Shown: piece after piece, positions 1-64,000 of the stretch
Layout: the number at the start of each line of letters is the position of its first letter
Numbering within the stretch: position 1 is the stretch's first letter
From: Bacteroidota bacterium
Lineage (GTDB): Bacteria; Bacteroidota; Bacteroidia; Bacteroidales; JACABE01
Direction: 5' to 3'
NCBI GenBank assembly: GCA_026391675.1
Contig: JAPLDQ010000045.1
Span: 62,001-126,000 of the forward strand
Length of the DNA: 64,000 bases
Notes under the pieces: generated by a model
What the model was told of the DNA's origin: nothing
What the model saw: only the letters and a program-made list of their open reading frames with translations
The model's database searches: none
Position numbers and translations under genes: made by a program

Positions 1-2
1 AA

Positions 3-425
3 ATTTCCAAACCTGACGGCACTCCTTATAAGGAAACATCCTATAAAACAGTGGTAACTGAAATTTATCCCAATGGCTCGCCCTATCATGTTATGTATAC
101 GAAACCAACGGATGCTATGGTATCAGAATTGTTTTTTTATCCAGGTTATAAACTCCAGATGATTGGCACATCAATAAACAATAAAAGGGAAGGTAAGTGG
201 AATTATTGGTACGAAAACGGAAATATGTGGAGCGAAGGCTATTATAAAAACGGCGAAAACGACAGCATCCGTAATGTATGGTACGAAAATGGTCAAAAAC
301 GTTACGAAGGCCTTTACCGCAATGCTAAAGAAGCCGGTTTATGGAAATTTTATGAAGCTAACGGGAAATTAGCTAAAGAAGTTAATTACGATACAGTTGG
401 GCTGATTAAAAAACTTAAGAAATAA
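3..425 (+). CDS. MORN-repeat / YwqK-like protein, 3' part
   Basis: The reading frame is open to the left edge of the window, so this is the C-terminal part of a longer host gene. The translation contains repeated units of the type G-x-W-x-x-Y/F-x-x-N-G (KWNYWYENGNMWSEGYY, VWYENGQKRYEGLY, LWKFYEANGKLAKE). This is the MORN-like repeat found in YwqK-family proteins, which are common in Bacteroidota. Such repeats form beta-hairpin ladders and often occur in secreted or surface proteins; the N-terminus with any signal peptide is not visible. The gene ends just before a strong bidirectional terminator and lies outside the prophage. A GTG at 51 is an internal codon, not a convincing start. Confidence 0.8.
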   Translation: MSKPDGTPYKETSYKTVVTEIYPNGSPYHVMYTKPTDAMVSELFFYPGYKLQMIGTSINNKREGKWNYWYENGNMWSEGYYKNGENDSIRNVWYENGQKRYEGLYRNAKEAGLWKFYEANGKLAKEVNYDTVGLIKKLKK

Positions 426-444
426 ATATAAAAAAGGATAAATT

Positions 445-475
445 AAAAAAGACGCTTTTGAGGAGCGTCTTTTTT
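445..475. terminator. Bidirectional intrinsic terminator
   Basis: A 12-bp perfect stem (AAAAAAGACGCT / AGCGTCTTTTTT, 445-456 and 464-475) with a 7-nt loop and A/T tracts on both sides. It ends the host MORN gene. Read on the minus strand, it also stops leftward transcription leaving the prophage repressor. Confidence 0.85.
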
Positions 476-481
476 AATTCT

Positions 482-494
482 GTGGTCCCACCTG
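482..494 (+). repeat. Prophage attL core (13-bp direct repeat)
   Basis: GTGGTCCCACCTG, repeated exactly at 46044-46056. It lies 7 bp after the host terminator and 62 bp before the first arm-type repeat, as expected for the left junction of an integrase-mediated insertion. Confidence 0.75.
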
Positions 495-555
495 AACCTC
501 GGTAAATTTTGCAGTAAGCTTATATTCAATTATTTATATTTGTCATTTTTTAAAG

Positions 556-577
556 TGTGCCTTTTATGTGCCTTTTA
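556..577 (+). repeat. Integrase arm-type sites, left arm
   Basis: Two tandem 11-bp copies of TGTGCCTTTTA (556-566, 567-577). The same motif occurs at 45869-45877, 45919-45929 and, in part, 45930-45936 near the other end, always in the same orientation. In the excised circle the copies flank the attP core on both sides, which is the arrangement of lambda-type arm sites. The second copy overlaps the stop codon of the repressor gene. Confidence 0.6.
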
Positions 578-958
578 GTGTTGCTGTTTTTCTTCTTCCA
601 GTAGTTTTTTTAAGAACTCTACCTGCCCCTGCAGATTATTTATATATTGCTCATACTTTGCATTCGATTCTTTATATATCGAAAATGGTACAGCATTTTC
701 GTAGTTTAAGGTGTATTTATTTTCCTTTTTAGTGTAGTTTGGTAACGATTCACCTACATTATTACTTTCATCTTCATATCCCAATTCATCTAAGCTAAAG
801 CCATATTTATGGCTTAATAGAAGCATGTTCTTAAATGAAAATGTTTCTTTTTTCATTGCTAACTTAAATCCACGATCTCCCATCCCGATGCTTTCGGCGG
901 CCTCTAAATAAGTTACGCCTAATCCTCTGAGTTTCAATTTTAAACGGTCAGTATACAT
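575..958 (-). CDS. CI-like phage repressor (HTH plus coiled coil)
   Basis: A 127-aa protein read leftward. Its N-terminal half contains an XRE-like helix-turn-helix (roughly residues 5-60: a LGVTYLEAAESIGMGDRGFK segment, then a second helix and a SLDEL motif typical of Cro/CI-like proteins). The C-terminal 30 residues (YEQYINNLQGQVEFLKKLLEEE) form a coiled coil that could dimerise it. The ATG at 958 was chosen because the longer frame from 1033 would read through the operator and promoter region. It is transcribed divergently from the early genes and sits beside attL, the usual place for a lysogeny repressor. No peptidase S24 domain is present, so induction must differ from LexA-type self-cleavage. 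Confidence 0.7.
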   Translation of the reverse strand: MYTDRLKLKLRGLGVTYLEAAESIGMGDRGFKLAMKKETFSFKNMLLLSHKYGFSLDELGYEDESNNVGESLPNYTKKENKYTLNYENAVPFSIYKESNAKYEQYINNLQGQVEFLKKLLEEEKQQH

Positions 959-986
959 TGCTTTGTTATTTAGAATGAGTATAAAT

Positions 987-1033
987 TTCACCTTTTTAAC
1001 AAAATAATTCACTTTAGGTGAACTATTCTTCAC
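987..1033. promoter_or_regulatory. Putative repressor operator region
   Basis: Holds a perfect 5-5-5 palindrome, TTCACTTTAGGTGAA (1008-1022), flanked by two more TTCAC half-sites (987-991 and 1029-1033). A minus-strand -7 box (TTATTTTG read leftward, 1000-1007) for the repressor gene abuts the palindrome. The palindrome also covers where the -33 region of the rightward promoter (1043-1050) should be. Binding here could therefore repress early genes and autoregulate the repressor. Confidence 0.5.
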
Positions 1034-1042
1034 TTTCTGATG

Positions 1043-1050
1043 TATATTTG
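1043..1050 (+). promoter_or_regulatory. Early rightward promoter, -7 box TATATTTG
   Basis: Perfect match to the Bacteroidota -7 consensus TAnnTTTG, 58 bp before the first early gene. It would drive the operon starting at 1109. Confidence 0.6.
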
Positions 1051-1056
1051 CAACAG

Positions 1057-1100
1057 AATTTCAACACAAAGTTAACATATTTTCAACATATTTTCAACAT
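1057..1100 (+). repeat. Tandem ATTTTCAACAT repeats in the early leader
   Basis: Two exact adjacent 11-bp copies (1079-1089, 1090-1100) and a degenerate third copy (1057-1067) fill the region between the early promoter and the first early ATG. Could be binding sites for a Cro-like protein such as the product of 1109-1339, or an effect on leader RNA. Confidence 0.45.
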
Positions 1101-1108
1101 ACAATACT

Positions 1109-1339
1109 ATGAATTTAATAAAAGATCAACTGAGCATACTCAACGAAGCTGAATTCAGGCCCAAGAAATGGGTACAATTAGTTCAATCCTTATTAGTGAA
1201 TAAAGGAATGGATTATTCTGAAAATTCAATCCGCTCAGTTTTAAGAGGTGAATTTTATAATGAAGTAATTGCACTCGAAATTATTTCTGTTTTTAAAAAA
1301 GAACAGAAACGCCAGGCTAAACTTTTAAAATCGATATAA
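1109..1339 (+). CDS. Small early protein, possible Cro/excision regulator
   Basis: 76 aa, basic, predicted mostly helical, first gene of the rightward early operon and transcribed divergently from the repressor. The central part (LVNKGMDYSENSIRSVLRGEFYNEVIALEIISVF) could be a helix-turn-helix of the type seen in phage Cro or excisionase proteins, but no family signature is clear. The stop codon lies one base before the ATG of the next gene. The position suggests an early regulator; function not established. Confidence 0.55.
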   Translation: MNLIKDQLSILNEAEFRPKKWVQLVQSLLVNKGMDYSENSIRSVLRGEFYNEVIALEIISVFKKEQKRQAKLLKSI

Positions 1340-1340
1340 G

Positions 1341-1892
1341 ATGAAATACAATGGTTTTGATTTAGGTAATTGTGAAACTTTTGTAAAGGATGCAAAACTC
1401 ATCCATATTTACGAAGGTAAAGTGTATTACGGAATGGATATCCCTAACAAATTGCTGGAGAAATACCGCAGTTTATTTTATTCGGATATCAAAGCCATGG
1501 AATGTATTATTAAAATGGGGTTTAAAGATAAAGCTGACGGACTGGCGCAGTTTATAAAATGCCGTTTTGGTGGTGCCGATTTATTGCAGGCTGATGTGGA
1601 TGGAAAAAAGTTTAACCCGGATTGGTTTAACTGTGGGAAACATGGAAGTTGCCCCTATGAATTTACAATTTGCAAACCGGTTATAACTACCCTGGGCGAA
1701 AAACTTAGCCGCTGCGAAGTTGCTGTTATGAAGCTGATAGCAGAAGATATGACCGATAAACAAATTGGAGATAAGCTTTTTGTTTCGGAAAACACCGTGC
1801 ATTCGCACAGGGTTAGCCTTACACAAAAAATAGGCTGCCACAGCAAGAGCGGGATAGTAAGATTTGCCATAGAAAAAGGAATAACACTATAA
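1341..1892 (+). CDS. LuxR-type HTH regulator with Cys-rich N-terminal part
   Basis: 183 aa. Residues ~118-180 form a clear GerE/LuxR DNA-binding domain (LSRCEVAVMKLIAEDMTDKQ, IGDKLFVSENTVHSHR, then LTQKIGCHSKSGIV). The N-terminal domain is not a recognisable receiver or autoinducer domain. It has a Cys/His cluster (CRFGGADLL ... NCGKHGSCPY ... C at residues ~73-112) that could bind a metal. Likely a phage transcription activator of early or late genes; an activator is needed for the atypical late promoters seen elsewhere in this prophage, but the link is only a hypothesis. Confidence 0.75.
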   Translation: MKYNGFDLGNCETFVKDAKLIHIYEGKVYYGMDIPNKLLEKYRSLFYSDIKAMECIIKMGFKDKADGLAQFIKCRFGGADLLQADVDGKKFNPDWFNCGKHGSCPYEFTICKPVITTLGEKLSRCEVAVMKLIAEDMTDKQIGDKLFVSENTVHSHRVSLTQKIGCHSKSGIVRFAIEKGITL

Positions 1893-1909
1893 CAATTAAA
1901 ATAAAACTT

Positions 1910-2152
1910 ATGAAAAAAATTGACATTAAAAAAAGTTTAAAGCTTTGTAAAACGCTTTGGAAAATTGGACTTTACTTTTTATTTAGCGAAACTGTATTTT
2001 TTTTATTTAAGTATGGACCCCATTTTCGTGCAACTACACTTGATGAAAAAATATGTGATTACATAGCACTTATATTTTTTGTTATTGCAATAGCTTACTT
2101 TATTAAAGTGGCTTTATATGTAATTGAATTACATATTGATAAAAAAAAATAA
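1910..2152 (+). CDS. Small two-helix membrane protein
   Basis: 80 aa with two hydrophobic stretches (about residues 17-32 and 50-70) separated by a short polar loop, and lysine-rich termini. No family recognised. Member of the early operon, 18 bases after the LuxR-type gene. A role in superinfection exclusion would fit a small early membrane protein, but there is no direct evidence. Confidence 0.6.
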   Translation: MKKIDIKKSLKLCKTLWKIGLYFLFSETVFFLFKYGPHFRATTLDEKICDYIALIFFVIAIAYFIKVALYVIELHIDKKK

Positions 2153-2158
2153 GATTAT

Positions 2159-2662
2159 ATGGAAACTTTAAAACATTATGATTGCCCAGGGGCTCATCCT
2201 ATGAAGCCAACGTGCTACATAAGTTATCCAATGAGTGGTATAACTGATCTTAATTTAGCTTTTGAAACGGAAGCTTGTTATAAACTGAGGAACTTAGGTT
2301 ATTGGGTTTATCAACCCAGCAAGCTTTCTCAGTTTGTTGATAAAAGCATTAGCGATGCTCAGTATAAACATTACCTTGGTTTTGATTTGTGGAGTTTGAG
2401 CCGCGTTGATTTAATGGTTCTGGCACCTAACTGGCAACGTTCAAATGGTTGTAAATGGGAAATTGAATTTGCACTGGATCATGAAATTCCAATTTTATTA
2501 TACGATAATATGCTTCCTTTTACTAAAGATGATTACCAGGCATATTTAGATTCTATTTCGAAAGAAGCCCGCAATTGTGAATATAAAAAATATGTATTCA
2601 TTGCATTGTGTGTTTTGTTATTTCTTCAAGTGATCAGTTGGTTTGCTAATATAATTTTTTAG
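2159..2662 (+). CDS. DUF4406-like (nucleoside 2-deoxyribosyltransferase fold) protein with C-terminal TM helix
   Basis: 167 aa. The sequence PTCYISYPMSGITD near the N-terminus, the later DLWSLSRVDLMVLAPNWQRS, and GCKWEIEFALDHEIPILLY match the DUF4406 family, a Rossmann-like relative of nucleoside 2-deoxyribosyltransferases often encoded by phages. The conserved Y-I-(S)-Y/G-P-M-S-G start and the E of the WEIEFA segment are present. Unusually, residues ~143-167 are a hydrophobic helix (YVFIALCVLLFLQVISWFAN) that would tether the enzyme to the membrane. Ends with TAG, showing that TAG is a normal stop in this phage. Confidence 0.75.
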   Translation: METLKHYDCPGAHPMKPTCYISYPMSGITDLNLAFETEACYKLRNLGYWVYQPSKLSQFVDKSISDAQYKHYLGFDLWSLSRVDLMVLAPNWQRSNGCKWEIEFALDHEIPILLYDNMLPFTKDDYQAYLDSISKEARNCEYKKYVFIALCVLLFLQVISWFANIIF

Positions 2663-2664
2663 TT

Positions 2665-2859
2665 ATGGCTTATACAGAAGATACGGGTGTAAATACATCG
2701 GGTAAGATTTATGCCATAAAAGAACTTAACCAGGCTGAACTGAAAATGATACAATTCGGGCTGAATTTACTGGAAGAAAGCCTTAATAAATCGGAAGATA
2801 TTGAAAGGCAGAAGCTGCTCCCCTCCGTAGTTAAATTAAACCAATCTATTAAACATTAA
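2665..2859 (+). CDS. Small hypothetical early protein
   Basis: 64 aa, acidic and helical, with no recognisable motif. It starts two bases after the DUF4406-like gene and is followed by another small gene after four bases, so it belongs to a tightly packed early operon. Short phage accessory protein of unknown role. Confidence 0.5.
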   Translation: MAYTEDTGVNTSGKIYAIKELNQAELKMIQFGLNLLEESLNKSEDIERQKLLPSVVKLNQSIKH

Positions 2860-2863
2860 AACC

Positions 2864-3154
2864 ATGGCCGATTTACAAAAAGAAGGCTATACATTATGCA
2901 AGAGCATAATTAGCCAACGCCTGATGCTGATACGTTTTGACAAGAGCAAAATGTATGATACTGATAACGTAAGAACCGAAGCTGAAAACCTAAAGCTTGA
3001 GTTTGATAAGTACAACAGCAATCCTCGTAGCCTGGCATATTTTATTAAAACCAATTATTTCAGATTAGTAAGCCTGATCACTAAGAATAGCGCATACCAA
3101 AACAGGCTTAACCGCTTGTATGAATTATACAATCAATCATTAACAATAGCTTAA
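2864..3154 (+). CDS. Small hypothetical early protein
   Basis: 96 aa, basic, predicted all-helical, with no family recognised. Tight spacing within the early operon (4 bases after the preceding stop, 2 bases before the next start) supports it as a real gene. Confidence 0.55.
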   Translation: MADLQKEGYTLCKSIISQRLMLIRFDKSKMYDTDNVRTEAENLKLEFDKYNSNPRSLAYFIKTNYFRLVSLITKNSAYQNRLNRLYELYNQSLTIA

Positions 3155-3156
3155 TT

Positions 3157-3303
3157 ATGGAACCATTTCAACACACAATGTCATTGCCTGCATTATTATT
3201 CCTGATCATAGGAACAATGTCAATTTTTATATATGTAATAATGATGGGAGCCGGTATTTATAAAAAAGAAAACGACAATGACGATAATCCCGAAATTGGA
3301 TAA
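3157..3303 (+). CDS. Single-pass membrane miniprotein (48 aa)
   Basis: Starts with ATG 2 bases after the previous stop and encodes 48 aa: a short polar start, one long hydrophobic helix (about residues 9-35, LPALLFLIIGTMSIFIYVIM), then a charged tail (KKENDNDDN). The 3' end overlaps the next gene by 26 bases in another frame. Its position in a packed operon and clean membrane topology argue for a real gene. Function unknown. Confidence 0.5.
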   Translation: MEPFQHTMSLPALLFLIIGTMSIFIYVIMMGAGIYKKENDNDDNPEIG

Positions 3304-3529
3304 ATGTGGTTTTTATAAATACGATGAGTTACCAGAAGGTGCCGTTACTGTTACACCCGAAATGTTTGAAGCAGGATATTTATTGCCCGGCCATCCGTTT
3401 GTAATCTACTCTGAGGTATATAAAGAATACCAATGCCACCGCTACAATGGTGTAGCCAACGAAACAATATTAGAATTTATAAAAATGGGCAGGGTTTATT
3501 CCTTGCTGGAGATAACAACTAAAAAATAA
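3278..3529 (+). CDS. Hypothetical early protein
   Basis: 83 aa, mixed alpha/beta, with several aromatic residues and the segment VTPEMFEAGYLLPGHPFVIYSEVYKEY. No family recognised. The start overlaps the preceding miniprotein gene; the next gene follows after 4 bases. Confidence 0.5.
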   Translation: MTIIPKLDKCGFYKYDELPEGAVTVTPEMFEAGYLLPGHPFVIYSEVYKEYQCHRYNGVANETILEFIKMGRVYSLLEITTKK

Positions 3530-3533
3530 ATTT

Positions 3534-3848
3534 ATGAAAAAAGTAACATTATTAGCCGGACCAATAGGTTGCGGAAAAACAACAAAAGCCTTAGAGCTTG
3601 CAAAAGATAAGACTAATCTTATAATTGGAGCTGACGGTACAATACCAAATAGTACAAAAGAAATAATAAAAAAAACTGAAGTGATAATAATTGAGGAATT
3701 TGTAAGTAATCGTGAATTATTTCTACAAAACATTGCTTTTATATGTGAGGAAATATTTAAGGGTAATGATATAACTGAACATGTTATTTTTTGCCACCAA
3801 TGCACGGAATTGCCTATTGAATTTGAAATTATTGACTTTAATAAATAA
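3534..3848 (+). CDS. Small P-loop NTPase
   Basis: 104 aa. A perfect Walker A motif, GPIGCGKTT, lies at residues ~9-17 after a beta strand (VTLLA), and a Walker B-like strand VIIIEEF at ~residues 48-54. This is a minimal P-loop domain without the usual helical lid. It could be a stand-alone ATPase or kinase-like phage protein. It sits in the early operon between unknown genes, so its substrate is not indicated. Confidence 0.65.
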   Translation: MKKVTLLAGPIGCGKTTKALELAKDKTNLIIGADGTIPNSTKEIIKKTEVIIIEEFVSNRELFLQNIAFICEEIFKGNDITEHVIFCHQCTELPIEFEIIDFNK

Positions 3849-3853
3849 TCCTT

Positions 3854-4459
3854 ATGAAAGAACTACCTATCTTATTTAGTACTCCAATGGTAAACCTTCT
3901 TGATTTAAGAAGGAAAAGCCAAACAAGAAGAATTTGCAAATATCAAAATTGGTCATATCAAGAATTATATGACTTTAATGTAAACGGGATTCACAGCAAA
4001 AAAGACAGAAATGTTTCAAGTAAATATCAAGTTGGTGATATTTTATGGGTAAAAGAAACATTTGCAAAAGGTCCTTATTATTTTGGAAAAGGAGAATCAA
4101 CTTTTTATAAAGCTGCATGTGGTGAACAAATGATATCAGAATTAAAATGGAAATCATCCTTATTTATGCCTAAAGAATTAGCCAGAGTATGGCTAAGAGT
4201 TACTCATGTAAAAGTTGAGAGATTACAAAGTATAAGTTTTAATGATGCTATTAATGAAGGTATAAGATTAGTATGGTATAAAAATAAAACTTTTTTCCTA
4301 AATCCAATGATATCATCTGATAATCATTTTCCAAAAGCTGATATCGCTTTTATGAATTTATGGGATAATATACATGGTGAGCAAAGTCATGGCAAAAACC
4401 CATGGGTATTTGCTTATATGTTTGAAATTTTAAGCACTTCCGGCCGCCCAACTTTATAA
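3854..4459 (+). CDS. Phage ASCH-like protein
   Basis: 201 aa. The start (LPILFSTPMV, followed by LDLRRKSQTRR) and later YQVGDILWVKETFAKG, LFMPKELARVWLRVTHVKVERLQ and a C-terminal FMNLWDNIHG are the pattern of the ASCH/YqfB-like proteins found in many phages, where the first motif usually reads 'M-x-L-x-G-x-K-T-x-T-R-R'. ASCH domains are PUA-like folds thought to bind RNA or modified bases. In this copy the 'AILDGRKT' segment is degraded to NLLDLRRKSQ but the TRR end is kept. Position just before the primase suggests a nucleic-acid-related early function. Confidence 0.7.
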   Translation: MKELPILFSTPMVNLLDLRRKSQTRRICKYQNWSYQELYDFNVNGIHSKKDRNVSSKYQVGDILWVKETFAKGPYYFGKGESTFYKAACGEQMISELKWKSSLFMPKELARVWLRVTHVKVERLQSISFNDAINEGIRLVWYKNKTFFLNPMISSDNHFPKADIAFMNLWDNIHGEQSHGKNPWVFAYMFEILSTSGRPTL

Positions 4460-4491
4460 ACTTTCTACTTTAAAACTTTACAAACTGTTTT

Positions 4492-7400
4492 ATGCAAGAT
4501 ATTATTGATAAAATTAAAGAATTGCCGATTGATGCAGTTCTTAAGAACTACCTCTCACTTAAAAAAGCAGGTAAAAACCTGCAGGCCTGCTGTCCGTTTC
4601 ACCAGGAGAAAACACCAAGCTTTAGCGTAAGACCTGCCAAAAACAGCTTTAAATGTTTTGGCTGTGGCGTAGGTGGTGATGCCATCAGCTTCGTGATGAA
4701 ATTTAAAGCACTGGATTTTATGGGTGCGGTGGAAGAAATCTGCAATGATCATAGCATTGATTTCCATAAAAAAGAATATAAAAAAGAGGATGTTCAGGTG
4801 GTAGAACTTAAGGAAGAACTGGCAAAGCTTAACGAACTGGCTGCAGGATTTTACCATAGTCCGCTGGCTGAAGATGAAATTGACGAGAAGTTTGATTTTA
4901 TCTTTTCACGCATCCGCAGCTGGGAACTGATGAAGGAGTTTGAAATTGGACTGGCTCCTGATGCCTGGGACGGCTTTTTAAAACTGGCCAAAACGGCTGA
5001 GTATAAAGAAGAATTTTTATTGAAAAGCGGACTGATAAAAGAATCTGAAAAAGGCAAACAATATGATTTCTTTAGAAACCGTATGATATTTCCCATCCGT
5101 GATATTGTTGGCCGCTTGGTTGGCTTTGGTGCAAGGGTGATGCCCGGTGCTGATAAGAAGGAGGCTAAGTACCTGAATTCTGCTGAAAGTATTATTTATA
5201 ACAAAAGCAAGGTGTTGTATGGTTTGCACCTGGCAAAAACAAGCATACAGGAAAAAGGCATGGTTATTATAACAGAGGGTTATACCGATGTTATCAATAT
5301 GCACCGCATTGGCCATACCAATACTGTGGCTACCTGCGGCACTTCGCTAACTGAGGAGCATTGCAAAATACTGAAACGTTATAGTATGAATGCGCTGATA
5401 TTGCGTGATGCCGACAAAGCAGGACGCAAAGCGGCCATACGTGATGGTGAAATGCTTTTGAATGCAGGTTTTAATGTTTTTATTGCCACCGGAATCCCGG
5501 AAGGCGAAGATCCTGATAGCTGGTACAAATATCCGAATCAGAAAATTGAGAATGAAGATTATGTGATGTTCCGCATACGCGAGGAATTAAAAAATACGGA
5601 AACGGATCCACTGAAACGTGCCGAAGCCTTGCACGAAATTGGCAAACTATTGAACCTGGTGCAGCGCGAAACGCTGCGCTCCACTTATATCAATTTTATT
5701 GCCAAGGAATATAAGAAGCAAAACATCACCAAAAAAGATATCACAGATGTAATTAAAGAAACTGCCCAGGACGAAGATACTGAAAAAGCTATAGAACTGG
5801 ATACCGAAGGTTTGCCCAGCTATGTTGACAAGCATGAGTTTGTGAAATACTGTTTCTACGAAAGCCAGGAAGGGATTGAAAAGAACCAGTATTATTACCG
5901 TGGCTATGGCAGGATAAGCAATTTTGTGATGTTTCCGCTTTACCACATTGAAAGTACCAACGACACGCGCAAGCTGTTTGAAATCCTGAACAAATACAAC
6001 GACCGCAAGGTGATTGAAATGGATATGCAGAGTATGGTTTCTACCATGAATTTCAGGAGATCGATAGAAAGCCGAGGCAATTTCCTATTTGAAGGCTCTG
6101 ATACGCATTTTATGCACCTGAAGCGTAAATGGTACGACCAAACCAAATACTGCAAGAAAATTGACCGCCTGGGCTGGCAGGGGGCAGGTTTCTGGGCATG
6201 GAGCAACGGCATAAGCAAAACGGATGGCAGTTTTATCCCGATTGACAGCAATGGCATAGTTGCCTTTAATGATGTGCATTATTTTATACCGGCTTTTAGC
6301 AGCATTTATAAGGATGATAATTCTATCTTCCGGGACGAAAGGAAGTTTAAGTACATAAAATCGGAAAACAATAATATTACGCTGTATGACTGGGCAGAGA
6401 AGTTTATTGCCGTTTACGGTGAACAGGCAAGGCTTACGATTTGCTTTTACCTTACCACTTTATTTAGTGATCATATCTTTAATAAGCTTACCAACCTGCC
6501 GATGCTTAATATTTACGGACAAAAGGGTACCGGTAAAAACGAACAGGCTATGAGTTTGCTTTGCCTTTTCGGCCATCCACAAAACGAGCTGCAGATAAAT
6601 AATGCCACCAAGCCCGGGATAAGTGCCCACTTGGAAATGTTTATCAATGCACTGAGCTGGATTGATGAATACAAAAACGCCATGCCACTGGAATATATTG
6701 AAGCATTGAAAGCCATTTACAACCGCAATGGCCGTACCCGTGGCAGCATAAAGGAAGGCGTTAAAAAGGAAAATACCCAGATTGACAGCATGGCCATAAT
6801 TACCGGGCAGGAAATGCTTACGGCTGATGTGGCTTTGTTTAGCAGGGTATTATTCCTGCATTATCATAATACTGAACATACCCAGGAAGAAAAGGATTTG
6901 CTGGAAGAATTACGCGCCATACAGCAAAAAGGCTTAAGCCATATTACAACAGATATTTTGCGCCACCGTGATCATGTAATTGAAAGGTACCGCTATAGTT
7001 TTGGCGAAGTGCAGACTGATATCATGAAACGCATGGATAAGAATATTATTGATGATAGGATTATGCGTAATATATTTTCGGTGTTGGCCAGCTTCCATTG
7101 TTTGCAGCAATTGATTAAGCTTCCGTTTACCTACGAAGAGCTGATTGAAACTGCCATTGACAATATGAATTACCACAACCAACTGCTGCGCAATACCAAT
7201 GAACTTAGCCAATTCTGGAATATGCTGGAAACTTTGGTTGAAAAGGATCTGATAAAGGAAAGGATTAATTTCCGCATTGAGCCATTAAGCGATATTACTA
7301 TAAACGTTGGAGCCAACAGGGTGGATAAAAAGATAGTTCCCACGCAAAACGTGCTGCTGCTTAAATGGACCGGTATATACCAGTTGTATGCTGAATACAG

Positions 7401-7689
7401 CAACCGAAGCGGAATAAACATATTACCCGAAAGCACACTGCTGCATTACATTGAAACCAGTAAGCCTTTTATTGGCCGTAAAAAAAGCGTAAGATTTGAC
7501 AAGGATACCAACCAAGCATTGTGTTTGAAATACAAAGACCTTGGCATTAACCTGGTGAGATATAGCGGAAATACAGTTAATGAAAAGGATGATGACATAA
7601 AACCGGATTATTCTTCAAATTTTGATGAAGATGGAAATAAGGTTATTGCTCCGGTATTGAAAAAAGTTGAAGATGAATTACCGTTTTAA
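4492..7689 (+). CDS. Primase-helicase fusion (CHC2 zinc finger, TOPRIM, P-loop ATPase)
   Basis: 1065 aa replication protein. Residues ~30-60 hold a DnaG-type zinc finger (C34-P-F-H, then K-C55-F-G-C58-G). Residues ~125-250 form the RNA polymerase N-terminal basin (FRNRMIFPIRD, GFGARVM). TOPRIM motifs follow: ITEGYTDV at ~260 with the catalytic Glu, and ILRDADKAGRKAA at ~303 with the DxD-like acidic pair. The C-terminal half has a P-loop region (YGQKGTGKNEQA at ~676, ALSWIDEY at ~720), so one polypeptide can prime and probably unwind DNA, as in other phage primase-helicases. The Walker A ends in GKN rather than GKT/GKS, which is unusual. No separate DnaB-type helicase gene is visible in the prophage. 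Confidence 0.88.
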   Translation: MQDIIDKIKELPIDAVLKNYLSLKKAGKNLQACCPFHQEKTPSFSVRPAKNSFKCFGCGVGGDAISFVMKFKALDFMGAVEEICNDHSIDFHKKEYKKEDVQVVELKEELAKLNELAAGFYHSPLAEDEIDEKFDFIFSRIRSWELMKEFEIGLAPDAWDGFLKLAKTAEYKEEFLLKSGLIKESEKGKQYDFFRNRMIFPIRDIVGRLVGFGARVMPGADKKEAKYLNSAESIIYNKSKVLYGLHLAKTSIQEKGMVIITEGYTDVINMHRIGHTNTVATCGTSLTEEHCKILKRYSMNALILRDADKAGRKAAIRDGEMLLNAGFNVFIATGIPEGEDPDSWYKYPNQKIENEDYVMFRIREELKNTETDPLKRAEALHEIGKLLNLVQRETLRSTYINFIAKEYKKQNITKKDITDVIKETAQDEDTEKAIELDTEGLPSYVDKHEFVKYCFYESQEGIEKNQYYYRGYGRISNFVMFPLYHIESTNDTRKLFEILNKYNDRKVIEMDMQSMVSTMNFRRSIESRGNFLFEGSDTHFMHLKRKWYDQTKYCKKIDRLGWQGAGFWAWSNGISKTDGSFIPIDSNGIVAFNDVHYFIPAFSSIYKDDNSIFRDERKFKYIKSENNNITLYDWAEKFIAVYGEQARLTICFYLTTLFSDHIFNKLTNLPMLNIYGQKGTGKNEQAMSLLCLFGHPQNELQINNATKPGISAHLEMFINALSWIDEYKNAMPLEYIEALKAIYNRNGRTRGSIKEGVKKENTQIDSMAIITGQEMLTADVALFSRVLFLHYHNTEHTQEEKDLLEELRAIQQKGLSHITTDILRHRDHVIERYRYSFGEVQTDIMKRMDKNIIDDRIMRNIFSVLASFHCLQQLIKLPFTYEELIETAIDNMNYHNQLLRNTNELSQFWNMLETLVEKDLIKERINFRIEPLSDITINVGANRVDKKIVPTQNVLLLKWTGIYQLYAEYSNRSGINILPESTLLHYIETSKPFIGRKKSVRFDKDTNQALCLKYKDLGINLVRYSGNTVNEKDDDIKPDYSSNFDEDGNKVIAPVLKKVEDELPF

Positions 7690-7692
7690 GCC

Positions 7693-7974
7693 ATGAGAGG
7701 AAACAATAGCATAAGCTGGACTGCTGCAGAAACTGATTTCCTGTATGAAAATAAGGGAAGGATGAGTATGATTGCAATGAGTGAAACGCTTGGCAAAACA
7801 GAAACCCAGGTATATGCTAAAATATGGCGTTTAAACTTTAAGGAGCAGCATGCAGCTGAAGTTAAAAAACAATTCCTTGATTATATGCCTGCGGAGCTGG
7901 ATGGTGAAGTGAGTGCAGGTGAAAAAAGGAAGAAAGATTATGGAGAATTTTTTGAGAATTATAAACCTAAATAA
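7693..7974 (+). CDS. Myb/SANT-like HTH protein
   Basis: 93 aa. Residues ~7-52 (SWTAAETDFLYENKGRMSMI, then AMSETLGKTETQVYAKIWRL) match a SANT/Myb-like three-helix DNA-binding unit with the leading 'W-T-x-x-E-x-x-x-L' and a C-terminal recognition helix. The rest is a polar tail. It starts three bases after the primase stop, so it is probably co-expressed with replication functions. A DNA-binding accessory or regulator is plausible; the target is unknown. Confidence 0.6.
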   Translation: MRGNNSISWTAAETDFLYENKGRMSMIAMSETLGKTETQVYAKIWRLNFKEQHAAEVKKQFLDYMPAELDGEVSAGEKRKKDYGEFFENYKPK

Positions 7975-7984
7975 ATTAAAAATT

Positions 7985-8284
7985 ATGAAAAAAATGTATT
8001 TTAAAAATGAAGATTCTGAAATGGCTCATCCAATAAAAACATTATTAGAAGAAGCTAAAGAAGAAGGATTAACCGAAATAACAGTCTGTGAAGCAGTAAT
8101 AAGCACAGATAAAGAATACTTCTTTTGCAGAGCCGCTGGTGAAGTTTGCCAGATTAACATGTATTGCGTTCCATGTGGCAAAGAATGCGAAGATTATGAG
8201 CCGTGTAACGGTAAATCTGGGCGATGTAAACATAAAGGTAAAATTTATGATTGGGGTGAAGAAAAAACATTTAAAGTAAAGTAA
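7985..8284 (+). CDS. Cysteine-rich hypothetical protein
   Basis: 99 aa from the ATG at 7985. An upstream in-frame ATG at 7913 lies inside the previous gene and is less likely. The C-terminal part is rich in Cys (CRAAGEVCQINMYCVPCGKECEDYEPC and one more C), suggesting a zinc-binding domain. No family recognised. Confidence 0.55.
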   Translation: MKKMYFKNEDSEMAHPIKTLLEEAKEEGLTEITVCEAVISTDKEYFFCRAAGEVCQINMYCVPCGKECEDYEPCNGKSGRCKHKGKIYDWGEEKTFKVK

Positions 8285-8286
8285 TT

Positions 8287-8469
8287 ATGGGATAGTTTTC
8301 AACTCCAAAATGTCCTATTCATGGTATTGAGTATAAAATAGATAGAAATTTTATGTGTCAAGAATATTACTTCTGTCCTAAATGTAGACAAAAAGCAAAA
8401 GTAGATAAACAAAAAGATGATGAATTAGCCGATTTAAAGCATAGAATTGAACAATTAGAAAATAAATAA
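8287..8469 (+). pseudogene. Zinc-ribbon mini-gene interrupted by an early TAG
   Basis: A 60-codon frame starts with ATG-GGA-TAG two bases after the preceding gene, then continues open to 8469. It encodes a zinc-ribbon-like peptide (CPIHG near the start, then FCPKCRQK) and an acidic/basic coiled coil (DDELADLKHRIEQLENK). The TAG is the third codon. Other genes here end in TAG, so recoding is unlikely. Either the gene is dead or translation restarts at ATG 8353, which would lose the first Cys/His pair. Spacing (2 bases before, 4 after) shows it was once a full operon member. Confidence 0.55.
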
Positions 8470-8473
8470 ACTT

Positions 8474-9325
8474 ATGGAAAAATCATTTAAAGGAAAAGCG
8501 ATTTATAACCCATCAAGGAAAGCCGGAGAATATTCTTACTGGGCTTGTAATTTTTATGTAGGCTGTAGCAATGGATGTGAATATTGCTATTGCAAAAAAG
8601 GATTATTAAAAGGTGCAATGGGTGGGGATAAGCCTACATTGAAAAAATGTTTTATTGATGAAGCTCATGCGTTAAAGGTATTTGAAGAAGAAATGCTTAT
8701 GAATTTAGAAGAATTACAAAAGCATGGAATTTTCTTTAGTTTCACAACAGATCCATTATTACCCGAAACAATTGATCTAACGATAGAAGCTATTGATAAA
8801 TGTATGAAATATGGTATTCCTGTAAAAGTTCTAACAAAAATGGATTTTTTTAATGTTTGGGAGAAAAGCAGGAAAAAGCAATATTTATTTCCTTTATTGG
8901 TAAAAACCGAATTAAGACATTTAATTGCCTTTGGCTTCACCCTTACCGGCCATGACGAAATGGAACCAGGAGCCAGCACCAATGCTGAACGCATTGAAGC
9001 TATGAAGAAGCTGCATGAGGCAGGGTTTAAAACTTTTGCTAGTATTGAGCCGATTGTTGATTTTGAGAGTAGCCTGAGAATGATTTGTGATACTTCTGAT
9101 TTTTGTGATTTATATAAGATTGGTTTGATGAGTGGGAAAAAATATGATAGAAAGGATATCCGTAAATTTATTGAAGATATTGAGTTTGAAAACATATTTA
9201 ATCCTATTCCTATATATTTTAAGGATTCTATTTTAAAACAAGCCGGATTGGATCGTAATGAATTAAAGCAATATTTATTAACACAGCAGTGTGTGGATAG
9301 GGATTATAATATGTTTAAGGTATGA
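8474..9325 (+). CDS. Radical SAM protein (SPL-like)
   Basis: 283 aa. The radical SAM iron-sulfur motif C-x3-C-x2-C is present (C31-SNG-C35-EY-C38, followed by YC), in the context YWACNFYVGCSNGCEYCY. Downstream strands (FFSFTTDPL, PVKVLTKMD, IAFGFTLTG, ASIEPIVDFE) follow the partial TIM-barrel order of spore photoproduct lyase-like and phage-encoded radical SAM proteins. It would use S-adenosylmethionine to generate a radical; the substrate cannot be read from sequence. The last four bases overlap the start of the methyltransferase gene, suggesting translational coupling and a joint role, perhaps in DNA or nucleotide modification. Confidence 0.8.
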   Translation: MEKSFKGKAIYNPSRKAGEYSYWACNFYVGCSNGCEYCYCKKGLLKGAMGGDKPTLKKCFIDEAHALKVFEEEMLMNLEELQKHGIFFSFTTDPLLPETIDLTIEAIDKCMKYGIPVKVLTKMDFFNVWEKSRKKQYLFPLLVKTELRHLIAFGFTLTGHDEMEPGASTNAERIEAMKKLHEAGFKTFASIEPIVDFESSLRMICDTSDFCDLYKIGLMSGKKYDRKDIRKFIEDIEFENIFNPIPIYFKDSILKQAGLDRNELKQYLLTQQCVDRDYNMFKV

Positions 9326-9843
9326 ATTTTCAAACGCCTAAACATATTGCAAAATACATGTGTGACATGATACCTGATCATGCTGTAACAGTTCTGGAAC
9401 CGACTCCAGGAGAAGGTAATATATTAAGTTTTTTGAATGATTATGATGTAACTGCTCCAGCTAATTTTTTTGAGCTCGAAAAGAGCAAATTTGACTGTAT
9501 TGTTATGAACCCTCCATTTTCAGCAAAATCAGCATTTGGAGTGCCTGATGGTACTGAATATAAAGGGATGAAGCTAGGATATCATATCCTTAAAGAATGT
9601 ATGAAAATGAGTAATCATATTATTGCTTTGATGCCATGGTTTACCTTAAGTGATTCTGATGTTAGACTCCGGTACCTGAAAAATTTCGGACTGATATCAT
9701 TAACAGCTCTTCCAAGAAAAACATTTGAGTATGCCAGGATACAAACAGTAATACTTGAACTTGAAAAAGGATATCAGGGGGAAACACAATTTAGAGTATT
9801 TGATTTATTGAACATTGAGCAACAAATAAAAATTGAAATTTAA
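9322..9843 (+). CDS. Adenine-N6 DNA methyltransferase-like protein
   Basis: 173 aa. Motif I is VLEPTPGEGNIL (residues ~31-42) and the catalytic motif IV is NPPF (in CIVMNPPFS, ~residues 68-76), as in class I SAM-dependent N6-adenine or N4-cytosine methyltransferases. The N-terminal FQTPKHIAKYM segment is the Q/TP motif that often precedes motif I in phage DNA methylases. The protein is short, with a small target-recognition part, and could act as an orphan methylase protecting phage DNA. ATGA overlap with the radical SAM gene. Confidence 0.78.
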   Translation: MNFQTPKHIAKYMCDMIPDHAVTVLEPTPGEGNILSFLNDYDVTAPANFFELEKSKFDCIVMNPPFSAKSAFGVPDGTEYKGMKLGYHILKECMKMSNHIIALMPWFTLSDSDVRLRYLKNFGLISLTALPRKTFEYARIQTVILELEKGYQGETQFRVFDLLNIEQQIKIEI

Positions 9844-9890
9844 TTAAAATATATAGCTCTGGGCGGGCTTAATAAAACCCACAAAACAAT

Positions 9891-10133
9891 ATGAATACTA
9901 ATTTAGGAAAACACGGCAAAGACGTAATTACAGGTTTTGAAGGTACTATTACTTCAAAACACGAATATTTAACAGGATGTACCCAATATGGTATAGTGCC
10001 GAAAATAAAAACAGATGGTACGCTTGGAGATACCCATTACTTTGATGAAACGAGAATTGAAGTTACAGGTGAAGCAATTGAAATTCCTGGCACAAAAGAA
10101 AAACCGGGATGTGACTCAAGGGAACGTCCGTAA
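9891..10133 (+). CDS. Conserved small phage protein
   Basis: 80 aa. The pattern KHGKDVITGFEGTITS, followed by KHEYLTGCTQYGIVPK, resembles a small beta-rich protein family common in phages of many hosts (typical form 'K-D-x-V-T-G-F-x-G-x-V-T ... YLTGC-x-Q-Y'). Role unknown. It is the last gene before an intrinsic terminator, so it closes the early/replication operon. Confidence 0.65.
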   Translation: MNTNLGKHGKDVITGFEGTITSKHEYLTGCTQYGIVPKIKTDGTLGDTHYFDETRIEVTGEAIEIPGTKEKPGCDSRERP

Positions 10134-10145
10134 ACATTTTACACC

Positions 10146-10170
10146 ACCGCTCAATGAGCGGTTTTTTTTG
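10146..10170 (+). terminator. Intrinsic terminator of the early operon
   Basis: Stem ACCGCTC/GAGCGGT with a 3-base AAT loop (10146-10162), followed by eight T residues. Confidence 0.8.
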
Positions 10171-10232
10171 GCGGTTTTCTGTAAAAAAGCTATTAAAAAA
10201 TAAATATTGATTTCTAAATTAAAAAAAGGCTC

Positions 10233-10398
10233 ACTACACTCACTACATACACTACAATTTTAAAAATCAATTACTTATACTCAATACAAATGTAGTCAAA
10301 TGTAGTCAAATGTAGTGACTACAACTGACTACAAAAACGGGGGTTTGTAGTCATCGTAAAACGTTGTAAATGTGGAGTGTAGTGTATGTAGTGAGTGT
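10233..10398. repeat. GTAGT/ACTAC motif array with a 21-bp inverted repeat (candidate origin or operator)
   Basis: Non-coding. A perfect 21-bp inverted repeat (10236-10256 and 10378-10398) encloses three tandem 10-bp iterons CAAATGTAGT (10287-10316), the last of which runs into the palindrome TGTAGTGACTACA (10311-10323). In all, about 11 GTAGT or ACTAC copies occur in 166 bp, spaced about 9-10 bp apart in the arms and centre. Organised iterons plus inverted repeats between replication and late genes fit a phage replication origin or a late-gene control region. Confidence 0.6.
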
Positions 10399-10454
10399 TT
10401 TCATCAAATATAGTGTTTAAGATTGTAAATATTTTTTTGTAAAAAAGTGAAGAA

Positions 10455-11039
10455 ATGATGAAAAAAAGTGAAAATAAATACACTTATGGTGCAGAAAATA
10501 TGTATTTTTGTTTAACTAAATACTGTTCTTATATGATAATCAGCATTCCGATAAAACCATATCTGAAAGATTTCCTTATTAATATGTATGGGCAGGAGCC
10601 TATACCGGCCAGTAAAAAGAATTTTATTGGGATTATACTGGAACCGATGCTTAATAAACCTCCAGCCGATTATGTTCCTGTATCGTATCATCCTGATCCA
10701 AACAGAATCTTAGTGAAGCTGATCAGAAATAATAAGGAAAAAGAGATGAGAAAGAATCCTTTGTATTATTTCTATATATCAACGGATGATGAAATAAACT
10801 TCCAGCATTATGTTGTAAAGTTTTTTAACCAGACTTTTATTTGCTATTCGGATGCTGCTGTAGATATAAGTATAGAACATGATATCAAAAAACATGATTT
10901 GAAAGATATATTTGACAATTTTTGTCAAAAATATTCCATTTCATCAGATAATGCCACTTATGAGATGCTTAAGAAAAAATATTACCGCTATAAATGCAGT
11001 ATTAAGCATGTTAATAATCGATTGTTAATAAACTGTTAA
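10455..11039 (+). CDS. Hypothetical protein between origin-like array and head genes
   Basis: 194 aa from the ATG at 10455 (a second ATG follows directly). Basic overall. The C-terminal part (DLKDIFDNFCQKYSISSDN followed by YEMLKKKYYRYK) looks like a compact helical, DNA-binding-like segment. No firm family match. Standing alone after the iteron array and before the late genes, it could bind the array or activate late transcription, but this is positional inference only. Confidence 0.55.
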   Translation: MMKKSENKYTYGAENMYFCLTKYCSYMIISIPIKPYLKDFLINMYGQEPIPASKKNFIGIILEPMLNKPPADYVPVSYHPDPNRILVKLIRNNKEKEMRKNPLYYFYISTDDEINFQHYVVKFFNQTFICYSDAAVDISIEHDIKKHDLKDIFDNFCQKYSISSDNATYEMLKKKYYRYKCSIKHVNNRLLINC

Positions 11040-11088
11040 ATATTTAAATTATTACGGACGGTTGTGTCCCCTGATAAAATATAAACAA

Positions 11089-11532
11089 ATGAATAAGTCA
11101 GACAACTTAAATCCCACTATAATTTCGGTAGATTTTATAGAATTATCAAAAATTGATACCATAACTGCAGGCAGTGATCAGCATCACCGCATTGTTACGC
11201 TGAAACAAAATGAAACTGCTGAGAACATATATATGACTCCGGGTAGTGCACAGTTTAACGGTGAACATCAGAACAGTGATGAAGGTGGATTAAAAAACTG
11301 CAGTTTAAATTTGTCCTACCCAGGTGATGGTGGTTCTGTTCCGGGATTATTACTTGCTATTGAAAATAAACGTGGCGTTGTTATTTTTGAATATGCTGAT
11401 AAAAGCAAAAGGGTGATGGGTGAATTGGATAATCCGGTATTGGTAAATTTTAGTTTTAGCACCCAACAAAAGGCATATAGTATCAATTTTGAGCACAAAA
11501 GCATAAAATTGCCTTATTTACTGCAAGTTTAG
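11089..11532 (+). CDS. Hypothetical protein upstream of the head genes
   Basis: 147 aa from the ATG at 11089; the frame opens earlier at a TTG (11062) that is less likely. Beta-rich, with segments KNCSLNLSYPGDGGSVPGLL and NPVLVNFSFSTQQ, resembling small virion or head-tail proteins. It stands just before the first late promoter. A small structural role is possible; not recognised. Confidence 0.5.
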   Translation: MNKSDNLNPTIISVDFIELSKIDTITAGSDQHHRIVTLKQNETAENIYMTPGSAQFNGEHQNSDEGGLKNCSLNLSYPGDGGSVPGLLLAIENKRGVVIFEYADKSKRVMGELDNPVLVNFSFSTQQKAYSINFEHKSIKLPYLLQV

Positions 11533-11542
11533 TAAATTGCAG

Positions 11543-11579
11543 TCCTTTATTTAGAATAATTCTACCATTAATATTGCAG
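11543..11579 (+). promoter_or_regulatory. Late promoter P1 (TCCTTTAT-N18-TAATATTGCAG)
   Basis: Upstream box TCCTTTAT 11543-11550 and -7 box TAATATTGCAG 11569-11579, 18 bases apart. Six other late units share the pattern. The protease ATG follows 23 bases after the -7 G, leaving a short leader. Confidence 0.7.
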
Positions 11580-11598
11580 TGTTTTAAAACATTGTGAT

Positions 11599-12489
11599 AT
11601 GATTCCGCTTAAAGATGCTTTAGAAATTTTATCGGCTAAATGGCTTATTGACGAAAGTTATGTACAAAGTCAGATGCCTTTGTTGTATGCTTTTTTGCAA
11701 GGTCAGCAGATAGATGCCAAGGCATTTGGTGCTTCAGAAAAACCATATATCATTAAAGGTGATTCCAATATTAATACCTGCAATAAATGGGATCTGGAAT
11801 ATGAAGGTGATGATATACCATATAATAGTATAGCTGTGATTCCTATTCAAGGTCCGATTATGAGTTATGATACCATGGGATTGATGCGTGCTTTGGCTAT
11901 GGCTCAGGACAGTGATAGAATTATTGCTGTTTTATTGGTAGTAAATTCCCCCGGCGGTATGGTAATGCAGATTGATAACCTTGCAGGAAATATTGCCGGT
12001 TTTAAGAAACCCATTATTACTTATGTGATTGGTCAGGCATGTTCGGCAGCTAGTTGGATTATATCAGGTACCAGAAGAATTATTGCCAGCTCTCAAATGG
12101 ATAGCTTCGGATCTGTTGGCGTGATGTGCAGTGCCCAGGACTTTTCGGGTATGTTTGAAAAATTGGGGATAAAAGAGTTAACCTGGTTTGCACGTAAATC
12201 TACCGAGAAAGGGCAGCCCATCCGCAGTATAATGGATAAAACCGCCAGCAAGGAAGAAAAAGACAAACGCACAACCGAGCTGCTGGATGAATTGGATTTC
12301 ATTAATGAGATCTTTCATCAGGAAATAATGAAAAACCTTAAGATAAAAGCTGATTCGCCTGTATTTACCGGTAAGGTATTTATGGCGAAAGAAGCGATAC
12401 AAATGGGTTTATGTCACGAAATAAATACCTTTCAATATGCCCTCGATTATGCTCACCGCGAAGGGATGAGAAGCTTAATTATAAATTAA
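11599..12489 (+). CDS. S49-family prohead protease
   Basis: 296 aa. Core of the SppA/ClpP-like serine protease fold: IAVIPIQGPIMSYD, the oxyanion segment VNSPGG (~115-120), and QACSAASW with nucleophile Ser149, followed by SFGSVGVM. Phage members of family S49 process scaffold and capsid proteins during prohead maturation. Here it directly precedes a protein with a scaffold-like N-terminus fused to capsid, its obvious substrate. The catalytic Lys is likely in the FARKSTEKGQPI segment. Confidence 0.88.
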   Translation: MIPLKDALEILSAKWLIDESYVQSQMPLLYAFLQGQQIDAKAFGASEKPYIIKGDSNINTCNKWDLEYEGDDIPYNSIAVIPIQGPIMSYDTMGLMRALAMAQDSDRIIAVLLVVNSPGGMVMQIDNLAGNIAGFKKPIITYVIGQACSAASWIISGTRRIIASSQMDSFGSVGVMCSAQDFSGMFEKLGIKELTWFARKSTEKGQPIRSIMDKTASKEEKDKRTTELLDELDFINEIFHQEIMKNLKIKADSPVFTGKVFMAKEAIQMGLCHEINTFQYALDYAHREGMRSLIIN

Positions 12490-12502
12490 TAACAAAATCG
12501 TA

Positions 12503-14650
12503 ATGAAAAACAAAATTCTTTTAGCCGTATTGGCTTTTTTTAACATCGCGGCTTTTGCACAGGAAGGTGGTAAATCCATTTTGAGTGAAGAACAAAAGAC
12601 TCAGTTAAAAGAATCCTTTGGAGAAGATTTTTTAGCAACGGTTGAAAGTGCTATGGCTGAAGATGCCGGAACCACAGTAACCAAAGAAGCAAAAGATACA
12701 GCTCCTGATATGTCAGCTAAGGCACTTAGTGCATTAACTGACAGATTGCTTGCTTTGAATAAAGAGCATTCGACCTTATTGGAAGATAAAACAGCCCTGG
12801 AAGCAGACAAAGCTGCAAGCAAAACCAAAATTGACAATTTAAACGCGTTAGTTCATAAACTTTCTGCTTCTGATGAATCTACGCCTAACCCAACAAAAAC
12901 CGATAAAGGCGGTCAAAACATCGATATGACAAACGATAAATTTTTGTTTGGAGTTGAACAGCCATTTATGGCTATTGATGATACCAGACCATATAACAAA
13001 AGAGCTTATGCTAGTTTGATGGAAAAACAAGGTATCATGATTCCTGTTCCTAAAGCCGGTAGTATGGACTATAGCCAGTTAAAAACTGACTTAGGTGAAT
13101 ATTACAGGGTACGTTATACTGATCAGATTCAGTCGTTCCTAAAAGAATTACCTTCATTGGAAAACATTTTCCCATTAAAATCAGGTTATCAGGATCAAGC
13201 GGTTTTGGTTAACATGTTTTTAGAAGGTGAATTTTCACAAGCTGAAAATACCATTGGCAGTTCATTTGACAATGTAGTTAAAGGTGCATACAAATTTGAA
13301 CCTGAAGTTATCACTATGTTTGGTGTGATGTTTGCCCATAAATTTACCGATTTGAAAGAATTGGAAAAAACATGGATAGGTTACATCAACAAAGAAGGTA
13401 GCAGCCCGATGAAAATGAGTTTCATTAACTACATATTGGTTGAAGTTTCTAAAAAACTGAAGAACGAACACAATTTACGTTTATTAAACGGAAAACGTGT
13501 GAATCCTACAGCTAATATTGCAGGTTCTGCAATGGGTGCATGTGATGGTTACAGAACATTCATCAAAAAGAAAATTGCTAATTTACAGCTTAAACCTTTT
13601 GCCCTGGGTGAATGGACCAACCTTAATGCTGTTGCTTATGCAAAAGCCGGTTGTGCATTAATACCAAAACACTTACGTGATACAGGTTTAATCAAAATGT
13701 ATGTTTCTGTTGACTTTAAAATTGCTTATCAGGAAAATTACCGTGCATTATATGCATTGAGTACTGTTGACAGCAAAGCAACCAGTTATGTTTTGGATTA
13801 TGAAAACATAGAAATGGTTGTAGTTCCTAATCTTTCTCCTTCAAAATTGGTTGTTTGGACGTTTGATGGCAACATTTGTCAATTTGAACATGAAGCAGGA
13901 GAAATGCTTAACTTCCAACTGGAACAAGTTGACTGGAGTTTAAAGGTATGGAGCAACTGGAAAGAATCAGTATGGGCGTTTATGGTTGGAAAGAAATTTG
14001 CAGCTTCAACTGATTTCCCTGAAGATTATTCGAGCCAAATGATTTGGTGTAATGATGTTGACCTGGGTGTTGATACATTTATTCCAATGGTAAAAGATGA
14101 TACTTCACCTTCTGTAGCAGAACATAAATCATTAGTATCTGTAGCTAACAGTGTTGCCACTGCTATTACTCAGATTGATGATGCCGCAGTAAACGATACA
14201 GTTATTTTGAAATGCGGTGCTGCTACCAATGCTGTTACTATTGCAAAATCAGGTAATTTTTCTATTATCACTGCTGCATGGACTCCATCAGTTGGTGATA
14301 CCATCACCTTGAAAAAACGTAGTGACGGTAAATGGATTGAATTAGCAAGAACAACTTCTGCTACAGGAGCAACAGTTATTGCTGATGGTGATGCCACTCC
14401 TTCTTTAACCGGTAATTCTCTGTTTATTACATCTGCTAATACAGCTGCATGTGCTATTACTACATTTGATGATGCTGTAGTAAATAAAGAATACACCATC
14501 TATGGTGGAAGTGCCACTAACTCTTCAACCATTGCAAACAGCGGAAACTTTGTTTTAACTGCAGCAATGACATTAGGTGTTGGTACCTGGATTAAACTTC
14601 AGAAATCTGCAACAGATTCTAAATTCTACGAATTAAGCAGAAATGCGTAA
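12503..14650 (+). CDS. Fused scaffold-major capsid protein with signal-peptide-like N-terminus
   Basis: 715 aa. Residues 1-19 (MKNKILLAVLAFFNIAAFAQ) look like a classic Bacteroidota Sec signal ending A-F-A/Q. Residues ~20-130 are acidic and coiled-coil (LSALTDRLLALNKEHSTLLE), scaffold-like. From about residue 150 (FLFGVEQPFMAIDDTRPYNK) to ~530 is the likely capsid shell domain. Residues ~545-715 hold two copies of a beta-rich domain ending in K-x-x-E-L-(S/A)-R, also present at the end of the next gene. Neighbour of the S49 protease and followed by a terminator. The capsid call rests on position, length and domain order, not on a recognised sequence signature. Confidence 0.72.
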   Translation: MKNKILLAVLAFFNIAAFAQEGGKSILSEEQKTQLKESFGEDFLATVESAMAEDAGTTVTKEAKDTAPDMSAKALSALTDRLLALNKEHSTLLEDKTALEADKAASKTKIDNLNALVHKLSASDESTPNPTKTDKGGQNIDMTNDKFLFGVEQPFMAIDDTRPYNKRAYASLMEKQGIMIPVPKAGSMDYSQLKTDLGEYYRVRYTDQIQSFLKELPSLENIFPLKSGYQDQAVLVNMFLEGEFSQAENTIGSSFDNVVKGAYKFEPEVITMFGVMFAHKFTDLKELEKTWIGYINKEGSSPMKMSFINYILVEVSKKLKNEHNLRLLNGKRVNPTANIAGSAMGACDGYRTFIKKKIANLQLKPFALGEWTNLNAVAYAKAGCALIPKHLRDTGLIKMYVSVDFKIAYQENYRALYALSTVDSKATSYVLDYENIEMVVVPNLSPSKLVVWTFDGNICQFEHEAGEMLNFQLEQVDWSLKVWSNWKESVWAFMVGKKFAASTDFPEDYSSQMIWCNDVDLGVDTFIPMVKDDTSPSVAEHKSLVSVANSVATAITQIDDAAVNDTVILKCGAATNAVTIAKSGNFSIITAAWTPSVGDTITLKKRSDGKWIELARTTSATGATVIADGDATPSLTGNSLFITSANTAACAITTFDDAVVNKEYTIYGGSATNSSTIANSGNFVLTAAMTLGVGTWIKLQKSATDSKFYELSRNA

Positions 14651-14663
14651 TCTTATTTTAAAT

Positions 14664-14691
14664 TCATCCCGATACGTCGGGATGAGTTTTT
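14664..14691 (+). terminator. Intrinsic terminator after capsid gene
   Basis: 9-bp perfect stem TCATCCCGA / TCGGGATGA with a TACG loop (14664-14685), followed by G and five T. It probably gives partial termination, raising capsid over downstream products. Confidence 0.75.
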
Positions 14692-14712
14692 AACCTAAAT
14701 ATAAAAATAGAA

Positions 14713-15516
14713 ATGACATACGCAAAAGTAAATGTAACCAAAACCGACAAAGCCGGTGTTGGTGCCGCAAGAAAAGCGAAAGTATTTGTTTTTGATTGGA
14801 ATGAAGTTGCTACCCATACCAGGGTTGATAATGCAGTATCAGTACTTGCATTCTCATCAGGTAAATATGGTATCGAAGTTTATGCTGATCAGAAATCTAT
14901 TAAAACCAGCGCTGATTCAAATGGTGACTTTAATGCCACCTCCATTGACCAAAGTGTTGAGTTTATGCATCCCGGTAATGCTGTTGAAATCAGAAATTTC
15001 CAAAGTGCTTGGTTGAATAAAGAAATGGGTGCCGTTATTGATTATTGTGACGGAACTACACCTAAAATTTATGGTAGCCCATGTGCTCCTTTAGCTTTAC
15101 AGTTTAAAGCTGAAGAAACTTCTGAAAAAACAAACAGTGTTATGACGTTGAAATCAATAGTATCAGGTGCTGATGTTGCTGATTTTAATACCACCACCAC
15201 ATTGGATACTGTAAAAGGTACTCCTGCAGCAAATGCAACTACAGTCGCTGTAGCAGCAGGAGCCGGAGAATATCAGTTAACTACCGGTTCTGCTTCGGCA
15301 GCCACCTTAACTGATTTAACCAGTGCCGTTGATGGTAATGTTTATACATTACTTGGCAGCGGTGGAACTTATCCTTCTACCATACCAGCAGCTTCAACCA
15401 ATTTCTTATTGAAAAATGGTACTACATGGACTGCTTTGGCCGGTGCAAAAATCACCTTTAAATGTTTTAAAGATGGTGCATCTACCTATAAATTTGTAGA
15501 AGTTTCCAGAGTTTAA
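14713..15516 (+). CDS. Virion structural protein sharing the capsid C-terminal domain
   Basis: 267 aa. Its C-terminal ~95 residues (LTDLTSAVDGNVYTLLGSGG ... STIPAASTNFLLKNG ... KFVEVSRV) align by eye with the two tandem domains at the end of the preceding capsid protein. The N-terminal part is beta-rich with no recognised motif. A decoration, head-fibre or minor capsid role fits the position directly after the major capsid gene. Ends before a strong terminator. Confidence 0.6.
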   Translation: MTYAKVNVTKTDKAGVGAARKAKVFVFDWNEVATHTRVDNAVSVLAFSSGKYGIEVYADQKSIKTSADSNGDFNATSIDQSVEFMHPGNAVEIRNFQSAWLNKEMGAVIDYCDGTTPKIYGSPCAPLALQFKAEETSEKTNSVMTLKSIVSGADVADFNTTTTLDTVKGTPAANATTVAVAAGAGEYQLTTGSASAATLTDLTSAVDGNVYTLLGSGGTYPSTIPAASTNFLLKNGTTWTALAGAKITFKCFKDGASTYKFVEVSRV

Positions 15517-15536
15517 TTTCTCCTTTTCCCCTATGA

Positions 15537-15565
15537 AAAGCCCCAAGTGATTGGGGCTTTTTTTA
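15537..15565 (+). terminator. Strong intrinsic terminator
   Basis: 10-bp perfect stem AAAGCCCCAA / TTGGGGCTTT with a GTGA loop (15537-15560), followed by more T residues. Closes the protease-capsid unit. Confidence 0.85.
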
Positions 15566-15568
15566 TTG

Positions 15569-15605
15569 TCCTTTAAATTATGCAATTGCAATTGCAATTT
15601 TGTAG
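15569..15605 (+). promoter_or_regulatory. Late promoter P2
   Basis: TCCTTTAA (15569-15576), 18-base spacer, CAATTTTGTAG (15595-15605): the shared late pattern with a better TTTG end. The spacer holds overlapping ATTGCAAT palindromes (15580-15599), unlike the other copies. Drives the gene at 15645. Confidence 0.6.
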
Positions 15606-15644
15606 CCTCTTAATTATTGCAATTTTTAATTAATATACAATGAA

Positions 15645-16532
15645 ATGAAAGAAAAAATTTTGAAATATTTTACTGAAGACCGCAGTTTTGACGGGGCAGT
15701 TAAAATATACATGGAGCATGGCAACTCCATGGGTATTAAAAATACCATAAATCGCCAGGGTTATTCTGAATATAACCATAAGCTGTTGCATGAGCAATTT
15801 AAGGAAATGGCCGGTATTGATCAGGCTGAAATGGAAAGTTTGCTTAGTTTGCCTATAGGTAAACAAATACCAGCTAAAGAAAAGAAAATTGCTGTTGTGG
15901 GCAACACTCCAGCAGTAATGAATATTATGGCAATACCGGAAGAAATCAAGAAAACCATTCGTTTGCGTGAAGATTTTCCATTCCTTGGTAATGCCGATTG
16001 CCCTAATGAGCTGAAAATATTGGTTGCTGACCGTATTACTGCTTATCATAAGTATGTAGAAGCCCATAAAGCTTTGTTTGATGCCGCCAGTCCTGAAGAA
16101 ATTGCTGAACTTTCAGCAGCTGTAATTGATAATTACATCGAGAATCAGGAAATATGGGCAGAATTAACCCATTACAAAGAAACCGGTGAAGTGCTGGGCG
16201 CTCATCCTATTTTTGCTGAACAAAAGCGCAAAGCAGAAATTATTGGTATGACAACCGGTGATCAGATTAAACTCCTGAATAATCTGAATAATTATGTTGC
16301 CAGGTCAACCAAAGAAATTACCGATAATCCTGAAGCTGACAATGATGAAAAGATATTCAAAATCAAACAATGGAAGTTTGAACTGGATATTTTGGCTGAT
16401 ATCCTGAAAGTACAGCCAAAGAAAACTAAAGAAACTACCCCTGCTCCAGCTCCAGCAAAAGCTGTTGTAAAACCTACATCTAAGAACAAAAACACCGCCG
16501 ATAAAAAAGGAAAAACCAAGGTTAAGAAATAA
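15645..16532 (+). CDS. Hypothetical protein with basic C-terminal tail
   Basis: 295 aa. N-terminal helical region with an HTH-like stretch (SFDGAVKIYMEHGNSMGIKN), a long helical middle, and a tail from about residue 260 rich in Lys, Ala and Pro (TPAPAPAKAVVKPTSKN, ending KKGKTKVKK). Such tails bind nucleic acid non-specifically. First gene of the packaging operon; the next gene follows after one base. No family recognised; a packaging accessory role is inference. Confidence 0.55.
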   Translation: MKEKILKYFTEDRSFDGAVKIYMEHGNSMGIKNTINRQGYSEYNHKLLHEQFKEMAGIDQAEMESLLSLPIGKQIPAKEKKIAVVGNTPAVMNIMAIPEEIKKTIRLREDFPFLGNADCPNELKILVADRITAYHKYVEAHKALFDAASPEEIAELSAAVIDNYIENQEIWAELTHYKETGEVLGAHPIFAEQKRKAEIIGMTTGDQIKLLNNLNNYVARSTKEITDNPEADNDEKIFKIKQWKFELDILADILKVQPKKTKETTPAPAPAKAVVKPTSKNKNTADKKGKTKVKK

Positions 16533-16533
16533 T

Positions 16534-17109
16534 ATGGGCCTGTTTGATCTGGATGAGATAAATCAATCGGAAAGCATTCCTGAAGATAGGTCGGGGGTGC
16601 TTTCTGAAAGATTTTATGATATGCATTGTTTTAGGGTTGATTCGCTGAAGCAACTGATCAATAAAATCCCGGGTGAAAATGAAATATTGTTTCTGTGGTC
16701 GTTGAAAAGCTTTAACGCTTTTACCTTTATACCTTATATCATAAACGCCTGTGGGATAATCGAAGAATTACACATTAAAACCTATACCATAAACAGAAGA
16801 ATAATAGATGCATTGCTCAAGCAAATTGATAAAGGAAATATAAAAACATTGCATCTGGAAATATCTGACAGCTTAATGTACCGTTTGCCTTTGGTTTATG
16901 AGCATTTACAGGCATTAACATCAGAAAGAAAAAATATAACGGTTAGCTATTCCTGGAATCATTCAAAAATAGCATGTATAAAAACCGCTCAGCATTACCT
17001 GGTAATTGAAGGGAGCGGGAACTTTAGCGAGAATGCACAACATGAACAATATATATTCCTGAATAATGAACGAATCTACGAATTTAGAAAGCAAACGGGA
17101 AGGCGTTGA
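16534..17109 (+). CDS. Phospholipase D-like domain protein
   Basis: 191 aa. The C-terminal part reads NHSKIACIKTAQHYLVIEGS followed by GNFSENAQHE, matching the H-x-K-x(n)-G-S-x-N-x-S/T layout of one PLD-type HKD half-site. The usual Asp is replaced, and only one half-site is seen, so an active enzyme would have to dimerise. PLD-like proteins include nucleases as well as lipases. This one lies in the packaging operon next to the putative small terminase, so a nucleic-acid role is more likely. The end overlaps the next gene by 44 bases. Confidence 0.65.
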   Translation: MGLFDLDEINQSESIPEDRSGVLSERFYDMHCFRVDSLKQLINKIPGENEILFLWSLKSFNAFTFIPYIINACGIIEELHIKTYTINRRIIDALLKQIDKGNIKTLHLEISDSLMYRLPLVYEHLQALTSERKNITVSYSWNHSKIACIKTAQHYLVIEGSGNFSENAQHEQYIFLNNERIYEFRKQTGRR

Positions 17110-17404
17110 ACTTACAGTGGAAGAGTGCCAGCAGGTGGAAGAACTTGCAGGCATTAATTATACTGTAAAGCAAATTGCCATGTATTTTGATATCAAACCC
17201 AATTTATTGCAAAAGGAGTTTGATGATCTGGAATCTAAATTCAGGTTTCATTACGAGAGAGGCAGGCTGATCAGCCGGGCTAAGATTGAAAAGAAAACAA
17301 TGAAAAATGCTGAAGAAGGCAATACTACTGCTGCACAGATTTACACAAAAAACATTATAGCATCACGATTAAATAACCTTAAACATGAGCTTTTCGGAAT
17401 TTGA
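17066..17404 (+). CDS. Putative terminase small subunit
   Basis: 112 aa. Contains an HTH-like segment (LTVEECQQVEELAGINYTVK, QIAMYFDIKPNLLQKEF), then a basic helical region ending in a repeat of helices, the usual architecture of small terminases (DNA-binding HTH plus oligomerisation domain). It lies three genes before the large terminase and overlaps both neighbours, so it is co-translated. The family is highly divergent; the call rests on architecture and position. Confidence 0.6.
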   Translation: MNESTNLESKREGVELTVEECQQVEELAGINYTVKQIAMYFDIKPNLLQKEFDDLESKFRFHYERGRLISRAKIEKKTMKNAEEGNTTAAQIYTKNIIASRLNNLKHELFGI

Positions 17405-18029
17405 AGATATTGGTATAGCTGAATTACAGAACTTTATTGAAAATGGTAAAGTTAGCGGAATTCCTCCTGAGATAGCTAAAAAGCTTACGTTGATGGAAAT
17501 GGTCCGTTCGTTGTATAGTGATCAGCATAAAACCGAAGACTATATCATTAAATTACTGCAATTTGCTCCTTATAACCTAAGCAGATATAAGGCTGATAAG
17601 CTTTTTAGTGATACCTTGAACTTTCATTTTGCCCAGAAAGATATAAAACAGGAAGCCATCCTTAATTTATATGCTGAAAAGTATGATAAACTTGCATTAT
17701 TGGCAATAGAAGTTAATGATTTTGTTGGTGCAGGTAAGTTGTATAAAATGGCTGAAGAAAACAGAGCCAAAGCTGCACAGAAAAAGCAAATACCTGATGA
17801 TATTTTTGAAAAACGCCCAACCTTGTATGTGATAGATCCCCGCTTACTTGGCCGTAGAAAAACAAATACAAAGCTTTTGGGTGAATACATTGATAAACTT
17901 GAAATTACTGAAGCTGAAAAGAACCGCCTGCATCGTGATGGGATGACTACCGATAAGATCGATTTTTTTGCTGATGTTGAAGAAGCGGATATTGAATTCC
18001 TGGAGAAAAACCCGGATACTGGAGAATAA
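17385..18029 (+). CDS. Hypothetical packaging-operon protein
   Basis: 214 aa, mostly helical, overlapping the putative small terminase by 20 bases. Contains the segment RPTLYVIDPRLLGRRKTNTK and an acidic C-terminus. No family recognised. Position between small and large terminase suggests a packaging accessory. Confidence 0.5.
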   Translation: MSFSEFEDIGIAELQNFIENGKVSGIPPEIAKKLTLMEMVRSLYSDQHKTEDYIIKLLQFAPYNLSRYKADKLFSDTLNFHFAQKDIKQEAILNLYAEKYDKLALLAIEVNDFVGAGKLYKMAEENRAKAAQKKQIPDDIFEKRPTLYVIDPRLLGRRKTNTKLLGEYIDKLEITEAEKNRLHRDGMTTDKIDFFADVEEADIEFLEKNPDTGE

Positions 18030-18052
18030 TTACTCACTTAAAATTTACAATT

Positions 18053-18346
18053 ATGTTTTTAGATGATGAATTACTTGAAATTGGCAGAAATGCTAAAATG
18101 ACAGAAGAATCTATTAAAAAAGCTATTGATAAAATGATTAAAACAGTATTTAATAATTTATCAGATAGAATAAACGGTTCATTAGATGCGAATGTAATGA
18201 TTTCCAATTTTAAAAGGGTAAATAATACTTGGAAAATGGTTGCTGATTCATTAAAAAAAGAAGGCAGAGGGTTTATTAGACGCGATGGTTTTCAAGATTA
18301 TATTAAAGCTAGTGAAGAGTTTAAATCATTAGGTAAATTTATCTAA
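18053..18346 (+). CDS. Small hypothetical protein before TerL
   Basis: 97 aa, helical, with basic patches (KKAIDKMIKTVFNNLSDRIN, NFKRVNNTWKMV). Ends seven bases before the large terminase ATG. Unknown function. Confidence 0.5.
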   Translation: MFLDDELLEIGRNAKMTEESIKKAIDKMIKTVFNNLSDRINGSLDANVMISNFKRVNNTWKMVADSLKKEGRGFIRRDGFQDYIKASEEFKSLGKFI

Positions 18347-18353
18347 AATATAA

Positions 18354-20033
18354 ATGAGATCTAAAAAGCAAATTGATAAAGAAGAGCTTGATATAAGGTA
18401 TAGCAATTGGGTTTCTATGCTTATTGACCTGATTAAGCCTAAAAACCTGTACTTTGTTGGTGGTCGTGGAACTGCCAAAACTACTGATATACTGGTTAAA
18501 CGGTTGATTGATGTTATATATGATATGCCCGGTAGCACTATCTTTTTTGTTTCTGATACTTATGTAAACGCAACTACCAACATCATTCCTGAATTAATTG
18601 AAGGCTTAAAGCGACAAAATTTCCATTATGGCATCCATTATGTAATTGACGAGGAGCCGCCGGCACATTTTAAGAAAAGTACCAGGCATTTATTTGATTA
18701 TAAACATACCATGATATTTTGTACCGGCGTAGTTGCCCTGGTTAAAAGTCTGGACCGTCAAAGTATGACTGCAGGGATTTCAGGAGTTCACATGTTTGGT
18801 GATGAAGTGAAGTTTTTTGATGATAAGAAAATTAATAAATCAATTCCTACACTCCGGGGTGATTCTATTATTTATGGTGATTCACCTTTCTTTATGGGGC
18901 AAACCTATTTTACTGATATGCCGGATACCAATCAGAACCAGTTTGATTGGATATTGAAGCAGGAAGAGAAAATGGATCTGAAGCAGATATATGCTATTTT
19001 TCAAACAGCCCTGGTAATTAATCAGATTCAGTGGGATATACTCAAATACAAGAAAACACCTGATTTTTATGAGAAAGACATTAATCGTTTGCAGAAAAAT
19101 CTTAAAATATGGCAGGAACGGTTTAAGAAAATTCGTTATAACAGTACGATGTTTTGCCTGGTATCTTCTCTCGTTAATGTTGATATACTTACTTTTGAGT
19201 ATATTCTTAATCAGCAGGAAACCCTTGCGGGTGGATTCGAAGAGTTTAAAACAGCTATATTATCTTTTAAACCCTCCCTTGCAGTAGGCGAAAAGTTTTA
19301 TGGCAAACTCGGTGAAAGGCATTTTTATAATGATGGGTATGATTATGATTATTATATTCCTTATGGTTTGTCAGGTGCTGACCAATATACCTGCAAAGGC
19401 TTACGATATATAAAGACTAACATGCCATTGGAAGCCGGTGCTGATTTCGGGAATATGTTTTCTCTGGTAATTGGCCAGCCACAGGATGAACATTATAGGG
19501 TATTAAAGTCTATGTTTGTATTAAGCCCTGAATGGATTGATCAGTTAGGTGCTAACTTTGTTAATTTCTTTAAAGACCATAACCGTAAGCAGTTGTATTT
19601 ATACTATGACCGTTCCGGGAATAACTACAATAAACAGAAAAAGGATAATGCCTCTCAACTCAAGAAAGCCATTGAACGCGATAAGGACGGTAAGCCAACA
19701 GGATGGGTAGTTATGCTTATGAGTGTAGGACAGGGCAATATACCTCAAGGATTAGAGCATGACATGATGGAGGTAATACTTAATGAGAACAATCCCAATC
19801 TCCCTAAGATACGTATAGATCAGAATGAATGTAAGGAGTTAAAGGCATCAATGGAGTTGGCACCATTACAGAAAACCATAGGTAAAGATGGTAACAGCAA
19901 GATTATAAAGGTCAAGACTTCTGAGAAGAAAGAGGTTAAGCGCTTACCAATGGAATCAACCAATATGAGTGATGCACTTAAATATCTAATATGTAGAAAG
20001 AATTGGATTCTTATATATAGAAGGAAGCATTAG
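18354..20033 (+). CDS. terL: Terminase large subunit
   Basis: 559 aa packaging motor. Walker A GGRGTAKTT at residues ~36-44 after the YFVG strand. Walker B HMFGDEV (~146-152) with the catalytic Glu next to the Asp, inside GISGVHMFGDEVKFF. A coupling-type motif follows (GQTYFTDMPDTNQNQF). The C-terminal RNase H-like nuclease begins near EAGADFGNMFSLVIGQ (first catalytic Asp), with YLYYDRSGNNYNKQ holding a second acidic residue and MSDALKYLICRK a third. Acts at the portal to translocate and cut DNA. The portal gene follows, but only after an inserted cargo module. Confidence 0.9.
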   Translation: MRSKKQIDKEELDIRYSNWVSMLIDLIKPKNLYFVGGRGTAKTTDILVKRLIDVIYDMPGSTIFFVSDTYVNATTNIIPELIEGLKRQNFHYGIHYVIDEEPPAHFKKSTRHLFDYKHTMIFCTGVVALVKSLDRQSMTAGISGVHMFGDEVKFFDDKKINKSIPTLRGDSIIYGDSPFFMGQTYFTDMPDTNQNQFDWILKQEEKMDLKQIYAIFQTALVINQIQWDILKYKKTPDFYEKDINRLQKNLKIWQERFKKIRYNSTMFCLVSSLVNVDILTFEYILNQQETLAGGFEEFKTAILSFKPSLAVGEKFYGKLGERHFYNDGYDYDYYIPYGLSGADQYTCKGLRYIKTNMPLEAGADFGNMFSLVIGQPQDEHYRVLKSMFVLSPEWIDQLGANFVNFFKDHNRKQLYLYYDRSGNNYNKQKKDNASQLKKAIERDKDGKPTGWVVMLMSVGQGNIPQGLEHDMMEVILNENNPNLPKIRIDQNECKELKASMELAPLQKTIGKDGNSKIIKVKTSEKKEVKRLPMESTNMSDALKYLICRKNWILIYRRKH

Positions 20034-20697
20034 ACCATGTAGTTGTATCAAGCATATCCTTCCACCGCAGAATAAACATCTCATTCATTACACTTCTTCG
20101 CCCCCGCTATACTTCGTTCCTCAGTCACTGGTGGCTCATCCGTTCATTCACTCGATGATAATTCTACTCCCCACGAAAGCCGTTGACCTTGAAGAAAGGT
20201 CAACCGCTTTCCTTTACCCTACACACTAAGGATATTACTTAATACAACCACATGATGATAGTAATGTTGCTATTGTTAGTGTGTGATTTTTATATAATGT
20301 AGAAGCTGCGCTTCTGTTTTGTATATGTGGGAAATTTTGTCATATATCCGCCTCATGTACCCCTGCATTTGCATCTAAAGGTCAGAGCGGGTCGCTCAAC
20401 TTTGTGAAACAAACTTTTAAAAAAGTTTGGCAAAATGGTTTAAGTGGTGAATTGTAGATTTATAGTATTTTTTGATTGTAAAAAATGTTAATTTAATAGT
20501 TATATTTTATTGTAAAATGTATTATTTAGAATAATTATAAATAAAATATAGTTACGTAAGTAATTTAATATCAATATATTATGAATGTTAAAAAATGTTA
20601 AAATGCTGAAAATAAATGATTTATAATATTATATTGTAATTATTTTTTGTATCTTTGTTATGCAATTCATTCATTATTAATTTAATACATTTAAAAA
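20034..20697. other. 664-bp non-coding gap after terL with several hairpins
   Basis: No convincing gene on either strand. Features seen: a large imperfect hairpin at 20175-20211 (GAAAGC and GTTGACCTT pair with AAGGTCAAC and GCTTTC, one C-C mismatch); a 9-bp inverted repeat ACACACTAA/TTAGTGTGT (20221-20229, 20276-20284); and a hairpin CAAACTTTT-AA-AAAAGTTTG (20410-20429). The last 230 bp are very AT-rich and end in a promoter. The first 350 bp are more GC-rich than the surroundings and resemble imported intergenic DNA. Confidence 0.5.
20650..20657 (+). promoter_or_regulatory. Promoter of cargo module, -7 box TATCTTTG
   Basis: Perfect TAnnTTTG match 41 bp before the cargo gene at 20698. It is of the standard host type rather than the phage late type, so the module can be expressed in the lysogen. 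Confidence 0.6.
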
Positions 20698-21135
20698 ATG
20701 ACTAAAACTAAAGGCAACACAGCCTTAAAAAGTGACGAATTTGAAAACAGCGAAAACGCTAAATTTTCAATTATTAAAAATGATGTTTCTGAAATCGAAA
20801 TTTCTGAAACTGAAACAAAGGAAGACCCTGGAGAACTGAAAACTGTTCAAAGTGAAAAAAAATCTTTGTCCATACAGGAAATTAAAGACAAAGCAAGCAA
20901 ACTTGTTGCTCTTGCAGATGCTCACAGCGATTTAGTGGAAAAAAGGAAAGAGTTTGAAGAATTTCAATTGTTACACGACAGCAAAAAGCCTGAAATCCGT
21001 TTAACGGATGTTAACGGGCAGGTTGTAAAAACTTACAATCAAAATGTAGTTGAACAGTTTTATGTTGTGCTTTTTACAGAGTATAACAAACAAATTGAAA
21101 AACTTGAAACCGAGTTAAACAGCTTACTTTCCTAA
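20698..21135 (+). CDS. Hypothetical cargo protein (acidic N-terminus, helical C-terminus)
   Basis: 145 aa. The first ~60 residues are acidic and disordered (VSEIEISETETKEDPGELK). The rest is helical, with a strand-like middle EIRLTDVNGQVVKTY, ending in a coiled coil (YNKQIEKLETELNSLL). Similar proteins sit beside ArdC-like genes on Bacteroidota plasmids and conjugative elements as far as I recall. Own promoter and own terminator. Function unknown. Confidence 0.55.
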   Translation: MTKTKGNTALKSDEFENSENAKFSIIKNDVSEIEISETETKEDPGELKTVQSEKKSLSIQEIKDKASKLVALADAHSDLVEKRKEFEEFQLLHDSKKPEIRLTDVNGQVVKTYNQNVVEQFYVVLFTEYNKQIEKLETELNSLLS

Positions 21136-21140
21136 AAAAT

Positions 21141-21174
21141 AAAGAGTGCCATTGCTAACAGTGGCACTCTTTTA
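21141..21174 (+). terminator. Intrinsic terminator
   Basis: Perfect 11-bp stem AAAGAGTGCCA / TGGCACTCTTT (21141-21151, 21162-21172) with a 10-nt loop and T tail, directly after the cargo gene. Confidence 0.85.
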
Positions 21175-21186
21175 AAATTATAACCC

Positions 21187-21510
21187 ATGAAAGAAGAGAT
21201 ACAAGAAAAGCGCAAAAAATTACAAGCATTGAGTTTGTTGGCTAAAGCATTGGTTGAACGTGGAAGGGTTGAAACTATAAACGAGGGTTTGAAATTTTTA
21301 TACAAATCAGACGGACACGAAGATTTAAAAACCTTTAAGCAATGGAAAGAAAGCGGACAAACCGTTAAAAAAGGCGAAAAAGGGTTAATGCTCTGGGCAA
21401 AACCTTTGCACGTATTAAAGGAACAGCCAGAGCCCGACGGAGCTCCTTATTTTCCTGTAATGTATGTTTTTAGTAATAAACAAGTTGAACCTATAAAAAA
21501 CGCAGCATGA
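21187..21510 (+). CDS. ArdC N-terminal-like ssDNA-binding protein
   Basis: 107 aa. TFKQWKESGQTVKKGEKGLM, followed by LWAKP, matches the ArdC N-terminal domain (usual form 'T-x-x-Q-W-x-x-x-G-x-x-V-x-K-G-E-K-x-x-x-I-W'), a single-strand DNA-binding fold of antirestriction and conjugation-linked proteins. The metallopeptidase part of full-length ArdC is absent, so this is a free-standing N-domain. The stop overlaps the start of the SymE-like gene (ATGA), indicating co-expression. May protect incoming DNA or regulate its partner. Confidence 0.65.
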   Translation: MKEEIQEKRKKLQALSLLAKALVERGRVETINEGLKFLYKSDGHEDLKTFKQWKESGQTVKKGEKGLMLWAKPLHVLKEQPEPDGAPYFPVMYVFSNKQVEPIKNAA

Positions 21511-21773
21511 CAACACATACAACCATAAGCAGAAGAGTAGAAAAAAGAGGAGGAAATTTAATAAAACCCTCTTATGTTGAAGTTCCTACAATTAATTTTG
21601 GTGGAAAATACCTAAAAAAAGCAGGTTTTAAAATTGGTGAGAAATTAAGCATAGAAGTAACAGAGAATGAAATAATAATAAAACGCCCTGCGGTTATACT
21701 TTCACAGATGATTGAGAAAAACCCCAATATCAAAACCTTGATAAAAACACTTAATTTAAAATTAGTGGCTTAA
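21507..21773 (+). CDS. SymE-family toxin-like protein
   Basis: 88 aa. The segment VPTINFGGKYLKKAGFKIGE, followed by KLSIEVTENEIIIKRP, is the SymE signature (P-x-I-x-L-x-G-x-W-L-x-x-A-G-F-x-x-G), an AbrB/SpoVT-like fold; the usual W is Y here. SymE in E. coli is an SOS-induced RNA/nucleoid-targeting toxin silenced by the antisense RNA SymR. A candidate small RNA with its own promoter lies just downstream on the same strand, not antisense. Coupled to the ArdC-N gene. The basic N-terminus (TTISRRVEKRGG) is typical. Confidence 0.7.
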   Translation: MTTHTTISRRVEKRGGNLIKPSYVEVPTINFGGKYLKKAGFKIGEKLSIEVTENEIIIKRPAVILSQMIEKNPNIKTLIKTLNLKLVA

Positions 21774-21797
21774 TTTTTATCATTCATTTTATTATTT

Positions 21798-21836
21798 AGC
21801 GGATAAGCGGTTGAAAAAACCGCTAATCCGCTTTTG
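21798..21836 (+). terminator. Long intrinsic terminator after symE-like gene
   Basis: 15-position hairpin: AGCGGAT-A-AGCGGTT pairs with AACCGCT-A-ATCCGCT (21798-21812, 21818-21832; the central A-A is unpaired), GAAAA loop, then TTTT. Confidence 0.85.
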
Positions 21837-21873
21837 GCCGCGCCCCTACGCTCACGCTTCGGGGTACAGCGGT

Positions 21874-21928
21874 ATTTTTAAAGCTCGTTGGATATACAAT
21901 CGATTAAATTGAAACGAGCTTTAAAAAT
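21874..21928. repeat. 16-bp perfect inverted repeat
   Basis: ATTTTTAAAGCTCGTT (21874-21889) pairs exactly with 21913-21928 across a 23-nt loop. Runs of T or A at both ends make it terminator-like in either direction. Lies between the SymE terminator and the small-RNA promoter. May be a second insulator or the end of the inserted module. Confidence 0.6.
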
Positions 21929-21987
21929 GGGGTTGATTTTTTATGAGATTTTTTTTCAAAAAATCGTGCACTTGGGTAATATTTTTG

Positions 21988-22068
21988 TATCTTTGTACTT
22001 CAAGTCATTTATTAAATGATGATGAAGAATTGCAGGGCCGGTAGCTATATAGTTGCCGGCTTTTTCTT
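21988..22068 (+). ncRNA. Candidate small RNA with its own promoter and terminator
   Basis: -7 box TATCTTTG (21988-21995) is followed ~40 bases later by a strong hairpin (GCCGGTAGC...GTTGCCGGC, 22037-22060) and a TTTTTCTTTT tail. The predicted transcript, from ~22001 to ~22068, is about 65 nt and contains no convincing reading frame. Stand-alone promoter-hairpin-T-tract order is that of a small RNA gene. It could alternatively be the decayed promoter and terminator of a lost gene. Confidence 0.45.
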
Positions 22069-22069
22069 T

Positions 22070-22129
22070 TGGCTTCGATTCCGCTTCGGCGTTTCGACTC
22101 CGCTCAACGACCGAAGCTCAGCCACCAGT
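22070..22129. repeat. REP-like palindromes (compound copy)
   Basis: Several degenerate units of the GGCTTCGA...CTCAGCCACC repeat, nested, between the candidate small RNA and a late promoter. See the other copies at 23.9-36.0 kb. Confidence 0.7.
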
Positions 22130-22138
22130 AAATTCCTG

Positions 22139-22175
22139 TCCTTTATAATGGTAGTAAGTGGTTGTAATATTGCAG
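22139..22175 (+). promoter_or_regulatory. Late promoter P3 (leaderless type)
   Basis: TCCTTTAT (22139-22146), 18-base spacer, TAATATTGCAG (22165-22175). The ATG of the next gene begins at 22177, five bases after the G of TAATATTG, so the start codon should lie at or within a few bases of the transcription start. Confidence 0.72.
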
Positions 22176-22176
22176 C

Positions 22177-22467
22177 ATGTTAGAAGCTGAAACCATATCG
22201 TTGTATGATGCCATTGCTGAGATGCGGGAGCTTTCCATCCAAAAGAAGCCTTTTAATTTTGTGCATGCCTGTTATGACAGTAGCCGGAAGGTTAGCACCG
22301 GCATTTCGGTAGTGAATAAAGCAAATTTGCGTAAAGCTGCTAAAGAGGAGCAGGTTAAAAATTCAAGCTTTAAACTTTTTTATTATGATATGGAGTTGCA
22401 TGAATCAAGGGTTTGCTGGCAACCGCTTCTGCTATTTTTTAACGGTAAAAAAATTGTACTACAATGA
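22177..22467 (+). CDS. Small hypothetical protein before portal
   Basis: 96 aa, beta-rich second half (FKLFYYDMELHESRVCWQPL). No family recognised. First gene of the portal unit; the stop overlaps the portal ATG (ATGA). The ATG is only five bases after the promoter -7 box, so translation is probably leaderless; the next in-frame ATG is at 22222. Confidence 0.55.
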   Translation: MLEAETISLYDAIAEMRELSIQKKPFNFVHACYDSSRKVSTGISVVNKANLRKAAKEEQVKNSSFKLFYYDMELHESRVCWQPLLLFFNGKKIVLQ

Positions 22468-23843
22468 GTAAAGAATTAGTTACAAAAGAAAATGTGATCC
22501 GTGAGGGGAATAAAGGCTATATTAATGTAGGTACCGGCGTTTATACATTTGAGGTAATGGGTGTGGAACGCTTTGCCTCATCAGGGATATTGCCTTTTTA
22601 TACCAGTAACCGCAGGCTGATGCCTTACCGTATAGGTGAATTTTTGATAGTGCCTAATGGGGAGTATAATCATTTACCTGAAGAATTGCGTGAGGTATTG
22701 GATAATAACAATCTTACTCCAGGTGTACTGGAAAAAGCAGGCGGTTTGATATGGGGGCAGGGTCCTGCATTGTATGAGGAAAGGTTTGAAGGTGGCATTC
22801 GACAACGTTTTTATAATAATGATGCTCAAATTGAAAGCTGGCTGGGTGACTGGAATTATGAGGAGTATTTGCAGAAGGCTTTGGGTGAGTTTGCCGTGAT
22901 GAAAGGGCATTTTACCAAATATGTACGCAATAAAGCGCCAAGAATTGGTGGAAAACCAATGATTAATAAGCTGGAGCATGTAAGCAGCGTATATGCACGC
23001 CTGGGATGGCACAATCCGTTAGACATCGTTACCGAAATTATTATTGGTGACTTTATTTTACCCTGGGTAAATGGCCTTACAAAGTTGCCTGTTTTTAATA
23101 AAAAAGATCCTTTTGCGTATCCAATTGCTATGAATTACAGCAATATGTACCAGTTTGCACTGGATAATGACTATGGAAGGCCCAGTTTTTACGGAAATAT
23201 CAACTGGATGAAGCTTGGCAACTCAATTCCTTTGATTTTGAACGCTTTTAACCTGAATACTGCTGCTTTGCATGTTCATATTGAAAGCCCAGGGGCTTAT
23301 TGGGAAAAGGAAGAACAAAAGTTACGTGACAGATGCCTTACCAATAATACTGAGTATACTGACAAGATGCTGGATGATTTGAAGGATGAAAAGCTTGCTG
23401 CTTTTGCCAATAGCATTACGGGTGTGGATAAAGTGGGTAAATTGATGCATACTGAGAGTGTTGAAGATAATAAAGGCGAATATATTGGCTGGAAGGTTAC
23501 CGTTTTGGATAAAAAAACCAAGGAATATATTGAAGGGTTACTGGAAGAAGCTAAAACAATAGCCATGCAGACTAATGCCGGACTGGGAATTCATCCTGCT
23601 TTAACTGGTTTGAGTTTTGAAGGGAACCTTCCATCAGGATCAGAGCAGTTGTATGCTTTTAAATTTTACCTTCTGACCAGTACTGATCTGCAGGAAAGTA
23701 TTATTTGCAGGGATATTAACAATGCGATACGTGCTAACTTTCCTGGAACTAAGATGAAGCTGGGTTTTTATCATGATGAGATTAAGACTGAGAGCCAGGT
23801 GAGTCCGGATAAGAGGATTATTAGTCAACCGGTGCAGAAATAA
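22464..23843 (+). CDS. Putative portal protein
   Basis: 459 aa, a normal portal length. The early part (LPEELREVLDNNNLTPGVLE, then GPALYEERFEGG) and the middle, DAQIESWLGDWNYEEYLQKA followed by FAVMKGHFTKYVRNK, match the wing/stem style of portal proteins. The C-terminus has NAGLGIHPALTG followed by GSEQLYAFKFYLLTSTDLQE, close to the 'IPP-L-G..GS-x-x-x-A...F' portal pattern. It is the first large gene after terL once the cargo module is skipped. No independent signature is certain. Confidence 0.6.
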   Translation: MSKELVTKENVIREGNKGYINVGTGVYTFEVMGVERFASSGILPFYTSNRRLMPYRIGEFLIVPNGEYNHLPEELREVLDNNNLTPGVLEKAGGLIWGQGPALYEERFEGGIRQRFYNNDAQIESWLGDWNYEEYLQKALGEFAVMKGHFTKYVRNKAPRIGGKPMINKLEHVSSVYARLGWHNPLDIVTEIIIGDFILPWVNGLTKLPVFNKKDPFAYPIAMNYSNMYQFALDNDYGRPSFYGNINWMKLGNSIPLILNAFNLNTAALHVHIESPGAYWEKEEQKLRDRCLTNNTEYTDKMLDDLKDEKLAAFANSITGVDKVGKLMHTESVEDNKGEYIGWKVTVLDKKTKEYIEGLLEEAKTIAMQTNAGLGIHPALTGLSFEGNLPSGSEQLYAFKFYLLTSTDLQESIICRDINNAIRANFPGTKMKLGFYHDEIKTESQVSPDKRIISQPVQK

Positions 23844-23877
23844 TTCGGTGATGCGGTAATACGATGATGTGTTAATG

Positions 23878-23968
23878 AGATGCTTCGCTTCATTTCGACT
23901 ACGCTCAATGAGTAGCTCAGTATGACAAGGAATAAACAGTATGTGGCTTCGACTCCGCTCAGCCACCA
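23878..23968. repeat. REP-like palindromes, two families
   Basis: Family B copy at 23878-23930 (GAGATGCTTCGCTTC ... CTACGCTCAATGAG ... CTCAGTATGACAAG) and a family A copy at 23943-23968 (GTGGCT-N12-AGCCAC). Both fill the gap between the portal and the next gene. Confidence 0.75.
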
Positions 23969-24005
23969 GAAGAAATAAAAGTTAAGGTTTTAAAATTTAG
24001 TAGTT

Positions 24006-25085
24006 ATGATATTCAATAAATCAGATAATGGAAAAACGGAAGTAAAGGAATTACTGGGGTTTATCAGTAAAGCGGTGAATTTTGAGAATCTGAAAACGTA
24101 TGTTACTTCGGCAGAGAATGCCATCCGTAAAATAATTTCGAAGGAAGTTTTTAAACTGGCCGAGGATCATTACCTGAGTGAAGATTATAATACGCATAGT
24201 TTGGATGATATATTGGAGGTTTCGGAGGAAAATCCAGAACCGGAAGAGGCTAATGCTGAGATAATGGCTTTTCTTCAGCTTGATATTCTGGTGAGTAGAA
24301 TACAACTGTGTGTGGCTTTTATGGCATATAAACAGTTTGTTCCTTCTAATGATTTGAGCCATGGTGCCAATGGTAGATTGGTAACTAAGGGTGAAGACCA
24401 AAGTACTGCCTGGAGCTGGCAGATTGAAAAGGATAATCAGAACCTGAATGATTTATATCATACTTTTTTGAGTGATTTGCTTGACTTTTTGGATGATTGC
24501 TGCAGTAATGATGATGCTGAAGATATAAGTTCTGCATGGATATCTACTGATGCTTATAAATTGGTGAAGAAATGCTTTATTCAATCGGCCAGTGAGTTTG
24601 ATCCTTATTATAATATAGAAAGCAGTAGTTTTATGTTCCATAAAATTACTGCCGGCATGCACCGTATCCAGCTTCGCAAATTTAAACCAGCATTGCGTGC
24701 TGAGTTGTATGATAAAATTGCTGAGTATATTCTGGATGGAAAAGATCCTGATGACTTAACTGCTGCGGAGCTTAATATTTATGAGTTATGCAAAATGCCA
24801 TTGGCTTTATATACGATGGCTGACAGCATTATGCTTTTTAATGCTCAGATTTTACCTGACCGTATTGTTCAGAATTTTGTGGCTAACCGTGAAGGTGAAA
24901 ATCAGAAGAATTTGCCTGTGGCTGAGCGCAGTGGTGCTGCTAAGTTTTTGAACAATGAAGCGGATGCCTGTATGCGTGAAGTTTTTATGGAAGTAAGGAA
25001 GTACTGGGCGGAAAAAGAAGGGGTGGTGCTGGTGGATGTGCCGTTGGTGAATATTGATCCGGATGAGAAATTTGTAAGATTATAG
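24006..25085 (+). CDS. Head-tail connector-region protein (unrecognised)
   Basis: 359 aa, predicted helical and acidic. Contains IMAFLQLDILVSRIQLCVAF, DLLDFLDDCCSNDD and a conserved-looking C-terminus (FLNNEADACMREVFMEVRKY). Resembles a Bacteroidota-phage family found next to portal genes (possibly DUF6712; not confirmed). Its position between portal and tail genes suggests a connector, stopper or head-completion role. Confidence 0.5.
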   Translation: MIFNKSDNGKTEVKELLGFISKAVNFENLKTYVTSAENAIRKIISKEVFKLAEDHYLSEDYNTHSLDDILEVSEENPEPEEANAEIMAFLQLDILVSRIQLCVAFMAYKQFVPSNDLSHGANGRLVTKGEDQSTAWSWQIEKDNQNLNDLYHTFLSDLLDFLDDCCSNDDAEDISSAWISTDAYKLVKKCFIQSASEFDPYYNIESSSFMFHKITAGMHRIQLRKFKPALRAELYDKIAEYILDGKDPDDLTAAELNIYELCKMPLALYTMADSIMLFNAQILPDRIVQNFVANREGENQKNLPVAERSGAAKFLNNEADACMREVFMEVRKYWAEKEGVVLVDVPLVNIDPDEKFVRL

Positions 25086-25124
25086 TTATAAGTTATGAAT
25101 TATAAGTTATAAGTTAAAAGTTCT

Positions 25125-25148
25125 GTCGCTTCGACTTCGCTCAGCGAC
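25125..25148. repeat. REP-like palindrome, family A variant
   Basis: GTCGCT-N12-AGCGAC, a compensated variant of the family A repeat: both stem arms changed together, keeping the 6-bp pairing. Preceded by AT-rich repeats of the type TTATAAGTTA (25086-25118). Confidence 0.7.
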
Positions 25149-25177
25149 CCCAAGTAATAAACATTAGACGTAAAAAG

Positions 25178-26209
25178 ATGCATACTTTAGAAATACCGGA
25201 AGCAGGAATATACAGGGAGTATCCTTCGGAACTGGAGGAGCTGAGTCCTAAGCAGTTTTTGTATTTTACGGAGTTGTTTTTGCAACTGCTGGAGGGTAGG
25301 ATTACGTTGCATGGTTTCAGGGTGAAGCTGGCGGCTAAGTTTTTGAATCTGAAGAAAACTGCCAGGCATTTTGCTTTGGTTGAAGAAAAGGCTGATGATA
25401 TAAACGACAATTTGAGTAGGATTGCTGCTGAAATGGATAGTTTTTTGAATTATGGTGGCTTCGACGCTTCGACTCCGCTCAGCGGCAGAAGCCCTGAGAG
25501 AGATGTGGTAACTATAAAGATGGGTTTTACCAAGAACCTGCTTCCTGCTATCGGAAATTTATATGGCCCTGATGATCACCTGCAAAATTGCACCGGATTT
25601 GAGTATAAAGAGGCTAACAGTGCTTTTAAGCAGTTTGTGACTTCGCTGGGCACTTCGACTGGCTTCGACTCCGCTCAGCCACCGACGCTCAGTGACCAGC
25701 GAAGTACCGACTCCGCTCATCCACAAGCTGGCATTGAGCATTTGGATAGATTAATTGCAATTTTGTACCGGCCAAGGAAGAAGTTTTTGTGGTTAAAGTT
25801 TTTACAGCAGCGTTTTGACGGTGAATGCAGGGTGGCTTTTACGCCTAAATCAAACCCTAAATTGCTGGAAAAAAGACAGCGGAAAGTTAGCAAATTGCCA
25901 TTTCATGTAAAATATGGGGTGTTTTTGATATTTCAGGCTTTTGAAGAGTTCCTTCGAAGTGGTGAGATTGAAATTGATGGCAATGCCATTTGCCTGGCCG
26001 ATTTGTATAAGGGAGGAGAAGAAGGAAACGACAGTGGAATAGGTATGATGGGCTTATTTTATGAGCTGGCAGAAAGTAAAGTTTTTGGCGATTTGGACCA
26101 GGTAATGAATACCAATATATATGACATTTTTACCCGCATTTATCAGTTGGTAAGGATGAGTGAAAACCTTAAAAAACAAACTGAGAATGTTAAGAATAGC
26201 CACGTTTAA
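25178..26209 (+). CDS. Tail-region protein carrying in-frame REP insertions
   Basis: 343 aa. Starts EIPEAGIYREYPSELEELSP and has helical segments (QFLYFTELFLQLLEGRITLH) and DRLIAILYRPRKKFL, a pattern of tail-assembly or chaperone-like proteins of Bacteroidota phages; not firmly recognised. Two stretches are clearly foreign: FDASTPLSGRSPERD (~90-105) and TSTGFDSAQPPTLSDQRSTD (~155-175). They are translations of the family A palindrome. The frame stays open through both, so the protein may still work with disordered loops added. The end overlaps the next gene. Confidence 0.6.
   Translation: MHTLEIPEAGIYREYPSELEELSPKQFLYFTELFLQLLEGRITLHGFRVKLAAKFLNLKKTARHFALVEEKADDINDNLSRIAAEMDSFLNYGGFDASTPLSGRSPERDVVTIKMGFTKNLLPAIGNLYGPDDHLQNCTGFEYKEANSAFKQFVTSLGTSTGFDSAQPPTLSDQRSTDSAHPQAGIEHLDRLIAILYRPRKKFLWLKFLQQRFDGECRVAFTPKSNPKLLEKRQRKVSKLPFHVKYGVFLIFQAFEEFLRSGEIEIDGNAICLADLYKGGEEGNDSGIGMMGLFYELAESKVFGDLDQVMNTNIYDIFTRIYQLVRMSENLKKQTENVKNSHV
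25455..25490. repeat. REP-like palindrome inside a coding sequence
   Basis: GGTGGCTTCGACGCTTCG followed by ACTCCGCTCAGCGGCA: a compound family A unit inside the tail-region gene. Length and phase keep the reading frame open. Confidence 0.7.
25641..25704. repeat. Nested REP-like palindromes inside a coding sequence
   Basis: Outer arms CTTCGCTGG (25641-25649) and CCAGCGAAG (25696-25704) enclose a full family A unit (GGCT-N12-AGCC) and further half-units; a degenerate unit continues to ~25735. Looks like one repeat inserted into another. Confidence 0.75.
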
Positions 26210-26645
26210 GCTTTTGCTTAAGGATTTGAAGGATAATTCATCTAATAAAATTTTAGGCATAATGACTGCCAGGAGTGAGGCTGAATTATCGAAAATTGTG
26301 AAAGATATTTCGGATTTTAATTTGATAGGAATTATTCCATCATCGGATACGGATGAACATAGCTTTAACAATATTACGGAAACGGATACTGTGGTATTGT
26401 ACGTACTTAAGCCGGTGGGTGATGGTGATCGTGATTTGGAAGATACTACTGATCAGGAAATAGCTCAGGATATTATTGCCGGGATAAAAGAAAGGCTTTA
26501 TTATATTGCTGAGCATTGTGAGCATGCATTGCATCAGACTATTAAGGAGTTAAATTTTGGGAGTATGCACACGGATCCTGAATATAATTATATGCAGTGC
26601 GATGGGTATAGTTTGAGCTTTACGTTGAAAATTAATTGGTTCTGA
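26187..26645 (+). CDS. Tail-region hypothetical protein
   Basis: 152 aa from ATG 26187; the frame also offers a GTG at 26160, but the ATG gives a shorter, more usual overlap (23 bases) with the preceding gene. Alternating helix and strand, ending in YNYMQCDGYSLSFTLKINWF, a strand-rich ending common in tail-terminator or tail-completion proteins. Not recognised; position suits that role. Confidence 0.5.
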   Translation: MLRIATFKLLLKDLKDNSSNKILGIMTARSEAELSKIVKDISDFNLIGIIPSSDTDEHSFNNITETDTVVLYVLKPVGDGDRDLEDTTDQEIAQDIIAGIKERLYYIAEHCEHALHQTIKELNFGSMHTDPEYNYMQCDGYSLSFTLKINWF

Positions 26646-26661
26646 AGGGAATTATAAATTA

Positions 26662-26754
26662 TGAGATACTTCGCTTCGTTCAGTATGACAAGTAATAAAC
26701 AAAAGTGGCTTCGACTCGTTTCGACTACGCTCAACGACCAACGCTTAGCCACCG
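26662..26754. repeat. REP-like palindromes (family B then family A)
   Basis: Family B short form at 26662-26692 (GAGATACTTCGC ... TTCAGTATGACAAG) and an expanded family A copy at 26705-26754, starting GTGGCT and ending AGCCAC, with an internal CTCAACGACC unit. Confidence 0.75.
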
Positions 26755-26770
26755 GATTGAAAGATTTGTG

Positions 26771-26804
26771 TCCTTTATAAAAGGAGTTGGCTATAGTTAA
26801 TTTG
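26771..26804 (+). promoter_or_regulatory. Late promoter P4
   Basis: TCCTTTAT (26771-26778), 18-base spacer, TTAATTTG (26797-26804) followed by TATAA. Leader of ~20 nt before the ATG at 26828. Confidence 0.65.
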
Positions 26805-26827
26805 TATAAAATTTAATACGTGATATC

Positions 26828-29176
26828 ATGAGAATTAAAGTTGATAATAATAAATTGGTTCTGTTATTTGATAGCGGATCTTTTAAAACAGTTCCATTGC
26901 TGGATTGTTTTATTGATTTTGACGATGAAAATGAAAAGGTTAATTTCTTTGGGAGCAAAGAAATGGATACTATACAGGATTCTAAGATATGTGTTGATTG
27001 GAAGAATGTTGAAGGAATTAATGATTATTCTGAATTTAAAGAATTTATTAAAAATAATGAGATTAATTCAGGACAAGCGTTACCTGATGGTATTGTTATT
27101 GATGCTGAATATGTGCATACAGAAAATAATTATAGTAATGAAGAGAAACAAAAAGTATTTGATTCACTTACTGAAGTTAATACCGCTAATATAATTAATG
27201 AATCTGTTCCAGAAGAAAAGTTATCAATAGCATTACAGACAAAAATAAACGGTTATGCAACCATACCTAATTATTTTCTTTCAAGTGCTCCCGGATTTAT
27301 TGAAGATGCTCAAGTTAGACGTGCTGTTAAATATATTAATATATTAGATGTAGACCCTACATTACTTTATTCTATATTTATTATTTATAGAAATAAAGTT
27401 GATGAAGGTATTAACGATAGACTATTAGTTAAAACATTTGATTTATCAGGTACTCTAGTTTCACTTTATATTCTTAATAAAAATATAGATGCAAGTGGTA
27501 CTAAAACAGTTATTTTTAATAATTATAATTTGTATTCTGAAACATTTATATTAACTATAGATTATGAAGAGATAACTGATGATGGTAGTACGTCGGGAAT
27601 GACAAATATGATTGTTAATCCTATATATTATGATAACAAAATAAAACTTAATAATCCAACAGAATCTGTTAACTCATTAGGTATTAATGAATTAATATAT
27701 GGTGCTAATATACAGGGTGTATTAAGTAAGCTAATGGCTTATAAAACAGGAATGCTGGGAGGTAAACCAATTAGAATAAATGTATTAGGGGATAGTATAA
27801 CAGGTGGAATTCATATGGAATTATGGAAAGCTTGGATGGAGACAGAATATGAATTACCAACAGATGCTATCGAAATACATTGGTATGGGGGTTATGCAAT
27901 AGAAACCATGATGCCATTTATTGATAATCTAATTGCAGATAATCCTGACTTATTCATATATAATGAGTATGAGAATTATGGTAATACATTAACTCATTTA
28001 GAAAGTATTATTCAATTACTTCGTAAATATACAACTGCTGATATAGCTATTGGAACGTGGAGTATAAGTCCTGCTGAACTCAGATTACGTATAGCAAATT
28101 CTTATGGTGGAACTGGAAATTCAAATGCTATGGATTACAATCGTAGTTTGGCTCGTAAATACAATTGTGAACTTATTGATTTTTCAAGAAGTGTTATAAA
28201 CTATACCAATCTACAAATACTTAATGGTACACCTTTAGAAACTGTTATAACTGATTTATATGGAGTAGGTAATGAATCTGTACATCTAAGCAGTGATGGA
28301 TATACATTAACTATGTTTCCTGAATTTAAAAAACATTTTGGTCGGTTAAATGAAAATAATAATATGCCTTATGTTATAAATAAGGAAGAAAAGATTTTAT
28401 TTGCAGATAGTATTATATATGATAATCTAAATAATAAAGACTTAACTATTGACCCTAGTTTTATTTTAGCAGCAAATAATATATATACTACTACTGCTGA
28501 TGCTGAACTTGTTATTCCTATTAAAGATGCTATAGGATTTGAATTATTTCTTGAAGATGCTGGAACTGGTAATGTTGATATAACAGTTAAAAAAGAAGGT
28601 GAAAGTAGTTTTGTTGCACCTTCTACGCTACGTAATAATACTTATCCTTTACAGTTTGCAACTGAAATTGTTAGTATTACTTATGCTACAAATGCTGACC
28701 AATGGCGTATGAAAAGACCTTTCATGAAATGTGTTGTTACTGATAATATTCTTGCAAATGGAGTTTTAAAATCAGGGCAGTATAAGATTGTTGTAACAGA
28801 CGTTACGTTAGATGAAGATTTACATCAGGTTGTTACATGTATAGTTAAAAATCCTGCTGGTGTTCAAATTGGTGATGAGTTTATAGTGGGTGAATCGAAT
28901 GTAACAATTGGTAATTTATATTTTCCTTTAAAATGGAATGGTTCTAATAATTGGATAATAGATGATTCATCAACAGACAACTGGGGTGTTCCTGCAAATG
29001 GAAATTATACAGAGGGGGACGAATACGAATTTTATATTAAATCAAATTGGATAGATACATTTGATAAGACCAATGTTTATCAACGTGTATTTGGATTTGA
29101 ACGAGGAAACTATGATGTAAAACTAAAAAATGTTTCAGGTGCTTTTTGGATTCATTCTTTAAACATTTTAAAATAA
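26828..29176 (+). CDS. SGNH/GDSL hydrolase-containing virion protein
   Basis: 782 aa. Residues ~316-510 form an SGNH hydrolase: VLGDSITGG (nucleophile Ser323) and ESVHLSSDGY (His486). The acidic residue three before His is Glu rather than the usual Asp. The first ~310 and last ~270 residues are beta-rich, fibre-like (IKVDNNKLVLLFDSGSF at the start). Phage proteins of this kind are receptor-binding or depolymerising tail parts that deacylate capsule or LPS. It is more AT-rich than its neighbours and sits alone between two late promoters, suggesting acquisition as a unit. Confidence 0.75.
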   Translation: MRIKVDNNKLVLLFDSGSFKTVPLLDCFIDFDDENEKVNFFGSKEMDTIQDSKICVDWKNVEGINDYSEFKEFIKNNEINSGQALPDGIVIDAEYVHTENNYSNEEKQKVFDSLTEVNTANIINESVPEEKLSIALQTKINGYATIPNYFLSSAPGFIEDAQVRRAVKYINILDVDPTLLYSIFIIYRNKVDEGINDRLLVKTFDLSGTLVSLYILNKNIDASGTKTVIFNNYNLYSETFILTIDYEEITDDGSTSGMTNMIVNPIYYDNKIKLNNPTESVNSLGINELIYGANIQGVLSKLMAYKTGMLGGKPIRINVLGDSITGGIHMELWKAWMETEYELPTDAIEIHWYGGYAIETMMPFIDNLIADNPDLFIYNEYENYGNTLTHLESIIQLLRKYTTADIAIGTWSISPAELRLRIANSYGGTGNSNAMDYNRSLARKYNCELIDFSRSVINYTNLQILNGTPLETVITDLYGVGNESVHLSSDGYTLTMFPEFKKHFGRLNENNNMPYVINKEEKILFADSIIYDNLNNKDLTIDPSFILAANNIYTTTADAELVIPIKDAIGFELFLEDAGTGNVDITVKKEGESSFVAPSTLRNNTYPLQFATEIVSITYATNADQWRMKRPFMKCVVTDNILANGVLKSGQYKIVVTDVTLDEDLHQVVTCIVKNPAGVQIGDEFIVGESNVTIGNLYFPLKWNGSNNWIIDDSSTDNWGVPANGNYTEGDEYEFYIKSNWIDTFDKTNVYQRVFGFERGNYDVKLKNVSGAFWIHSLNILK

Positions 29177-29212
29177 AAATAAATGTTGCTTGATAAGATT
29201 TGAACCTTTAGC

Positions 29213-29245
29213 ACCTTTAAAGCGGGGAAAAGTGGTTTTAATTTG
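29213..29245 (+). promoter_or_regulatory. Late promoter P5 (lysis cassette)
   Basis: ACCTTTAA (29213-29220), 17-base spacer, TTAATTTG (29238-29245) followed by TATAA. Resembles P4 most, with a weaker upstream box; it would time holin and endolysin synthesis. Confidence 0.55.
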
Positions 29246-29267
29246 TATAATATATTAACCGACTAAA

Positions 29268-29552
29268 ATGAATATACTCATGGTTTTAACTAAACAAACG
29301 AAATTCGGACTTACGTTCGGACAGATAATGTCGTTATTGATATTTTTTGGGGGATTAATTACTGCTTACACTGATTTGAATGTAAAAATAGCGAGTGTTC
29401 AAGCTAAAACAGATGCTAAAATAGAGCATCTGGAACTCGGCAGGCAAACCAATGCTGCTAATATTGAAATAATGCGACAGGAAAACCGGCAGGATCACAA
29501 TAAACTTAATGATAAAATAGATATTTTACTTATTAATATAAAGAAACCATGA
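29268..29552 (+). CDS. Holin-associated membrane protein (XhlA-like layout)
   Basis: 94 aa: short N-terminus, one TM helix (GQIMSLLIFFGGLITAYTDL, ~18-37), then a long coiled coil (ASVQAKTDAKIEHLELGRQT ... MRQENRQDHNKLNDKIDIL). Same order as hemolysin XhlA-type holin partners, though TM and coil are swapped relative to some. First gene of the lysis cassette; overlaps the next gene by four bases. Confidence 0.6.
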   Translation: MNILMVLTKQTKFGLTFGQIMSLLIFFGGLITAYTDLNVKIASVQAKTDAKIEHLELGRQTNAANIEIMRQENRQDHNKLNDKIDILLINIKKP

Positions 29553-29776
29553 AAAAACTTTGGATAAGATTTGTATCTGAAACTCCTGTGATATGGAAGA
29601 AAGTAAGATCTGTTGTTTTATGGCTTGGAGGTGCGTTTGTAGCTTTGATTACCGTAAATAGTACGCTTAATTTGGGATTACTCCCTATTATTATTACGAT
29701 TGCCAAATATGGCATTGGGTTGTGTGCATTTATAGCCAGTACGGCTCAGTTTCAAACAACAGGGAATAATGGCTGA
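29549..29776 (+). CDS. Putative holin
   Basis: 75 aa with two hydrophobic helices (VVLWLGGAFVALITVN and LLPIIITIAKYGIGLCAFIA) and a charged N-terminus with several Lys and Arg, a class II holin layout. It lies directly upstream of the endolysin, overlapping it by eight bases. Confidence 0.65.
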   Translation: MKKLWIRFVSETPVIWKKVRSVVLWLGGAFVALITVNSTLNLGLLPIIITIAKYGIGLCAFIASTAQFQTTGNNG

Positions 29777-30287
29777 TATTAATAGAATAGTCCCCATCAT
29801 ATTCGGATGGGAAGGCCAGTGGGCAAATGACCCTGTTGACCGTGGTGGAGCCACAATGATGGGCGTTACTCTTGAAACATGGAAAAGCTGTGGCTATGAT
29901 AAGGATGGTGATGGTGATATTGACGTGGATGACCTTAAGTTGATTGATAAGGCTGATGTAGTTTATAAAATTCTTAAACCTCACTATTGGGACCGCTGGA
30001 AGGCTGATAAAATCAACAACCAATCCATTGCCAATATATTAGTTGACTGGGTTTGGGGAAGTGGTAAATGGGGGATAGTGATTCCACAGCGCATATTGGG
30101 TACTGACGATGATGGTGTGGTAGGACCTATTACAATAGCCAAGGTGAATGATTATGATCAGAAAATTTTATTTAGTCTGATAAAAGATGCCAGGATAAAG
30201 TTTGTGGAAGATTTGTGTAAGAATGATCCTTCGCAGCTTAGGTTTAAAAAAGGGTGGTTGAATAGGATTAATTCGTTTAAGTTTTAA
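29769..30287 (+). CDS. Endolysin, GH108-type muramidase with EF-hand-like loop
   Basis: 172 aa. FGWEGQWANDPVDRGGATMM followed by GVT is the glycoside hydrolase family 108 active-site block (E-G-x-(Y/W)-x-N-x-x-D-x-G-G-x-T) with catalytic Glu15. The C-terminal half (NQSIANILVDWVWGSGKWGI and DDDGVVGPITIAKVN) matches the peptidoglycan-binding domain of this family. Between them, DKDGDGDIDVDDLKLI is a canonical EF-hand calcium loop. Degrades host murein at lysis. No signal peptide, so release depends on the holin. Confidence 0.88.
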   Translation: MADINRIVPIIFGWEGQWANDPVDRGGATMMGVTLETWKSCGYDKDGDGDIDVDDLKLIDKADVVYKILKPHYWDRWKADKINNQSIANILVDWVWGSGKWGIVIPQRILGTDDDGVVGPITIAKVNDYDQKILFSLIKDARIKFVEDLCKNDPSQLRFKKGWLNRINSFKF

Positions 30288-30378
30288 TGAGATGCTTCGC
30301 TTCATTTCGACTACGCTCAATGAGCAACTCAGCATGACAAGTAAATGACAGAATGTGGCTTCGACTCCGCTCAGCCAC
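30288..30378. repeat. REP-like palindromes (family B then family A)
   Basis: Family B long form (30288-30341) and a perfect family A copy, GTGGCT-N12-AGCCAC (30355-30378), in the gap after the endolysin. Nearly identical to the pair at 23878-23968. Confidence 0.8.
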
Positions 30379-30404
30379 CACAATATAAACTAACAACTAT
30401 TAAA

Positions 30405-30833
30405 ATGAGTTTAAAAAGAAGACAGTCAAGGGAAAAAGAAAAAGCTGATCAGTATCTGAATTTGCTGATTAAAAGATTTATTGCTTTTAAAAACAAGCAT
30501 TTTGTTGAAGAAAATGGGGTGCTGGTGATTGACGTGGAAGCGGAAGCTTTGCGTAATCAGCTTAAATTTGACTGGAATCGTTTTTGTGATTTAAAACAGC
30601 CTGTGGGTGAGTTGAAATATAATAAGAAGGCTTTTCATCAGGCTACGGAGGTACATTTGCATAAACATAAGCAATTGTGCTATGTAAATCATGTAATGCG
30701 GCTGATGATAGTAAATTATAATACCGGTACAAAAGAATATGAACAATTAATGGTTGCTTTTGAAAATGGCACACCTGCAGAATTGGCGGCAGAAGATTTT
30801 AGTATTCAGATTTATGAAGAAGAATTGGTTTAA
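30405..30833 (+). CDS. Hypothetical protein in lysis region
   Basis: 142 aa from ATG 30405; the open frame extends back through a REP repeat to 30345, which is an artefact. Basic, helical N-terminus (LKRRQSREKEKADQYLNLLI). No family recognised. Flanked on both sides by family A palindromes. Confidence 0.5.
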   Translation: MSLKRRQSREKEKADQYLNLLIKRFIAFKNKHFVEENGVLVIDVEAEALRNQLKFDWNRFCDLKQPVGELKYNKKAFHQATEVHLHKHKQLCYVNHVMRLMIVNYNTGTKEYEQLMVAFENGTPAELAAEDFSIQIYEEELV

Positions 30834-30843
30834 AGAACAGTAT

Positions 30844-30867
30844 GTGGCTTCGACTCCGCTCAGCCAC
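30844..30867. repeat. REP-like palindrome, family A
   Basis: Perfect GTGGCT-N12-AGCCAC unit, identical to the copies at 23943 and 30355. Confidence 0.8.
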
Positions 30868-30888
30868 CAACAATAAAATAGTTGAGTT

Positions 30889-31506
30889 ATGAAAGGGTAT
30901 TGGTTATTAATTGCATTGGGGATTGGGTTACTGCTGGGATGGTTTATCTTCCGTCAGGGTGGAAGTGGATCAGGAACTACCGTTACCTATGATACGTTGA
31001 AAGTATATAGCGATACGGGTAAACATATTGTAAATATTCCGAAACCATATCCTGTTTACCAGGATACCGGTTCCATAGAGTATATTGAGTATGATATTGA
31101 CAGCGCCAAGATATTTCAGGCGTATGTGAGTTTGCATAAGCAGCTTTATACACGGAATATTTTTGATCGTATACTTAAAGATGACACAGCAGCACTTATT
31201 ACATTGTGTGATACTGTTTTTGCGAATATGTTGATGGGTGCAAATCTGACGTATCAGAATAGGACGCCGGTGTTCTATATTACAAAGACAGTTACAATCG
31301 CTGGGGCTTCGACTCCGCTCAGCCACCAGCTTAGCATTGGTGCTGATTTGAATTATAATAAAGGAAATTTAGGGTATGATATAGGATTGATTTACCAAAA
31401 TAAGGGCGTGGCATACCGTTACGCATATAATCCACTGGTTGGTGAGCACAGCTTCGGAGTGTATGCAAGATTGTGGCCACGATCACGTTCACCTGCGGTG
31501 AAGTGA
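30889..31506 (+). CDS. Membrane-anchored spanin-like protein with REP insertion
   Basis: 205 aa. One N-terminal TM helix (YWLLIALGIGLLLGWFIF), then a periplasmic region with a coiled or extended part (DSAKIFQAYVSLHKQL). Position after holin and endolysin suggests a spanin or lysis accessory, though no classical Rz/Rz1 pair is seen. The peptide GASTPLSHQL (~141-150) is the translation of an inserted family A palindrome (31301-31329). The C-terminal beta-rich stretch (LSIGADLNYNKGNLGYDIGL) after it resembles an outer-membrane hairpin. Confidence 0.55.
   Translation: MKGYWLLIALGIGLLLGWFIFRQGGSGSGTTVTYDTLKVYSDTGKHIVNIPKPYPVYQDTGSIEYIEYDIDSAKIFQAYVSLHKQLYTRNIFDRILKDDTAALITLCDTVFANMLMGANLTYQNRTPVFYITKTVTIAGASTPLSHQLSIGADLNYNKGNLGYDIGLIYQNKGVAYRYAYNPLVGEHSFGVYARLWPRSRSPAVK
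31301..31329. repeat. REP-like palindrome inside the spanin-like gene
   Basis: CTGGGGCTTCGAC-TCCGCTCAGCCACCAG. In-frame, so the gene stays open. Confidence 0.75.
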
Positions 31507-31866
31507 ATTAGGAATTACGAATTACGAATACAGCTCCGTAGATAGTATCTGCGGATTGACGCGTAAAGCGTTTCGAAGATAAAGCGTAGGATTATTTCAA
31601 AGTTTAGTGCTGAGATGCCAAAAACAAACGGCGAAACATTCCAAAAACAAGCGGCCTGATAAGCTGCGATAAAAGGGGGTAACCAGGTTACTGCCATTTT
31701 TTTATGTGCTTCGTATTCACTGGGGGCTTCGACTCCGCTCAGCCACCAGCTCAACGACCAGCTTAGTGAGTAGTTTAACTACCGAAGTTTGCCGGTGGCT
31801 GAGCGGAGTCGAAGCCATGAGAAATCTGCCCTTTAATTACGGGAATTTAGTATATAATATTGCAGT
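31507..31866. other. 360-bp non-coding gap with opposed REP-like palindromes
   Basis: Holds a family A copy at 31720-31768, followed by an inverted copy at 31794-31817 (GGTGGCTGAGCGGAG...). Together they could fold into one long hairpin of about 95 nt. The first 200 bp hold repeated GAATTACGAATTACGAAT-type sequence and no gene. Ends in late promoter P6. Confidence 0.65.
31829..31865 (+). promoter_or_regulatory. Late promoter P6 (leaderless type)
   Basis: CCCTTTAA (31829-31836), 18-base spacer, TAATATTGCAG (31855-31865). ATG at 31867, five bases after the -7 G, exactly as in P3 and P7. Confidence 0.7.
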
Positions 31867-32364
31867 ATGGAAGGTAAATATAATGAGGTTGAACAGTTGT
31901 TTATTAAAGAGATACTGGACCAGCATGGGGAGTATCTTACTGATCTGTTTGTTACTGCCATTGAAGCCAAAAAGCTTGTAAATACCGGCGAACTGCTTGC
32001 CGGAATCAGTTACCGCGTGGAGAAACGGGGTAATAATTTTATTTTATCTTTTACTTTTCCTGAATATGGCCGGCAGATTGAAATCCGCTACCATAAATCG
32101 AAGAATGCCCAGAAGCTTAAGCCTATAAATACTAACCGTTTATTGTGGAATATCCGCAGTAAAACGGACAAAAGTGCTAAAAATAAGGATGCCCGATGGT
32201 ATGCAAAGAATTTATATGGCGCCCAGAATACATTAATTGGCAGGTTGGGCGTAGAATATACCAAGGATGAGATTCTTAGGCTTAAGAATATTATTGCCGA
32301 CAGCAAAACAAGGGGCACTTATGTTCAATTATTAGATCGTTCAGTAACAACCACAGCATTATGA
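31867..32364 (+). CDS. Hypothetical protein upstream of tape measure
   Basis: 165 aa, basic, with strands FILSFTFPEYGRQIEIRYHK and a basic helical C-terminus (WYAKNLYGAQNTLIGRLGVE). The stop overlaps the tape measure ATG by four bases. Position is that of tail-assembly or tail-tube accessory genes. Not recognised. Confidence 0.55.
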   Translation: MEGKYNEVEQLFIKEILDQHGEYLTDLFVTAIEAKKLVNTGELLAGISYRVEKRGNNFILSFTFPEYGRQIEIRYHKSKNAQKLKPINTNRLLWNIRSKTDKSAKNKDARWYAKNLYGAQNTLIGRLGVEYTKDEILRLKNIIADSKTRGTYVQLLDRSVTTTAL

Positions 32365-35300
32365 GTTATTTAAAAACCGATAAGCTCCAATTGGATATCA
32401 TCATTAATGGTGATGAAAGCCGTAAAGAATTAATGAAACTGGAAGGCCAGGGGAAGCAGCTCCGTAATGAGTTGAAAAAGATGACTGAAGGCACAGATGA
32501 TTATATTAAGAAATCGAATGAGCTGAAGCAGGTGGAAGCACGTATGGAAGGCATACGCAAAGAAATTGGATTGACGGGTGCCACTATGAAGGAATTGCGT
32601 GCACGCCAGCGGGAACTGAATATGACGATGCAGAATATGGATCCACGCTTACCTCAATATAAATTGCTGCATACTGAATTGACTCAGGTGAATGCTCGTA
32701 TGGCTGAATTGCGTGGCACTTCGCAAGCTACAGGTTTATCGATGAAGGGGATGGCTGATGGGTTTAACCGTTATATGGGTATATTTATGGCTGCCACCGC
32801 CACACTTACCGGATTTGTATTGGGAATAAAATCGGCCAAGAAGGCTTTTGATGATTTTAATCAGGCTAAAGCGAACTTATCTGCTTTGACAGGACTGGAA
32901 GGTAGCGACCTTGAATGGTTTGGGCAACAGGCTAAAAAAATGGGTACCGAAACCCAGGAAGGCGGAATTAAAATTACCAAGAGTGCAACTGATATACTGC
33001 GCGCATACACGCTGATGGGAAGTGCCAAGCCTGAATTATTGAAAGATAAGGAAGCCTTGAATGAAGTTACCAAACAGGCATTAATATTAGCCGAAGCTTC
33101 GCAAATGGAAACAGAACCGGCAGTATCATCACTTGCTAATATAATGAACCAGTTTGGTGCCGGAGCAGATAAAGCAGCTCAATTTGTTAATGTATTGGCT
33201 GCAGGTGCTAAAGAAGGTGCAGCTGAAGTTCCTGATTTGAATGAAGCTATTTTAAAGTTTGGTGCTGCTGCACAGGTTGCCAACGTAAGTGTGGAGCAAA
33301 GCGTTGGGTTGGTAGAAGCATTGGGTGAAAAAGGTATAAAGGGTGAGATAGCAGGAACAGGGTTGAAAAATATGCTTATTAAATTGATGTCGGGTGCTGA
33401 TGATACCAATCCTAAAATAGTGGGCATTAATACTGCACTGGATAACCTTGCTACCAAGAACCTGAATGCTGCTGAAATGACCAAGCTTTTTGGTTTGGAA
33501 AATTATACCGTTGCCCAAAATCTTGTTACTAACCGCAAACGTGCCGAAGAATTAACTACAGCTATTACCGGTACCAATGTGGCTTATGAAATGGCCAATA
33601 AAACTACCAATACCAGCAAGGCTGCTTTAGCTCAGGCAATGAACCGTTTTCAGTTGCTTGCCATTGAGTTAGGAGAAAAATTAACCCCTGCGTTAACTGC
33701 TGTAACAGGATGGACGGCTAAACTGGTGAGTGGGACTATTGTTTTTATTGATGTAATAAAGAATAATAAGGGGGTTATTATTGGACTAGTTGGTGCTTTT
33801 ATTGCCCTGAATGCTGCCAAGGTTAAAAATATTGGTGTGATGGCTTTGCAGCATCTTACGTTGAAGCAAGGGATTGGATTACGCATTAAGGATGCTATTT
33901 TATTAGAAGCCGGAATAATAAAAGAAGAAATTCATGCTGCTGTTATTGGCAAAACTACTATAATGCAGAAAGCTGCTGCAATAGCAACTGTTGCCTGGCA
34001 ACGTGCATTGACATTACTTGGAGGACCTATCGGTTTAGCCATTGCAGGACTTACTGCTATAGCTACAGCTCTTATGATTTATAATCAACGCACTAGTGAA
34101 GCCCAGCGTTTGGCTGAATTAAAAAACGAAATTGAAACCAAGGGATTAGTAAATACAGCTGAACAACAGGTACAATTGGCTTTATTGATTGGTATTTCCA
34201 AGGATGAGCACAGGAGTAAGAAAGATAGGATAGATGCCATTAAAGAACTGAATAAAATTTCTCCTGAATACCTGGGTAATTTGACGCTTGAAAATATTAA
34301 CACCAAAGCAGCTACGAAATCTGTAAATGATTATACTGCAGCATTAATTAATCAAGCTAAAGCTCAAGCTTCTCTTGAAAAAATTAAAGAAATTCAAAAA
34401 GAAATATTAGAATTAAGCAGTAATCAAACTAAAGAAGGTGTAGGGTTTTTTGAAGGAGCATGGAATGTACTTACTTCGGGAGGGAATGGAGCTATTGCTG
34501 CCAGTAAAAATATAGTAACAGCGTATAATAATACCCAGGATAAACTTAAAGAATTAAAAAATCAACAGCAAGTATTAACCGAAGAATTTACAAAAAAACA
34601 AGTAGCTGCTACTGTTACCGGTGAGGGTACAATTACAACAATTAAAAAAGATGCTGCGGCACAGCGTGCTGAACTGGAAGAAAAAACGGATGCTGAATTA
34701 ATAGAACTACGATCAACATCGTATGATAAACTTGAAAAACAACTTATAAAAGAGATATTGGCCAAACGTAAGTTGAATGCAAAGGGAAATAAAGATGCTT
34801 TTGATGCTGAAAAAGCTTATCAGGAGTTGATGATTGACATGATGCAGGAAGGTTATGATAAAGAAATTGCCAAGGAGGAACTTAAACATACTAAAAATTT
34901 ATATCAGTTTAAAGGTAGTAATAAACTGCTTGAATTAGAAGCTGACAGACATAAGAAGGAGCTTGATAAAATACGTACAACAGTGGCTAAAAAAGATAAA
35001 AAGCCATTAGGCCCTGAAAATTATGATTATGATGCAGAAATAGCGAAGGGAAGGCAGAAAGCCATTGATGAAGCCAGAAAAGCAGCCAACGAAGCCCGTG
35101 ATAATGTTGATTTGGATGTAAAAATGGGTAAACTTAATCCTGCAGATGCCAACCAAGAAAAGTTGAACATTGAAATGGCTTATCTGGGACAACTTTACCT
35201 GCTAAGAAAAAGATCCGGACAGGATACAGTGCAGATAGAAAAGCAAATGGCGGATAAAATGCGCGATATAGATGAAGAATATTATAAAAAGAAGCGCAAA

Positions 35301-35972
35301 GATGTGCTAGAAGCCGGTGCATTGCAAGCCTTACAAAATGCAGGAAATGCCAAGAGTTTTGAAGAAGCAGGCAAATTGGTATTACAGGGAATACGTGATA
35401 CCATTAAAGCTTATCTGGCGGAAGCTATGGCCGGAATGATAGCTAATGAATTTGCCACCAAAGGTATATTTGGCGCAATAACTGCTGCTGCCGGTGCTGC
35501 CCTTGTTAATGTGGCTTTTGAAACGCTGGTGCCCAGTTTTGCATCCGGTAATGTGGATGTGATTGGGGCTAGTAATGGTAAACATTACAGAGCCAGGGCG
35601 GGTGTAAATGTTAATTCTCCTATGCTGGTAAAATCGCCTACCATTATGGGCAGTGCTAATGGTAATCCTTTCCTGATGGGTGAAGAAATGCCTGAATTGG
35701 TTATTGATGGTCCGCGGACAAAGAATATAATGCTTAATTATCCTCAGATATTTGATGCCATAAGGAGTGTACCGCAATATGCTTCGGGTAATGTAGGCAG
35801 TAAAGAAACGATAAGGGAATCGATGTTTGCTGATCCTCGTTTGCTTGAGGCGATTGAAACACTTAACAGGAAAATGGATGGGGTGAGCTTGCTTACGCTT
35901 AGGAATAAACTGAAAAGGGAGGAAGATAAGGTGAGTGTGGTTAATTCGAAGTTTGGGACGGAGGTGAAATAG
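32361..35972 (+). CDS. Tail tape measure protein (TP901 type)
   Basis: 1203 aa. N-terminal coiled coil (~10-130, EGQGKQLRNELKKMTEGTDD). TP901-like core (~150-360) with DILRAYTLMGSAKPELLKDK, AAEVPDLNEAILKFGAAAQV, SVGLVEALGEKGIKG. Hydrophobic segments at ~470-485 (GVIIGLVGAFIALNAAK) and ~550-575 (GGPIGLAIAGLTAIATALMI). Long helical C-terminal half. Sets tail length and likely helps DNA cross the membrane. Its length would predict a tail on the order of 180 nm by the usual ~1.5 angstrom per residue rule. Confidence 0.9.
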   Translation: MSYLKTDKLQLDIIINGDESRKELMKLEGQGKQLRNELKKMTEGTDDYIKKSNELKQVEARMEGIRKEIGLTGATMKELRARQRELNMTMQNMDPRLPQYKLLHTELTQVNARMAELRGTSQATGLSMKGMADGFNRYMGIFMAATATLTGFVLGIKSAKKAFDDFNQAKANLSALTGLEGSDLEWFGQQAKKMGTETQEGGIKITKSATDILRAYTLMGSAKPELLKDKEALNEVTKQALILAEASQMETEPAVSSLANIMNQFGAGADKAAQFVNVLAAGAKEGAAEVPDLNEAILKFGAAAQVANVSVEQSVGLVEALGEKGIKGEIAGTGLKNMLIKLMSGADDTNPKIVGINTALDNLATKNLNAAEMTKLFGLENYTVAQNLVTNRKRAEELTTAITGTNVAYEMANKTTNTSKAALAQAMNRFQLLAIELGEKLTPALTAVTGWTAKLVSGTIVFIDVIKNNKGVIIGLVGAFIALNAAKVKNIGVMALQHLTLKQGIGLRIKDAILLEAGIIKEEIHAAVIGKTTIMQKAAAIATVAWQRALTLLGGPIGLAIAGLTAIATALMIYNQRTSEAQRLAELKNEIETKGLVNTAEQQVQLALLIGISKDEHRSKKDRIDAIKELNKISPEYLGNLTLENINTKAATKSVNDYTAALINQAKAQASLEKIKEIQKEILELSSNQTKEGVGFFEGAWNVLTSGGNGAIAASKNIVTAYNNTQDKLKELKNQQQVLTEEFTKKQVAATVTGEGTITTIKKDAAAQRAELEEKTDAELIELRSTSYDKLEKQLIKEILAKRKLNAKGNKDAFDAEKAYQELMIDMMQEGYDKEIAKEELKHTKNLYQFKGSNKLLELEADRHKKELDKIRTTVAKKDKKPLGPENYDYDAEIAKGRQKAIDEARKAANEARDNVDLDVKMGKLNPADANQEKLNIEMAYLGQLYLLRKRSGQDTVQIEKQMADKMRDIDEEYYKKKRKDVLEAGALQALQNAGNAKSFEEAGKLVLQGIRDTIKAYLAEAMAGMIANEFATKGIFGAITAAAGAALVNVAFETLVPSFASGNVDVIGASNGKHYRARAGVNVNSPMLVKSPTIMGSANGNPFLMGEEMPELVIDGPRTKNIMLNYPQIFDAIRSVPQYASGNVGSKETIRESMFADPRLLEAIETLNRKMDGVSLLTLRNKLKREEDKVSVVNSKFGTEVK

Positions 35973-36001
35973 AGTTATGAGTTATGAATTATAAATTATG
36001 A

Positions 36002-36032
36002 ATGAGATACTTCGCTTCGCTCAGTATGATAA
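36002..36032. repeat. REP-like palindrome, family B short form
   Basis: ATGAGATACTTCGCTTCGC followed by TCAGTATGATAAG, preceded by AATTATAAATTATG as at 26650. Sits between the tape measure stop and late promoter P7. Confidence 0.7.
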
Positions 36033-36047
36033 GTAGAGATATTTGTG

Positions 36048-36084
36048 TCCTTTATATTTGATGGTGATTTAAATAATATTGCAG
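36048..36084 (+). promoter_or_regulatory. Late promoter P7 (leaderless type)
   Basis: TCCTTTAT (36048-36055), 18-base spacer, TAATATTGCAG (36074-36084). ATG at 36086. Confidence 0.72.
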
Positions 36085-36085
36085 T

Positions 36086-37660
36086 ATGATTAGTACGACA
36101 AAATTTCCGGATGCGCTTGCACTTGTAGAAAATCCTGTTTGGGTGGGATTGCATACTGATAATTTGTATAGTGGGGTAAATACTAAAGCCAGTATCCATC
36201 TAAAATTTACAAGTTTTGCAACGGCGGGTGATTCGTTTTGTTTGAATTTTATGGGCAATGCTATGGTTTTTAGTTTTGCTACGTTCCCTGATAATACAGG
36301 AACTCAATTGCTCCCTGATGGCGGTGGGTTGCCAATAAATATATGGTATAATATTTTGTGTACTGTGCTGAGTAAAAATTATCTGGTTTCGAAGTATTAT
36401 AAAGCTGAAGTAACTTCGCTTGGTGTGATGCTGAGTGCCATTGTTAGTGGTTCGGATTATAATATAACTGCTACTGCTATAAACGTTGCAGGGATGACCA
36501 GTACTCCTACATCGGGCATAGATGCTGTGCAACGTGAGGGATTTAAAATTATACTGCAACTGCTGAGTGCTACTGATGATATTGTGTACGAAGAAGTATT
36601 GGATGTGGATGCCAGTGGTAATGCTGCCGTGGATATTTCGGAAATACTGCTGCCTCAGTTGGAGAATAAATTTACTTTCCCCTCGGTATCGTATGCTACC
36701 TTTATTAAACATAGTGGTATGTGCAAGGCTTTTAGCGTAAGATTTGCAGAAAAATATGAGAATACGGTATTTGTTTTTTCTCAAAAATATGCGTTCCATG
36801 CCATAAAAGCCGGTATAAGCAAACTTGACCAGGCTGTATTTAATTCGAATAACAGCAGTTTTTATGCAAAACTGCTGGCAACTAAAGGTTTTTTGACGAA
36901 TGCACCCAGGGTACAGCATATAACTCCCACCGGACGTGGACGTTTATATTTTTGCAATATGCAGGGATATACTACCATTAAAACTATGGTAGAATTTTAC
37001 GTAGATAATAGTTTGGATGAAACAGTAGCACAGGAAACTATTAGCGGACTGGCTGCTTTTGATGTATTGGAACTAATAACAGATCCTTACTTTTATATTG
37101 GGCCTAGTAATAATAAATTTGTATTTTACCTGACTGATAATGATGATAACCCTATAAGTGAAAAGGTTACCTATATAATAGATACGGACACTTATTATAA
37201 CAGCCGTGAAATATTATTCCGCAGTGGCCAGGGTGGGTATGATATTTTTATGATGAAGGGTGCAGGTATTGCTGATGCTGACTTTGAACGCAAATTATTT
37301 AATAAGGCATTGCCCCTAAATTTTACAACCGATACAACCGAAACCAGCCAGGGGAATGTTTTACAACACAAAAATCTTACAGTAAACTCAGGATGGATAA
37401 CAGCTGCCGAATTGATGTGGTTGAATGATATATTTATGAATAAAGAGGTTTACTTATTGCTGAATAACAAGGCTGTACCGTTTGTAATTATAAATAAAAA
37501 ACAAACGCTAAAAAAAGATAATAACTTTTTATACTCGTTGGAAATTGAATTACAGGAAAGCTACAGCAATACGCATAACTCTGACCTTAATAATTTATTA
37601 ACCGCCAATGCAACAGTAGTTGGAGGCTGGACCATAGGCGGTAATTTTATTATACATTAA
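36086..37660 (+). CDS. Tail protein downstream of tape measure
   Basis: 524 aa, beta-rich (VWVGLHTDNLYSG, FVFYLTDNDDNPIS, YSLEIELQESYSN). No family recognised. The gene directly after the tape measure is usually a distal tail or tail-tip protein, and its length fits. ATG five bases after P7. Confidence 0.6.
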   Translation: MISTTKFPDALALVENPVWVGLHTDNLYSGVNTKASIHLKFTSFATAGDSFCLNFMGNAMVFSFATFPDNTGTQLLPDGGGLPINIWYNILCTVLSKNYLVSKYYKAEVTSLGVMLSAIVSGSDYNITATAINVAGMTSTPTSGIDAVQREGFKIILQLLSATDDIVYEEVLDVDASGNAAVDISEILLPQLENKFTFPSVSYATFIKHSGMCKAFSVRFAEKYENTVFVFSQKYAFHAIKAGISKLDQAVFNSNNSSFYAKLLATKGFLTNAPRVQHITPTGRGRLYFCNMQGYTTIKTMVEFYVDNSLDETVAQETISGLAAFDVLELITDPYFYIGPSNNKFVFYLTDNDDNPISEKVTYIIDTDTYYNSREILFRSGQGGYDIFMMKGAGIADADFERKLFNKALPLNFTTDTTETSQGNVLQHKNLTVNSGWITAAELMWLNDIFMNKEVYLLLNNKAVPFVIINKKQTLKKDNNFLYSLEIELQESYSNTHNSDLNNLLTANATVVGGWTIGGNFIIH

Positions 37661-37672
37661 CAATATAAGAAC

Positions 37673-38743
37673 ATGATAGTTAGTAAAGAGACCTTGAAAT
37701 CGTTTTTTAAACTGAATGACGTTCCTACGGCTGATCAGTTTGCATCGTTGATAGATTCGATGAGGCATATTAATGATTTTGTATTGATACCACAGCAACT
37801 GCCATTGACAGCAGATTTTGACAGTGCTGCCATGGAGGGCCTAGCTGATGGATGGATGTTTAGGATTGACACTAATAGTATTGGTGATGCAAGTCTTGAA
37901 AGGAGTTTTAATAAGGGTTATATTTACTGGAGGGATGAAGACTGGGTTGTATTGTGGGAAGATATTAGTGTTGATATTCCATTGGGCGAAATGATAAATA
38001 GTGCCACCGAAGTAGATGAAACTGAGGATGGCAGTATGCTGATGTTATGGAGCAGTGTAAGAAATGTTTTTAATAAAATTGGCACTACGAATTTTATAGC
38101 TCAACTAAAAGCTTATTTTGATGAGCTGTATAATAACTATACGCTGGAAGATAAGGCTGTGAGCCTTGCAAAAATGGCTGATGTAGCAACAAAAACTGTT
38201 TTCTACAGAAAAACATACGGAAGCGGAACACCTGAAGTACAAACGCTGGAAACGCTTAAAACTGATTTGAATATATTGCAGGAAAAACCTGTATTATCAA
38301 TATGCAGTGAATTGCCTACGGCAGATTTGACGGAAGGCGATCGCTATTTTGTAATAGCCGGTGAACTGGCTATGAAAATAGCTGAATGGACGGGTAGTGA
38401 ATGGATAAGTAAAGTTATTACTACAGGAAAATCGTTTTACAGTTATACGCAAAAGAATTTTATTGTACGCACGCCAACCGGATATGATGTGGCTAGCGGA
38501 AGTGTGCCGTTTGTGGATAATTTTACATCAGATGTAATAAATGAAGTATTAATTGGTAACAGAAATGGATTAAACCGTATTTTCAGAACTTCGAATACTT
38601 TTTTAATTGATTCTATTGTAGTCTTTTTGGGTGGTTTAAAGGAATCTGATTTTGATATACTGGATAACGAAACTATACAATTTGGCGCAGCTCCTAATCC
38701 TGAATTATTACCAACAGCAGTTTATAAAAAGGTAATTATTTAA
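37673..38743 (+). CDS. Tail fibre-like protein
   Basis: 356 aa. Starts VSKETLKSFFKLNDVPTADQ, a pattern seen at the base of Bacteroidota phage fibres. A middle segment (ICSELPTADLTEGDRYFVIA, MKIAEWTGSEW) resembles fibre shaft motifs that attach a receptor-binding tip. Followed after two bases by the next fibre gene. Fibre role is inferred. Confidence 0.6.
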   Translation: MIVSKETLKSFFKLNDVPTADQFASLIDSMRHINDFVLIPQQLPLTADFDSAAMEGLADGWMFRIDTNSIGDASLERSFNKGYIYWRDEDWVVLWEDISVDIPLGEMINSATEVDETEDGSMLMLWSSVRNVFNKIGTTNFIAQLKAYFDELYNNYTLEDKAVSLAKMADVATKTVFYRKTYGSGTPEVQTLETLKTDLNILQEKPVLSICSELPTADLTEGDRYFVIAGELAMKIAEWTGSEWISKVITTGKSFYSYTQKNFIVRTPTGYDVASGSVPFVDNFTSDVINEVLIGNRNGLNRIFRTSNTFLIDSIVVFLGGLKESDFDILDNETIQFGAAPNPELLPTAVYKKVII

Positions 38744-38745
38744 TA

Positions 38746-40299
38746 ATGGAAAAAGTACTCAGTTCTGAACAACTTTTAATTGATGCTGATTTAGATGCTA
38801 ATGGCAAAAAAATAAAGAATCTTGCTGCAGCAGTAAATCCAGACGAAGCTGTTAATTTGGGGCAGATGGAGGAAGCTATTGGAGGTGGTTCTGATGCTGA
38901 AACAGAAGCTTCTATAGCTGCAATTATAACAGGAGCTTCGGCATGTCAGATTCTAGGTGAGGATGAAATGCCATTTTACAAGAAAGTAGGCGGTTTGCTT
39001 AAGAAAGTAACGTATGCTAATTTTATGCTTTATTTAAATGATGCTGCAGGAATTTTTACAAATAAGAGAATAATAAAAAGGAAAATGAATCTTCCTTTTA
39101 TAGACGAGCTTATTCCTGAAGTCGATACTTATGACGAGTTTATATTAACAGGTCAGGAAAGAAATCTATTAGTTTCTAATTATGTAACATCTACTCCAGA
39201 AGAAGGAGACCGTATGCTTATTTACATCTTTGCTGTCGGAGTTTATACAGTAGGTTGGGAAAATAAATATGTATCATATGCCGGTTACTCTTTACCTACC
39301 GCTACAATAGCAAATAAAAGACAAATATTAGAATTTAGATATGAAGCAAATTCTCATGTTTGGACTTTAGTAAAATATGATATTCAAGATTTGCCTTTCG
39401 TAAGAGACGCTTATTACGTTCATACGGATAACAATTTTACAACAATTCTTAAAAATATTTATGATGCTCTTGTTTCATTTCCCGGATTTGGTACAGACCA
39501 CGCCAACGCAGCTTATGGAGACCACACCCACTCAGACATATATGAACCAGCTAATTCTAATATTCAGACACACATAACGGGAACTACTCATGCTCCTAGT
39601 AATGCTCAAAAGAATAGCGATATTACAAAAGCTGAAATAGAAGCTGTATTAACCGGTGAATTGACAAGTCATTCACACGCTCCAGCTGGCTCATTATGGA
39701 CTTTGCTCCCTGGTACGCCTGTACGAATTGGAAACACATCTTTCAGGGTGACGGGTGATGTTACAAGTTATGTTGCCAAAGGTTTGGTATTAAAATGGAC
39801 AGAAAGTGCGGTTGTTAAATGTGCTATGGTTAGTATTGCTTCGACTTATTCTAATCCAAATACAACAATTACGATTGTAGGTGATATAATGGCAAGTATA
39901 GATGCAAGTAGTTTAAAATATTATTTACTAGAACCAACATTAGCAAGATTTGCTTATGCCGGAACAGTAGGTGCAACTGGAGTTGATGTTATGAATATGT
40001 TTCCATCAGATAAACCCTATAGAATATTAGGAGGCCAAATGCAAGTTAGAACAGTAGCTTCTACATCAGGAACTACTACAGTCGATATTAATGTTGGTGG
40101 AACTACAGTATTTACAACTAAATTAACATTAGCTTATAATTCATTAGCTTCTGTAGTATTTACAGCAGATAATGGAAGCTCATTAGCTGCAGATAATCAA
40201 GTTACAATTGATATTGATGGTGTAACAGCAACGACATTTCCAGTTGATTTATATATTCAATTATATTTATTTCCAACACGTTTATTAAATCTATCATGA
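38746..40299 (+). CDS. Tail fibre / receptor-binding protein
   Basis: 517 aa. The N-terminal LDANGKKIKNLAAAVNPDEA followed by VNLGQ is the typical trimeric phage-fibre attachment motif ('K-I-x-N-L...P-x-D-A-V-N'). Middle contains His-rich HANAAYGDHTHSDIY and HSHAP, metal-binding fibre-like spots. The C-terminal ~150 residues form a beta-rich tip (TSGTTTVDINVGGTTVFTTK). More AT-rich than upstream tail genes, suggesting a recent exchange of host-range modules. Confidence 0.72.
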   Translation: MEKVLSSEQLLIDADLDANGKKIKNLAAAVNPDEAVNLGQMEEAIGGGSDAETEASIAAIITGASACQILGEDEMPFYKKVGGLLKKVTYANFMLYLNDAAGIFTNKRIIKRKMNLPFIDELIPEVDTYDEFILTGQERNLLVSNYVTSTPEEGDRMLIYIFAVGVYTVGWENKYVSYAGYSLPTATIANKRQILEFRYEANSHVWTLVKYDIQDLPFVRDAYYVHTDNNFTTILKNIYDALVSFPGFGTDHANAAYGDHTHSDIYEPANSNIQTHITGTTHAPSNAQKNSDITKAEIEAVLTGELTSHSHAPAGSLWTLLPGTPVRIGNTSFRVTGDVTSYVAKGLVLKWTESAVVKCAMVSIASTYSNPNTTITIVGDIMASIDASSLKYYLLEPTLARFAYAGTVGATGVDVMNMFPSDKPYRILGGQMQVRTVASTSGTTTVDINVGGTTVFTTKLTLAYNSLASVVFTADNGSSLAADNQVTIDIDGVTATTFPVDLYIQLYLFPTRLLNLS

Positions 40300-40300
40300 T

Positions 40301-40987
40301 ATGAGTTTAGGAGAATATATAAGTGCCGAATCTGGAATAACAAAAGGACTTTACCATTTTAATGGTAATGGGAATGATAGCTCTGGGAATGGTAAGAATT
40401 TATCAGGAACCGGGATTACTTATTCTTTAGCTAATGGTAAATTTGGGCAGGGTGCGGGTATGACAACAGGTAATTTATCTTTAGCCAATAATCTTGGAAT
40501 TGATGGTGGAAGTGTAACGATTTCTATATGGGTAAAAAAGACCAACACTATAGGCCTTAATAAATATGGAGGAATTATTGATCAAAATTCAAATATAAGT
40601 AAAACAGGTTATACAATAGGATTTTCAAATGATGCGGGTGTGATGAATATTTATATTAACAGATGTAGATTAGGTGTTGCAGATCAAACAATAGGATATG
40701 CTTATACTATATCATCCACAAAATTTGATAATATATGTCTAACTTATAATTCAGCAACAACAATACTTACATTATACCTTAATGGTTCTTATATTAATTC
40801 CAGAACAGCATCAGGGAATGGGACCTCTAATATAAATGGTTTTGAAATAGGGGATTATTATGGAGGTGGAAGTACTGCAAAATTCAACAGCAATGTTGAC
40901 GAAGTAATAATTGACAATGTTGAATGGTCTGCAGAAAAATACAAAAAATATTATTCAATGTGTAAAGGAAGATTTGGGATATTATAA
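40301..40987 (+). CDS. LamG/concanavalin-like lectin protein
   Basis: 228 aa. GLYHFNGNGNDSSGNG at the start, SVTISIWVKK, ICLTYNSATTILTLYLNG and the ending DEVIIDNVEWSAEKYKKYY are the order of a LamG/laminin-G-3 jelly-roll domain (carbohydrate-binding). One base after the fibre gene. Likely an adhesin or fibre tip that binds surface glycans. Confidence 0.8.
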   Translation: MSLGEYISAESGITKGLYHFNGNGNDSSGNGKNLSGTGITYSLANGKFGQGAGMTTGNLSLANNLGIDGGSVTISIWVKKTNTIGLNKYGGIIDQNSNISKTGYTIGFSNDAGVMNIYINRCRLGVADQTIGYAYTISSTKFDNICLTYNSATTILTLYLNGSYINSRTASGNGTSNINGFEIGDYYGGGSTAKFNSNVDEVIIDNVEWSAEKYKKYYSMCKGRFGIL

Positions 40988-41002
40988 TTAATAAAAGTTA
41001 CT

Positions 41003-43126
41003 ATGCAAATTATACTCAACGATATAGCCGTACCTTTTTCGAATGCAGAACTGGAAGTTTGCATGAGATCTCCTTTATTTAATGAGGCAGATGGGAGTTA
41101 TATATTTAACTTTACGCTACCGGCCAGCGAGGAATTAAAACTTGCATTGGGCTATAAACACCGCATAAATGCCACACGCCCGCAGGAGGTTAGTTTTAAG
41201 CTGCAGCGGGGCAGTATAGTTACTATAGGCACTGCCCTGGTGAGTACTGCCAGTGAAGAAGAATATGAAGTGGCTGTGGGTATTGGCAAAGGTGATTTTA
41301 ATTATTTGCTGAAGGATAAGAAGCTGAATGATTTTGATATTGATTATGGTGATAATATTGACATTATTGCAGCTGCAGAAGCCACAGGAATGGCCGGATT
41401 ATCGCATACATACAGTAGTGAGGTATATGGATTATTATTCAATAATCAGATAACAGCTCCGGCCAGTGGTTTATTTCAGCATATTTATGTTGATCATCAT
41501 ACTCAATATAAATTTAATGGAACCAACAGCTGTATATTTAATATCAAACTTAAATTAGAAACTTCGGCATACAGCCTAATGGAGTTGGTAATGTATAAAA
41601 ACGGATTAATGGAAGACAGCCGGAGTTATATCAATACCAATATACTGGAGCATAATTTTACTTTTTTTAATGTGGCCGGTGTAGCCAATGATTTAATTTG
41701 GTTTCAACTGGAATCGCCCAACTATGGCGGTGAAGTTATAAATTTTGGAGAATGTACATTATTGGTTTACGAAACGGACAGTATATTACTTACGCCAACC
41801 GATGATGTTTACCCGGTTAAGAAATGGGCCATGTTCCCGGTATTTAATAAAATGATAGCCGAAAGCTTGCCCAATGAAACATTGAAAGCTGTTTATTCTG
41901 ATTTTGTTCCGCTGCAAAACGGATACCAGGGAGGAAAATTCCCAATGCTTTATACCTATAATAACGGATTTTCGACACAGCACGCAACAAACCTGATAAC
42001 TCCCTTCCTTTATATAGGTTTTATTATAGAATGTATTACAAAATTGGCCGGATATACAATTGTAAATAATATATTCCACACTACAGAATGGAAAAGGCTT
42101 ACATTGTATAATACAGCTGTACAGGTTTATCCTACCAACGATAAAAATTCGATATTCCTGAAGCATAAGTGCGATTGCCGTGAGTTGGTAAACGATATGG
42201 AGGTGTTGAAATTTTTATCGAATATTGGTATAATTACAGGGCATAAGATTTTTATAAATAACGTAAAGCGGGAACTGGAATTTACAGCTGTAAACGATAT
42301 AGTTACAAAGCCCGAAACCAATGATTTTAACAGCAATGCTTCTGATTATCAAATGGATTTCCAGCAGTTGTTTAACGGTTACCGCCTTGCTTACGAAACG
42401 AGCAATGATAATGCCATAAAAACATTTGTAGAACCACTACAGGAGCTAAGTAATTATGTGGGGACGAATGATAGTCCGGCAGATCCTAACCTTGTGCCAA
42501 ACAAAACGGATTATTATGCTGATGTAAATCATCATTATTTAATGGCATGGGCTTACAATACAACATCGCATGCGTTTGAACTATCGAAACTGCTTATAGA
42601 TTTCCGCCTGGCCAGTGAAGTAAGTGGCGACAGCAAGCTGGAAATATTATCGGGTATTTGTCCGCTGATGATGAGCCGTGTAAATCCATATACTAAAGTG
42701 GCAATGGATCAGTTGCTTCCTATAAGCGAACAAAAAGGTATATTTAAGGAAATGCTTACCGATGAAACGGAAGGATTTTCGTATAATGTAGTATTGTACC
42801 ATGGTTTGCAGCCCGATGGGCTGAATGTGGATTATCCTTTTGCCAGTAATGATATATATGATACCCAGGGCAATGTTGTTGGAAATTTAAGTCTGCGTAT
42901 GGATGGCAGTTATGGTGTACATAGCCGTTGGAAAGCATTTATTGATTTTATGCTACGCTGCAAAAAGGTGTTCCTGCATAAACAAATAACAGAATTAGAG
43001 TTGAAAGAATTACTTTTTAGCAATAAGTACCGTTGTTTTGACAGGAATTTGCTGCTGAATGAGGTAAAATTAAAAATTAGTGATGCTGCGATAGAAACGG
43101 AAGAAATTACTGCTTTTACTGATTAA
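41003..43126 (+). CDS. Large tail/baseplate protein
   Basis: 707 aa. N-terminal MQIILNDIAVPFSNAELEVC and FNFTLPASEELKLALGYKHR, then many beta segments, and FLSNIGIITGHKIFINNVKR in the middle. Pattern resembles a conserved Bacteroidota-phage tail family. Last of the tail genes; probable tip, hub or baseplate component. Unrecognised at domain level. Confidence 0.6.
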   Translation: MQIILNDIAVPFSNAELEVCMRSPLFNEADGSYIFNFTLPASEELKLALGYKHRINATRPQEVSFKLQRGSIVTIGTALVSTASEEEYEVAVGIGKGDFNYLLKDKKLNDFDIDYGDNIDIIAAAEATGMAGLSHTYSSEVYGLLFNNQITAPASGLFQHIYVDHHTQYKFNGTNSCIFNIKLKLETSAYSLMELVMYKNGLMEDSRSYINTNILEHNFTFFNVAGVANDLIWFQLESPNYGGEVINFGECTLLVYETDSILLTPTDDVYPVKKWAMFPVFNKMIAESLPNETLKAVYSDFVPLQNGYQGGKFPMLYTYNNGFSTQHATNLITPFLYIGFIIECITKLAGYTIVNNIFHTTEWKRLTLYNTAVQVYPTNDKNSIFLKHKCDCRELVNDMEVLKFLSNIGIITGHKIFINNVKRELEFTAVNDIVTKPETNDFNSNASDYQMDFQQLFNGYRLAYETSNDNAIKTFVEPLQELSNYVGTNDSPADPNLVPNKTDYYADVNHHYLMAWAYNTTSHAFELSKLLIDFRLASEVSGDSKLEILSGICPLMMSRVNPYTKVAMDQLLPISEQKGIFKEMLTDETEGFSYNVVLYHGLQPDGLNVDYPFASNDIYDTQGNVVGNLSLRMDGSYGVHSRWKAFIDFMLRCKKVFLHKQITELELKELLFSNKYRCFDRNLLLNEVKLKISDAAIETEEITAFTD

Positions 43127-43176
43127 TCTTATTTATTTTATTAGTTTTGCTTCATAAACCAATTAATATTAAAGTT

Positions 43177-43950
43177 ATGAAGAAATTGTTGTTTTTGTTA
43201 CTATTTATTCCTTTGTTTTGTAATGCCCAATTAACAACAACCTTAATTAAGGATTCTTATTTTTATAAAAGTGTTATTGATAATACTGTTTGGGAAGATA
43301 AAATTTATTCAAACGAAATAATAACTGTATTGTCACATGAACCAGGATACTATAAAATAGTACACAAGAGTGATACTGGTTATATTGAAGATAATAATGT
43401 TAATATAACTAACGATCTCATAAAACAGTTTAATTTTTCTTTAGAACTAGAGAAAAAAAAGAGTGATAGTATTGAAAATTTGAACAAAATAATAGATTCT
43501 TTAAACATTGTAAGATTTAAAAATAAATTTAAACAAAATATTTCTAAAAAATTACCTATTTATCTTCATGAAGCAGAAATTTATATAAATGATGAAGAAT
43601 ATAAAGAAAATTCAATTAGTTTATATGTTTTTAATCTTAATAAAGATGAAACAATAGATGCTGTAACAGTTGATATTAAATGTTATAATTCATTTGGTGA
43701 ACCTGTTAAATACTTAGGTTCAAATATTTTCAAAGGAATAGCCCAAGATTTAATTATTATTCCTATTTTTTGGGGTAAAACAATTGAGGAAATGATTAAA
43801 AATTTAGATGTAATATCTTGGGAATTGAAAGGGTTTAAGCAATGCAGATCTGCATTAATTCATGTTAAAAAAATTCATTTTTCAGACGGTTCTGTTTATA
43901 CAAATAATGATCCATCTCTTTTAAATATTAAAGCAAAAGTAAAAAATTAA
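43177..43950 (+). CDS. Secreted or periplasmic moron protein
   Basis: 257 aa from ATG 43177 (the frame opens earlier at a TTG, 43147). Clear signal peptide MKKLLFLLLFIPLFCNAQ. Then an SH3-like beta region (IITVLSHEPGYYKIVHKSDT followed by GYIEDNN), a short coiled coil and a beta-rich second half. No phage structural family. Very AT-rich, at the right end of the late region, and with a host-type signal, so likely a lysogenic conversion gene expressed for host benefit or superinfection control; inference. Confidence 0.6.
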   Translation: MKKLLFLLLFIPLFCNAQLTTTLIKDSYFYKSVIDNTVWEDKIYSNEIITVLSHEPGYYKIVHKSDTGYIEDNNVNITNDLIKQFNFSLELEKKKSDSIENLNKIIDSLNIVRFKNKFKQNISKKLPIYLHEAEIYINDEEYKENSISLYVFNLNKDETIDAVTVDIKCYNSFGEPVKYLGSNIFKGIAQDLIIIPIFWGKTIEEMIKNLDVISWELKGFKQCRSALIHVKKIHFSDGSVYTNNDPSLLNIKAKVKN

Positions 43951-43962
43951 AAAGTTTTTATT

Positions 43963-43970
43963 TATATTTG
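43963..43970 (+). promoter_or_regulatory. Promoter -7 box TATATTTG
   Basis: Perfect TAnnTTTG. Would start a transcript near 43976 with a ~120-nt leader containing the structured element 44016-44096, ahead of the gene at 44098. Confidence 0.5.
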
Positions 43971-44015
43971 CATTGTCAAAAAATTGTAAAAATGTACTTA
44001 TTTATTCCAGATAAT

Positions 44016-44096
44016 CAGGTGAAAACCTGTAAGGTTGAAACTTCGAGAGGAGTTTCCGGCATCAATGCCGTGACAAACCTTACAGGTTTTTTCTAT
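44016..44096 (+). ncRNA. Structured leader / composite palindrome
   Basis: A 15-bp perfect stem (AAAACCTGTAAGGTT 44022-44036 with 44076-44090) closes a multibranch loop holding two further perfect 6-bp hairpins (GAAACT/AGTTTC 44037-44056; CGGCAT/ATGCCG 44057-44070). A T-run after the closing stem makes it terminator-like. The overlapping hairpin CAGGT-GAAA-ACCTG (44016-44029) would compete with the long stem, giving two exclusive folds. May be an attenuator or riboswitch-like leader, or simply a dispersed intergenic palindrome; similar AACCTTACAGGTT repeats occur in Bacteroidota genomes. Confidence 0.45.
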
Positions 44097-44097
44097 T

Positions 44098-44301
44098 ATG
44101 GAGGAAACAATGCAAAAGAAAAGGTATTACCGCAATATCATCAGCATTGGTGATATTGAACCACAGGCACTGTGGAAAAAACAAAATAAACTGATAGTGC
44201 TGGTAGATTCGGACAGGTATGCATCAGTAGAAGCCACCGAAAGTAATCTTAAATTTTTTACTGAGGTGGATATACCTAAAATAGCTGAAAAACATTTGTA
44301 A
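44098..44301 (+). CDS. Small hypothetical protein
   Basis: 67 aa (ATG 44098), with DIEPQALWKKQNKLIVLVDS. Starts a few bases after the structured element's T tract, and ends before a clean terminator. Alternative ATG 44110. No family recognised. Confidence 0.5.
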   Translation: MEETMQKKRYYRNIISIGDIEPQALWKKQNKLIVLVDSDRYASVEATESNLKFFTEVDIPKIAEKHL

Positions 44302-44305
44302 AAAT

Positions 44306-44326
44306 AGGGGCGCAAGCCCCTTTTTT
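44306..44326 (+). terminator. Intrinsic terminator
   Basis: AGGGGC-GCAA-GCCCCT stem-loop followed by a run of T residues (to 44326). Confidence 0.85.
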
Positions 44327-44385
44327 ATTATAACTTTTACAATTATTTAACGTAATACTATCATAATTAAAACCAAAACCTATTT

Positions 44386-44643
44386 ATGATTACTAAAACA
44401 CAAACCAACACAGACTTGCTAGTTGGCAACGTAGTTTTAAAAACTAACGTACTAAAAGAAATTGAGCATTTACAATTTGATGATAATGCTGAAATTAACG
44501 ACAAATGCCAGGCATGTTCAGATCTGATATGCCTATTGTGTAAAAACATTTATTTGTTTGAAAACAAAACAAAGAATGATGTAATGGACTATCTTCAATT
44601 TCTGGCTGAAGTTAAAGATGATTATACCCGTTTAAAAGTTTAA
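44386..44643 (+). CDS. Small hypothetical protein convergent with integrase
   Basis: 85 aa, acidic, with a Cys cluster (KCQACSDLICLLCKN) that could bind metal. Its stop lies three bases before that of the leftward integrase gene, so the two transcripts converge. A small gene here could regulate integration, but nothing direct shows this. Confidence 0.5.
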   Translation: MITKTQTNTDLLVGNVVLKTNVLKEIEHLQFDDNAEINDKCQACSDLICLLCKNIYLFENKTKNDVMDYLQFLAEVKDDYTRLKV

Positions 44644-44646
44644 ACT

Positions 44647-45831
44647 TTAAATTTTTTTCATATAGGACTCAAAGAGTTCCATGCCACGTGTTTTCATCTC
44701 ATCGTCGTGATGGGTATAAATCATGGTGGTTTCAATTTTGCTGTGGCCTAACAGCTGTTGTAACGTTACAAGGTCTTTGGTTGACCTGTAAAAATTAGTT
44801 GCAAAGGTATGCCTGGCCACGTGCATGGATAGATTCTTGCGTATACCGCAAAGGATGGCAATTTCTTTCAGGTATTTTCGGGCAGTATCTTCGTTTATAT
44901 CTTCGAAGAAATATTTACGGCGGCCTTCTTTGCGGATATCGTCCAGAATACGCATAGTCCCTTTTGATATTGGCAAATCCATAGACTTATTTTCATGTTC
45001 AGTTTTTTGTGGAACGAAGCTGATCACATTATCATATACGTTTTTTTCGCTTAGTTTTACAATATCGCTGATACGCATACCACAGGTATATACCGAAAAT
45101 AAAAACATCCTTAATATATTGTGCTGTAAAGGGTGATTTTGTTTTAATAAGCCAAGACTATAAGTATTTTCAAGCTTTTCGAGTTCTTTTTTTTCTAAAA
45201 ACACAATTCGGCCGCTTCCTCTTTTTATTTTTACCTCACGGAACGGGCATTTATGCAAAGAATAATTATTTTTAAAGTAGATCCTTGAGAATACTTTCAG
45301 GTTTTTTAAATGTTTGCTCCGGGTATTGATGTTTAAACCGCTTTTTATAAGGTAATTATCGAAGTTGGTGACAAATTCAGGGGTAAATTCATCGGGTGTA
45401 AATGATTTATTGTAGCGTTTTAACCATTCCAGCATCTGATTGTAAGCTGTTATAGTAGAAGCGTTGCGGGCACCAGTAAGATTATGTATTTCCAGCGTAA
45501 TCCAGTTTATCATATTCTCTGAACTGGTTTGGAGTTTATGGTATTCAGCTTCGAATTGCTTTTTATTAATAATTTTATGCTGGAGGCTGTAATCCTTTAA
45601 AATAGGATGTATTTTTTTGTAGATAATTTCATTGATCAGCAAATTGTAATCTTCGGCCAGGGGATGGGAATCCTTTACCTTCTTTTGTTCGTTATCCCAG
45701 AATACAGGTTCAACATTTACAGCTGTTGGGATGAATATACGGCTGTTTGATTCGAAATATACCTTAATATATACCTTGGATGTTCCATCCTTAGCAATGC
45801 GTTTCCATAAAACCGGATAATATTTTATCAT
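44647..45831 (-). CDS. int: Tyrosine integrase of the prophage
   Basis: 394 aa. N-terminal Arm-DNA-binding domain (YYPVLWKRIAKDGTSKVYIK ... FIPTAVNVEPVFWDNEQKKV), SAM-like core-binding domain (~115-205), then the catalytic domain with Arg253 (CGMRISD), His337 and Arg340 (HVARHTF), His363 (LGHSKIE) and nucleophile Tyr372 (TMIYTHHD). All catalytic residues are intact. Starts beside the right arm-type sites, which overlap its promoter region, so the enzyme may regulate its own gene. Catalyses integration and excision at the 482/46044 repeats. Confidence 0.92.
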   Translation of the reverse strand: MIKYYPVLWKRIAKDGTSKVYIKVYFESNSRIFIPTAVNVEPVFWDNEQKKVKDSHPLAEDYNLLINEIIYKKIHPILKDYSLQHKIINKKQFEAEYHKLQTSSENMINWITLEIHNLTGARNASTITAYNQMLEWLKRYNKSFTPDEFTPEFVTNFDNYLIKSGLNINTRSKHLKNLKVFSRIYFKNNYSLHKCPFREVKIKRGSGRIVFLEKKELEKLENTYSLGLLKQNHPLQHNILRMFLFSVYTCGMRISDIVKLSEKNVYDNVISFVPQKTEHENKSMDLPISKGTMRILDDIRKEGRRKYFFEDINEDTARKYLKEIAILCGIRKNLSMHVARHTFATNFYRSTKDLVTLQQLLGHSKIETTMIYTHHDDEMKTRGMELFESYMKKI

Positions 45832-45868
45832 TTTTTCAGTTTTTTTGGTGTAAATTTGGTGTTGAATC

Positions 45869-45936
45869 TGTGCCTTTCAGAATTTTATAGGTATTGAAAA
45901 TCAGTTGTTTAATTTTTGTGTGCCTTTTATGTGCCT
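45869..45936 (+). repeat. Integrase arm-type sites, right arm
   Basis: TGTGCCTTT at 45869-45877, TGTGCCTTTTA at 45919-45929 and partial TGTGCCT at 45930-45936. The 19-bp block 45918-45936 is identical to 555-573 at the left end. All copies have the same orientation. Confidence 0.6.
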
Positions 45937-45997
45937 CAGAGCTTAAGTGATTAAAACAAAAATTTATTATGTATAAAATGTTAGTTTTCAGTTTATT

Positions 45998-46027
45998 AAA
46001 AAGGCTTCCAGTTGTGAGTGGAAGCCT
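45998..46027 (-). terminator. Minus-strand terminator shielding int
   Basis: Stem AGGCTTCCA/TGGAAGCCT (46002-46010, 46019-46027). On the minus strand it is followed by a T run. Would stop host transcription entering int from the right. Confidence 0.65.
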
Positions 46028-46043
46028 GAGTGATCGTTGTAAA

Positions 46044-46056
46044 GTGGTCCCACCTG
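46044..46056 (+). repeat. Prophage attR core (13-bp direct repeat)
   Basis: GTGGTCCCACCTG, the exact partner of 482-494. The match to a tRNA 3'-end complement continues four more bases here (GACT, 46057-46060) but not at attL. Confidence 0.75.
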
Positions 46057-46185
46057 GACTAATATTATGATTTAATTTAAATTAAACGGAGTTAATTAAA
46101 GTATTGTATATGTACTGATATTAGGGAGTATATGAAGTTAATATTTAAATAAAATTTCATAAAATTAATTTGATTTAATGTAAAA

Positions 46186-46218
46186 TTGTGTGTAATTTTG
46201 TGTGTAAATTACACACAA
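46186..46218. promoter_or_regulatory. TTGTGTGTAA repeats before second integrase
   Basis: Direct copies at 46186-46195 and 46198-46207 and an inverted one (TTACACACAA, 46209-46218), ending right at the ATG at 46219. Likely an autoregulatory or recombinase-binding site. Confidence 0.5.
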
Positions 46219-47526
46219 ATGAAATTAAAGTATAGTATCAATTTTAGAGTTGAACAAAGAAAAGATAAAGACGGCAATCAGATTGTTAAAAATATCCCTA
46301 TTATAGTTGACTTCACTTTTAATGGTCAAAGGATTAAAGATCCTATTGGTTATAGGGTAGACCTAAGCCAATGGGATGAAACTAAACAACTGGTTAAAAG
46401 AAATAATTTTAATATCAATGTTATAAGTTCATTGATAATAAATCAGCGTATAAATACAATTAAAACGCATTTAATTGATATATACACAGAGAAAACAAAC
46501 TTAAATGTACCATTAACTCCCCTCTTAATCAGAGAAGAATTAAAAATACGATTAAATGATGCAAAGCCTGTTCAGGCTACTCAACTTAATGTCATTGATT
46601 TATTACAATTGTTTATTGACTCAGAGAGCCACCAAAATAGTTGGGCAAATGGAACTAAAATAAAATTCAATACATTTAAAACCCATTTATCAGATTATAA
46701 AAGCAATCTGCAATTCAGTGATATTACCGAAGCATTTCTTTTAAAATATATTGACCATTTAGGAACAACGTTGAATTTTAGCAATTCCACCAATGCTAAA
46801 TATTTAAAGATGTTCAGATGGTTTTTAAATTGGGCTTCAAAAAAAGGATATAATACGAATTTTGAATATAAAAATTTTGAATATAAATTTAAAGGGACTA
46901 CTACAAGCAACCTTCAAAAAAATATAGTATTTCTTAACTGGGAGGAATTAAAACATTTAAATGAATTAAATTTAAGTTTTAATAAAATGCTTGATCAGAC
47001 CAGGGATATTTATTGTTTCTGTTGCTTTACTTCATTAAGATACTCTGATATTGCCAACTTAAAAAAAAGTGATTTTAAAACTGATAATAATGGCAACTAT
47101 TATATTGAGATTTTAACTGTTAAAAACGACGAAAAATTAAATATTGAGTTAAATAAATATGCTTTAGCAATCTGGAATAAATATAAAGATATCGAATTAA
47201 TGGATAACAGGGCTTTCCCTGTTATTAGTAATCAAAAATACAATAAATATTTAAAAGATGTAGCACAGTTTGCCGGATTTAAAAATAAAGAAACGGTTAT
47301 CACATATAAAGGCAACCAACGAACAGAATTAACGTATGAAAAATGGCAATTATTAACCACACATACTGCCCGTAAAACATTTATTATAAATGCCCTTTAT
47401 TTAGGAATTCAGCCGGATATTATAAGAAGCTGGACTGGTCATAAAGACCATAAAACTATGGAGCAGTATATTAAAATTGTGAATGAACAAAAACGAATTT
47501 CAATGAATAAGTTTAATGAAATTTAA
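46219..47526 (+). CDS. Second tyrosine recombinase, outside the prophage
   Basis: 435 aa from ATG 46219; a TTG 33 bases upstream extends the frame through the repeat block and is unlikely. Arm-type N-domain (LKYSINFRVEQRKDKDGNQI), core-binding domain, and catalytic residues Arg274 (SLRYSDI), His382 and Arg385 (HTARKTF), His408 (GHKDHKT) and Tyr417 (EQYIKI). Quite different from the prophage integrase and reading away from attR. It may belong to a second, neighbouring element or a decayed island at the same hotspot. Confidence 0.9.
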   Translation: MKLKYSINFRVEQRKDKDGNQIVKNIPIIVDFTFNGQRIKDPIGYRVDLSQWDETKQLVKRNNFNINVISSLIINQRINTIKTHLIDIYTEKTNLNVPLTPLLIREELKIRLNDAKPVQATQLNVIDLLQLFIDSESHQNSWANGTKIKFNTFKTHLSDYKSNLQFSDITEAFLLKYIDHLGTTLNFSNSTNAKYLKMFRWFLNWASKKGYNTNFEYKNFEYKFKGTTTSNLQKNIVFLNWEELKHLNELNLSFNKMLDQTRDIYCFCCFTSLRYSDIANLKKSDFKTDNNGNYYIEILTVKNDEKLNIELNKYALAIWNKYKDIELMDNRAFPVISNQKYNKYLKDVAQFAGFKNKETVITYKGNQRTELTYEKWQLLTTHTARKTFIINALYLGIQPDIIRSWTGHKDHKTMEQYIKIVNEQKRISMNKFNEI

Positions 47527-47849
47527 GTTCAATAATAACCACTAAATCTACTTTTCTTACAAATCTTATTAAGATTTTATAATATTTATTAATGTTATAA
47601 ATCCTTTCAATTATTTTATTTAATTGATTCTAAATATAGAATTTCTAGAAAGATAAATTTCCGCAGATTTATTCATTTGTTTTAACATTTATTAAGAAAT
47701 CTATCTAAAAATCTTAATTTTTATAAATTCTGAACTTTGTTCAAATTATCGTTTAAAATAAAAAACATCACGTTTATCAAAGTAATAACTACTTAAAAAT
47801 ATTTTTTAAGTCATATTTAAGATTTTTTTTAATTGTTCCTATTTTCACA
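47527..47849. other. AT-rich non-coding gap
   Basis: 323 bp with no gene, no clear terminator and no promoter better than chance. Confidence 0.5.
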
Positions 47850-47873
47850 ATGATTTTAATCAATCTTAATCAT

Positions 47874-48227
47874 ATGAAAAAGGTACAAATATTTTTTCTT
47901 CTGGCTGTAATAATATGTATTAGCCATACAACATTACATGCACAACGAATATTTTTAACTGATAGTGTTAAAAATGCTGATATTAAAGTTTTTGTCACTT
48001 CCGATAGTACAAATGCTGATTTGAAAGTGTGTCTAGTTGATTCAGTAAAAAAAGTTTATAAAGACGGAACTTGGTTTATGGTTAATCAAGTACAATTTTC
48101 AAATCTTTCTGTAAAAATTGTTACCAATCCCCTCGAGTCAGATTTAAAAATCTATTATGTAAGTTTACCTAAAAAAGCAGGATGGGTAGATACAAATAAG
48201 AGATTTTATTACCGCCGTAAGAAATAG
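47874..48227 (+). CDS. Small secreted DUF6150-like protein
   Basis: 117 aa from ATG 47874 (an earlier in-frame ATG at 47850 would put 8 residues ahead of the signal peptide). Signal peptide KKVQIFFLLAVIICISH ... HAQ, then repeated short beta units: NADIKVFVTSDSTNADLKVC, LVDSVKKVYKDGTWF, ESDLKIYYVS. This layout, with 'A-D-L-K-V' repeats, is typical of the DUF6150 proteins of Bacteroidota. Role unknown. First gene of the rightward secreted-protein cluster. Confidence 0.65.
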   Translation: MKKVQIFFLLAVIICISHTTLHAQRIFLTDSVKNADIKVFVTSDSTNADLKVCLVDSVKKVYKDGTWFMVNQVQFSNLSVKIVTNPLESDLKIYYVSLPKKAGWVDTNKRFYYRRKK

Positions 48228-48245
48228 TACTAAAAACAAATATAT

Positions 48246-51200
48246 ATGTTTAAAAAGACATTAAAAAGCAATTTACTATTTAAAATATGGGTAGTCGTTG
48301 CAATTATTTCATTTGGTATTTTACCTTGTTTAGCTCAGGATACTATTATTGAAATTGGTAGTCAGGATGATAATACAGAATATTTCCCGATAGATCGCTA
48401 CCACAACTATTCAAGATGGGAAGGAATTTATCAATCCAATGAAATCAATCATAGTGGATATATAACTAGTTTAGGTTTTTATTTATCAGGTAATTTTAAC
48501 GAAGAAGATTTATTAAATGTAAAAATCTATGTTAAATCAACTTCTTCAATTATTTTAGAAAGTGGAGATTTTTCTTTAAATAATTATTTGCTTGTATATG
48601 ATGGTAATTTATATTATATAAATTATGATGGATGGATTAATTTTAATCTGACTACTCCTTTTTATTATAATAATATTCAAAATCTACAAATTGCTATAGA
48701 ACATTCAAATCAATATTTATCAAATGCAGATATCTATTGGGCAGTTTCAAATACTAATGAACTTCAAAATCGGGCAAATAATAGTAATGTAGCAATGCCT
48801 GTATTTTTAAATGAAACAAATATAAGACCTATTCTTAGATTAGGAATGAACTGTATGTTTATTAATAAAGTGGATAACAAAAGTATTTGTATAGGGAAAA
48901 GTACTCAGATAGGTGCAGATACAATAGTTATTGGAGCAGGCGGAAATTACACTTACCAATGGAGCCCAAATGAAGGGATTAATGATGTTACATTAGCAAA
49001 TCCAATTGTTTCTCCAATTGTAACAACTGAATATACTGTAACTGTTAATACTATTGATAGCACATGTACTGGACAATCCTCATATCCAGTAGTTGTATTT
49101 GTTAAGGATGAAAATTCTGAGGTCAGAATGGGCGACCAAGATGTAGTTTCAATGTGTAGTGGCGTATTTTATGATAGTGGAGGATATGATGAAGAATATC
49201 ATTATAATGAAAATAGAACACTAACAATTTATCCTTGTGATAGTTTACATAATGTAAGTGCTGTTTTTCAGTCATTTAATCTTGAAAGTTCGGAAAATTG
49301 TGATGCAGATTGGTTGAAAATATATGATGGAAATAATTCTAATTGTAATTTAATTGGAATTTTTTGCAGTAATGATAGGATTGATGAAATAATTTCAAGT
49401 CATTTGAGTGGAGCATTAACCTTTGTTTTTCATTCAAATGATGAAGGAAATGGAAACGGCTGGATTGCAAATATTAGTTGTGTGGATAAAGCATGTAGAG
49501 TTATTGCTGGAACGGCAACTATAACTTCAGCAATAAATGATTATAATTCTGGTAATGCTGTGTTAGGATTAAATGGATATTTAGGCACTTTTGTAAAATG
49601 GCAGGATTCATATAACAGGATTGATTTTAGTGATATATTTAGTGATTCTATTAATCCACATACAATTAATACATCTACTACTTATTATAGGGCTGTTGTT
49701 ACTTATGTTAATAGCAATGGACTAAATGTATGTTATAGCAATGTAATTAAATATTTATTGGGAATAAATTATTATGTAAATGATGCAACTCAGGATTCAG
49801 ATATTTTTTGTACTTCTATAGGCAATAATAACAATGATGGATTAAGTAAAGAAAATCCTGTATTAAACCTTTCTTATATTATAAGTCATTATGATTTAAA
49901 AGCTGGTGATGTGGTTTTTGTGGATGCTGGGATCTATTCAGAAGATATTTTATTCGGACCATATGATTATGGAGATAGTTTAAAAAAGGTAAGAATAATT
50001 GGTGCAGGAGCATTAAATAAAACTAAAATTGAAAAAGACGGAAATACTGTTACTTTTGAAAGTACTTCTAACATTGAATTTAAAAATATATTTTTTAAAA
50101 ATAATGCTAGCGATGGCAAAACAATACGTATAAATTATTCAAGTGGAATATTATTCAATAAATGTATTATTGAAAATGGAGGTGAAAATTTAAATATTAT
50201 TGGAAGAAGTCAGGAGGTAGGCGAATTTTCTGATAATAATCGGTTTTATAATAATATTTTTAAAACAAGGAATCGAGATTATCATAATATTAAAATTACA
50301 GGTATTGTAAATAATTCTGAATTTAAAAATAACATTTTTCAGTATATGGGTGATGATGCTGAATTAGGTTTTTTAATTGGTTCTAATGAATATAATGGCA
50401 ATCCTTTTAATATAAATATTGATTCAAATTATTTTAATGGATATTTAAACGCAATTTATGCTGTAGGCAATAATAATTACCCTATTGGAGGATTAAAAAT
50501 AAAAAATAACTGGATAAATTGTATTGATACTGCAATTAAATTATTTAATATTAATATTGATTCTTCAGAAATTAGCTTTAATCGTATTCGTGGTAAAGTT
50601 AATATTGAAAAAGTTTCTAAACTTAAAATCTTTAATAATTTTATTTCAAATTCAGATGTAGGTATATCATTACAAACCCAAGCAAATGATATTGGGATTT
50701 ATTATAATTCATTTTATAATGCAGTTAATAATATTCAATATTATAATCTTTATAATTCAAATAATTTATTTGTTCAAAATAATATTTTCTACAATACATC
50801 TTCCAGTTCTGGTAATGCATGTTTGAGCATGAATGAATGTTCAAATAATAGTAATGGAAATCAACTAGATTCATGTAATAATAATTTGTATTATACACCA
50901 AACGGAGCTTCATTTGCCAATTTTGGTTCAAGTTCATATTCTACGATAGAAGAATTAAAATTAGCAGACCATGTTATTGGAACAGCTAATGGTGATGAAA
51001 ATTCAATTACTAGCAATCCTTTGTATGAAGATTTAGAAAATGGTAATTTATCTGTTGCTGAAACTTCCCCTGTGTTTGGCAAGGGGATTTCTATCCCGGG
51101 TATTACAACTGATATAAATCATTTTTCTCGTTCAAATTCCTCAATTGGAGCTTCCTTATGGCATAGACCTTCAGTCCCTTTTGGTCCTTATGCAATATTA

Positions 51201-51623
51201 AACCGAAAACTAGATGGAGGTTATCATTTTACTAAAAGTGGCTATTTATTGATAAAATATACTGAAGAATATAATAAAGCAAGTAATGCCAAATTGATTT
51301 ATAAGATTTTTAATAATAAAAGAGAAATAATTCTATCTTCTTTTTCTGGTATTGGATTATATGACTTGGGTGGAAATACAAATATTAAATATGGGGATAA
51401 CTATTGTTCTATAAATTTATTTGGATGTGGACAATCTACTGCATTTATGACAAAAGCAATTCCAGTTGGGTATTATATTCTTGAAGTTAGTAATGATAAA
51501 AATGAAAAATGGTATTTACGCTTTAAAAATGAATTTGAAATATTAGGAAATCCTATGTGGGGAGAATGTCTACAGGCACTTCCGGATTTAGAACTAATAG
51601 CTACTCATTTATTAAACCAATAA
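48246..51623 (+). CDS. Secreted CUB / parallel beta-helix protein
   Basis: 1125 aa. Signal peptide to about residue 31 (IISFGILPCLAQ). Then a beta-rich domain, a PKD/Ig-like segment (YTYQWSPNEGINDVTLANP, ~235-275), a CUB-like domain (~298-415: CSGVFYDSGGYDEEY ... CDADWLKIYDGNN ... FVFHSNDEGNGNGW) and a right-handed parallel beta-helix (~508-915) rich in Asn and Ile ladders. C-terminal ~200 residues beta-rich, without a clear T9SS sorting domain. Probable surface adhesin or polysaccharide-binding protein. Confidence 0.75.
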   Translation: MFKKTLKSNLLFKIWVVVAIISFGILPCLAQDTIIEIGSQDDNTEYFPIDRYHNYSRWEGIYQSNEINHSGYITSLGFYLSGNFNEEDLLNVKIYVKSTSSIILESGDFSLNNYLLVYDGNLYYINYDGWINFNLTTPFYYNNIQNLQIAIEHSNQYLSNADIYWAVSNTNELQNRANNSNVAMPVFLNETNIRPILRLGMNCMFINKVDNKSICIGKSTQIGADTIVIGAGGNYTYQWSPNEGINDVTLANPIVSPIVTTEYTVTVNTIDSTCTGQSSYPVVVFVKDENSEVRMGDQDVVSMCSGVFYDSGGYDEEYHYNENRTLTIYPCDSLHNVSAVFQSFNLESSENCDADWLKIYDGNNSNCNLIGIFCSNDRIDEIISSHLSGALTFVFHSNDEGNGNGWIANISCVDKACRVIAGTATITSAINDYNSGNAVLGLNGYLGTFVKWQDSYNRIDFSDIFSDSINPHTINTSTTYYRAVVTYVNSNGLNVCYSNVIKYLLGINYYVNDATQDSDIFCTSIGNNNNDGLSKENPVLNLSYIISHYDLKAGDVVFVDAGIYSEDILFGPYDYGDSLKKVRIIGAGALNKTKIEKDGNTVTFESTSNIEFKNIFFKNNASDGKTIRINYSSGILFNKCIIENGGENLNIIGRSQEVGEFSDNNRFYNNIFKTRNRDYHNIKITGIVNNSEFKNNIFQYMGDDAELGFLIGSNEYNGNPFNINIDSNYFNGYLNAIYAVGNNNYPIGGLKIKNNWINCIDTAIKLFNINIDSSEISFNRIRGKVNIEKVSKLKIFNNFISNSDVGISLQTQANDIGIYYNSFYNAVNNIQYYNLYNSNNLFVQNNIFYNTSSSSGNACLSMNECSNNSNGNQLDSCNNNLYYTPNGASFANFGSSSYSTIEELKLADHVIGTANGDENSITSNPLYEDLENGNLSVAETSPVFGKGISIPGITTDINHFSRSNSSIGASLWHRPSVPFGPYAILNRKLDGGYHFTKSGYLLIKYTEEYNKASNAKLIYKIFNNKREIILSSFSGIGLYDLGGNTNIKYGDNYCSINLFGCGQSTAFMTKAIPVGYYILEVSNDKNEKWYLRFKNEFEILGNPMWGECLQALPDLELIATHLLNQ

Positions 51624-51670
51624 ATGAGTCATTATTTGTCAATTAAATATTAAATAAACAAATTTGTAAT

Positions 51671-52201
51671 ATGTTGAATAACAAAAGTATATTGATAATT
51701 ATCGTAGTTATAATTTTCTCTTTTTTAATATCAATAATAACATTAAAATCCTTTAATAAAAACGAAAAAATTGTTTTTGTTGATTTACAAAAAGCATATA
51801 ATGACTTTAAGATGAATGCCGAAATTGAAAAAGAAGCACAGGGCTTGTTTCAAAAAAGACAATTACTGCTTGATAGTCTACTTAATGATTTGAAAACAAA
51901 AGAAAAAGTTGCGAATAAAAGTAAAAATAAAGGATCAAAAGAAAACCTTGAAAAAGATAAAGAGTTTTATTTTCAGAAAAAACAGTATTTCGATAACAGC
52001 AACCAACAAATCATTGAGCAATATAAATCTAAAATTTGGGAAACAATTCAAACGCTGTCAAATGAATTCGCTAATGAAAATGAAATTGATATGATATTGG
52101 GAAAAGGCGCAGCACAAGCATTTGTGTATGGTAATGAAAAATTTGATTATACTAACTCTTTTATTGAATATTTAAATAAACATTATAGTGAAAAGAAATA
52201 A
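51671..52201 (+). CDS. OmpH/Skp-like periplasmic coiled-coil protein
   Basis: 176 aa. One N-terminal TM/signal segment (SILIIIVVIIFSFLISIIT), then KIVFVDLQKAYNDFKMNAEI, a long coiled coil, and an ending of the type DMILGKGAAQAFVYGNEKFD followed by YTNSFIEYLN, the Skp/OmpH fold order. Skp-type chaperones hold unfolded outer-membrane and secreted proteins. Here, in a cluster with giant RHS proteins, it may be their dedicated chaperone. Confidence 0.75.
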   Translation: MLNNKSILIIIVVIIFSFLISIITLKSFNKNEKIVFVDLQKAYNDFKMNAEIEKEAQGLFQKRQLLLDSLLNDLKTKEKVANKSKNKGSKENLEKDKEFYFQKKQYFDNSNQQIIEQYKSKIWETIQTLSNEFANENEIDMILGKGAAQAFVYGNEKFDYTNSFIEYLNKHYSEKK

Positions 52202-52841
52202 GATAAGTTTAACTTTTTTTAAAGCAAGTAAACTAAAATTTAATCAAAAGACTGTATTTGCATTATTTGTTTTTCTTCTAATACTCACATCCTGTAATAA
52301 AAAAGGGATATCTGTAAGTGAATATAAAGCATGGTTTTCGAAAAAAGATTGTCCTTTGATTAAAAATCAGGAATCAGATGGCTTTCAGTATGAATTGCAT
52401 TATCTGACTTCTGATTTCATGGCATTATCAGAAATTCCTGACAAAGAGCTTAATTCAGGAAAACTGAAAGATGAACTTAAAGCCAGAAACGGCTTATATT
52501 ACTTTCTGTTAAGAATTACGCCAACAAAAGAAAAGCAACAACAATTTACTGAAGAAGAATCAAAATCTATTAATTGGTTAAGTTTTGGTGCAAAAGAAGA
52601 TATGTTAGTGATAGCAGGTAAAGATACCCTTCGTTGTATGATGATGCAATTTGAACCTTCAATGGGGATAATGCCTTACCAAAGTTTTAATATTGGAATA
52701 AATAAGCCAAATGAAGGTACAGACAATATTCCGCAAACCAACCTTGAATTTATTTTTATTGACAAGGTTAATAGTGGAAAACAACTTAAATTTTCATACA
52801 AAGCAAATGATTTTAAACAAATACCAACCTATAAACTATAA
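52188..52841 (+). CDS. Lipoprotein in RHS cluster
   Basis: 217 aa. Overlaps the preceding gene by 14 bases; start GTG 52188. Hydrophobic stretch then the lipobox LTSC (FALFVFLLILTSCNKK). The mature part is beta-rich (FQYELHYLTSDFMALSEIPD, NGLYYFLLRITPTKEKQQQF). Family common next to Bacteroidota RHS loci as far as I recall; no name. Five bases before the giant gene. Confidence 0.65.
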   Translation: MKRNKISLTFFKASKLKFNQKTVFALFVFLLILTSCNKKGISVSEYKAWFSKKDCPLIKNQESDGFQYELHYLTSDFMALSEIPDKELNSGKLKDELKARNGLYYFLLRITPTKEKQQQFTEEESKSINWLSFGAKEDMLVIAGKDTLRCMMMQFEPSMGIMPYQSFNIGINKPNEGTDNIPQTNLEFIFIDKVNSGKQLKFSYKANDFKQIPTYKL

Positions 52842-52846
52842 TACTT

Positions 52847-55800
52847 ATGATTCGTTCAATAAGGAAAACAAGATTATTAAAAATAGTCAGTATAATGATG
52901 GCTATTTTGTTTATCAACGAAATACTTTTTCCAACGGTTGCTTTGGCATTAACCGGTGGACCCAGTCAACCAGAGGTAGAAAGTTTTGCTCCAATAGAAG
53001 CTACTGATATGGTTGATTTATTTACAGGCGATTTTAAATATAATATTCCCTTGATGGATATAGATGGTTACCCTATTAATATCAATTACAATGCTAATAT
53101 TACTATGGATCAGGAAGCAAGTTGGGTAGGATTGGGCTGGAATTTAAACCCGGGTGTAATTAACCGCTCTATGAGAGGTCTTCCTGACGAATTTTGCGGG
53201 GATAACGTAACTAAAGAGTTTAATTTTAAAGAAGACGAAACCTATGGATTGAAAATTTATTTAAGACCAGAAGTTTTTTCAAAAAGCATAGACTTAAAAT
53301 TAGGTTATGTTTTATCCTATAGTACAAAAAATAAATTTAGTGTAGAAACACAAGTTGGAATTACTCCAACATTAGCAAAATTAGGAAGTAGTCAATTAAA
53401 TGTTGGATTAAATTTTAGTTCCTCAACTAATGGTGACTTTAGTTTTACTCCAAAAGTATCTTTTAGTACTGATATTTATGAAAAAGATAAAAATAATGAA
53501 TTAACTGGAAATAAAAGAACATTAGGTTGTGGTATTGGATTTCCTATAAATTCTGTAGCAGGTTTACAATCAATGCAATTAGGATTATCTGCAAGCAGAT
53601 CAACATTTAATACTGAAACTGGAAGATCAACAGGTGTCCAAGGAAGTGGAGATCTTAGTGCTTCATTAAGTTTTGTCCCTAATACTTATACACCTCAAAT
53701 ATCTATTCCTATTGAGAATAGTAGCGCAGAAGTTAATCTGAATTTAGGAACAGATATTATGGTAGTAGATGCTTTTTGTGGTATTGGTGGTTATTATTTG
53801 AAACAAAAAGTAAGAGAGAATACAATTGTAAAACCAGCTTATGGTTATATATACAATAACATTGGAAATAGAAATACAATGGCATTACTTGATTTTAATA
53901 GGGAGAAAGATGTAACATATCATCCTGAAATAAAAAATCTTCCTATAACTAATCAGACGTATGATATTTATACAGTACTGGGACAGGGGGTTAGTGGAAC
54001 ATTCAGGTCTTATTCCAACGATGTAGGTTTTGTTTTTGATGACTTTAACTTTAATACCAGCTCATCATTTAATGCTGGCGCAGAAATTGCTGCAACAAAT
54101 GTAGTAAAAGGTGGTGGAGATGTTACTGTTACTTCGGTATTAACTAATTCTAACTTATGGCAAAATATGAATACTTATGTGCCAAATTATTATGCTACAC
54201 CTAAATATAATTTGCTTTATGAACCTACAAATTTTAAAATGGTTGGCGAAGCAAATATTGAATCTGATTTAAGTTTTATTCAAAATACTGCTTTCCCTTA
54301 CGCTTCAAGATTAGATTTACAAAATAAATTTTTTGGTTTAGATGTTGTATTAAATGATCAGTTTACAAATAATAATACCCATCCTTCACAACAATATCGA
54401 AAACACAGACAAAAACGTAATCAATTCATACAAAGTTTAAATGGGTTTGAAGCATCAAATTGTGGTTTAGAAAAGAATATTAAATCATATAAAATTAATA
54501 ATACAACTACAGCTAATTCTAATCAAACATATATATTTATAAATAGAACTGCACCTATTCCATCAGCAAACACATTACTTCACCCTTCTGAAATTACAAT
54601 AAATAAAACTGATGGTAGTCGTTATGTATATGGTATTCCCGCTTATGTTTCTAAACAGGTAGAAGCTAGTTTTTCTGTTAAAAATGAATCCACACCACCA
54701 TTAGATGGACTTACTACATATACAGCTAAACAAGATTCAAAGAGTAATGATGAAGGTTTTGATAATTTTTATTCCAAAACAATTCTGCCACCTTATGCCC
54801 ATTCTTACTTATTAACAGGAGTGCTTTCACCAGAATATGTAGATTTAACTGGTGATGGACCAAGTGATGATGATCTGGGTAATTATACTAAGTTTAATTA
54901 TACCAGTATGTTCACTGAAACAGGTCTATATTATAAATGGAGAACCCCATTTGAAGAAGGCAAAGTTTCTTATAATGAAGGTACTAGGTATAAAACGGAT
55001 GATGCAAAAGGAAGTTATATTTATGGAGAAAAAGATATATGGTTTTTACATTCTATTGAAACTAAAAATTATATTGTAGATTTTATATTCAGCGACAGAT
55101 GCGATGCTTATGGCGTTAAAGGTGATGCTGGAGGAATAAATAATGTAAATCTACAAAAAAAGTTAAAAGAAATACGCTTATATTCCAAGAAAGACAAGCT
55201 ATATAGTCAAAATCCTACTCCTATTAAAGTAGTGCATTTTGAGTATGATTACTCGCTATGTATTGGTGTGCCTAATAATGATCATAATACAAATACTGAA
55301 AATCCTATAAATCAATTGGGTAAATTAACCCTCAAGAAAATATATTTTACTTATGGTAATTCTCAAAGAGGTAAATTAAATCCTTATACATTTAAATATT
55401 GCAATGAGAATGCGACTTATAATCCAGATTATAAAGCAAAAGCATGCGATAGGTGGGGCTTTTATAAACCAGAAACTAATAAACAACTGGGACCTAATAG
55501 TATGAATTCTTATGAGTTTCCTTATGTTGACCAACGTGAGTTTGATCCATCCGATCCTTTATCTAATATACTTCCTGAACATAAACATTATGCTGATGTA
55601 TATTCTTCCGTATGGAGTTTAACTGAAATAATCACACCTTCAGGGGCAACTATAAAAATGAAATACGAATCTGATGATTATGCTTATGTACAAGATAAAA
55701 GAGCAATGCAAATGATGAAAATAGCTGGATTTTGTAAAGATGAACCAACAACAATTCCTTCCATTCTTAATTATTTATATACTACTCCTTCAGATCAAAA

Positions 55801-58800
55801 TAAATACATAATTATTGAAGTACCTGAAGCCGTGAGTAATAAGAATGAATTAATTGAAAAATATTTTGCAGGAGTCACACAATTATATTTAAAATGTTTG
55901 GTTGATTTGGATATTGGATTGCAGGAATATATTTCTTGCTATGCAACTATTAACGATTATGGCTTAATTTCAGGTACTAATAATTATATTTGGGTAAAAA
56001 TTTCTGATTTTGATCGTGAGGACAATCCAGTATCAGTTGCAGCATGTAGATATTGTATGGAAAATGATAAATGGATAATTACAGGAGGAACACCACCTGG
56101 ATCAAATCCTGATGTATTAGAGGTAATAAAAACTATAGCTGGATTAAATATTTTAAGTGATTTAATTAAAACATTTAAAGGTCCTTTTAATACTGCTATA
56201 GATAAAGGAATTGCAAAAACATTTATTCCCAGCAAATCTTGGGTGAGATTAGATAATCCAAATTTTAAAAAACTAGGTGGAGGTTCACGTATAAGTGAAA
56301 TCCGTATTTCTGATAATTGGAACATAAGTACAGGGAGTGCAGATTCAAATAAAGAATATGGTCAGATTTATGATTATACGATGACAGAAAACAATAGAAA
56401 GATTAGTTCTGGAGTGGCTGCTTATGAGCCTATGGTGGGTGGTGATGAGATTCCTCACAGAACCGCTGTATTTTATAAAACTTCCGGTGGATTTTTAAAA
56501 CCTGATAATTTTGGTTATTTGGAAAACCCTATGGGAGAGTCATTCTTCCCTGCCCCAAATGTAGGGTATAGAAAAGTTACCGTAAAAAATATTCAAGATA
56601 TCAATATCAATAAACATGCAACAGGTAAAGTTGTACATGAATTTTATACAGCCAAGGATTTTCCGGTTATTAATAATTCAGTTACTGATTTAGCTGCTGT
56701 TCCTTTAAAATCAGGATTTCTGGATGATATGTTTTCTCCTGAAACCTATAATAAAATGACTACATCTCAGGGTTATCTATTTGAAACCAATGATATGCAT
56801 GGTAAACCCAAATCACAAAAAGTATATGCTGAAGGAAAAGATGATGCACCTATAAGTGGTGTTGAATACTACTATAAACAAGCAGGAAGTAGATTAACTA
56901 ATGTAGTTAATACCATTGATAAAAATGGTTCAAAAAGTAAAAATTTAGTTGGTTTTGATTATGATGTAATAAATGATTTTAGGGAATGTTCTACAACAGC
57001 CATTCAGGCAGGAGATCAAATAAACGCTTCGTTTTTCTTTGCAGGCATTTTCCCTCTTATTATTCCTCCGGTATGGCCAACTTACAGTAAAAATACAACC
57101 CAATTCCGAAGTGCTGTAACCACTAAAGTAATTAATTATTATGGAATATTACAGGACGTGGTGAAATTTGATCAATCGAGTAGGGTAAAAACCAGCAATA
57201 TGCTTTATGATGCTGAAACAGGAGAAGTATTATTAACCAAAACCCAAAATTCATTTAACGATTCCTTATTCTCATTTACTTATCCAGCACATTGGATGTA
57301 TAAAGGCATGGAGCCAAGCTTTGAAAATACAGGGTTTACTTTACATGGCAATCATTCTATTACTAATGGTATAATTAATGTATCTTCTGATTTAGCAAGC
57401 TCTGCAAATTTAAATATTAGTGCCAGAGAATTATTTTCATCAGGTGATGAAATCTTCTGTTATTATTATCCAGCAGGACCAAATCCAATTTTATTTTTAA
57501 AAAAAGCATGGGTTTTGGATGTTAATCAAAATTCTATTTCTTTAATTGACCAACTTGGGAAAAAGATACCTTCGGGTTCTATCACTTATTTAAAAGTAAT
57601 TCGTTCTGGAAGGAAAAATCAACATGCACTCCCAGTTGCGACCATACTATCTCGTAAAGATCCAACAAATTACCTTAAAACTGGAGATATGAAAGATGCA
57701 GGTATTTTGGAGTCTGAAGCCATTGAATATGACAATACACGTAAAATATATTGTGGAGACAAACAGTTTGATTGTAAATTGGAAACTACTCAAGAATATA
57801 AAGATTTTATCCGGTTACTTAATTATTTATTAGCTACTAATAAATTTGTATCATCTCCTTATCCAAATTCTAATTCATTAACTAAAATAATTCAACCAAT
57901 TAATTTACTTTCACCTGAATATTATTCTTCAAATAATAATAATCAAGGATTATTTACTGAATTGTTGAAATCTAAATTTCAATTGCAATCTGGGGATAAA
58001 ATTTTTATTACAGGATTGTATGATGATGGAACTTCTTCTATGATTGGTAATTACGGGATGACTAGTTATTCACCTAATCCGTCTTTCTTTTTAATAACAA
58101 AGGACATAAATAATCTCAATTCAAATTTAATCTCAATTAAAAATGATATTGCAACTAATAATAATTATTATACAAACATATCAAATTCTATTTTATTTAC
58201 AATTTCGTATTCTATTGCAAATTATCAAAATACTTCTGTTTTCCCAAAATTTAGTAATATAAGATATTTTACGAACTTTGGTGAAAGAAGTTTGCAAGGT
58301 CAGGAATGTAGAAATTTTAATTCTTTTGACTGGGATAATTCGAAGTTTTTAATAAAAACAAATAATTTAATATATTCCGATAAATTTAATATAACCTTTT
58401 GTGGAAACTTTAATAATGATAATTTATATTTAGTAAAAGTAATACAGGTTCCGTCCTATACATACTGTGGTATAGGAGCTGGTGATACTGTTAATCCATT
58501 TACTAATGGAATTTTAGCCAACTGGCAACCAAGGACAACATATAAATATCTTGCTCAACGGAAAAGAACAGAAGATGCCAATAAAACTACTAATTTAAAA
58601 ATAGATGGTGATTATTTATCATTTAATCCTTTCTGGAAATATACACTTGCAAATAGCAAATGGAGTAAAAATACTAACGATAATAATTGGGTATTTACCA
58701 ATACTGTAACTATTAAGGACCGTAATGGCAGTGAAGTTGAAAATAAAAATGCTTTAGGTATTTATTCTGCTGCTTTGTATGGATTTACTGGAAATCTGGT

Positions 58801-59611
58801 GACAGCTGTATCAGCTAATACTCAGCATAAAGAAATAGTATCTGAAGGATTCGAAGATCCTAATAATACAACTCCTGATTGTTACAGGCATTTAAATTTT
58901 ACCTTTACTTCTTATGCAACTTCAGCAAATGATGCAAGTCCAGATATAGCACATACTGGTAAGTATAGTTTAAAAATTGATAATAATAGTGGGAATCCTA
59001 TATTCTATACTCATGTTACAACAAATCCAACAGCTCATACTATTAAAGTGAATGAACCTGATAAAGAAACAAGATGGAGTAATGAGATTTTAGAAACTAA
59101 TGATGAAACGATTACCCCTGAATTTATAATGGATAGTAACGATTGTAAGGCCAGGTTCTCACCTGATAGCAGTAAAGATTATATTATTTCTTACTGGATA
59201 CATGCTGAAAATAGCATTGCTTCTAAATCATCAGCTTTATTAGTTCCTTCTATCATTGGAATAGATATAACAATGAATCTGCTTAGTGTTGGAAAACCCA
59301 TTGAAGGATGGCAACGAATTGAAGGAATTATTCACTTTGGCTCTTTATCAATGGGAAATTTCACTCTAAGTTTTATAAGAAATACCAATAAAACGGTATA
59401 TATGGATGATTTAAGAATATTGCCTTTTAATTCAAGTATGAAAGCGTATGTCTATGATGATGTTACTAAACGATTAATGGCTGAGCTGGATGAAAATAAC
59501 TATGCCAGTTTCTATGAGTATGATGAAGATGGCTCTTTAGTTAGGGTTAAAAAAGAAAGCGAAAAAGGAGTTTTTACGATAAAAGAAGTTAGAAAAAATT
59601 TACAGAAATAA
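52847..59611 (+). CDS. Giant RHS-type secreted shell protein (2254 aa)
   Basis: N-terminal signal/TM segment (~10-34, IVSIMMAILFINEILFPTVA). From residue ~48: EATDMVDLFTGDFKYNIPLM, INYNANITMDQEASWVGLGW, a block typical of Bacteroidota RHS-associated proteins. Large beta-rich middle, with YNEGTRYKTDDAKGSYIYGE and FIFSDRCDAYGVKGDAGG. The C-terminus (MKAYVYDDVTKRLMAELDEN, then FYEYDEDGSLVRVKKESEKG) is a YD-repeat-like ending. Such proteins pair with a second RHS protein downstream to form a hollow cage carrying a variable toxin. Followed after five bases by a small secreted protein. No frameshift seen. Confidence 0.72.
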   Translation: MIRSIRKTRLLKIVSIMMAILFINEILFPTVALALTGGPSQPEVESFAPIEATDMVDLFTGDFKYNIPLMDIDGYPININYNANITMDQEASWVGLGWNLNPGVINRSMRGLPDEFCGDNVTKEFNFKEDETYGLKIYLRPEVFSKSIDLKLGYVLSYSTKNKFSVETQVGITPTLAKLGSSQLNVGLNFSSSTNGDFSFTPKVSFSTDIYEKDKNNELTGNKRTLGCGIGFPINSVAGLQSMQLGLSASRSTFNTETGRSTGVQGSGDLSASLSFVPNTYTPQISIPIENSSAEVNLNLGTDIMVVDAFCGIGGYYLKQKVRENTIVKPAYGYIYNNIGNRNTMALLDFNREKDVTYHPEIKNLPITNQTYDIYTVLGQGVSGTFRSYSNDVGFVFDDFNFNTSSSFNAGAEIAATNVVKGGGDVTVTSVLTNSNLWQNMNTYVPNYYATPKYNLLYEPTNFKMVGEANIESDLSFIQNTAFPYASRLDLQNKFFGLDVVLNDQFTNNNTHPSQQYRKHRQKRNQFIQSLNGFEASNCGLEKNIKSYKINNTTTANSNQTYIFINRTAPIPSANTLLHPSEITINKTDGSRYVYGIPAYVSKQVEASFSVKNESTPPLDGLTTYTAKQDSKSNDEGFDNFYSKTILPPYAHSYLLTGVLSPEYVDLTGDGPSDDDLGNYTKFNYTSMFTETGLYYKWRTPFEEGKVSYNEGTRYKTDDAKGSYIYGEKDIWFLHSIETKNYIVDFIFSDRCDAYGVKGDAGGINNVNLQKKLKEIRLYSKKDKLYSQNPTPIKVVHFEYDYSLCIGVPNNDHNTNTENPINQLGKLTLKKIYFTYGNSQRGKLNPYTFKYCNENATYNPDYKAKACDRWGFYKPETNKQLGPNSMNSYEFPYVDQREFDPSDPLSNILPEHKHYADVYSSVWSLTEIITPSGATIKMKYESDDYAYVQDKRAMQMMKIAGFCKDEPTTIPSILNYLYTTPSDQNKYIIIEVPEAVSNKNELIEKYFAGVTQLYLKCLVDLDIGLQEYISCYATINDYGLISGTNNYIWVKISDFDREDNPVSVAACRYCMENDKWIITGGTPPGSNPDVLEVIKTIAGLNILSDLIKTFKGPFNTAIDKGIAKTFIPSKSWVRLDNPNFKKLGGGSRISEIRISDNWNISTGSADSNKEYGQIYDYTMTENNRKISSGVAAYEPMVGGDEIPHRTAVFYKTSGGFLKPDNFGYLENPMGESFFPAPNVGYRKVTVKNIQDININKHATGKVVHEFYTAKDFPVINNSVTDLAAVPLKSGFLDDMFSPETYNKMTTSQGYLFETNDMHGKPKSQKVYAEGKDDAPISGVEYYYKQAGSRLTNVVNTIDKNGSKSKNLVGFDYDVINDFRECSTTAIQAGDQINASFFFAGIFPLIIPPVWPTYSKNTTQFRSAVTTKVINYYGILQDVVKFDQSSRVKTSNMLYDAETGEVLLTKTQNSFNDSLFSFTYPAHWMYKGMEPSFENTGFTLHGNHSITNGIINVSSDLASSANLNISARELFSSGDEIFCYYYPAGPNPILFLKKAWVLDVNQNSISLIDQLGKKIPSGSITYLKVIRSGRKNQHALPVATILSRKDPTNYLKTGDMKDAGILESEAIEYDNTRKIYCGDKQFDCKLETTQEYKDFIRLLNYLLATNKFVSSPYPNSNSLTKIIQPINLLSPEYYSSNNNNQGLFTELLKSKFQLQSGDKIFITGLYDDGTSSMIGNYGMTSYSPNPSFFLITKDINNLNSNLISIKNDIATNNNYYTNISNSILFTISYSIANYQNTSVFPKFSNIRYFTNFGERSLQGQECRNFNSFDWDNSKFLIKTNNLIYSDKFNITFCGNFNNDNLYLVKVIQVPSYTYCGIGAGDTVNPFTNGILANWQPRTTYKYLAQRKRTEDANKTTNLKIDGDYLSFNPFWKYTLANSKWSKNTNDNNWVFTNTVTIKDRNGSEVENKNALGIYSAALYGFTGNLVTAVSANTQHKEIVSEGFEDPNNTTPDCYRHLNFTFTSYATSANDASPDIAHTGKYSLKIDNNSGNPIFYTHVTTNPTAHTIKVNEPDKETRWSNEILETNDETITPEFIMDSNDCKARFSPDSSKDYIISYWIHAENSIASKSSALLVPSIIGIDITMNLLSVGKPIEGWQRIEGIIHFGSLSMGNFTLSFIRNTNKTVYMDDLRILPFNSSMKAYVYDDVTKRLMAELDENNYASFYEYDEDGSLVRVKKESEKGVFTIKEVRKNLQK

Positions 59612-59616
59612 AAAAC

Positions 59617-60354
59617 ATGATAGATAAAAAACAACCATTATTTCTGATTTTAATTGCATCATGCATTATTTCTTTTATTTCTAATATTAGAGCTCAGGAT
59701 GCAAAAGCTGATTTCAATAAAGCAAACTTAGCTATAGCAAAAGAAAAAGAACTTTATTTTGATATTACATATAATTTTTATTGTTCATCATCTCAAACAC
59801 ATCCCAGCGAAAGCAGTAAATCAAAATATGCAAAAAAAGATAATGCTTATTATACATTCAGTTATGGTGTTGAAACCATTAGCAGCGATAATATTTTGTT
59901 AATGGTAAATGTAAAAGAAAAAACAATATTAATCAATAAGCAGAAAGGTTCGCTTCCATTGTCGGATTTAAATTCAAGAATAGAAAAAACGCTGAAATAT
60001 TGTAAAAAAACTGATTTTAAAGAAGATAAATACGAAAAAATATATATTCTTATAATAAAGAATATTGGCATAGATAAAATTGAAATCCATTTAAGAAAAG
60101 AAGATGCATTCCTGACAAAAGTTATTTTTTTTCAGAATGAAACAGTTTCTACTGTAAAAAATGGGAAAAAGATAAATTGTAAAGACCCTAAAACTGAAGT
60201 CTTAATAAATAATATTATTAAGAAGACTAATGTTGAAAATGAAAAACTTACGATTAAAACATATGTAGCATTGCAAAAAGATGGCTCTTATAAACCGATA
60301 GGATCCTTTAAGAATTTCAAAGTTGAAGACTTAAGGAAAAAAAGTAAAAAATAA
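59617..60354 (+). CDS. Small secreted RHS-cluster protein
   Basis: 245 aa. Signal peptide (LFLILIASCIISFISNIRAQ). Mature part beta-rich with KEKELYFDITYNFYCSSSQT, then YYTFSYGVETISSDNILLMV and IKNIGIDKIEIHLRKEDAFL, a half-barrel-like order similar to LolA-type proteins. Between two giant RHS genes, possibly an export or assembly helper. Unrecognised. Confidence 0.6.
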   Translation: MIDKKQPLFLILIASCIISFISNIRAQDAKADFNKANLAIAKEKELYFDITYNFYCSSSQTHPSESSKSKYAKKDNAYYTFSYGVETISSDNILLMVNVKEKTILINKQKGSLPLSDLNSRIEKTLKYCKKTDFKEDKYEKIYILIIKNIGIDKIEIHLRKEDAFLTKVIFFQNETVSTVKNGKKINCKDPKTEVLINNIIKKTNVENEKLTIKTYVALQKDGSYKPIGSFKNFKVEDLRKKSKK

Positions 60355-60377
60355 TGAAGAATTTAATATTATAATAT

Positions 60378-63300
60378 ATGAGACGTTACATTCTAATATT
60401 CCTGTTGCTGATAAATTTTAGTTATTTATATTCAGCTGAAGAAAAAAGTATTAATGTAAAAACTGCAAGAAGTTTATACAATAGTTCTTTTGGTAATACT
60501 TCATATCCCCTTAATGTGAAGGATAACAAATATAGTACATTACTTACACAATGGTTTAATTGGGGCTTTGATGACAGAAATGGTGAAGGAATTATTAGAT
60601 TAAAAATTGACCATGACAATCCTAATATTTTTAATGCCTATAAAGCAACAGTTAATTTCGAAGTAACTTATGATAAAGATAATAATACGAATACTAATAA
60701 CCATATAAATAGAGCAATAATTCCTGTATCATCTTTAGTTTTCTCTATGGAAGTTGTTTATGATCCTTTAGTTACTTTAACTCAACAACTTGATATGCAG
60801 GAATTCCATATTCCCGATGCTGTTAATATTAATGTTCGAATTATTTCTATTACATTTGAAGGGAATAATTATACAGCAGCAACAACTCCTGAAAATCTTA
60901 TTGTTGAAGCAGAAACCAGAGTTGAACGTAATTATAATTTTATTAGTGGACAAGGTATGTTTCTGAATCTTAAAAATAAAGCATATTACCTTGATTTTGA
61001 CTCAAATGAAGATGAATTGGAAATATTCTGGAATTATATACCTGGTGCTGAAGAATATGAATTGGAATGGACTTTTATTAATGAATATGAATATCAAAGC
61101 AATTTAATTAATTTAAATTATTCATTCAAAAACAATGCAACTAAAGTAAGAATTAAAGATAATTTTTATCGATTACCACTCGTATTTGATAAAGGATATC
61201 TTGTTTATCGTGTTAGACCAGTGGGATTAAATTTAGATTGGGAAAACGAAGATATTGCAGACTGGTCACTTATTGATTTTACAGATAATATTAATAATTT
61301 AATAACAAACAGTTCTTTATTGGGAAATGTTTCTTATTATCATTGTGCAGGTCATGAATTAAAATTTAACTGGCAATATATTGCAACTTACGCAGAAGAA
61401 GGTAAAAATAAAGCAGTAGTAAATTATATGGATAATACCCTACGTTCGCGTCAACAGGTAACTAAATCCAATACAAATAAGGAAGCTATTGCTGGAGAAA
61501 CTATTTATGATTTTCAGGGACGTCCTGCAATAAGTATTCTTCCTGTACCTACAGGTAGTGAACCTATTAAGTTTTATCATAAATTTAATTTGAATCCAAG
61601 TAATACACATTATTTTTGGGAAAATTTCGATAAAGATGCCTCTAATCCCTGTTATCTTGCTATTGATAGTATGAAAACAACAGATGGTGCATCGAGATAT
61701 TATTCACCTTTAAATCCTGATAAGACATTACAACAAGTTGCAGTACCTGATGCCCAAAAATTCCCATTTGTTCAAACCGAATATGAACCCGATAATACTG
61801 GGAAAATCAGAAGACAAGGTGGTGCCGGAAAAGAATTTCAATTAGCTCAGAATGGACATTATACATCTTATATATATGGACAACCAAGTCAAACAGAACT
61901 AGACAGACTTTTTGGTTCTGAAGTTGGATTCAGTGAACATTATCAGAAAAATGCAGTTATCGATCCAAATGGACAAGTAAGTGTTTCATATATCGATATG
62001 TATGGTAAAGTTATTGCTACTGCACTGGCAGGTGTTAGCCCTGATAGCTTGATAGCGCTTGAAAGTAATTCAGATCCTGCACCCATTGATGAAAACTTAC
62101 TTGCTTCTTCCAATCATATTACTGCAGATAGTATAGGAGTCGATTTTTCAACAGATTTTATAGTTACAAAAAATAACACTCCATATCATTATACGTATAA
62201 TCTTGACCGTAATTATTTTAACGAATGTTTAGGTAGCTTATGTTATACCTGTGTCTATGATTTATCAATAACATTAGTTAATAATAACTGTCCTTTGAAT
62301 ATAATAAATAATAATAGGAAGGTAGGAACTATTGATTCATTATGTAGTAATAGTAGTGGTAACTATTCTTATGATACAACTGTTAACCTGAATATTGGAA
62401 GTTATACTTTAACTAAAAAACTTAGTTTAAGTCAGACTGCAATTGATACTTATGCCACTTGGTATATTGATAGCATGCAAACCAGATGTTTTAATCCAGC
62501 TACTGATAAACAACCCGATAGTAATGGTTGTTGTTGGACATGTGAAAAATGTAAGCAATCTATAAATAATTATGAAGATTATTTAAAAACAATGCGTGGA
62601 TTTTTCCCAAATTGGAGTGATGATAGTATTCAAAGTTATTACAATACGCAACAAAAATTATGCAAGAAGATGTGTGAATTACCATCTGATTGTGAAATTA
62701 CTTATGAAGCTATGCTTAGTGATGTGAGTCCTGGCGGACAATATGCTCAATATAAAGAAGAATCTAGTGGGAAAATAAAACCTGAATTATTTCCTGTTTC
62801 TATATTGAATGAGGCAAATGTACTACAAGGAATAAATGCTCACACACCTGTAAATGCCAACTGGCGGCATCCTTATTCAATTTATCTTGATCAGTACAGA
62901 GATACAGCATATATTTGTGTTGATATTGATGATGGTAGCATTGCTTTACCAAATTTACCATTAAATTATATTGTTGAGCGTAAAGGTGGTCGTTATATTC
63001 GTCCTGAATACTTAAAGGATGTTGCTACGTTTGTTAAATATTGGCAGTCTTCTTTTGCAGAGTCTCTTTTGCCATATCATCCGGAATATTATTATTATTT
63101 ATGGTGTAGCAAAAACGATGACCCTATTGGAAATTTTAGAAATGAACCTATAAGCAGTAATCAATTTGACAGATTAATAGGTGATGCTGTTGACAATATA
63201 ACAACTTTTAATTTATTTGATGGTGAAGGTTTTTTTGAAAATATTCTATCAATAATCAATAAAGACCCATTTTTTAGCCAATATGGTGAAGGCACAACCG

Positions 63301-64000
63301 GAAATATATGTGATAAGACATATTATTTTATGGATCATAAAATTGATATAACCCCAGTCGATTTAATGGGAAAATTATTAAACACTTATAAAAGACTACC
63401 TAATAGCACAGGAGAAGATGCCATATCAATAAATATTGCACAATTAGCATGGATGACTCATAATTGTGAACCGGCATATTATAATTCAGGATATAATTCG
63501 AGTGGATTTTGTTTCCCTGAATACTTTCGTCCGTTTGTAAGTTCTAATGATTATGGGTTGATTAATCCGAAAACTTTTAAGACCTATTTCTCATATTATC
63601 TTATGTGTAAGAAGAAAGTACAGGAAGTTATGGCAGATTGCTTTTCAAATGATAATAATAGTTTTATTAATCAGGAACTTCCACCATTTACTATGAAAGC
63701 CAGAGGTATGTATTCACCTTTATATTTTGAAGATGACCCATCAATAATTGGTTACTATTTTTCATTGATTGGAATGGATTGCGATTTTTTTGGAATTGAT
63801 GATTATGAATGGTCTGAATATTATAATACTTTCAAGAATGATTTAATATTCCCTAGTGAATGTAATGTAAATGATTTTTTAAATAATAATTGCAATTATG
63901 ATTATCATGGAATGAATCCAACATACCATAATTGCCATAGCCATGGATATGGTCTTAAAGATTTTTTATGTACAGAAGATGATTCTCATCACAAAGGTTC
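60378..64000 (+). CDS. RHS-core giant protein, 5' part (runs off the window)
   Basis: ATG 60378, 1207 codons visible, frame open to the right edge. Signal peptide MRRYILIFLLLINFSYLYSA. About residues 450-560 contain VAVPDAQKFPFVQTEYEPDN, GKIRRQGGAGKEFQLAQNGH, YIYGQPSQTELDRLFGSEVG, DPNGQVSVSYIDMYGKVIAT followed by ALAG: the conserved Bacteroidota RHS-core block. Around residue 715-790 a Cys-rich insert (NGCCWTCEKCKQS ... CKKMCELPSDCEI) ends in DVSPGGQYAQ. The YD-repeat cage and any variable C-terminal toxin lie beyond 64000. AT-rich like the preceding giant gene. Confidence 0.75.
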   Translation, partial: MRRYILIFLLLINFSYLYSAEEKSINVKTARSLYNSSFGNTSYPLNVKDNKYSTLLTQWFNWGFDDRNGEGIIRLKIDHDNPNIFNAYKATVNFEVTYDKDNNTNTNNHINRAIIPVSSLVFSMEVVYDPLVTLTQQLDMQEFHIPDAVNINVRIISITFEGNNYTAATTPENLIVEAETRVERNYNFISGQGMFLNLKNKAYYLDFDSNEDELEIFWNYIPGAEEYELEWTFINEYEYQSNLINLNYSFKNNATKVRIKDNFYRLPLVFDKGYLVYRVRPVGLNLDWENEDIADWSLIDFTDNINNLITNSSLLGNVSYYHCAGHELKFNWQYIATYAEEGKNKAVVNYMDNTLRSRQQVTKSNTNKEAIAGETIYDFQGRPAISILPVPTGSEPIKFYHKFNLNPSNTHYFWENFDKDASNPCYLAIDSMKTTDGASRYYSPLNPDKTLQQVAVPDAQKFPFVQTEYEPDNTGKIRRQGGAGKEFQLAQNGHYTSYIYGQPSQTELDRLFGSEVGFSEHYQKNAVIDPNGQVSVSYIDMYGKVIATALAGVSPDSLIALESNSDPAPIDENLLASSNHITADSIGVDFSTDFIVTKNNTPYHYTYNLDRNYFNECLGSLCYTCVYDLSITLVNNNCPLNIINNNRKVGTIDSLCSNSSGNYSYDTTVNLNIGSYTLTKKLSLSQTAIDTYATWYIDSMQTRCFNPATDKQPDSNGCCWTCEKCKQSINNYEDYLKTMRGFFPNWSDDSIQSYYNTQQKLCKKMCELPSDCEITYEAMLSDVSPGGQYAQYKEESSGKIKPELFPVSILNEANVLQGINAHTPVNANWRHPYSIYLDQYRDTAYICVDIDDGSIALPNLPLNYIVERKGGRYIRPEYLKDVATFVKYWQSSFAESLLPYHPEYYYYLWCSKNDDPIGNFRNEPISSNQFDRLIGDAVDNITTFNLFDGEGFFENILSIINKDPFFSQYGEGTTGNICDKTYYFMDHKIDITPVDLMGKLLNTYKRLPNSTGEDAISINIAQLAWMTHNCEPAYYNSGYNSSGFCFPEYFRPFVSSNDYGLINPKTFKTYFSYYLMCKKKVQEVMADCFSNDNNSFINQELPPFTMKARGMYSPLYFEDDPSIIGYYFSLIGMDCDFFGIDDYEWSEYYNTFKNDLIFPSECNVNDFLNNNCNYDYHGMNPTYHNCHSHGYGLKDFLCTEDDSHHKG

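Follow-up and report, generated by a model that had tools for sequence, protein, structure and literature searches.

A candidate SaPI-like iteron origin and its predicted primase-helicase initiator in a full-size Bacteroidota prophage

A 64,000-nucleotide stretch of a Bacteroidota genome (here called the window) carries a dense cluster of short repeats at 10233-10398, which raises the question of what these repeats do and which protein reads them. The original prediction had named two roles, a phage origin or a late control region, and two possible binders, the product of the gene that follows the array and a Myb-like protein. The gene content around the array is that of a prophage, with a primase-helicase, a tape measure (phrog_28, E 2.8e-46), an integrase on the minus strand at 44647-45831 (phrog_1, E 8.2e-36) and a protease of the SppA/S49 type; the terminase match in the window is weak (phrog_2, E 0.016). 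A LuxR-type (GerE) regulator lies at 1341-1892, a radical-SAM protein and a short N6-methyltransferase-like protein are also present, and a minus-strand gene at a repressor-like position (575-1033) had no family match. Past the integrase (46000-64000 of the window) the G+C content drops to 0.25-0.31, and a 2254-aa open frame occupies 52847-59611, the first 665 aa of which gave no PHROG match.

A motif scan recovered, base for base, all eleven of the predicted GTAGT/ACTAC motifs, and each extends to the longer hexamer TGTAGT/ACTACA. These iterons span 10233-10392 on both strands, six on the plus and five on the minus strand; with ACTACA written as +, their orientations read +++ --- ++ - --. Among 1000 dinucleotide-preserving shuffles of 10134-10454, TGTAGT/ACTACA reached three copies at most and the best count for any hexamer was seven. 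The three exact tandem 10-mers, CAAATGTAGT, are also confirmed and were seen both in the sequence and by repeat search, forming an inner iteron block at 10287-10316 on the plus strand. The perfect 21-bp inverted repeat is likewise real: its left arm (10236-10256, plus strand) contains two ACTACA iterons, its right arm lies at 10378-10398 (minus strand), and the arms are 100% complementary with 121 nt between them, as against a longest perfect inverted repeat of 14 bp in the same 1000 shuffles. The overall layout comprises outer arms of iterons (10233-10255 and 10379-10392), the inner iterons and an A/T-rich stretch from the outer-left to the inner iterons (10257-10290), which is proposed to be the melting region. 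With repeats spaced 9 and 10 bp, the array has the generic make-up of an iteron origin, namely direct repeats spaced by roughly one turn of the helix and an AT-rich stretch near a candidate initiator gene. TGTAGT-N4-TGTAGT has three matches in the host genome (4.04 Mb, 48 contigs), all within the array. Just 5′ of the array, an intrinsic-terminator-like hairpin on the plus strand (10146-10162) marks the end of the upstream operon; two terminator-like sites were found, compared with a shuffle mean of 0.5. Folded as single-stranded DNA, the array gives a z of -7.46, as expected from its inverted repeats, and we claim nothing more from it. There was no Rfam match in 9800-11100 and no tRNA was found. 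GC skew, which had been put forward as a check on the origin, is positive throughout the window and makes no turn at the array.

The candidate initiator is a 1065-aa protein encoded 2.5 kb upstream of the array (4492-7689, plus strand), in which Pfam, NCBIfam and structural modeling point to a DnaG-type primase fused to a helicase resembling DUF927 proteins, Cch and SaPI Rep. Its Pfam domains are Zn_ribbon_DnaG, DNAG_N, Toprim and DUF927 (the last with E 5.1e-7), together with an NCBIfam dnaG domain. A PDB sequence search with two alignments gave no meaningful match. The predicted structure of residues 586-1065 (43 sequences, pLDDT 85.9) has as its best PDB match SCCmec Cch (5dgk_B; VIA Z 22.4, 356 residues, rmsd 4.5; Foldseek E 6.3e-8). 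SaPIbov1 Rep (8tch_B) follows with a VIA Z of 18.4 over 333 residues (rmsd 5.2, model range 5..438) and is absent among the Foldseek matches listed; MCM helicases come next in VIA, with Z of 16.3 or less. Judged by their first and last residues, the Cch and Rep matches both span the C-end of the model. This end consists of two helices (960-973 and 981-990) and two strands (994-1003 and 1006-1014), an order of elements that we take to be that of a winged helix, so that the primase would end in such a fold.

Is the array a feature of this prophage alone or of its primase family? Sharing of the exact word was a poor guide to relatives: GTAGTCAAATGTAGTC occurs in 16 stretches of viral contigs, none of which has more than four TGTAGT per 200 bp. 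A palindrome with inverted TGTAGTCAAATGTAGTCA arms, present in two copies in a 192-kb viral contig (L017 6448-6500 and L021 1852-1904), looks unconnected with the array. A search of viral contigs with the single full-length primase gave no match, and relatives were fetched with an alignment of six primase C-halves. Loci were then taken around the best 80 of 131 viral and the best 80 of 197 genomic relatives, giving sets of 151 and 164 loci that were not dereplicated. An array was called at a score of at least 8 near the primase or at least 10 anywhere downstream.

The search for arrays beside homologous genes that had been proposed as a check found them, with the same layout and other words. 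An array scoring at least 8 lies within -50 to +650 nt of the primase stop in 89 of the 151 loci (drawn from the best 80 of 131 and the best 80 of 197 relatives), compared with 1/131 for regions 3 kb downstream, 1/133 for regions 4.5 kb upstream and 0/156 within the primase; no shuffle out of 1510 reached the cut-off. This association with the primase family gives good support to the predicted phage origin. With distant arrays included, 115 of the 164 loci from the same best-80 samples carry an array by the rule, and the 49 without one include cut contigs and weak arrays. The primase stop is no more than 300 nt away in 89 of these 115 arrays and farther in 26. The array of the window, 2544 nt from the stop, does not adjoin its primase gene and is one of 10 that are displaced from the primase and stand beside a relative of the 10455 gene. 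Several of the loci around 10455 relatives also have dense arrays, each with its own over-represented hexamer that differs from the word of the window; these arrays are 3′ of a primase-helicase gene, and directly so in L004, L032, L034, L037 and L038. At one locus (L081), the rule chose a 60-bp ATCGAA tandem (5638-5697, 42 nt past the primase) over a stronger 13-copy ACTACA array 2.4 kb away (7963-8194). A second set of primases, group B (L035, L039 and L040), has little beyond the DnaG end in common with the window protein; their array scores are 9.6, 8.0 and below the cut-off, respectively, and they were kept outside the non-redundant set described below.

The hosts of the primase relatives are mostly Bacteroidota by label. 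Loci labeled Alphaproteobacteria (L132), Staphylococcus (L173) and Microcystis phage (L225) were also encountered, the first two being metagenome-assembled genomes, and these host labels may be wrong. Named phages contributed 56 records of primase relatives, including Flavobacterium, Cellulophaga and Porphyromonas phages. Among five of these records, arrays score 12.9 in Flavobacterium phage laban6-1 (word CTCAAC, 63 nt 3′ of its primase), 13.4 in Microcystis phage Mea-Yong924-1 and 18.8 in Porphyromonas phage019a; Cellulophaga phage Ingeline_1 (7.3, a score equaled by a repeat in its coding sequence) and Flavobacterium phage 2A (7.4) fall below the cut-off of 8 and have arrays by eye with the layout present. 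No origin annotation was seen among the features listed in the five records.

Dereplication at 90% primase identity left 91 non-redundant arrays, with a median of 10 repeats and a span of 216 bp. Repeats on the same strand are most often 9-10 bp apart, and spacings of 19-20 bp form a second maximum. The first and last repeats point in opposite directions in 85 of the 91 arrays (mean 40.7 and maximum 56 when orientations are shuffled), and there are 163 strand switches in total as against a mean of 351 and a minimum of 312 for shuffled orders. The widest gap has an A+T content of 0.747 compared with 0.567 for the locus and is the richer of the two in 87 of 90 arrays. At least 12 arrays have inverted repeats of 20 bp or more, the median being 14 bp; the long inverted repeats follow from the inverted arrangement of the end blocks. 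The sequence TGTNNN can spell many of the array words.

We then asked what the word follows. Pairs of loci around 10455 relatives gave a first indication: L004 and L038 have the word GTTAGTT in common, with primases 46% identical (the closest of the set) and 10455 relatives 25% identical, and L035 and L039 have CGTACT in common, with primases 35% and 10455 relatives 25% identical (E 0.16). In L034 and L037 the 10455 relatives are 56% identical, the words differ and the primases are 29% identical; L035 and L040 also differ in word, at a primase identity of 37%, the L040 array being weak. Over the 4095 pairs of the 91 arrays, which are not independent because pairs share lineages, word similarity correlated weakly with overall primase identity (rho 0.097). 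The correlation was highest for residues 960-1065 (rho 0.190, 0/500 permutations), intermediate for 860-960 (0.122, 0/500) and lowest for the helicase at 660-860 (0.079, 18/500). With overall identity held constant, a sliding window peaked at residues 986-1025 (partial rho 0.226); the windows 1006-1045 and 966-1005 ranked next, and a smaller maximum lay at 666-705 (partial 0.132). Both the model and this peak point to codons 960-1014 (7369-7533, plus strand), the helix-helix-strand-strand end, as the proposed iteron-reading domain. In a sister-pair test on 43 disjoint pairs, residues 960-1030 were not significant (p=0.23) and residues 860-930 gave p=0.044; there are also near-identical C-ends whose words differ, such as L075/L076 (0.87 identity). 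Thus, to judge from these comparisons, the word is firmly tied to the primase, and the C-end is probably the site of the reading domain. The prediction that a specific DNA-binding protein reads the iterons is supported.

It is unlikely that the array is an origin whose iterons are read by another early protein that loads the primase-helicase. The Myb-like product of the gene at 7693 is one candidate for such a reader, being encoded between the primase and the array and having weak PHROG matches to phage transcriptional-regulator families (E 4.8e-6). Relatives of it were detected by tblastn (E<=1e-3) in none of the 114 other array loci, most of which extend no more than about 7 kb to each side of the primase match, and the word follows the primase; we therefore do not favor this protein as the iteron binder.

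That the array serves as an operator or controls late genes through binding of the 10455 product or one of its relatives is quite improbable. This gene (10455-11039, plus strand) encodes a 194-aa protein, conserved among relatives and located 5′ of the head genes, and begins about 60 nt after the array. The original prediction had called it a lone unknown gene: it is indeed without Pfam, PHROG or NCBIfam match, but it is no isolated oddity, since its family is widespread beside primases. Relatives were found in one viral contig and 10 further genomes among 393 of the order (one of the ten, L041 in G308, is spurious, having stop codons and no phage genes), and among five same-family genomes only its own has the gene. 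Where a related primase gene is followed by at least 5.5 kb of sequence, such a relative was found 3′ of it in 99 of 129 cases (best 80 of 131 and best 80 of 197 relatives). A relative stands no more than 400 nt 3′ of the array in 43 of the 85 arrays that have one, but lies more than 400 nt further 3′ of a primase-adjacent array in 33 of the 85, further 3′ of a distant array in 4, and 5′ of the array in 5 of the 115 from the best-80 samples. Moreover, 17 of 30 primase loci without a 10455 relative (at least 5.5 kb downstream) still carry the array. Identity within the 10455 family does track the word (rho 0.163, 0/500 permutations). For the same 70 loci with both proteins, the primase C-end gave rho 0.221, and the partial values were 0.193 for the C-end and 0.120 for the 10455 family after allowing for the C-end. 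Discordant pairs were also compared: where 10455 relatives are at least 0.5 identical and primase C-ends below 0.4, 0 of 10 locus pairs have a common word, as against 10 of 20 converse pairs with similar C-ends and dissimilar 10455 relatives. The model of the 10455 product (pLDDT 86.2) matched nothing in the PDB (top values: Foldseek E 1.8, VIA Z 4.7), so that no DNA-binding fold is indicated, though the protein may have one. Among 10455 loci lacking a group A primase, two (L205 and L221) have a group B primase upstream of the array (52% and 51% identical to that of L035), two (L036 and L206) have an array near the start of their contigs, L208 and L209 score 7.9, and L203, L207, L212 and L214 are without an array; in L033, with a 10455 relative and no primase found, no array reached a score of 8. 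The 10455 product is thus not favored as the iteron binder, and neither is the predicted late control region, as the arrays are mostly primase-adjacent and occur without the gene. Because 10455-family identity also correlates with the word, its product may have a helper role.

Clusters of repeats close to the structural genes of phages can serve in packaging, and in the window the array is just 5′ of head genes; a site for packaging (pac/cos), recombination or partition, or a functionless chance or mutational repeat cluster, is nevertheless highly improbable, as the arrays go with the primase and not with the terminase, mostly close to the primase stop, and neither the common layout nor the word correlation is expected by chance, nor did shuffles attain the score.

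The array is thus very probably the replication origin of a temperate phage, read by the C-terminal domain of the phage's own primase-helicase. In the mechanism that we propose on these sequence grounds, the C-terminal domain would read the TGTAGT iterons and two hexamers would assemble on the oppositely pointing iteron blocks, after which the A/T-rich gap would melt. The helicase domain would then unwind the DNA and the fused N-terminal DnaG primase would prime synthesis. Across relatives the array architecture is kept while the iteron word and the C-terminal domain would change together, so that each phage would start only its own DNA. Three contigs of one metagenome bin (bin-0311; L126, L127 and L128) have three primases and the words TGTAGTT, TTAAGGA and TGTAGGA, as expected if words set incompatibility; the bin may mix hosts.

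The closest known arrangement is that of the SaPIs and other PICIs. The SaPI origin is described as lying 3′ of the initiator-helicase gene (PMC6092414), and SaPI Rep as reading iterons 3′ of its own gene through a C-terminal domain, apparently as two hexamers (PMC7581432). The predicted C-half of the window protein resembles SaPIbov1 Rep (8tch) over the 333 residues noted above, which relates the candidate initiator to SaPIbov1 Rep and the DUF927 helicases, with C-terminal iteron binding as a prediction. Outer arms, inner iterons and an A/T-rich stretch are seen in the window, and opposite end repeats and an A/T-rich widest gap in the family. The SaPI/PICI origin is immediately 3′ of the initiator gene, a position that most array relatives have and from which the array of the window departs. 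Further differences are that the window element is no satellite but a full-size prophage, with genes for a tape measure and an integrase, and that the hosts are mostly Bacteroidota. Its helicase is joined to a primase of the DnaG/Toprim type; the SaPIbov1 and SaPI5 primases are assigned to the AEP family (PMC7581432). Because virion and integration genes are present, the element is not a PICI.

SCCmec Cch (5dgk), the best structural match, has DUF927 in common with the window protein and is described as related to SaPIbov1 Rep; the C-terminal domain of Cch2 has been shown to bind 5-nt iterons in a putative origin downstream of its own gene (PMC7581432). SCCmec differs in not being a phage, in the only three iterons reported for Cch2 and in having no DnaG fusion. 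A possible likeness to P4 alpha rests on domain content, as a primase and a helicase are found in the window protein and its C-end is helix-helix-strand-strand. P4 is a satellite whose origin layout, ori plus crr, is unlike that of the window. In alpha, as summarized in PMC4234260, a Toprim-type primase and a helicase are joined to a C-terminal origin-binding winged helix. The same source describes pRN1 ORF904 as a primase-helicase with a C-terminal winged helix and an origin directly 3′ of its gene (PMC4234260), but this primase is of the archaeo-eukaryotic type and the origin has a stem-loop, not iterons. PLE RepA, from the ICP1 satellite, is likewise a mobile-element initiator with non-coding iterons, tested by gel shift (PMC7145576), but is of the RepA_N type without primase or helicase. 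In the open-access literature, judged mostly by title, we found no report on these Bacteroidota phage origins.

By sequence and predicted structure, then, the array of this full-size prophage is best classed as a SaPI-like iteron origin. A widespread group of Bacteroidota phages thereby gains a candidate origin and initiator, and full-size prophages would have an origin layout that a 2018 paper described as occurring in no replicon but PICIs (PMC6092414). We tentatively suggest that these phages form a large undescribed class of Bacteroidota temperate phages with SaPI-type origins, in which a fast-evolving code of words, mostly TGTNNN, and C-ends might define replication incompatibility groups and so let several such phages share one host. 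The roughly 90 non-redundant word/initiator pairs are natural data on how such a domain reads DNA, and they could predict which phages can co-replicate in one cell.
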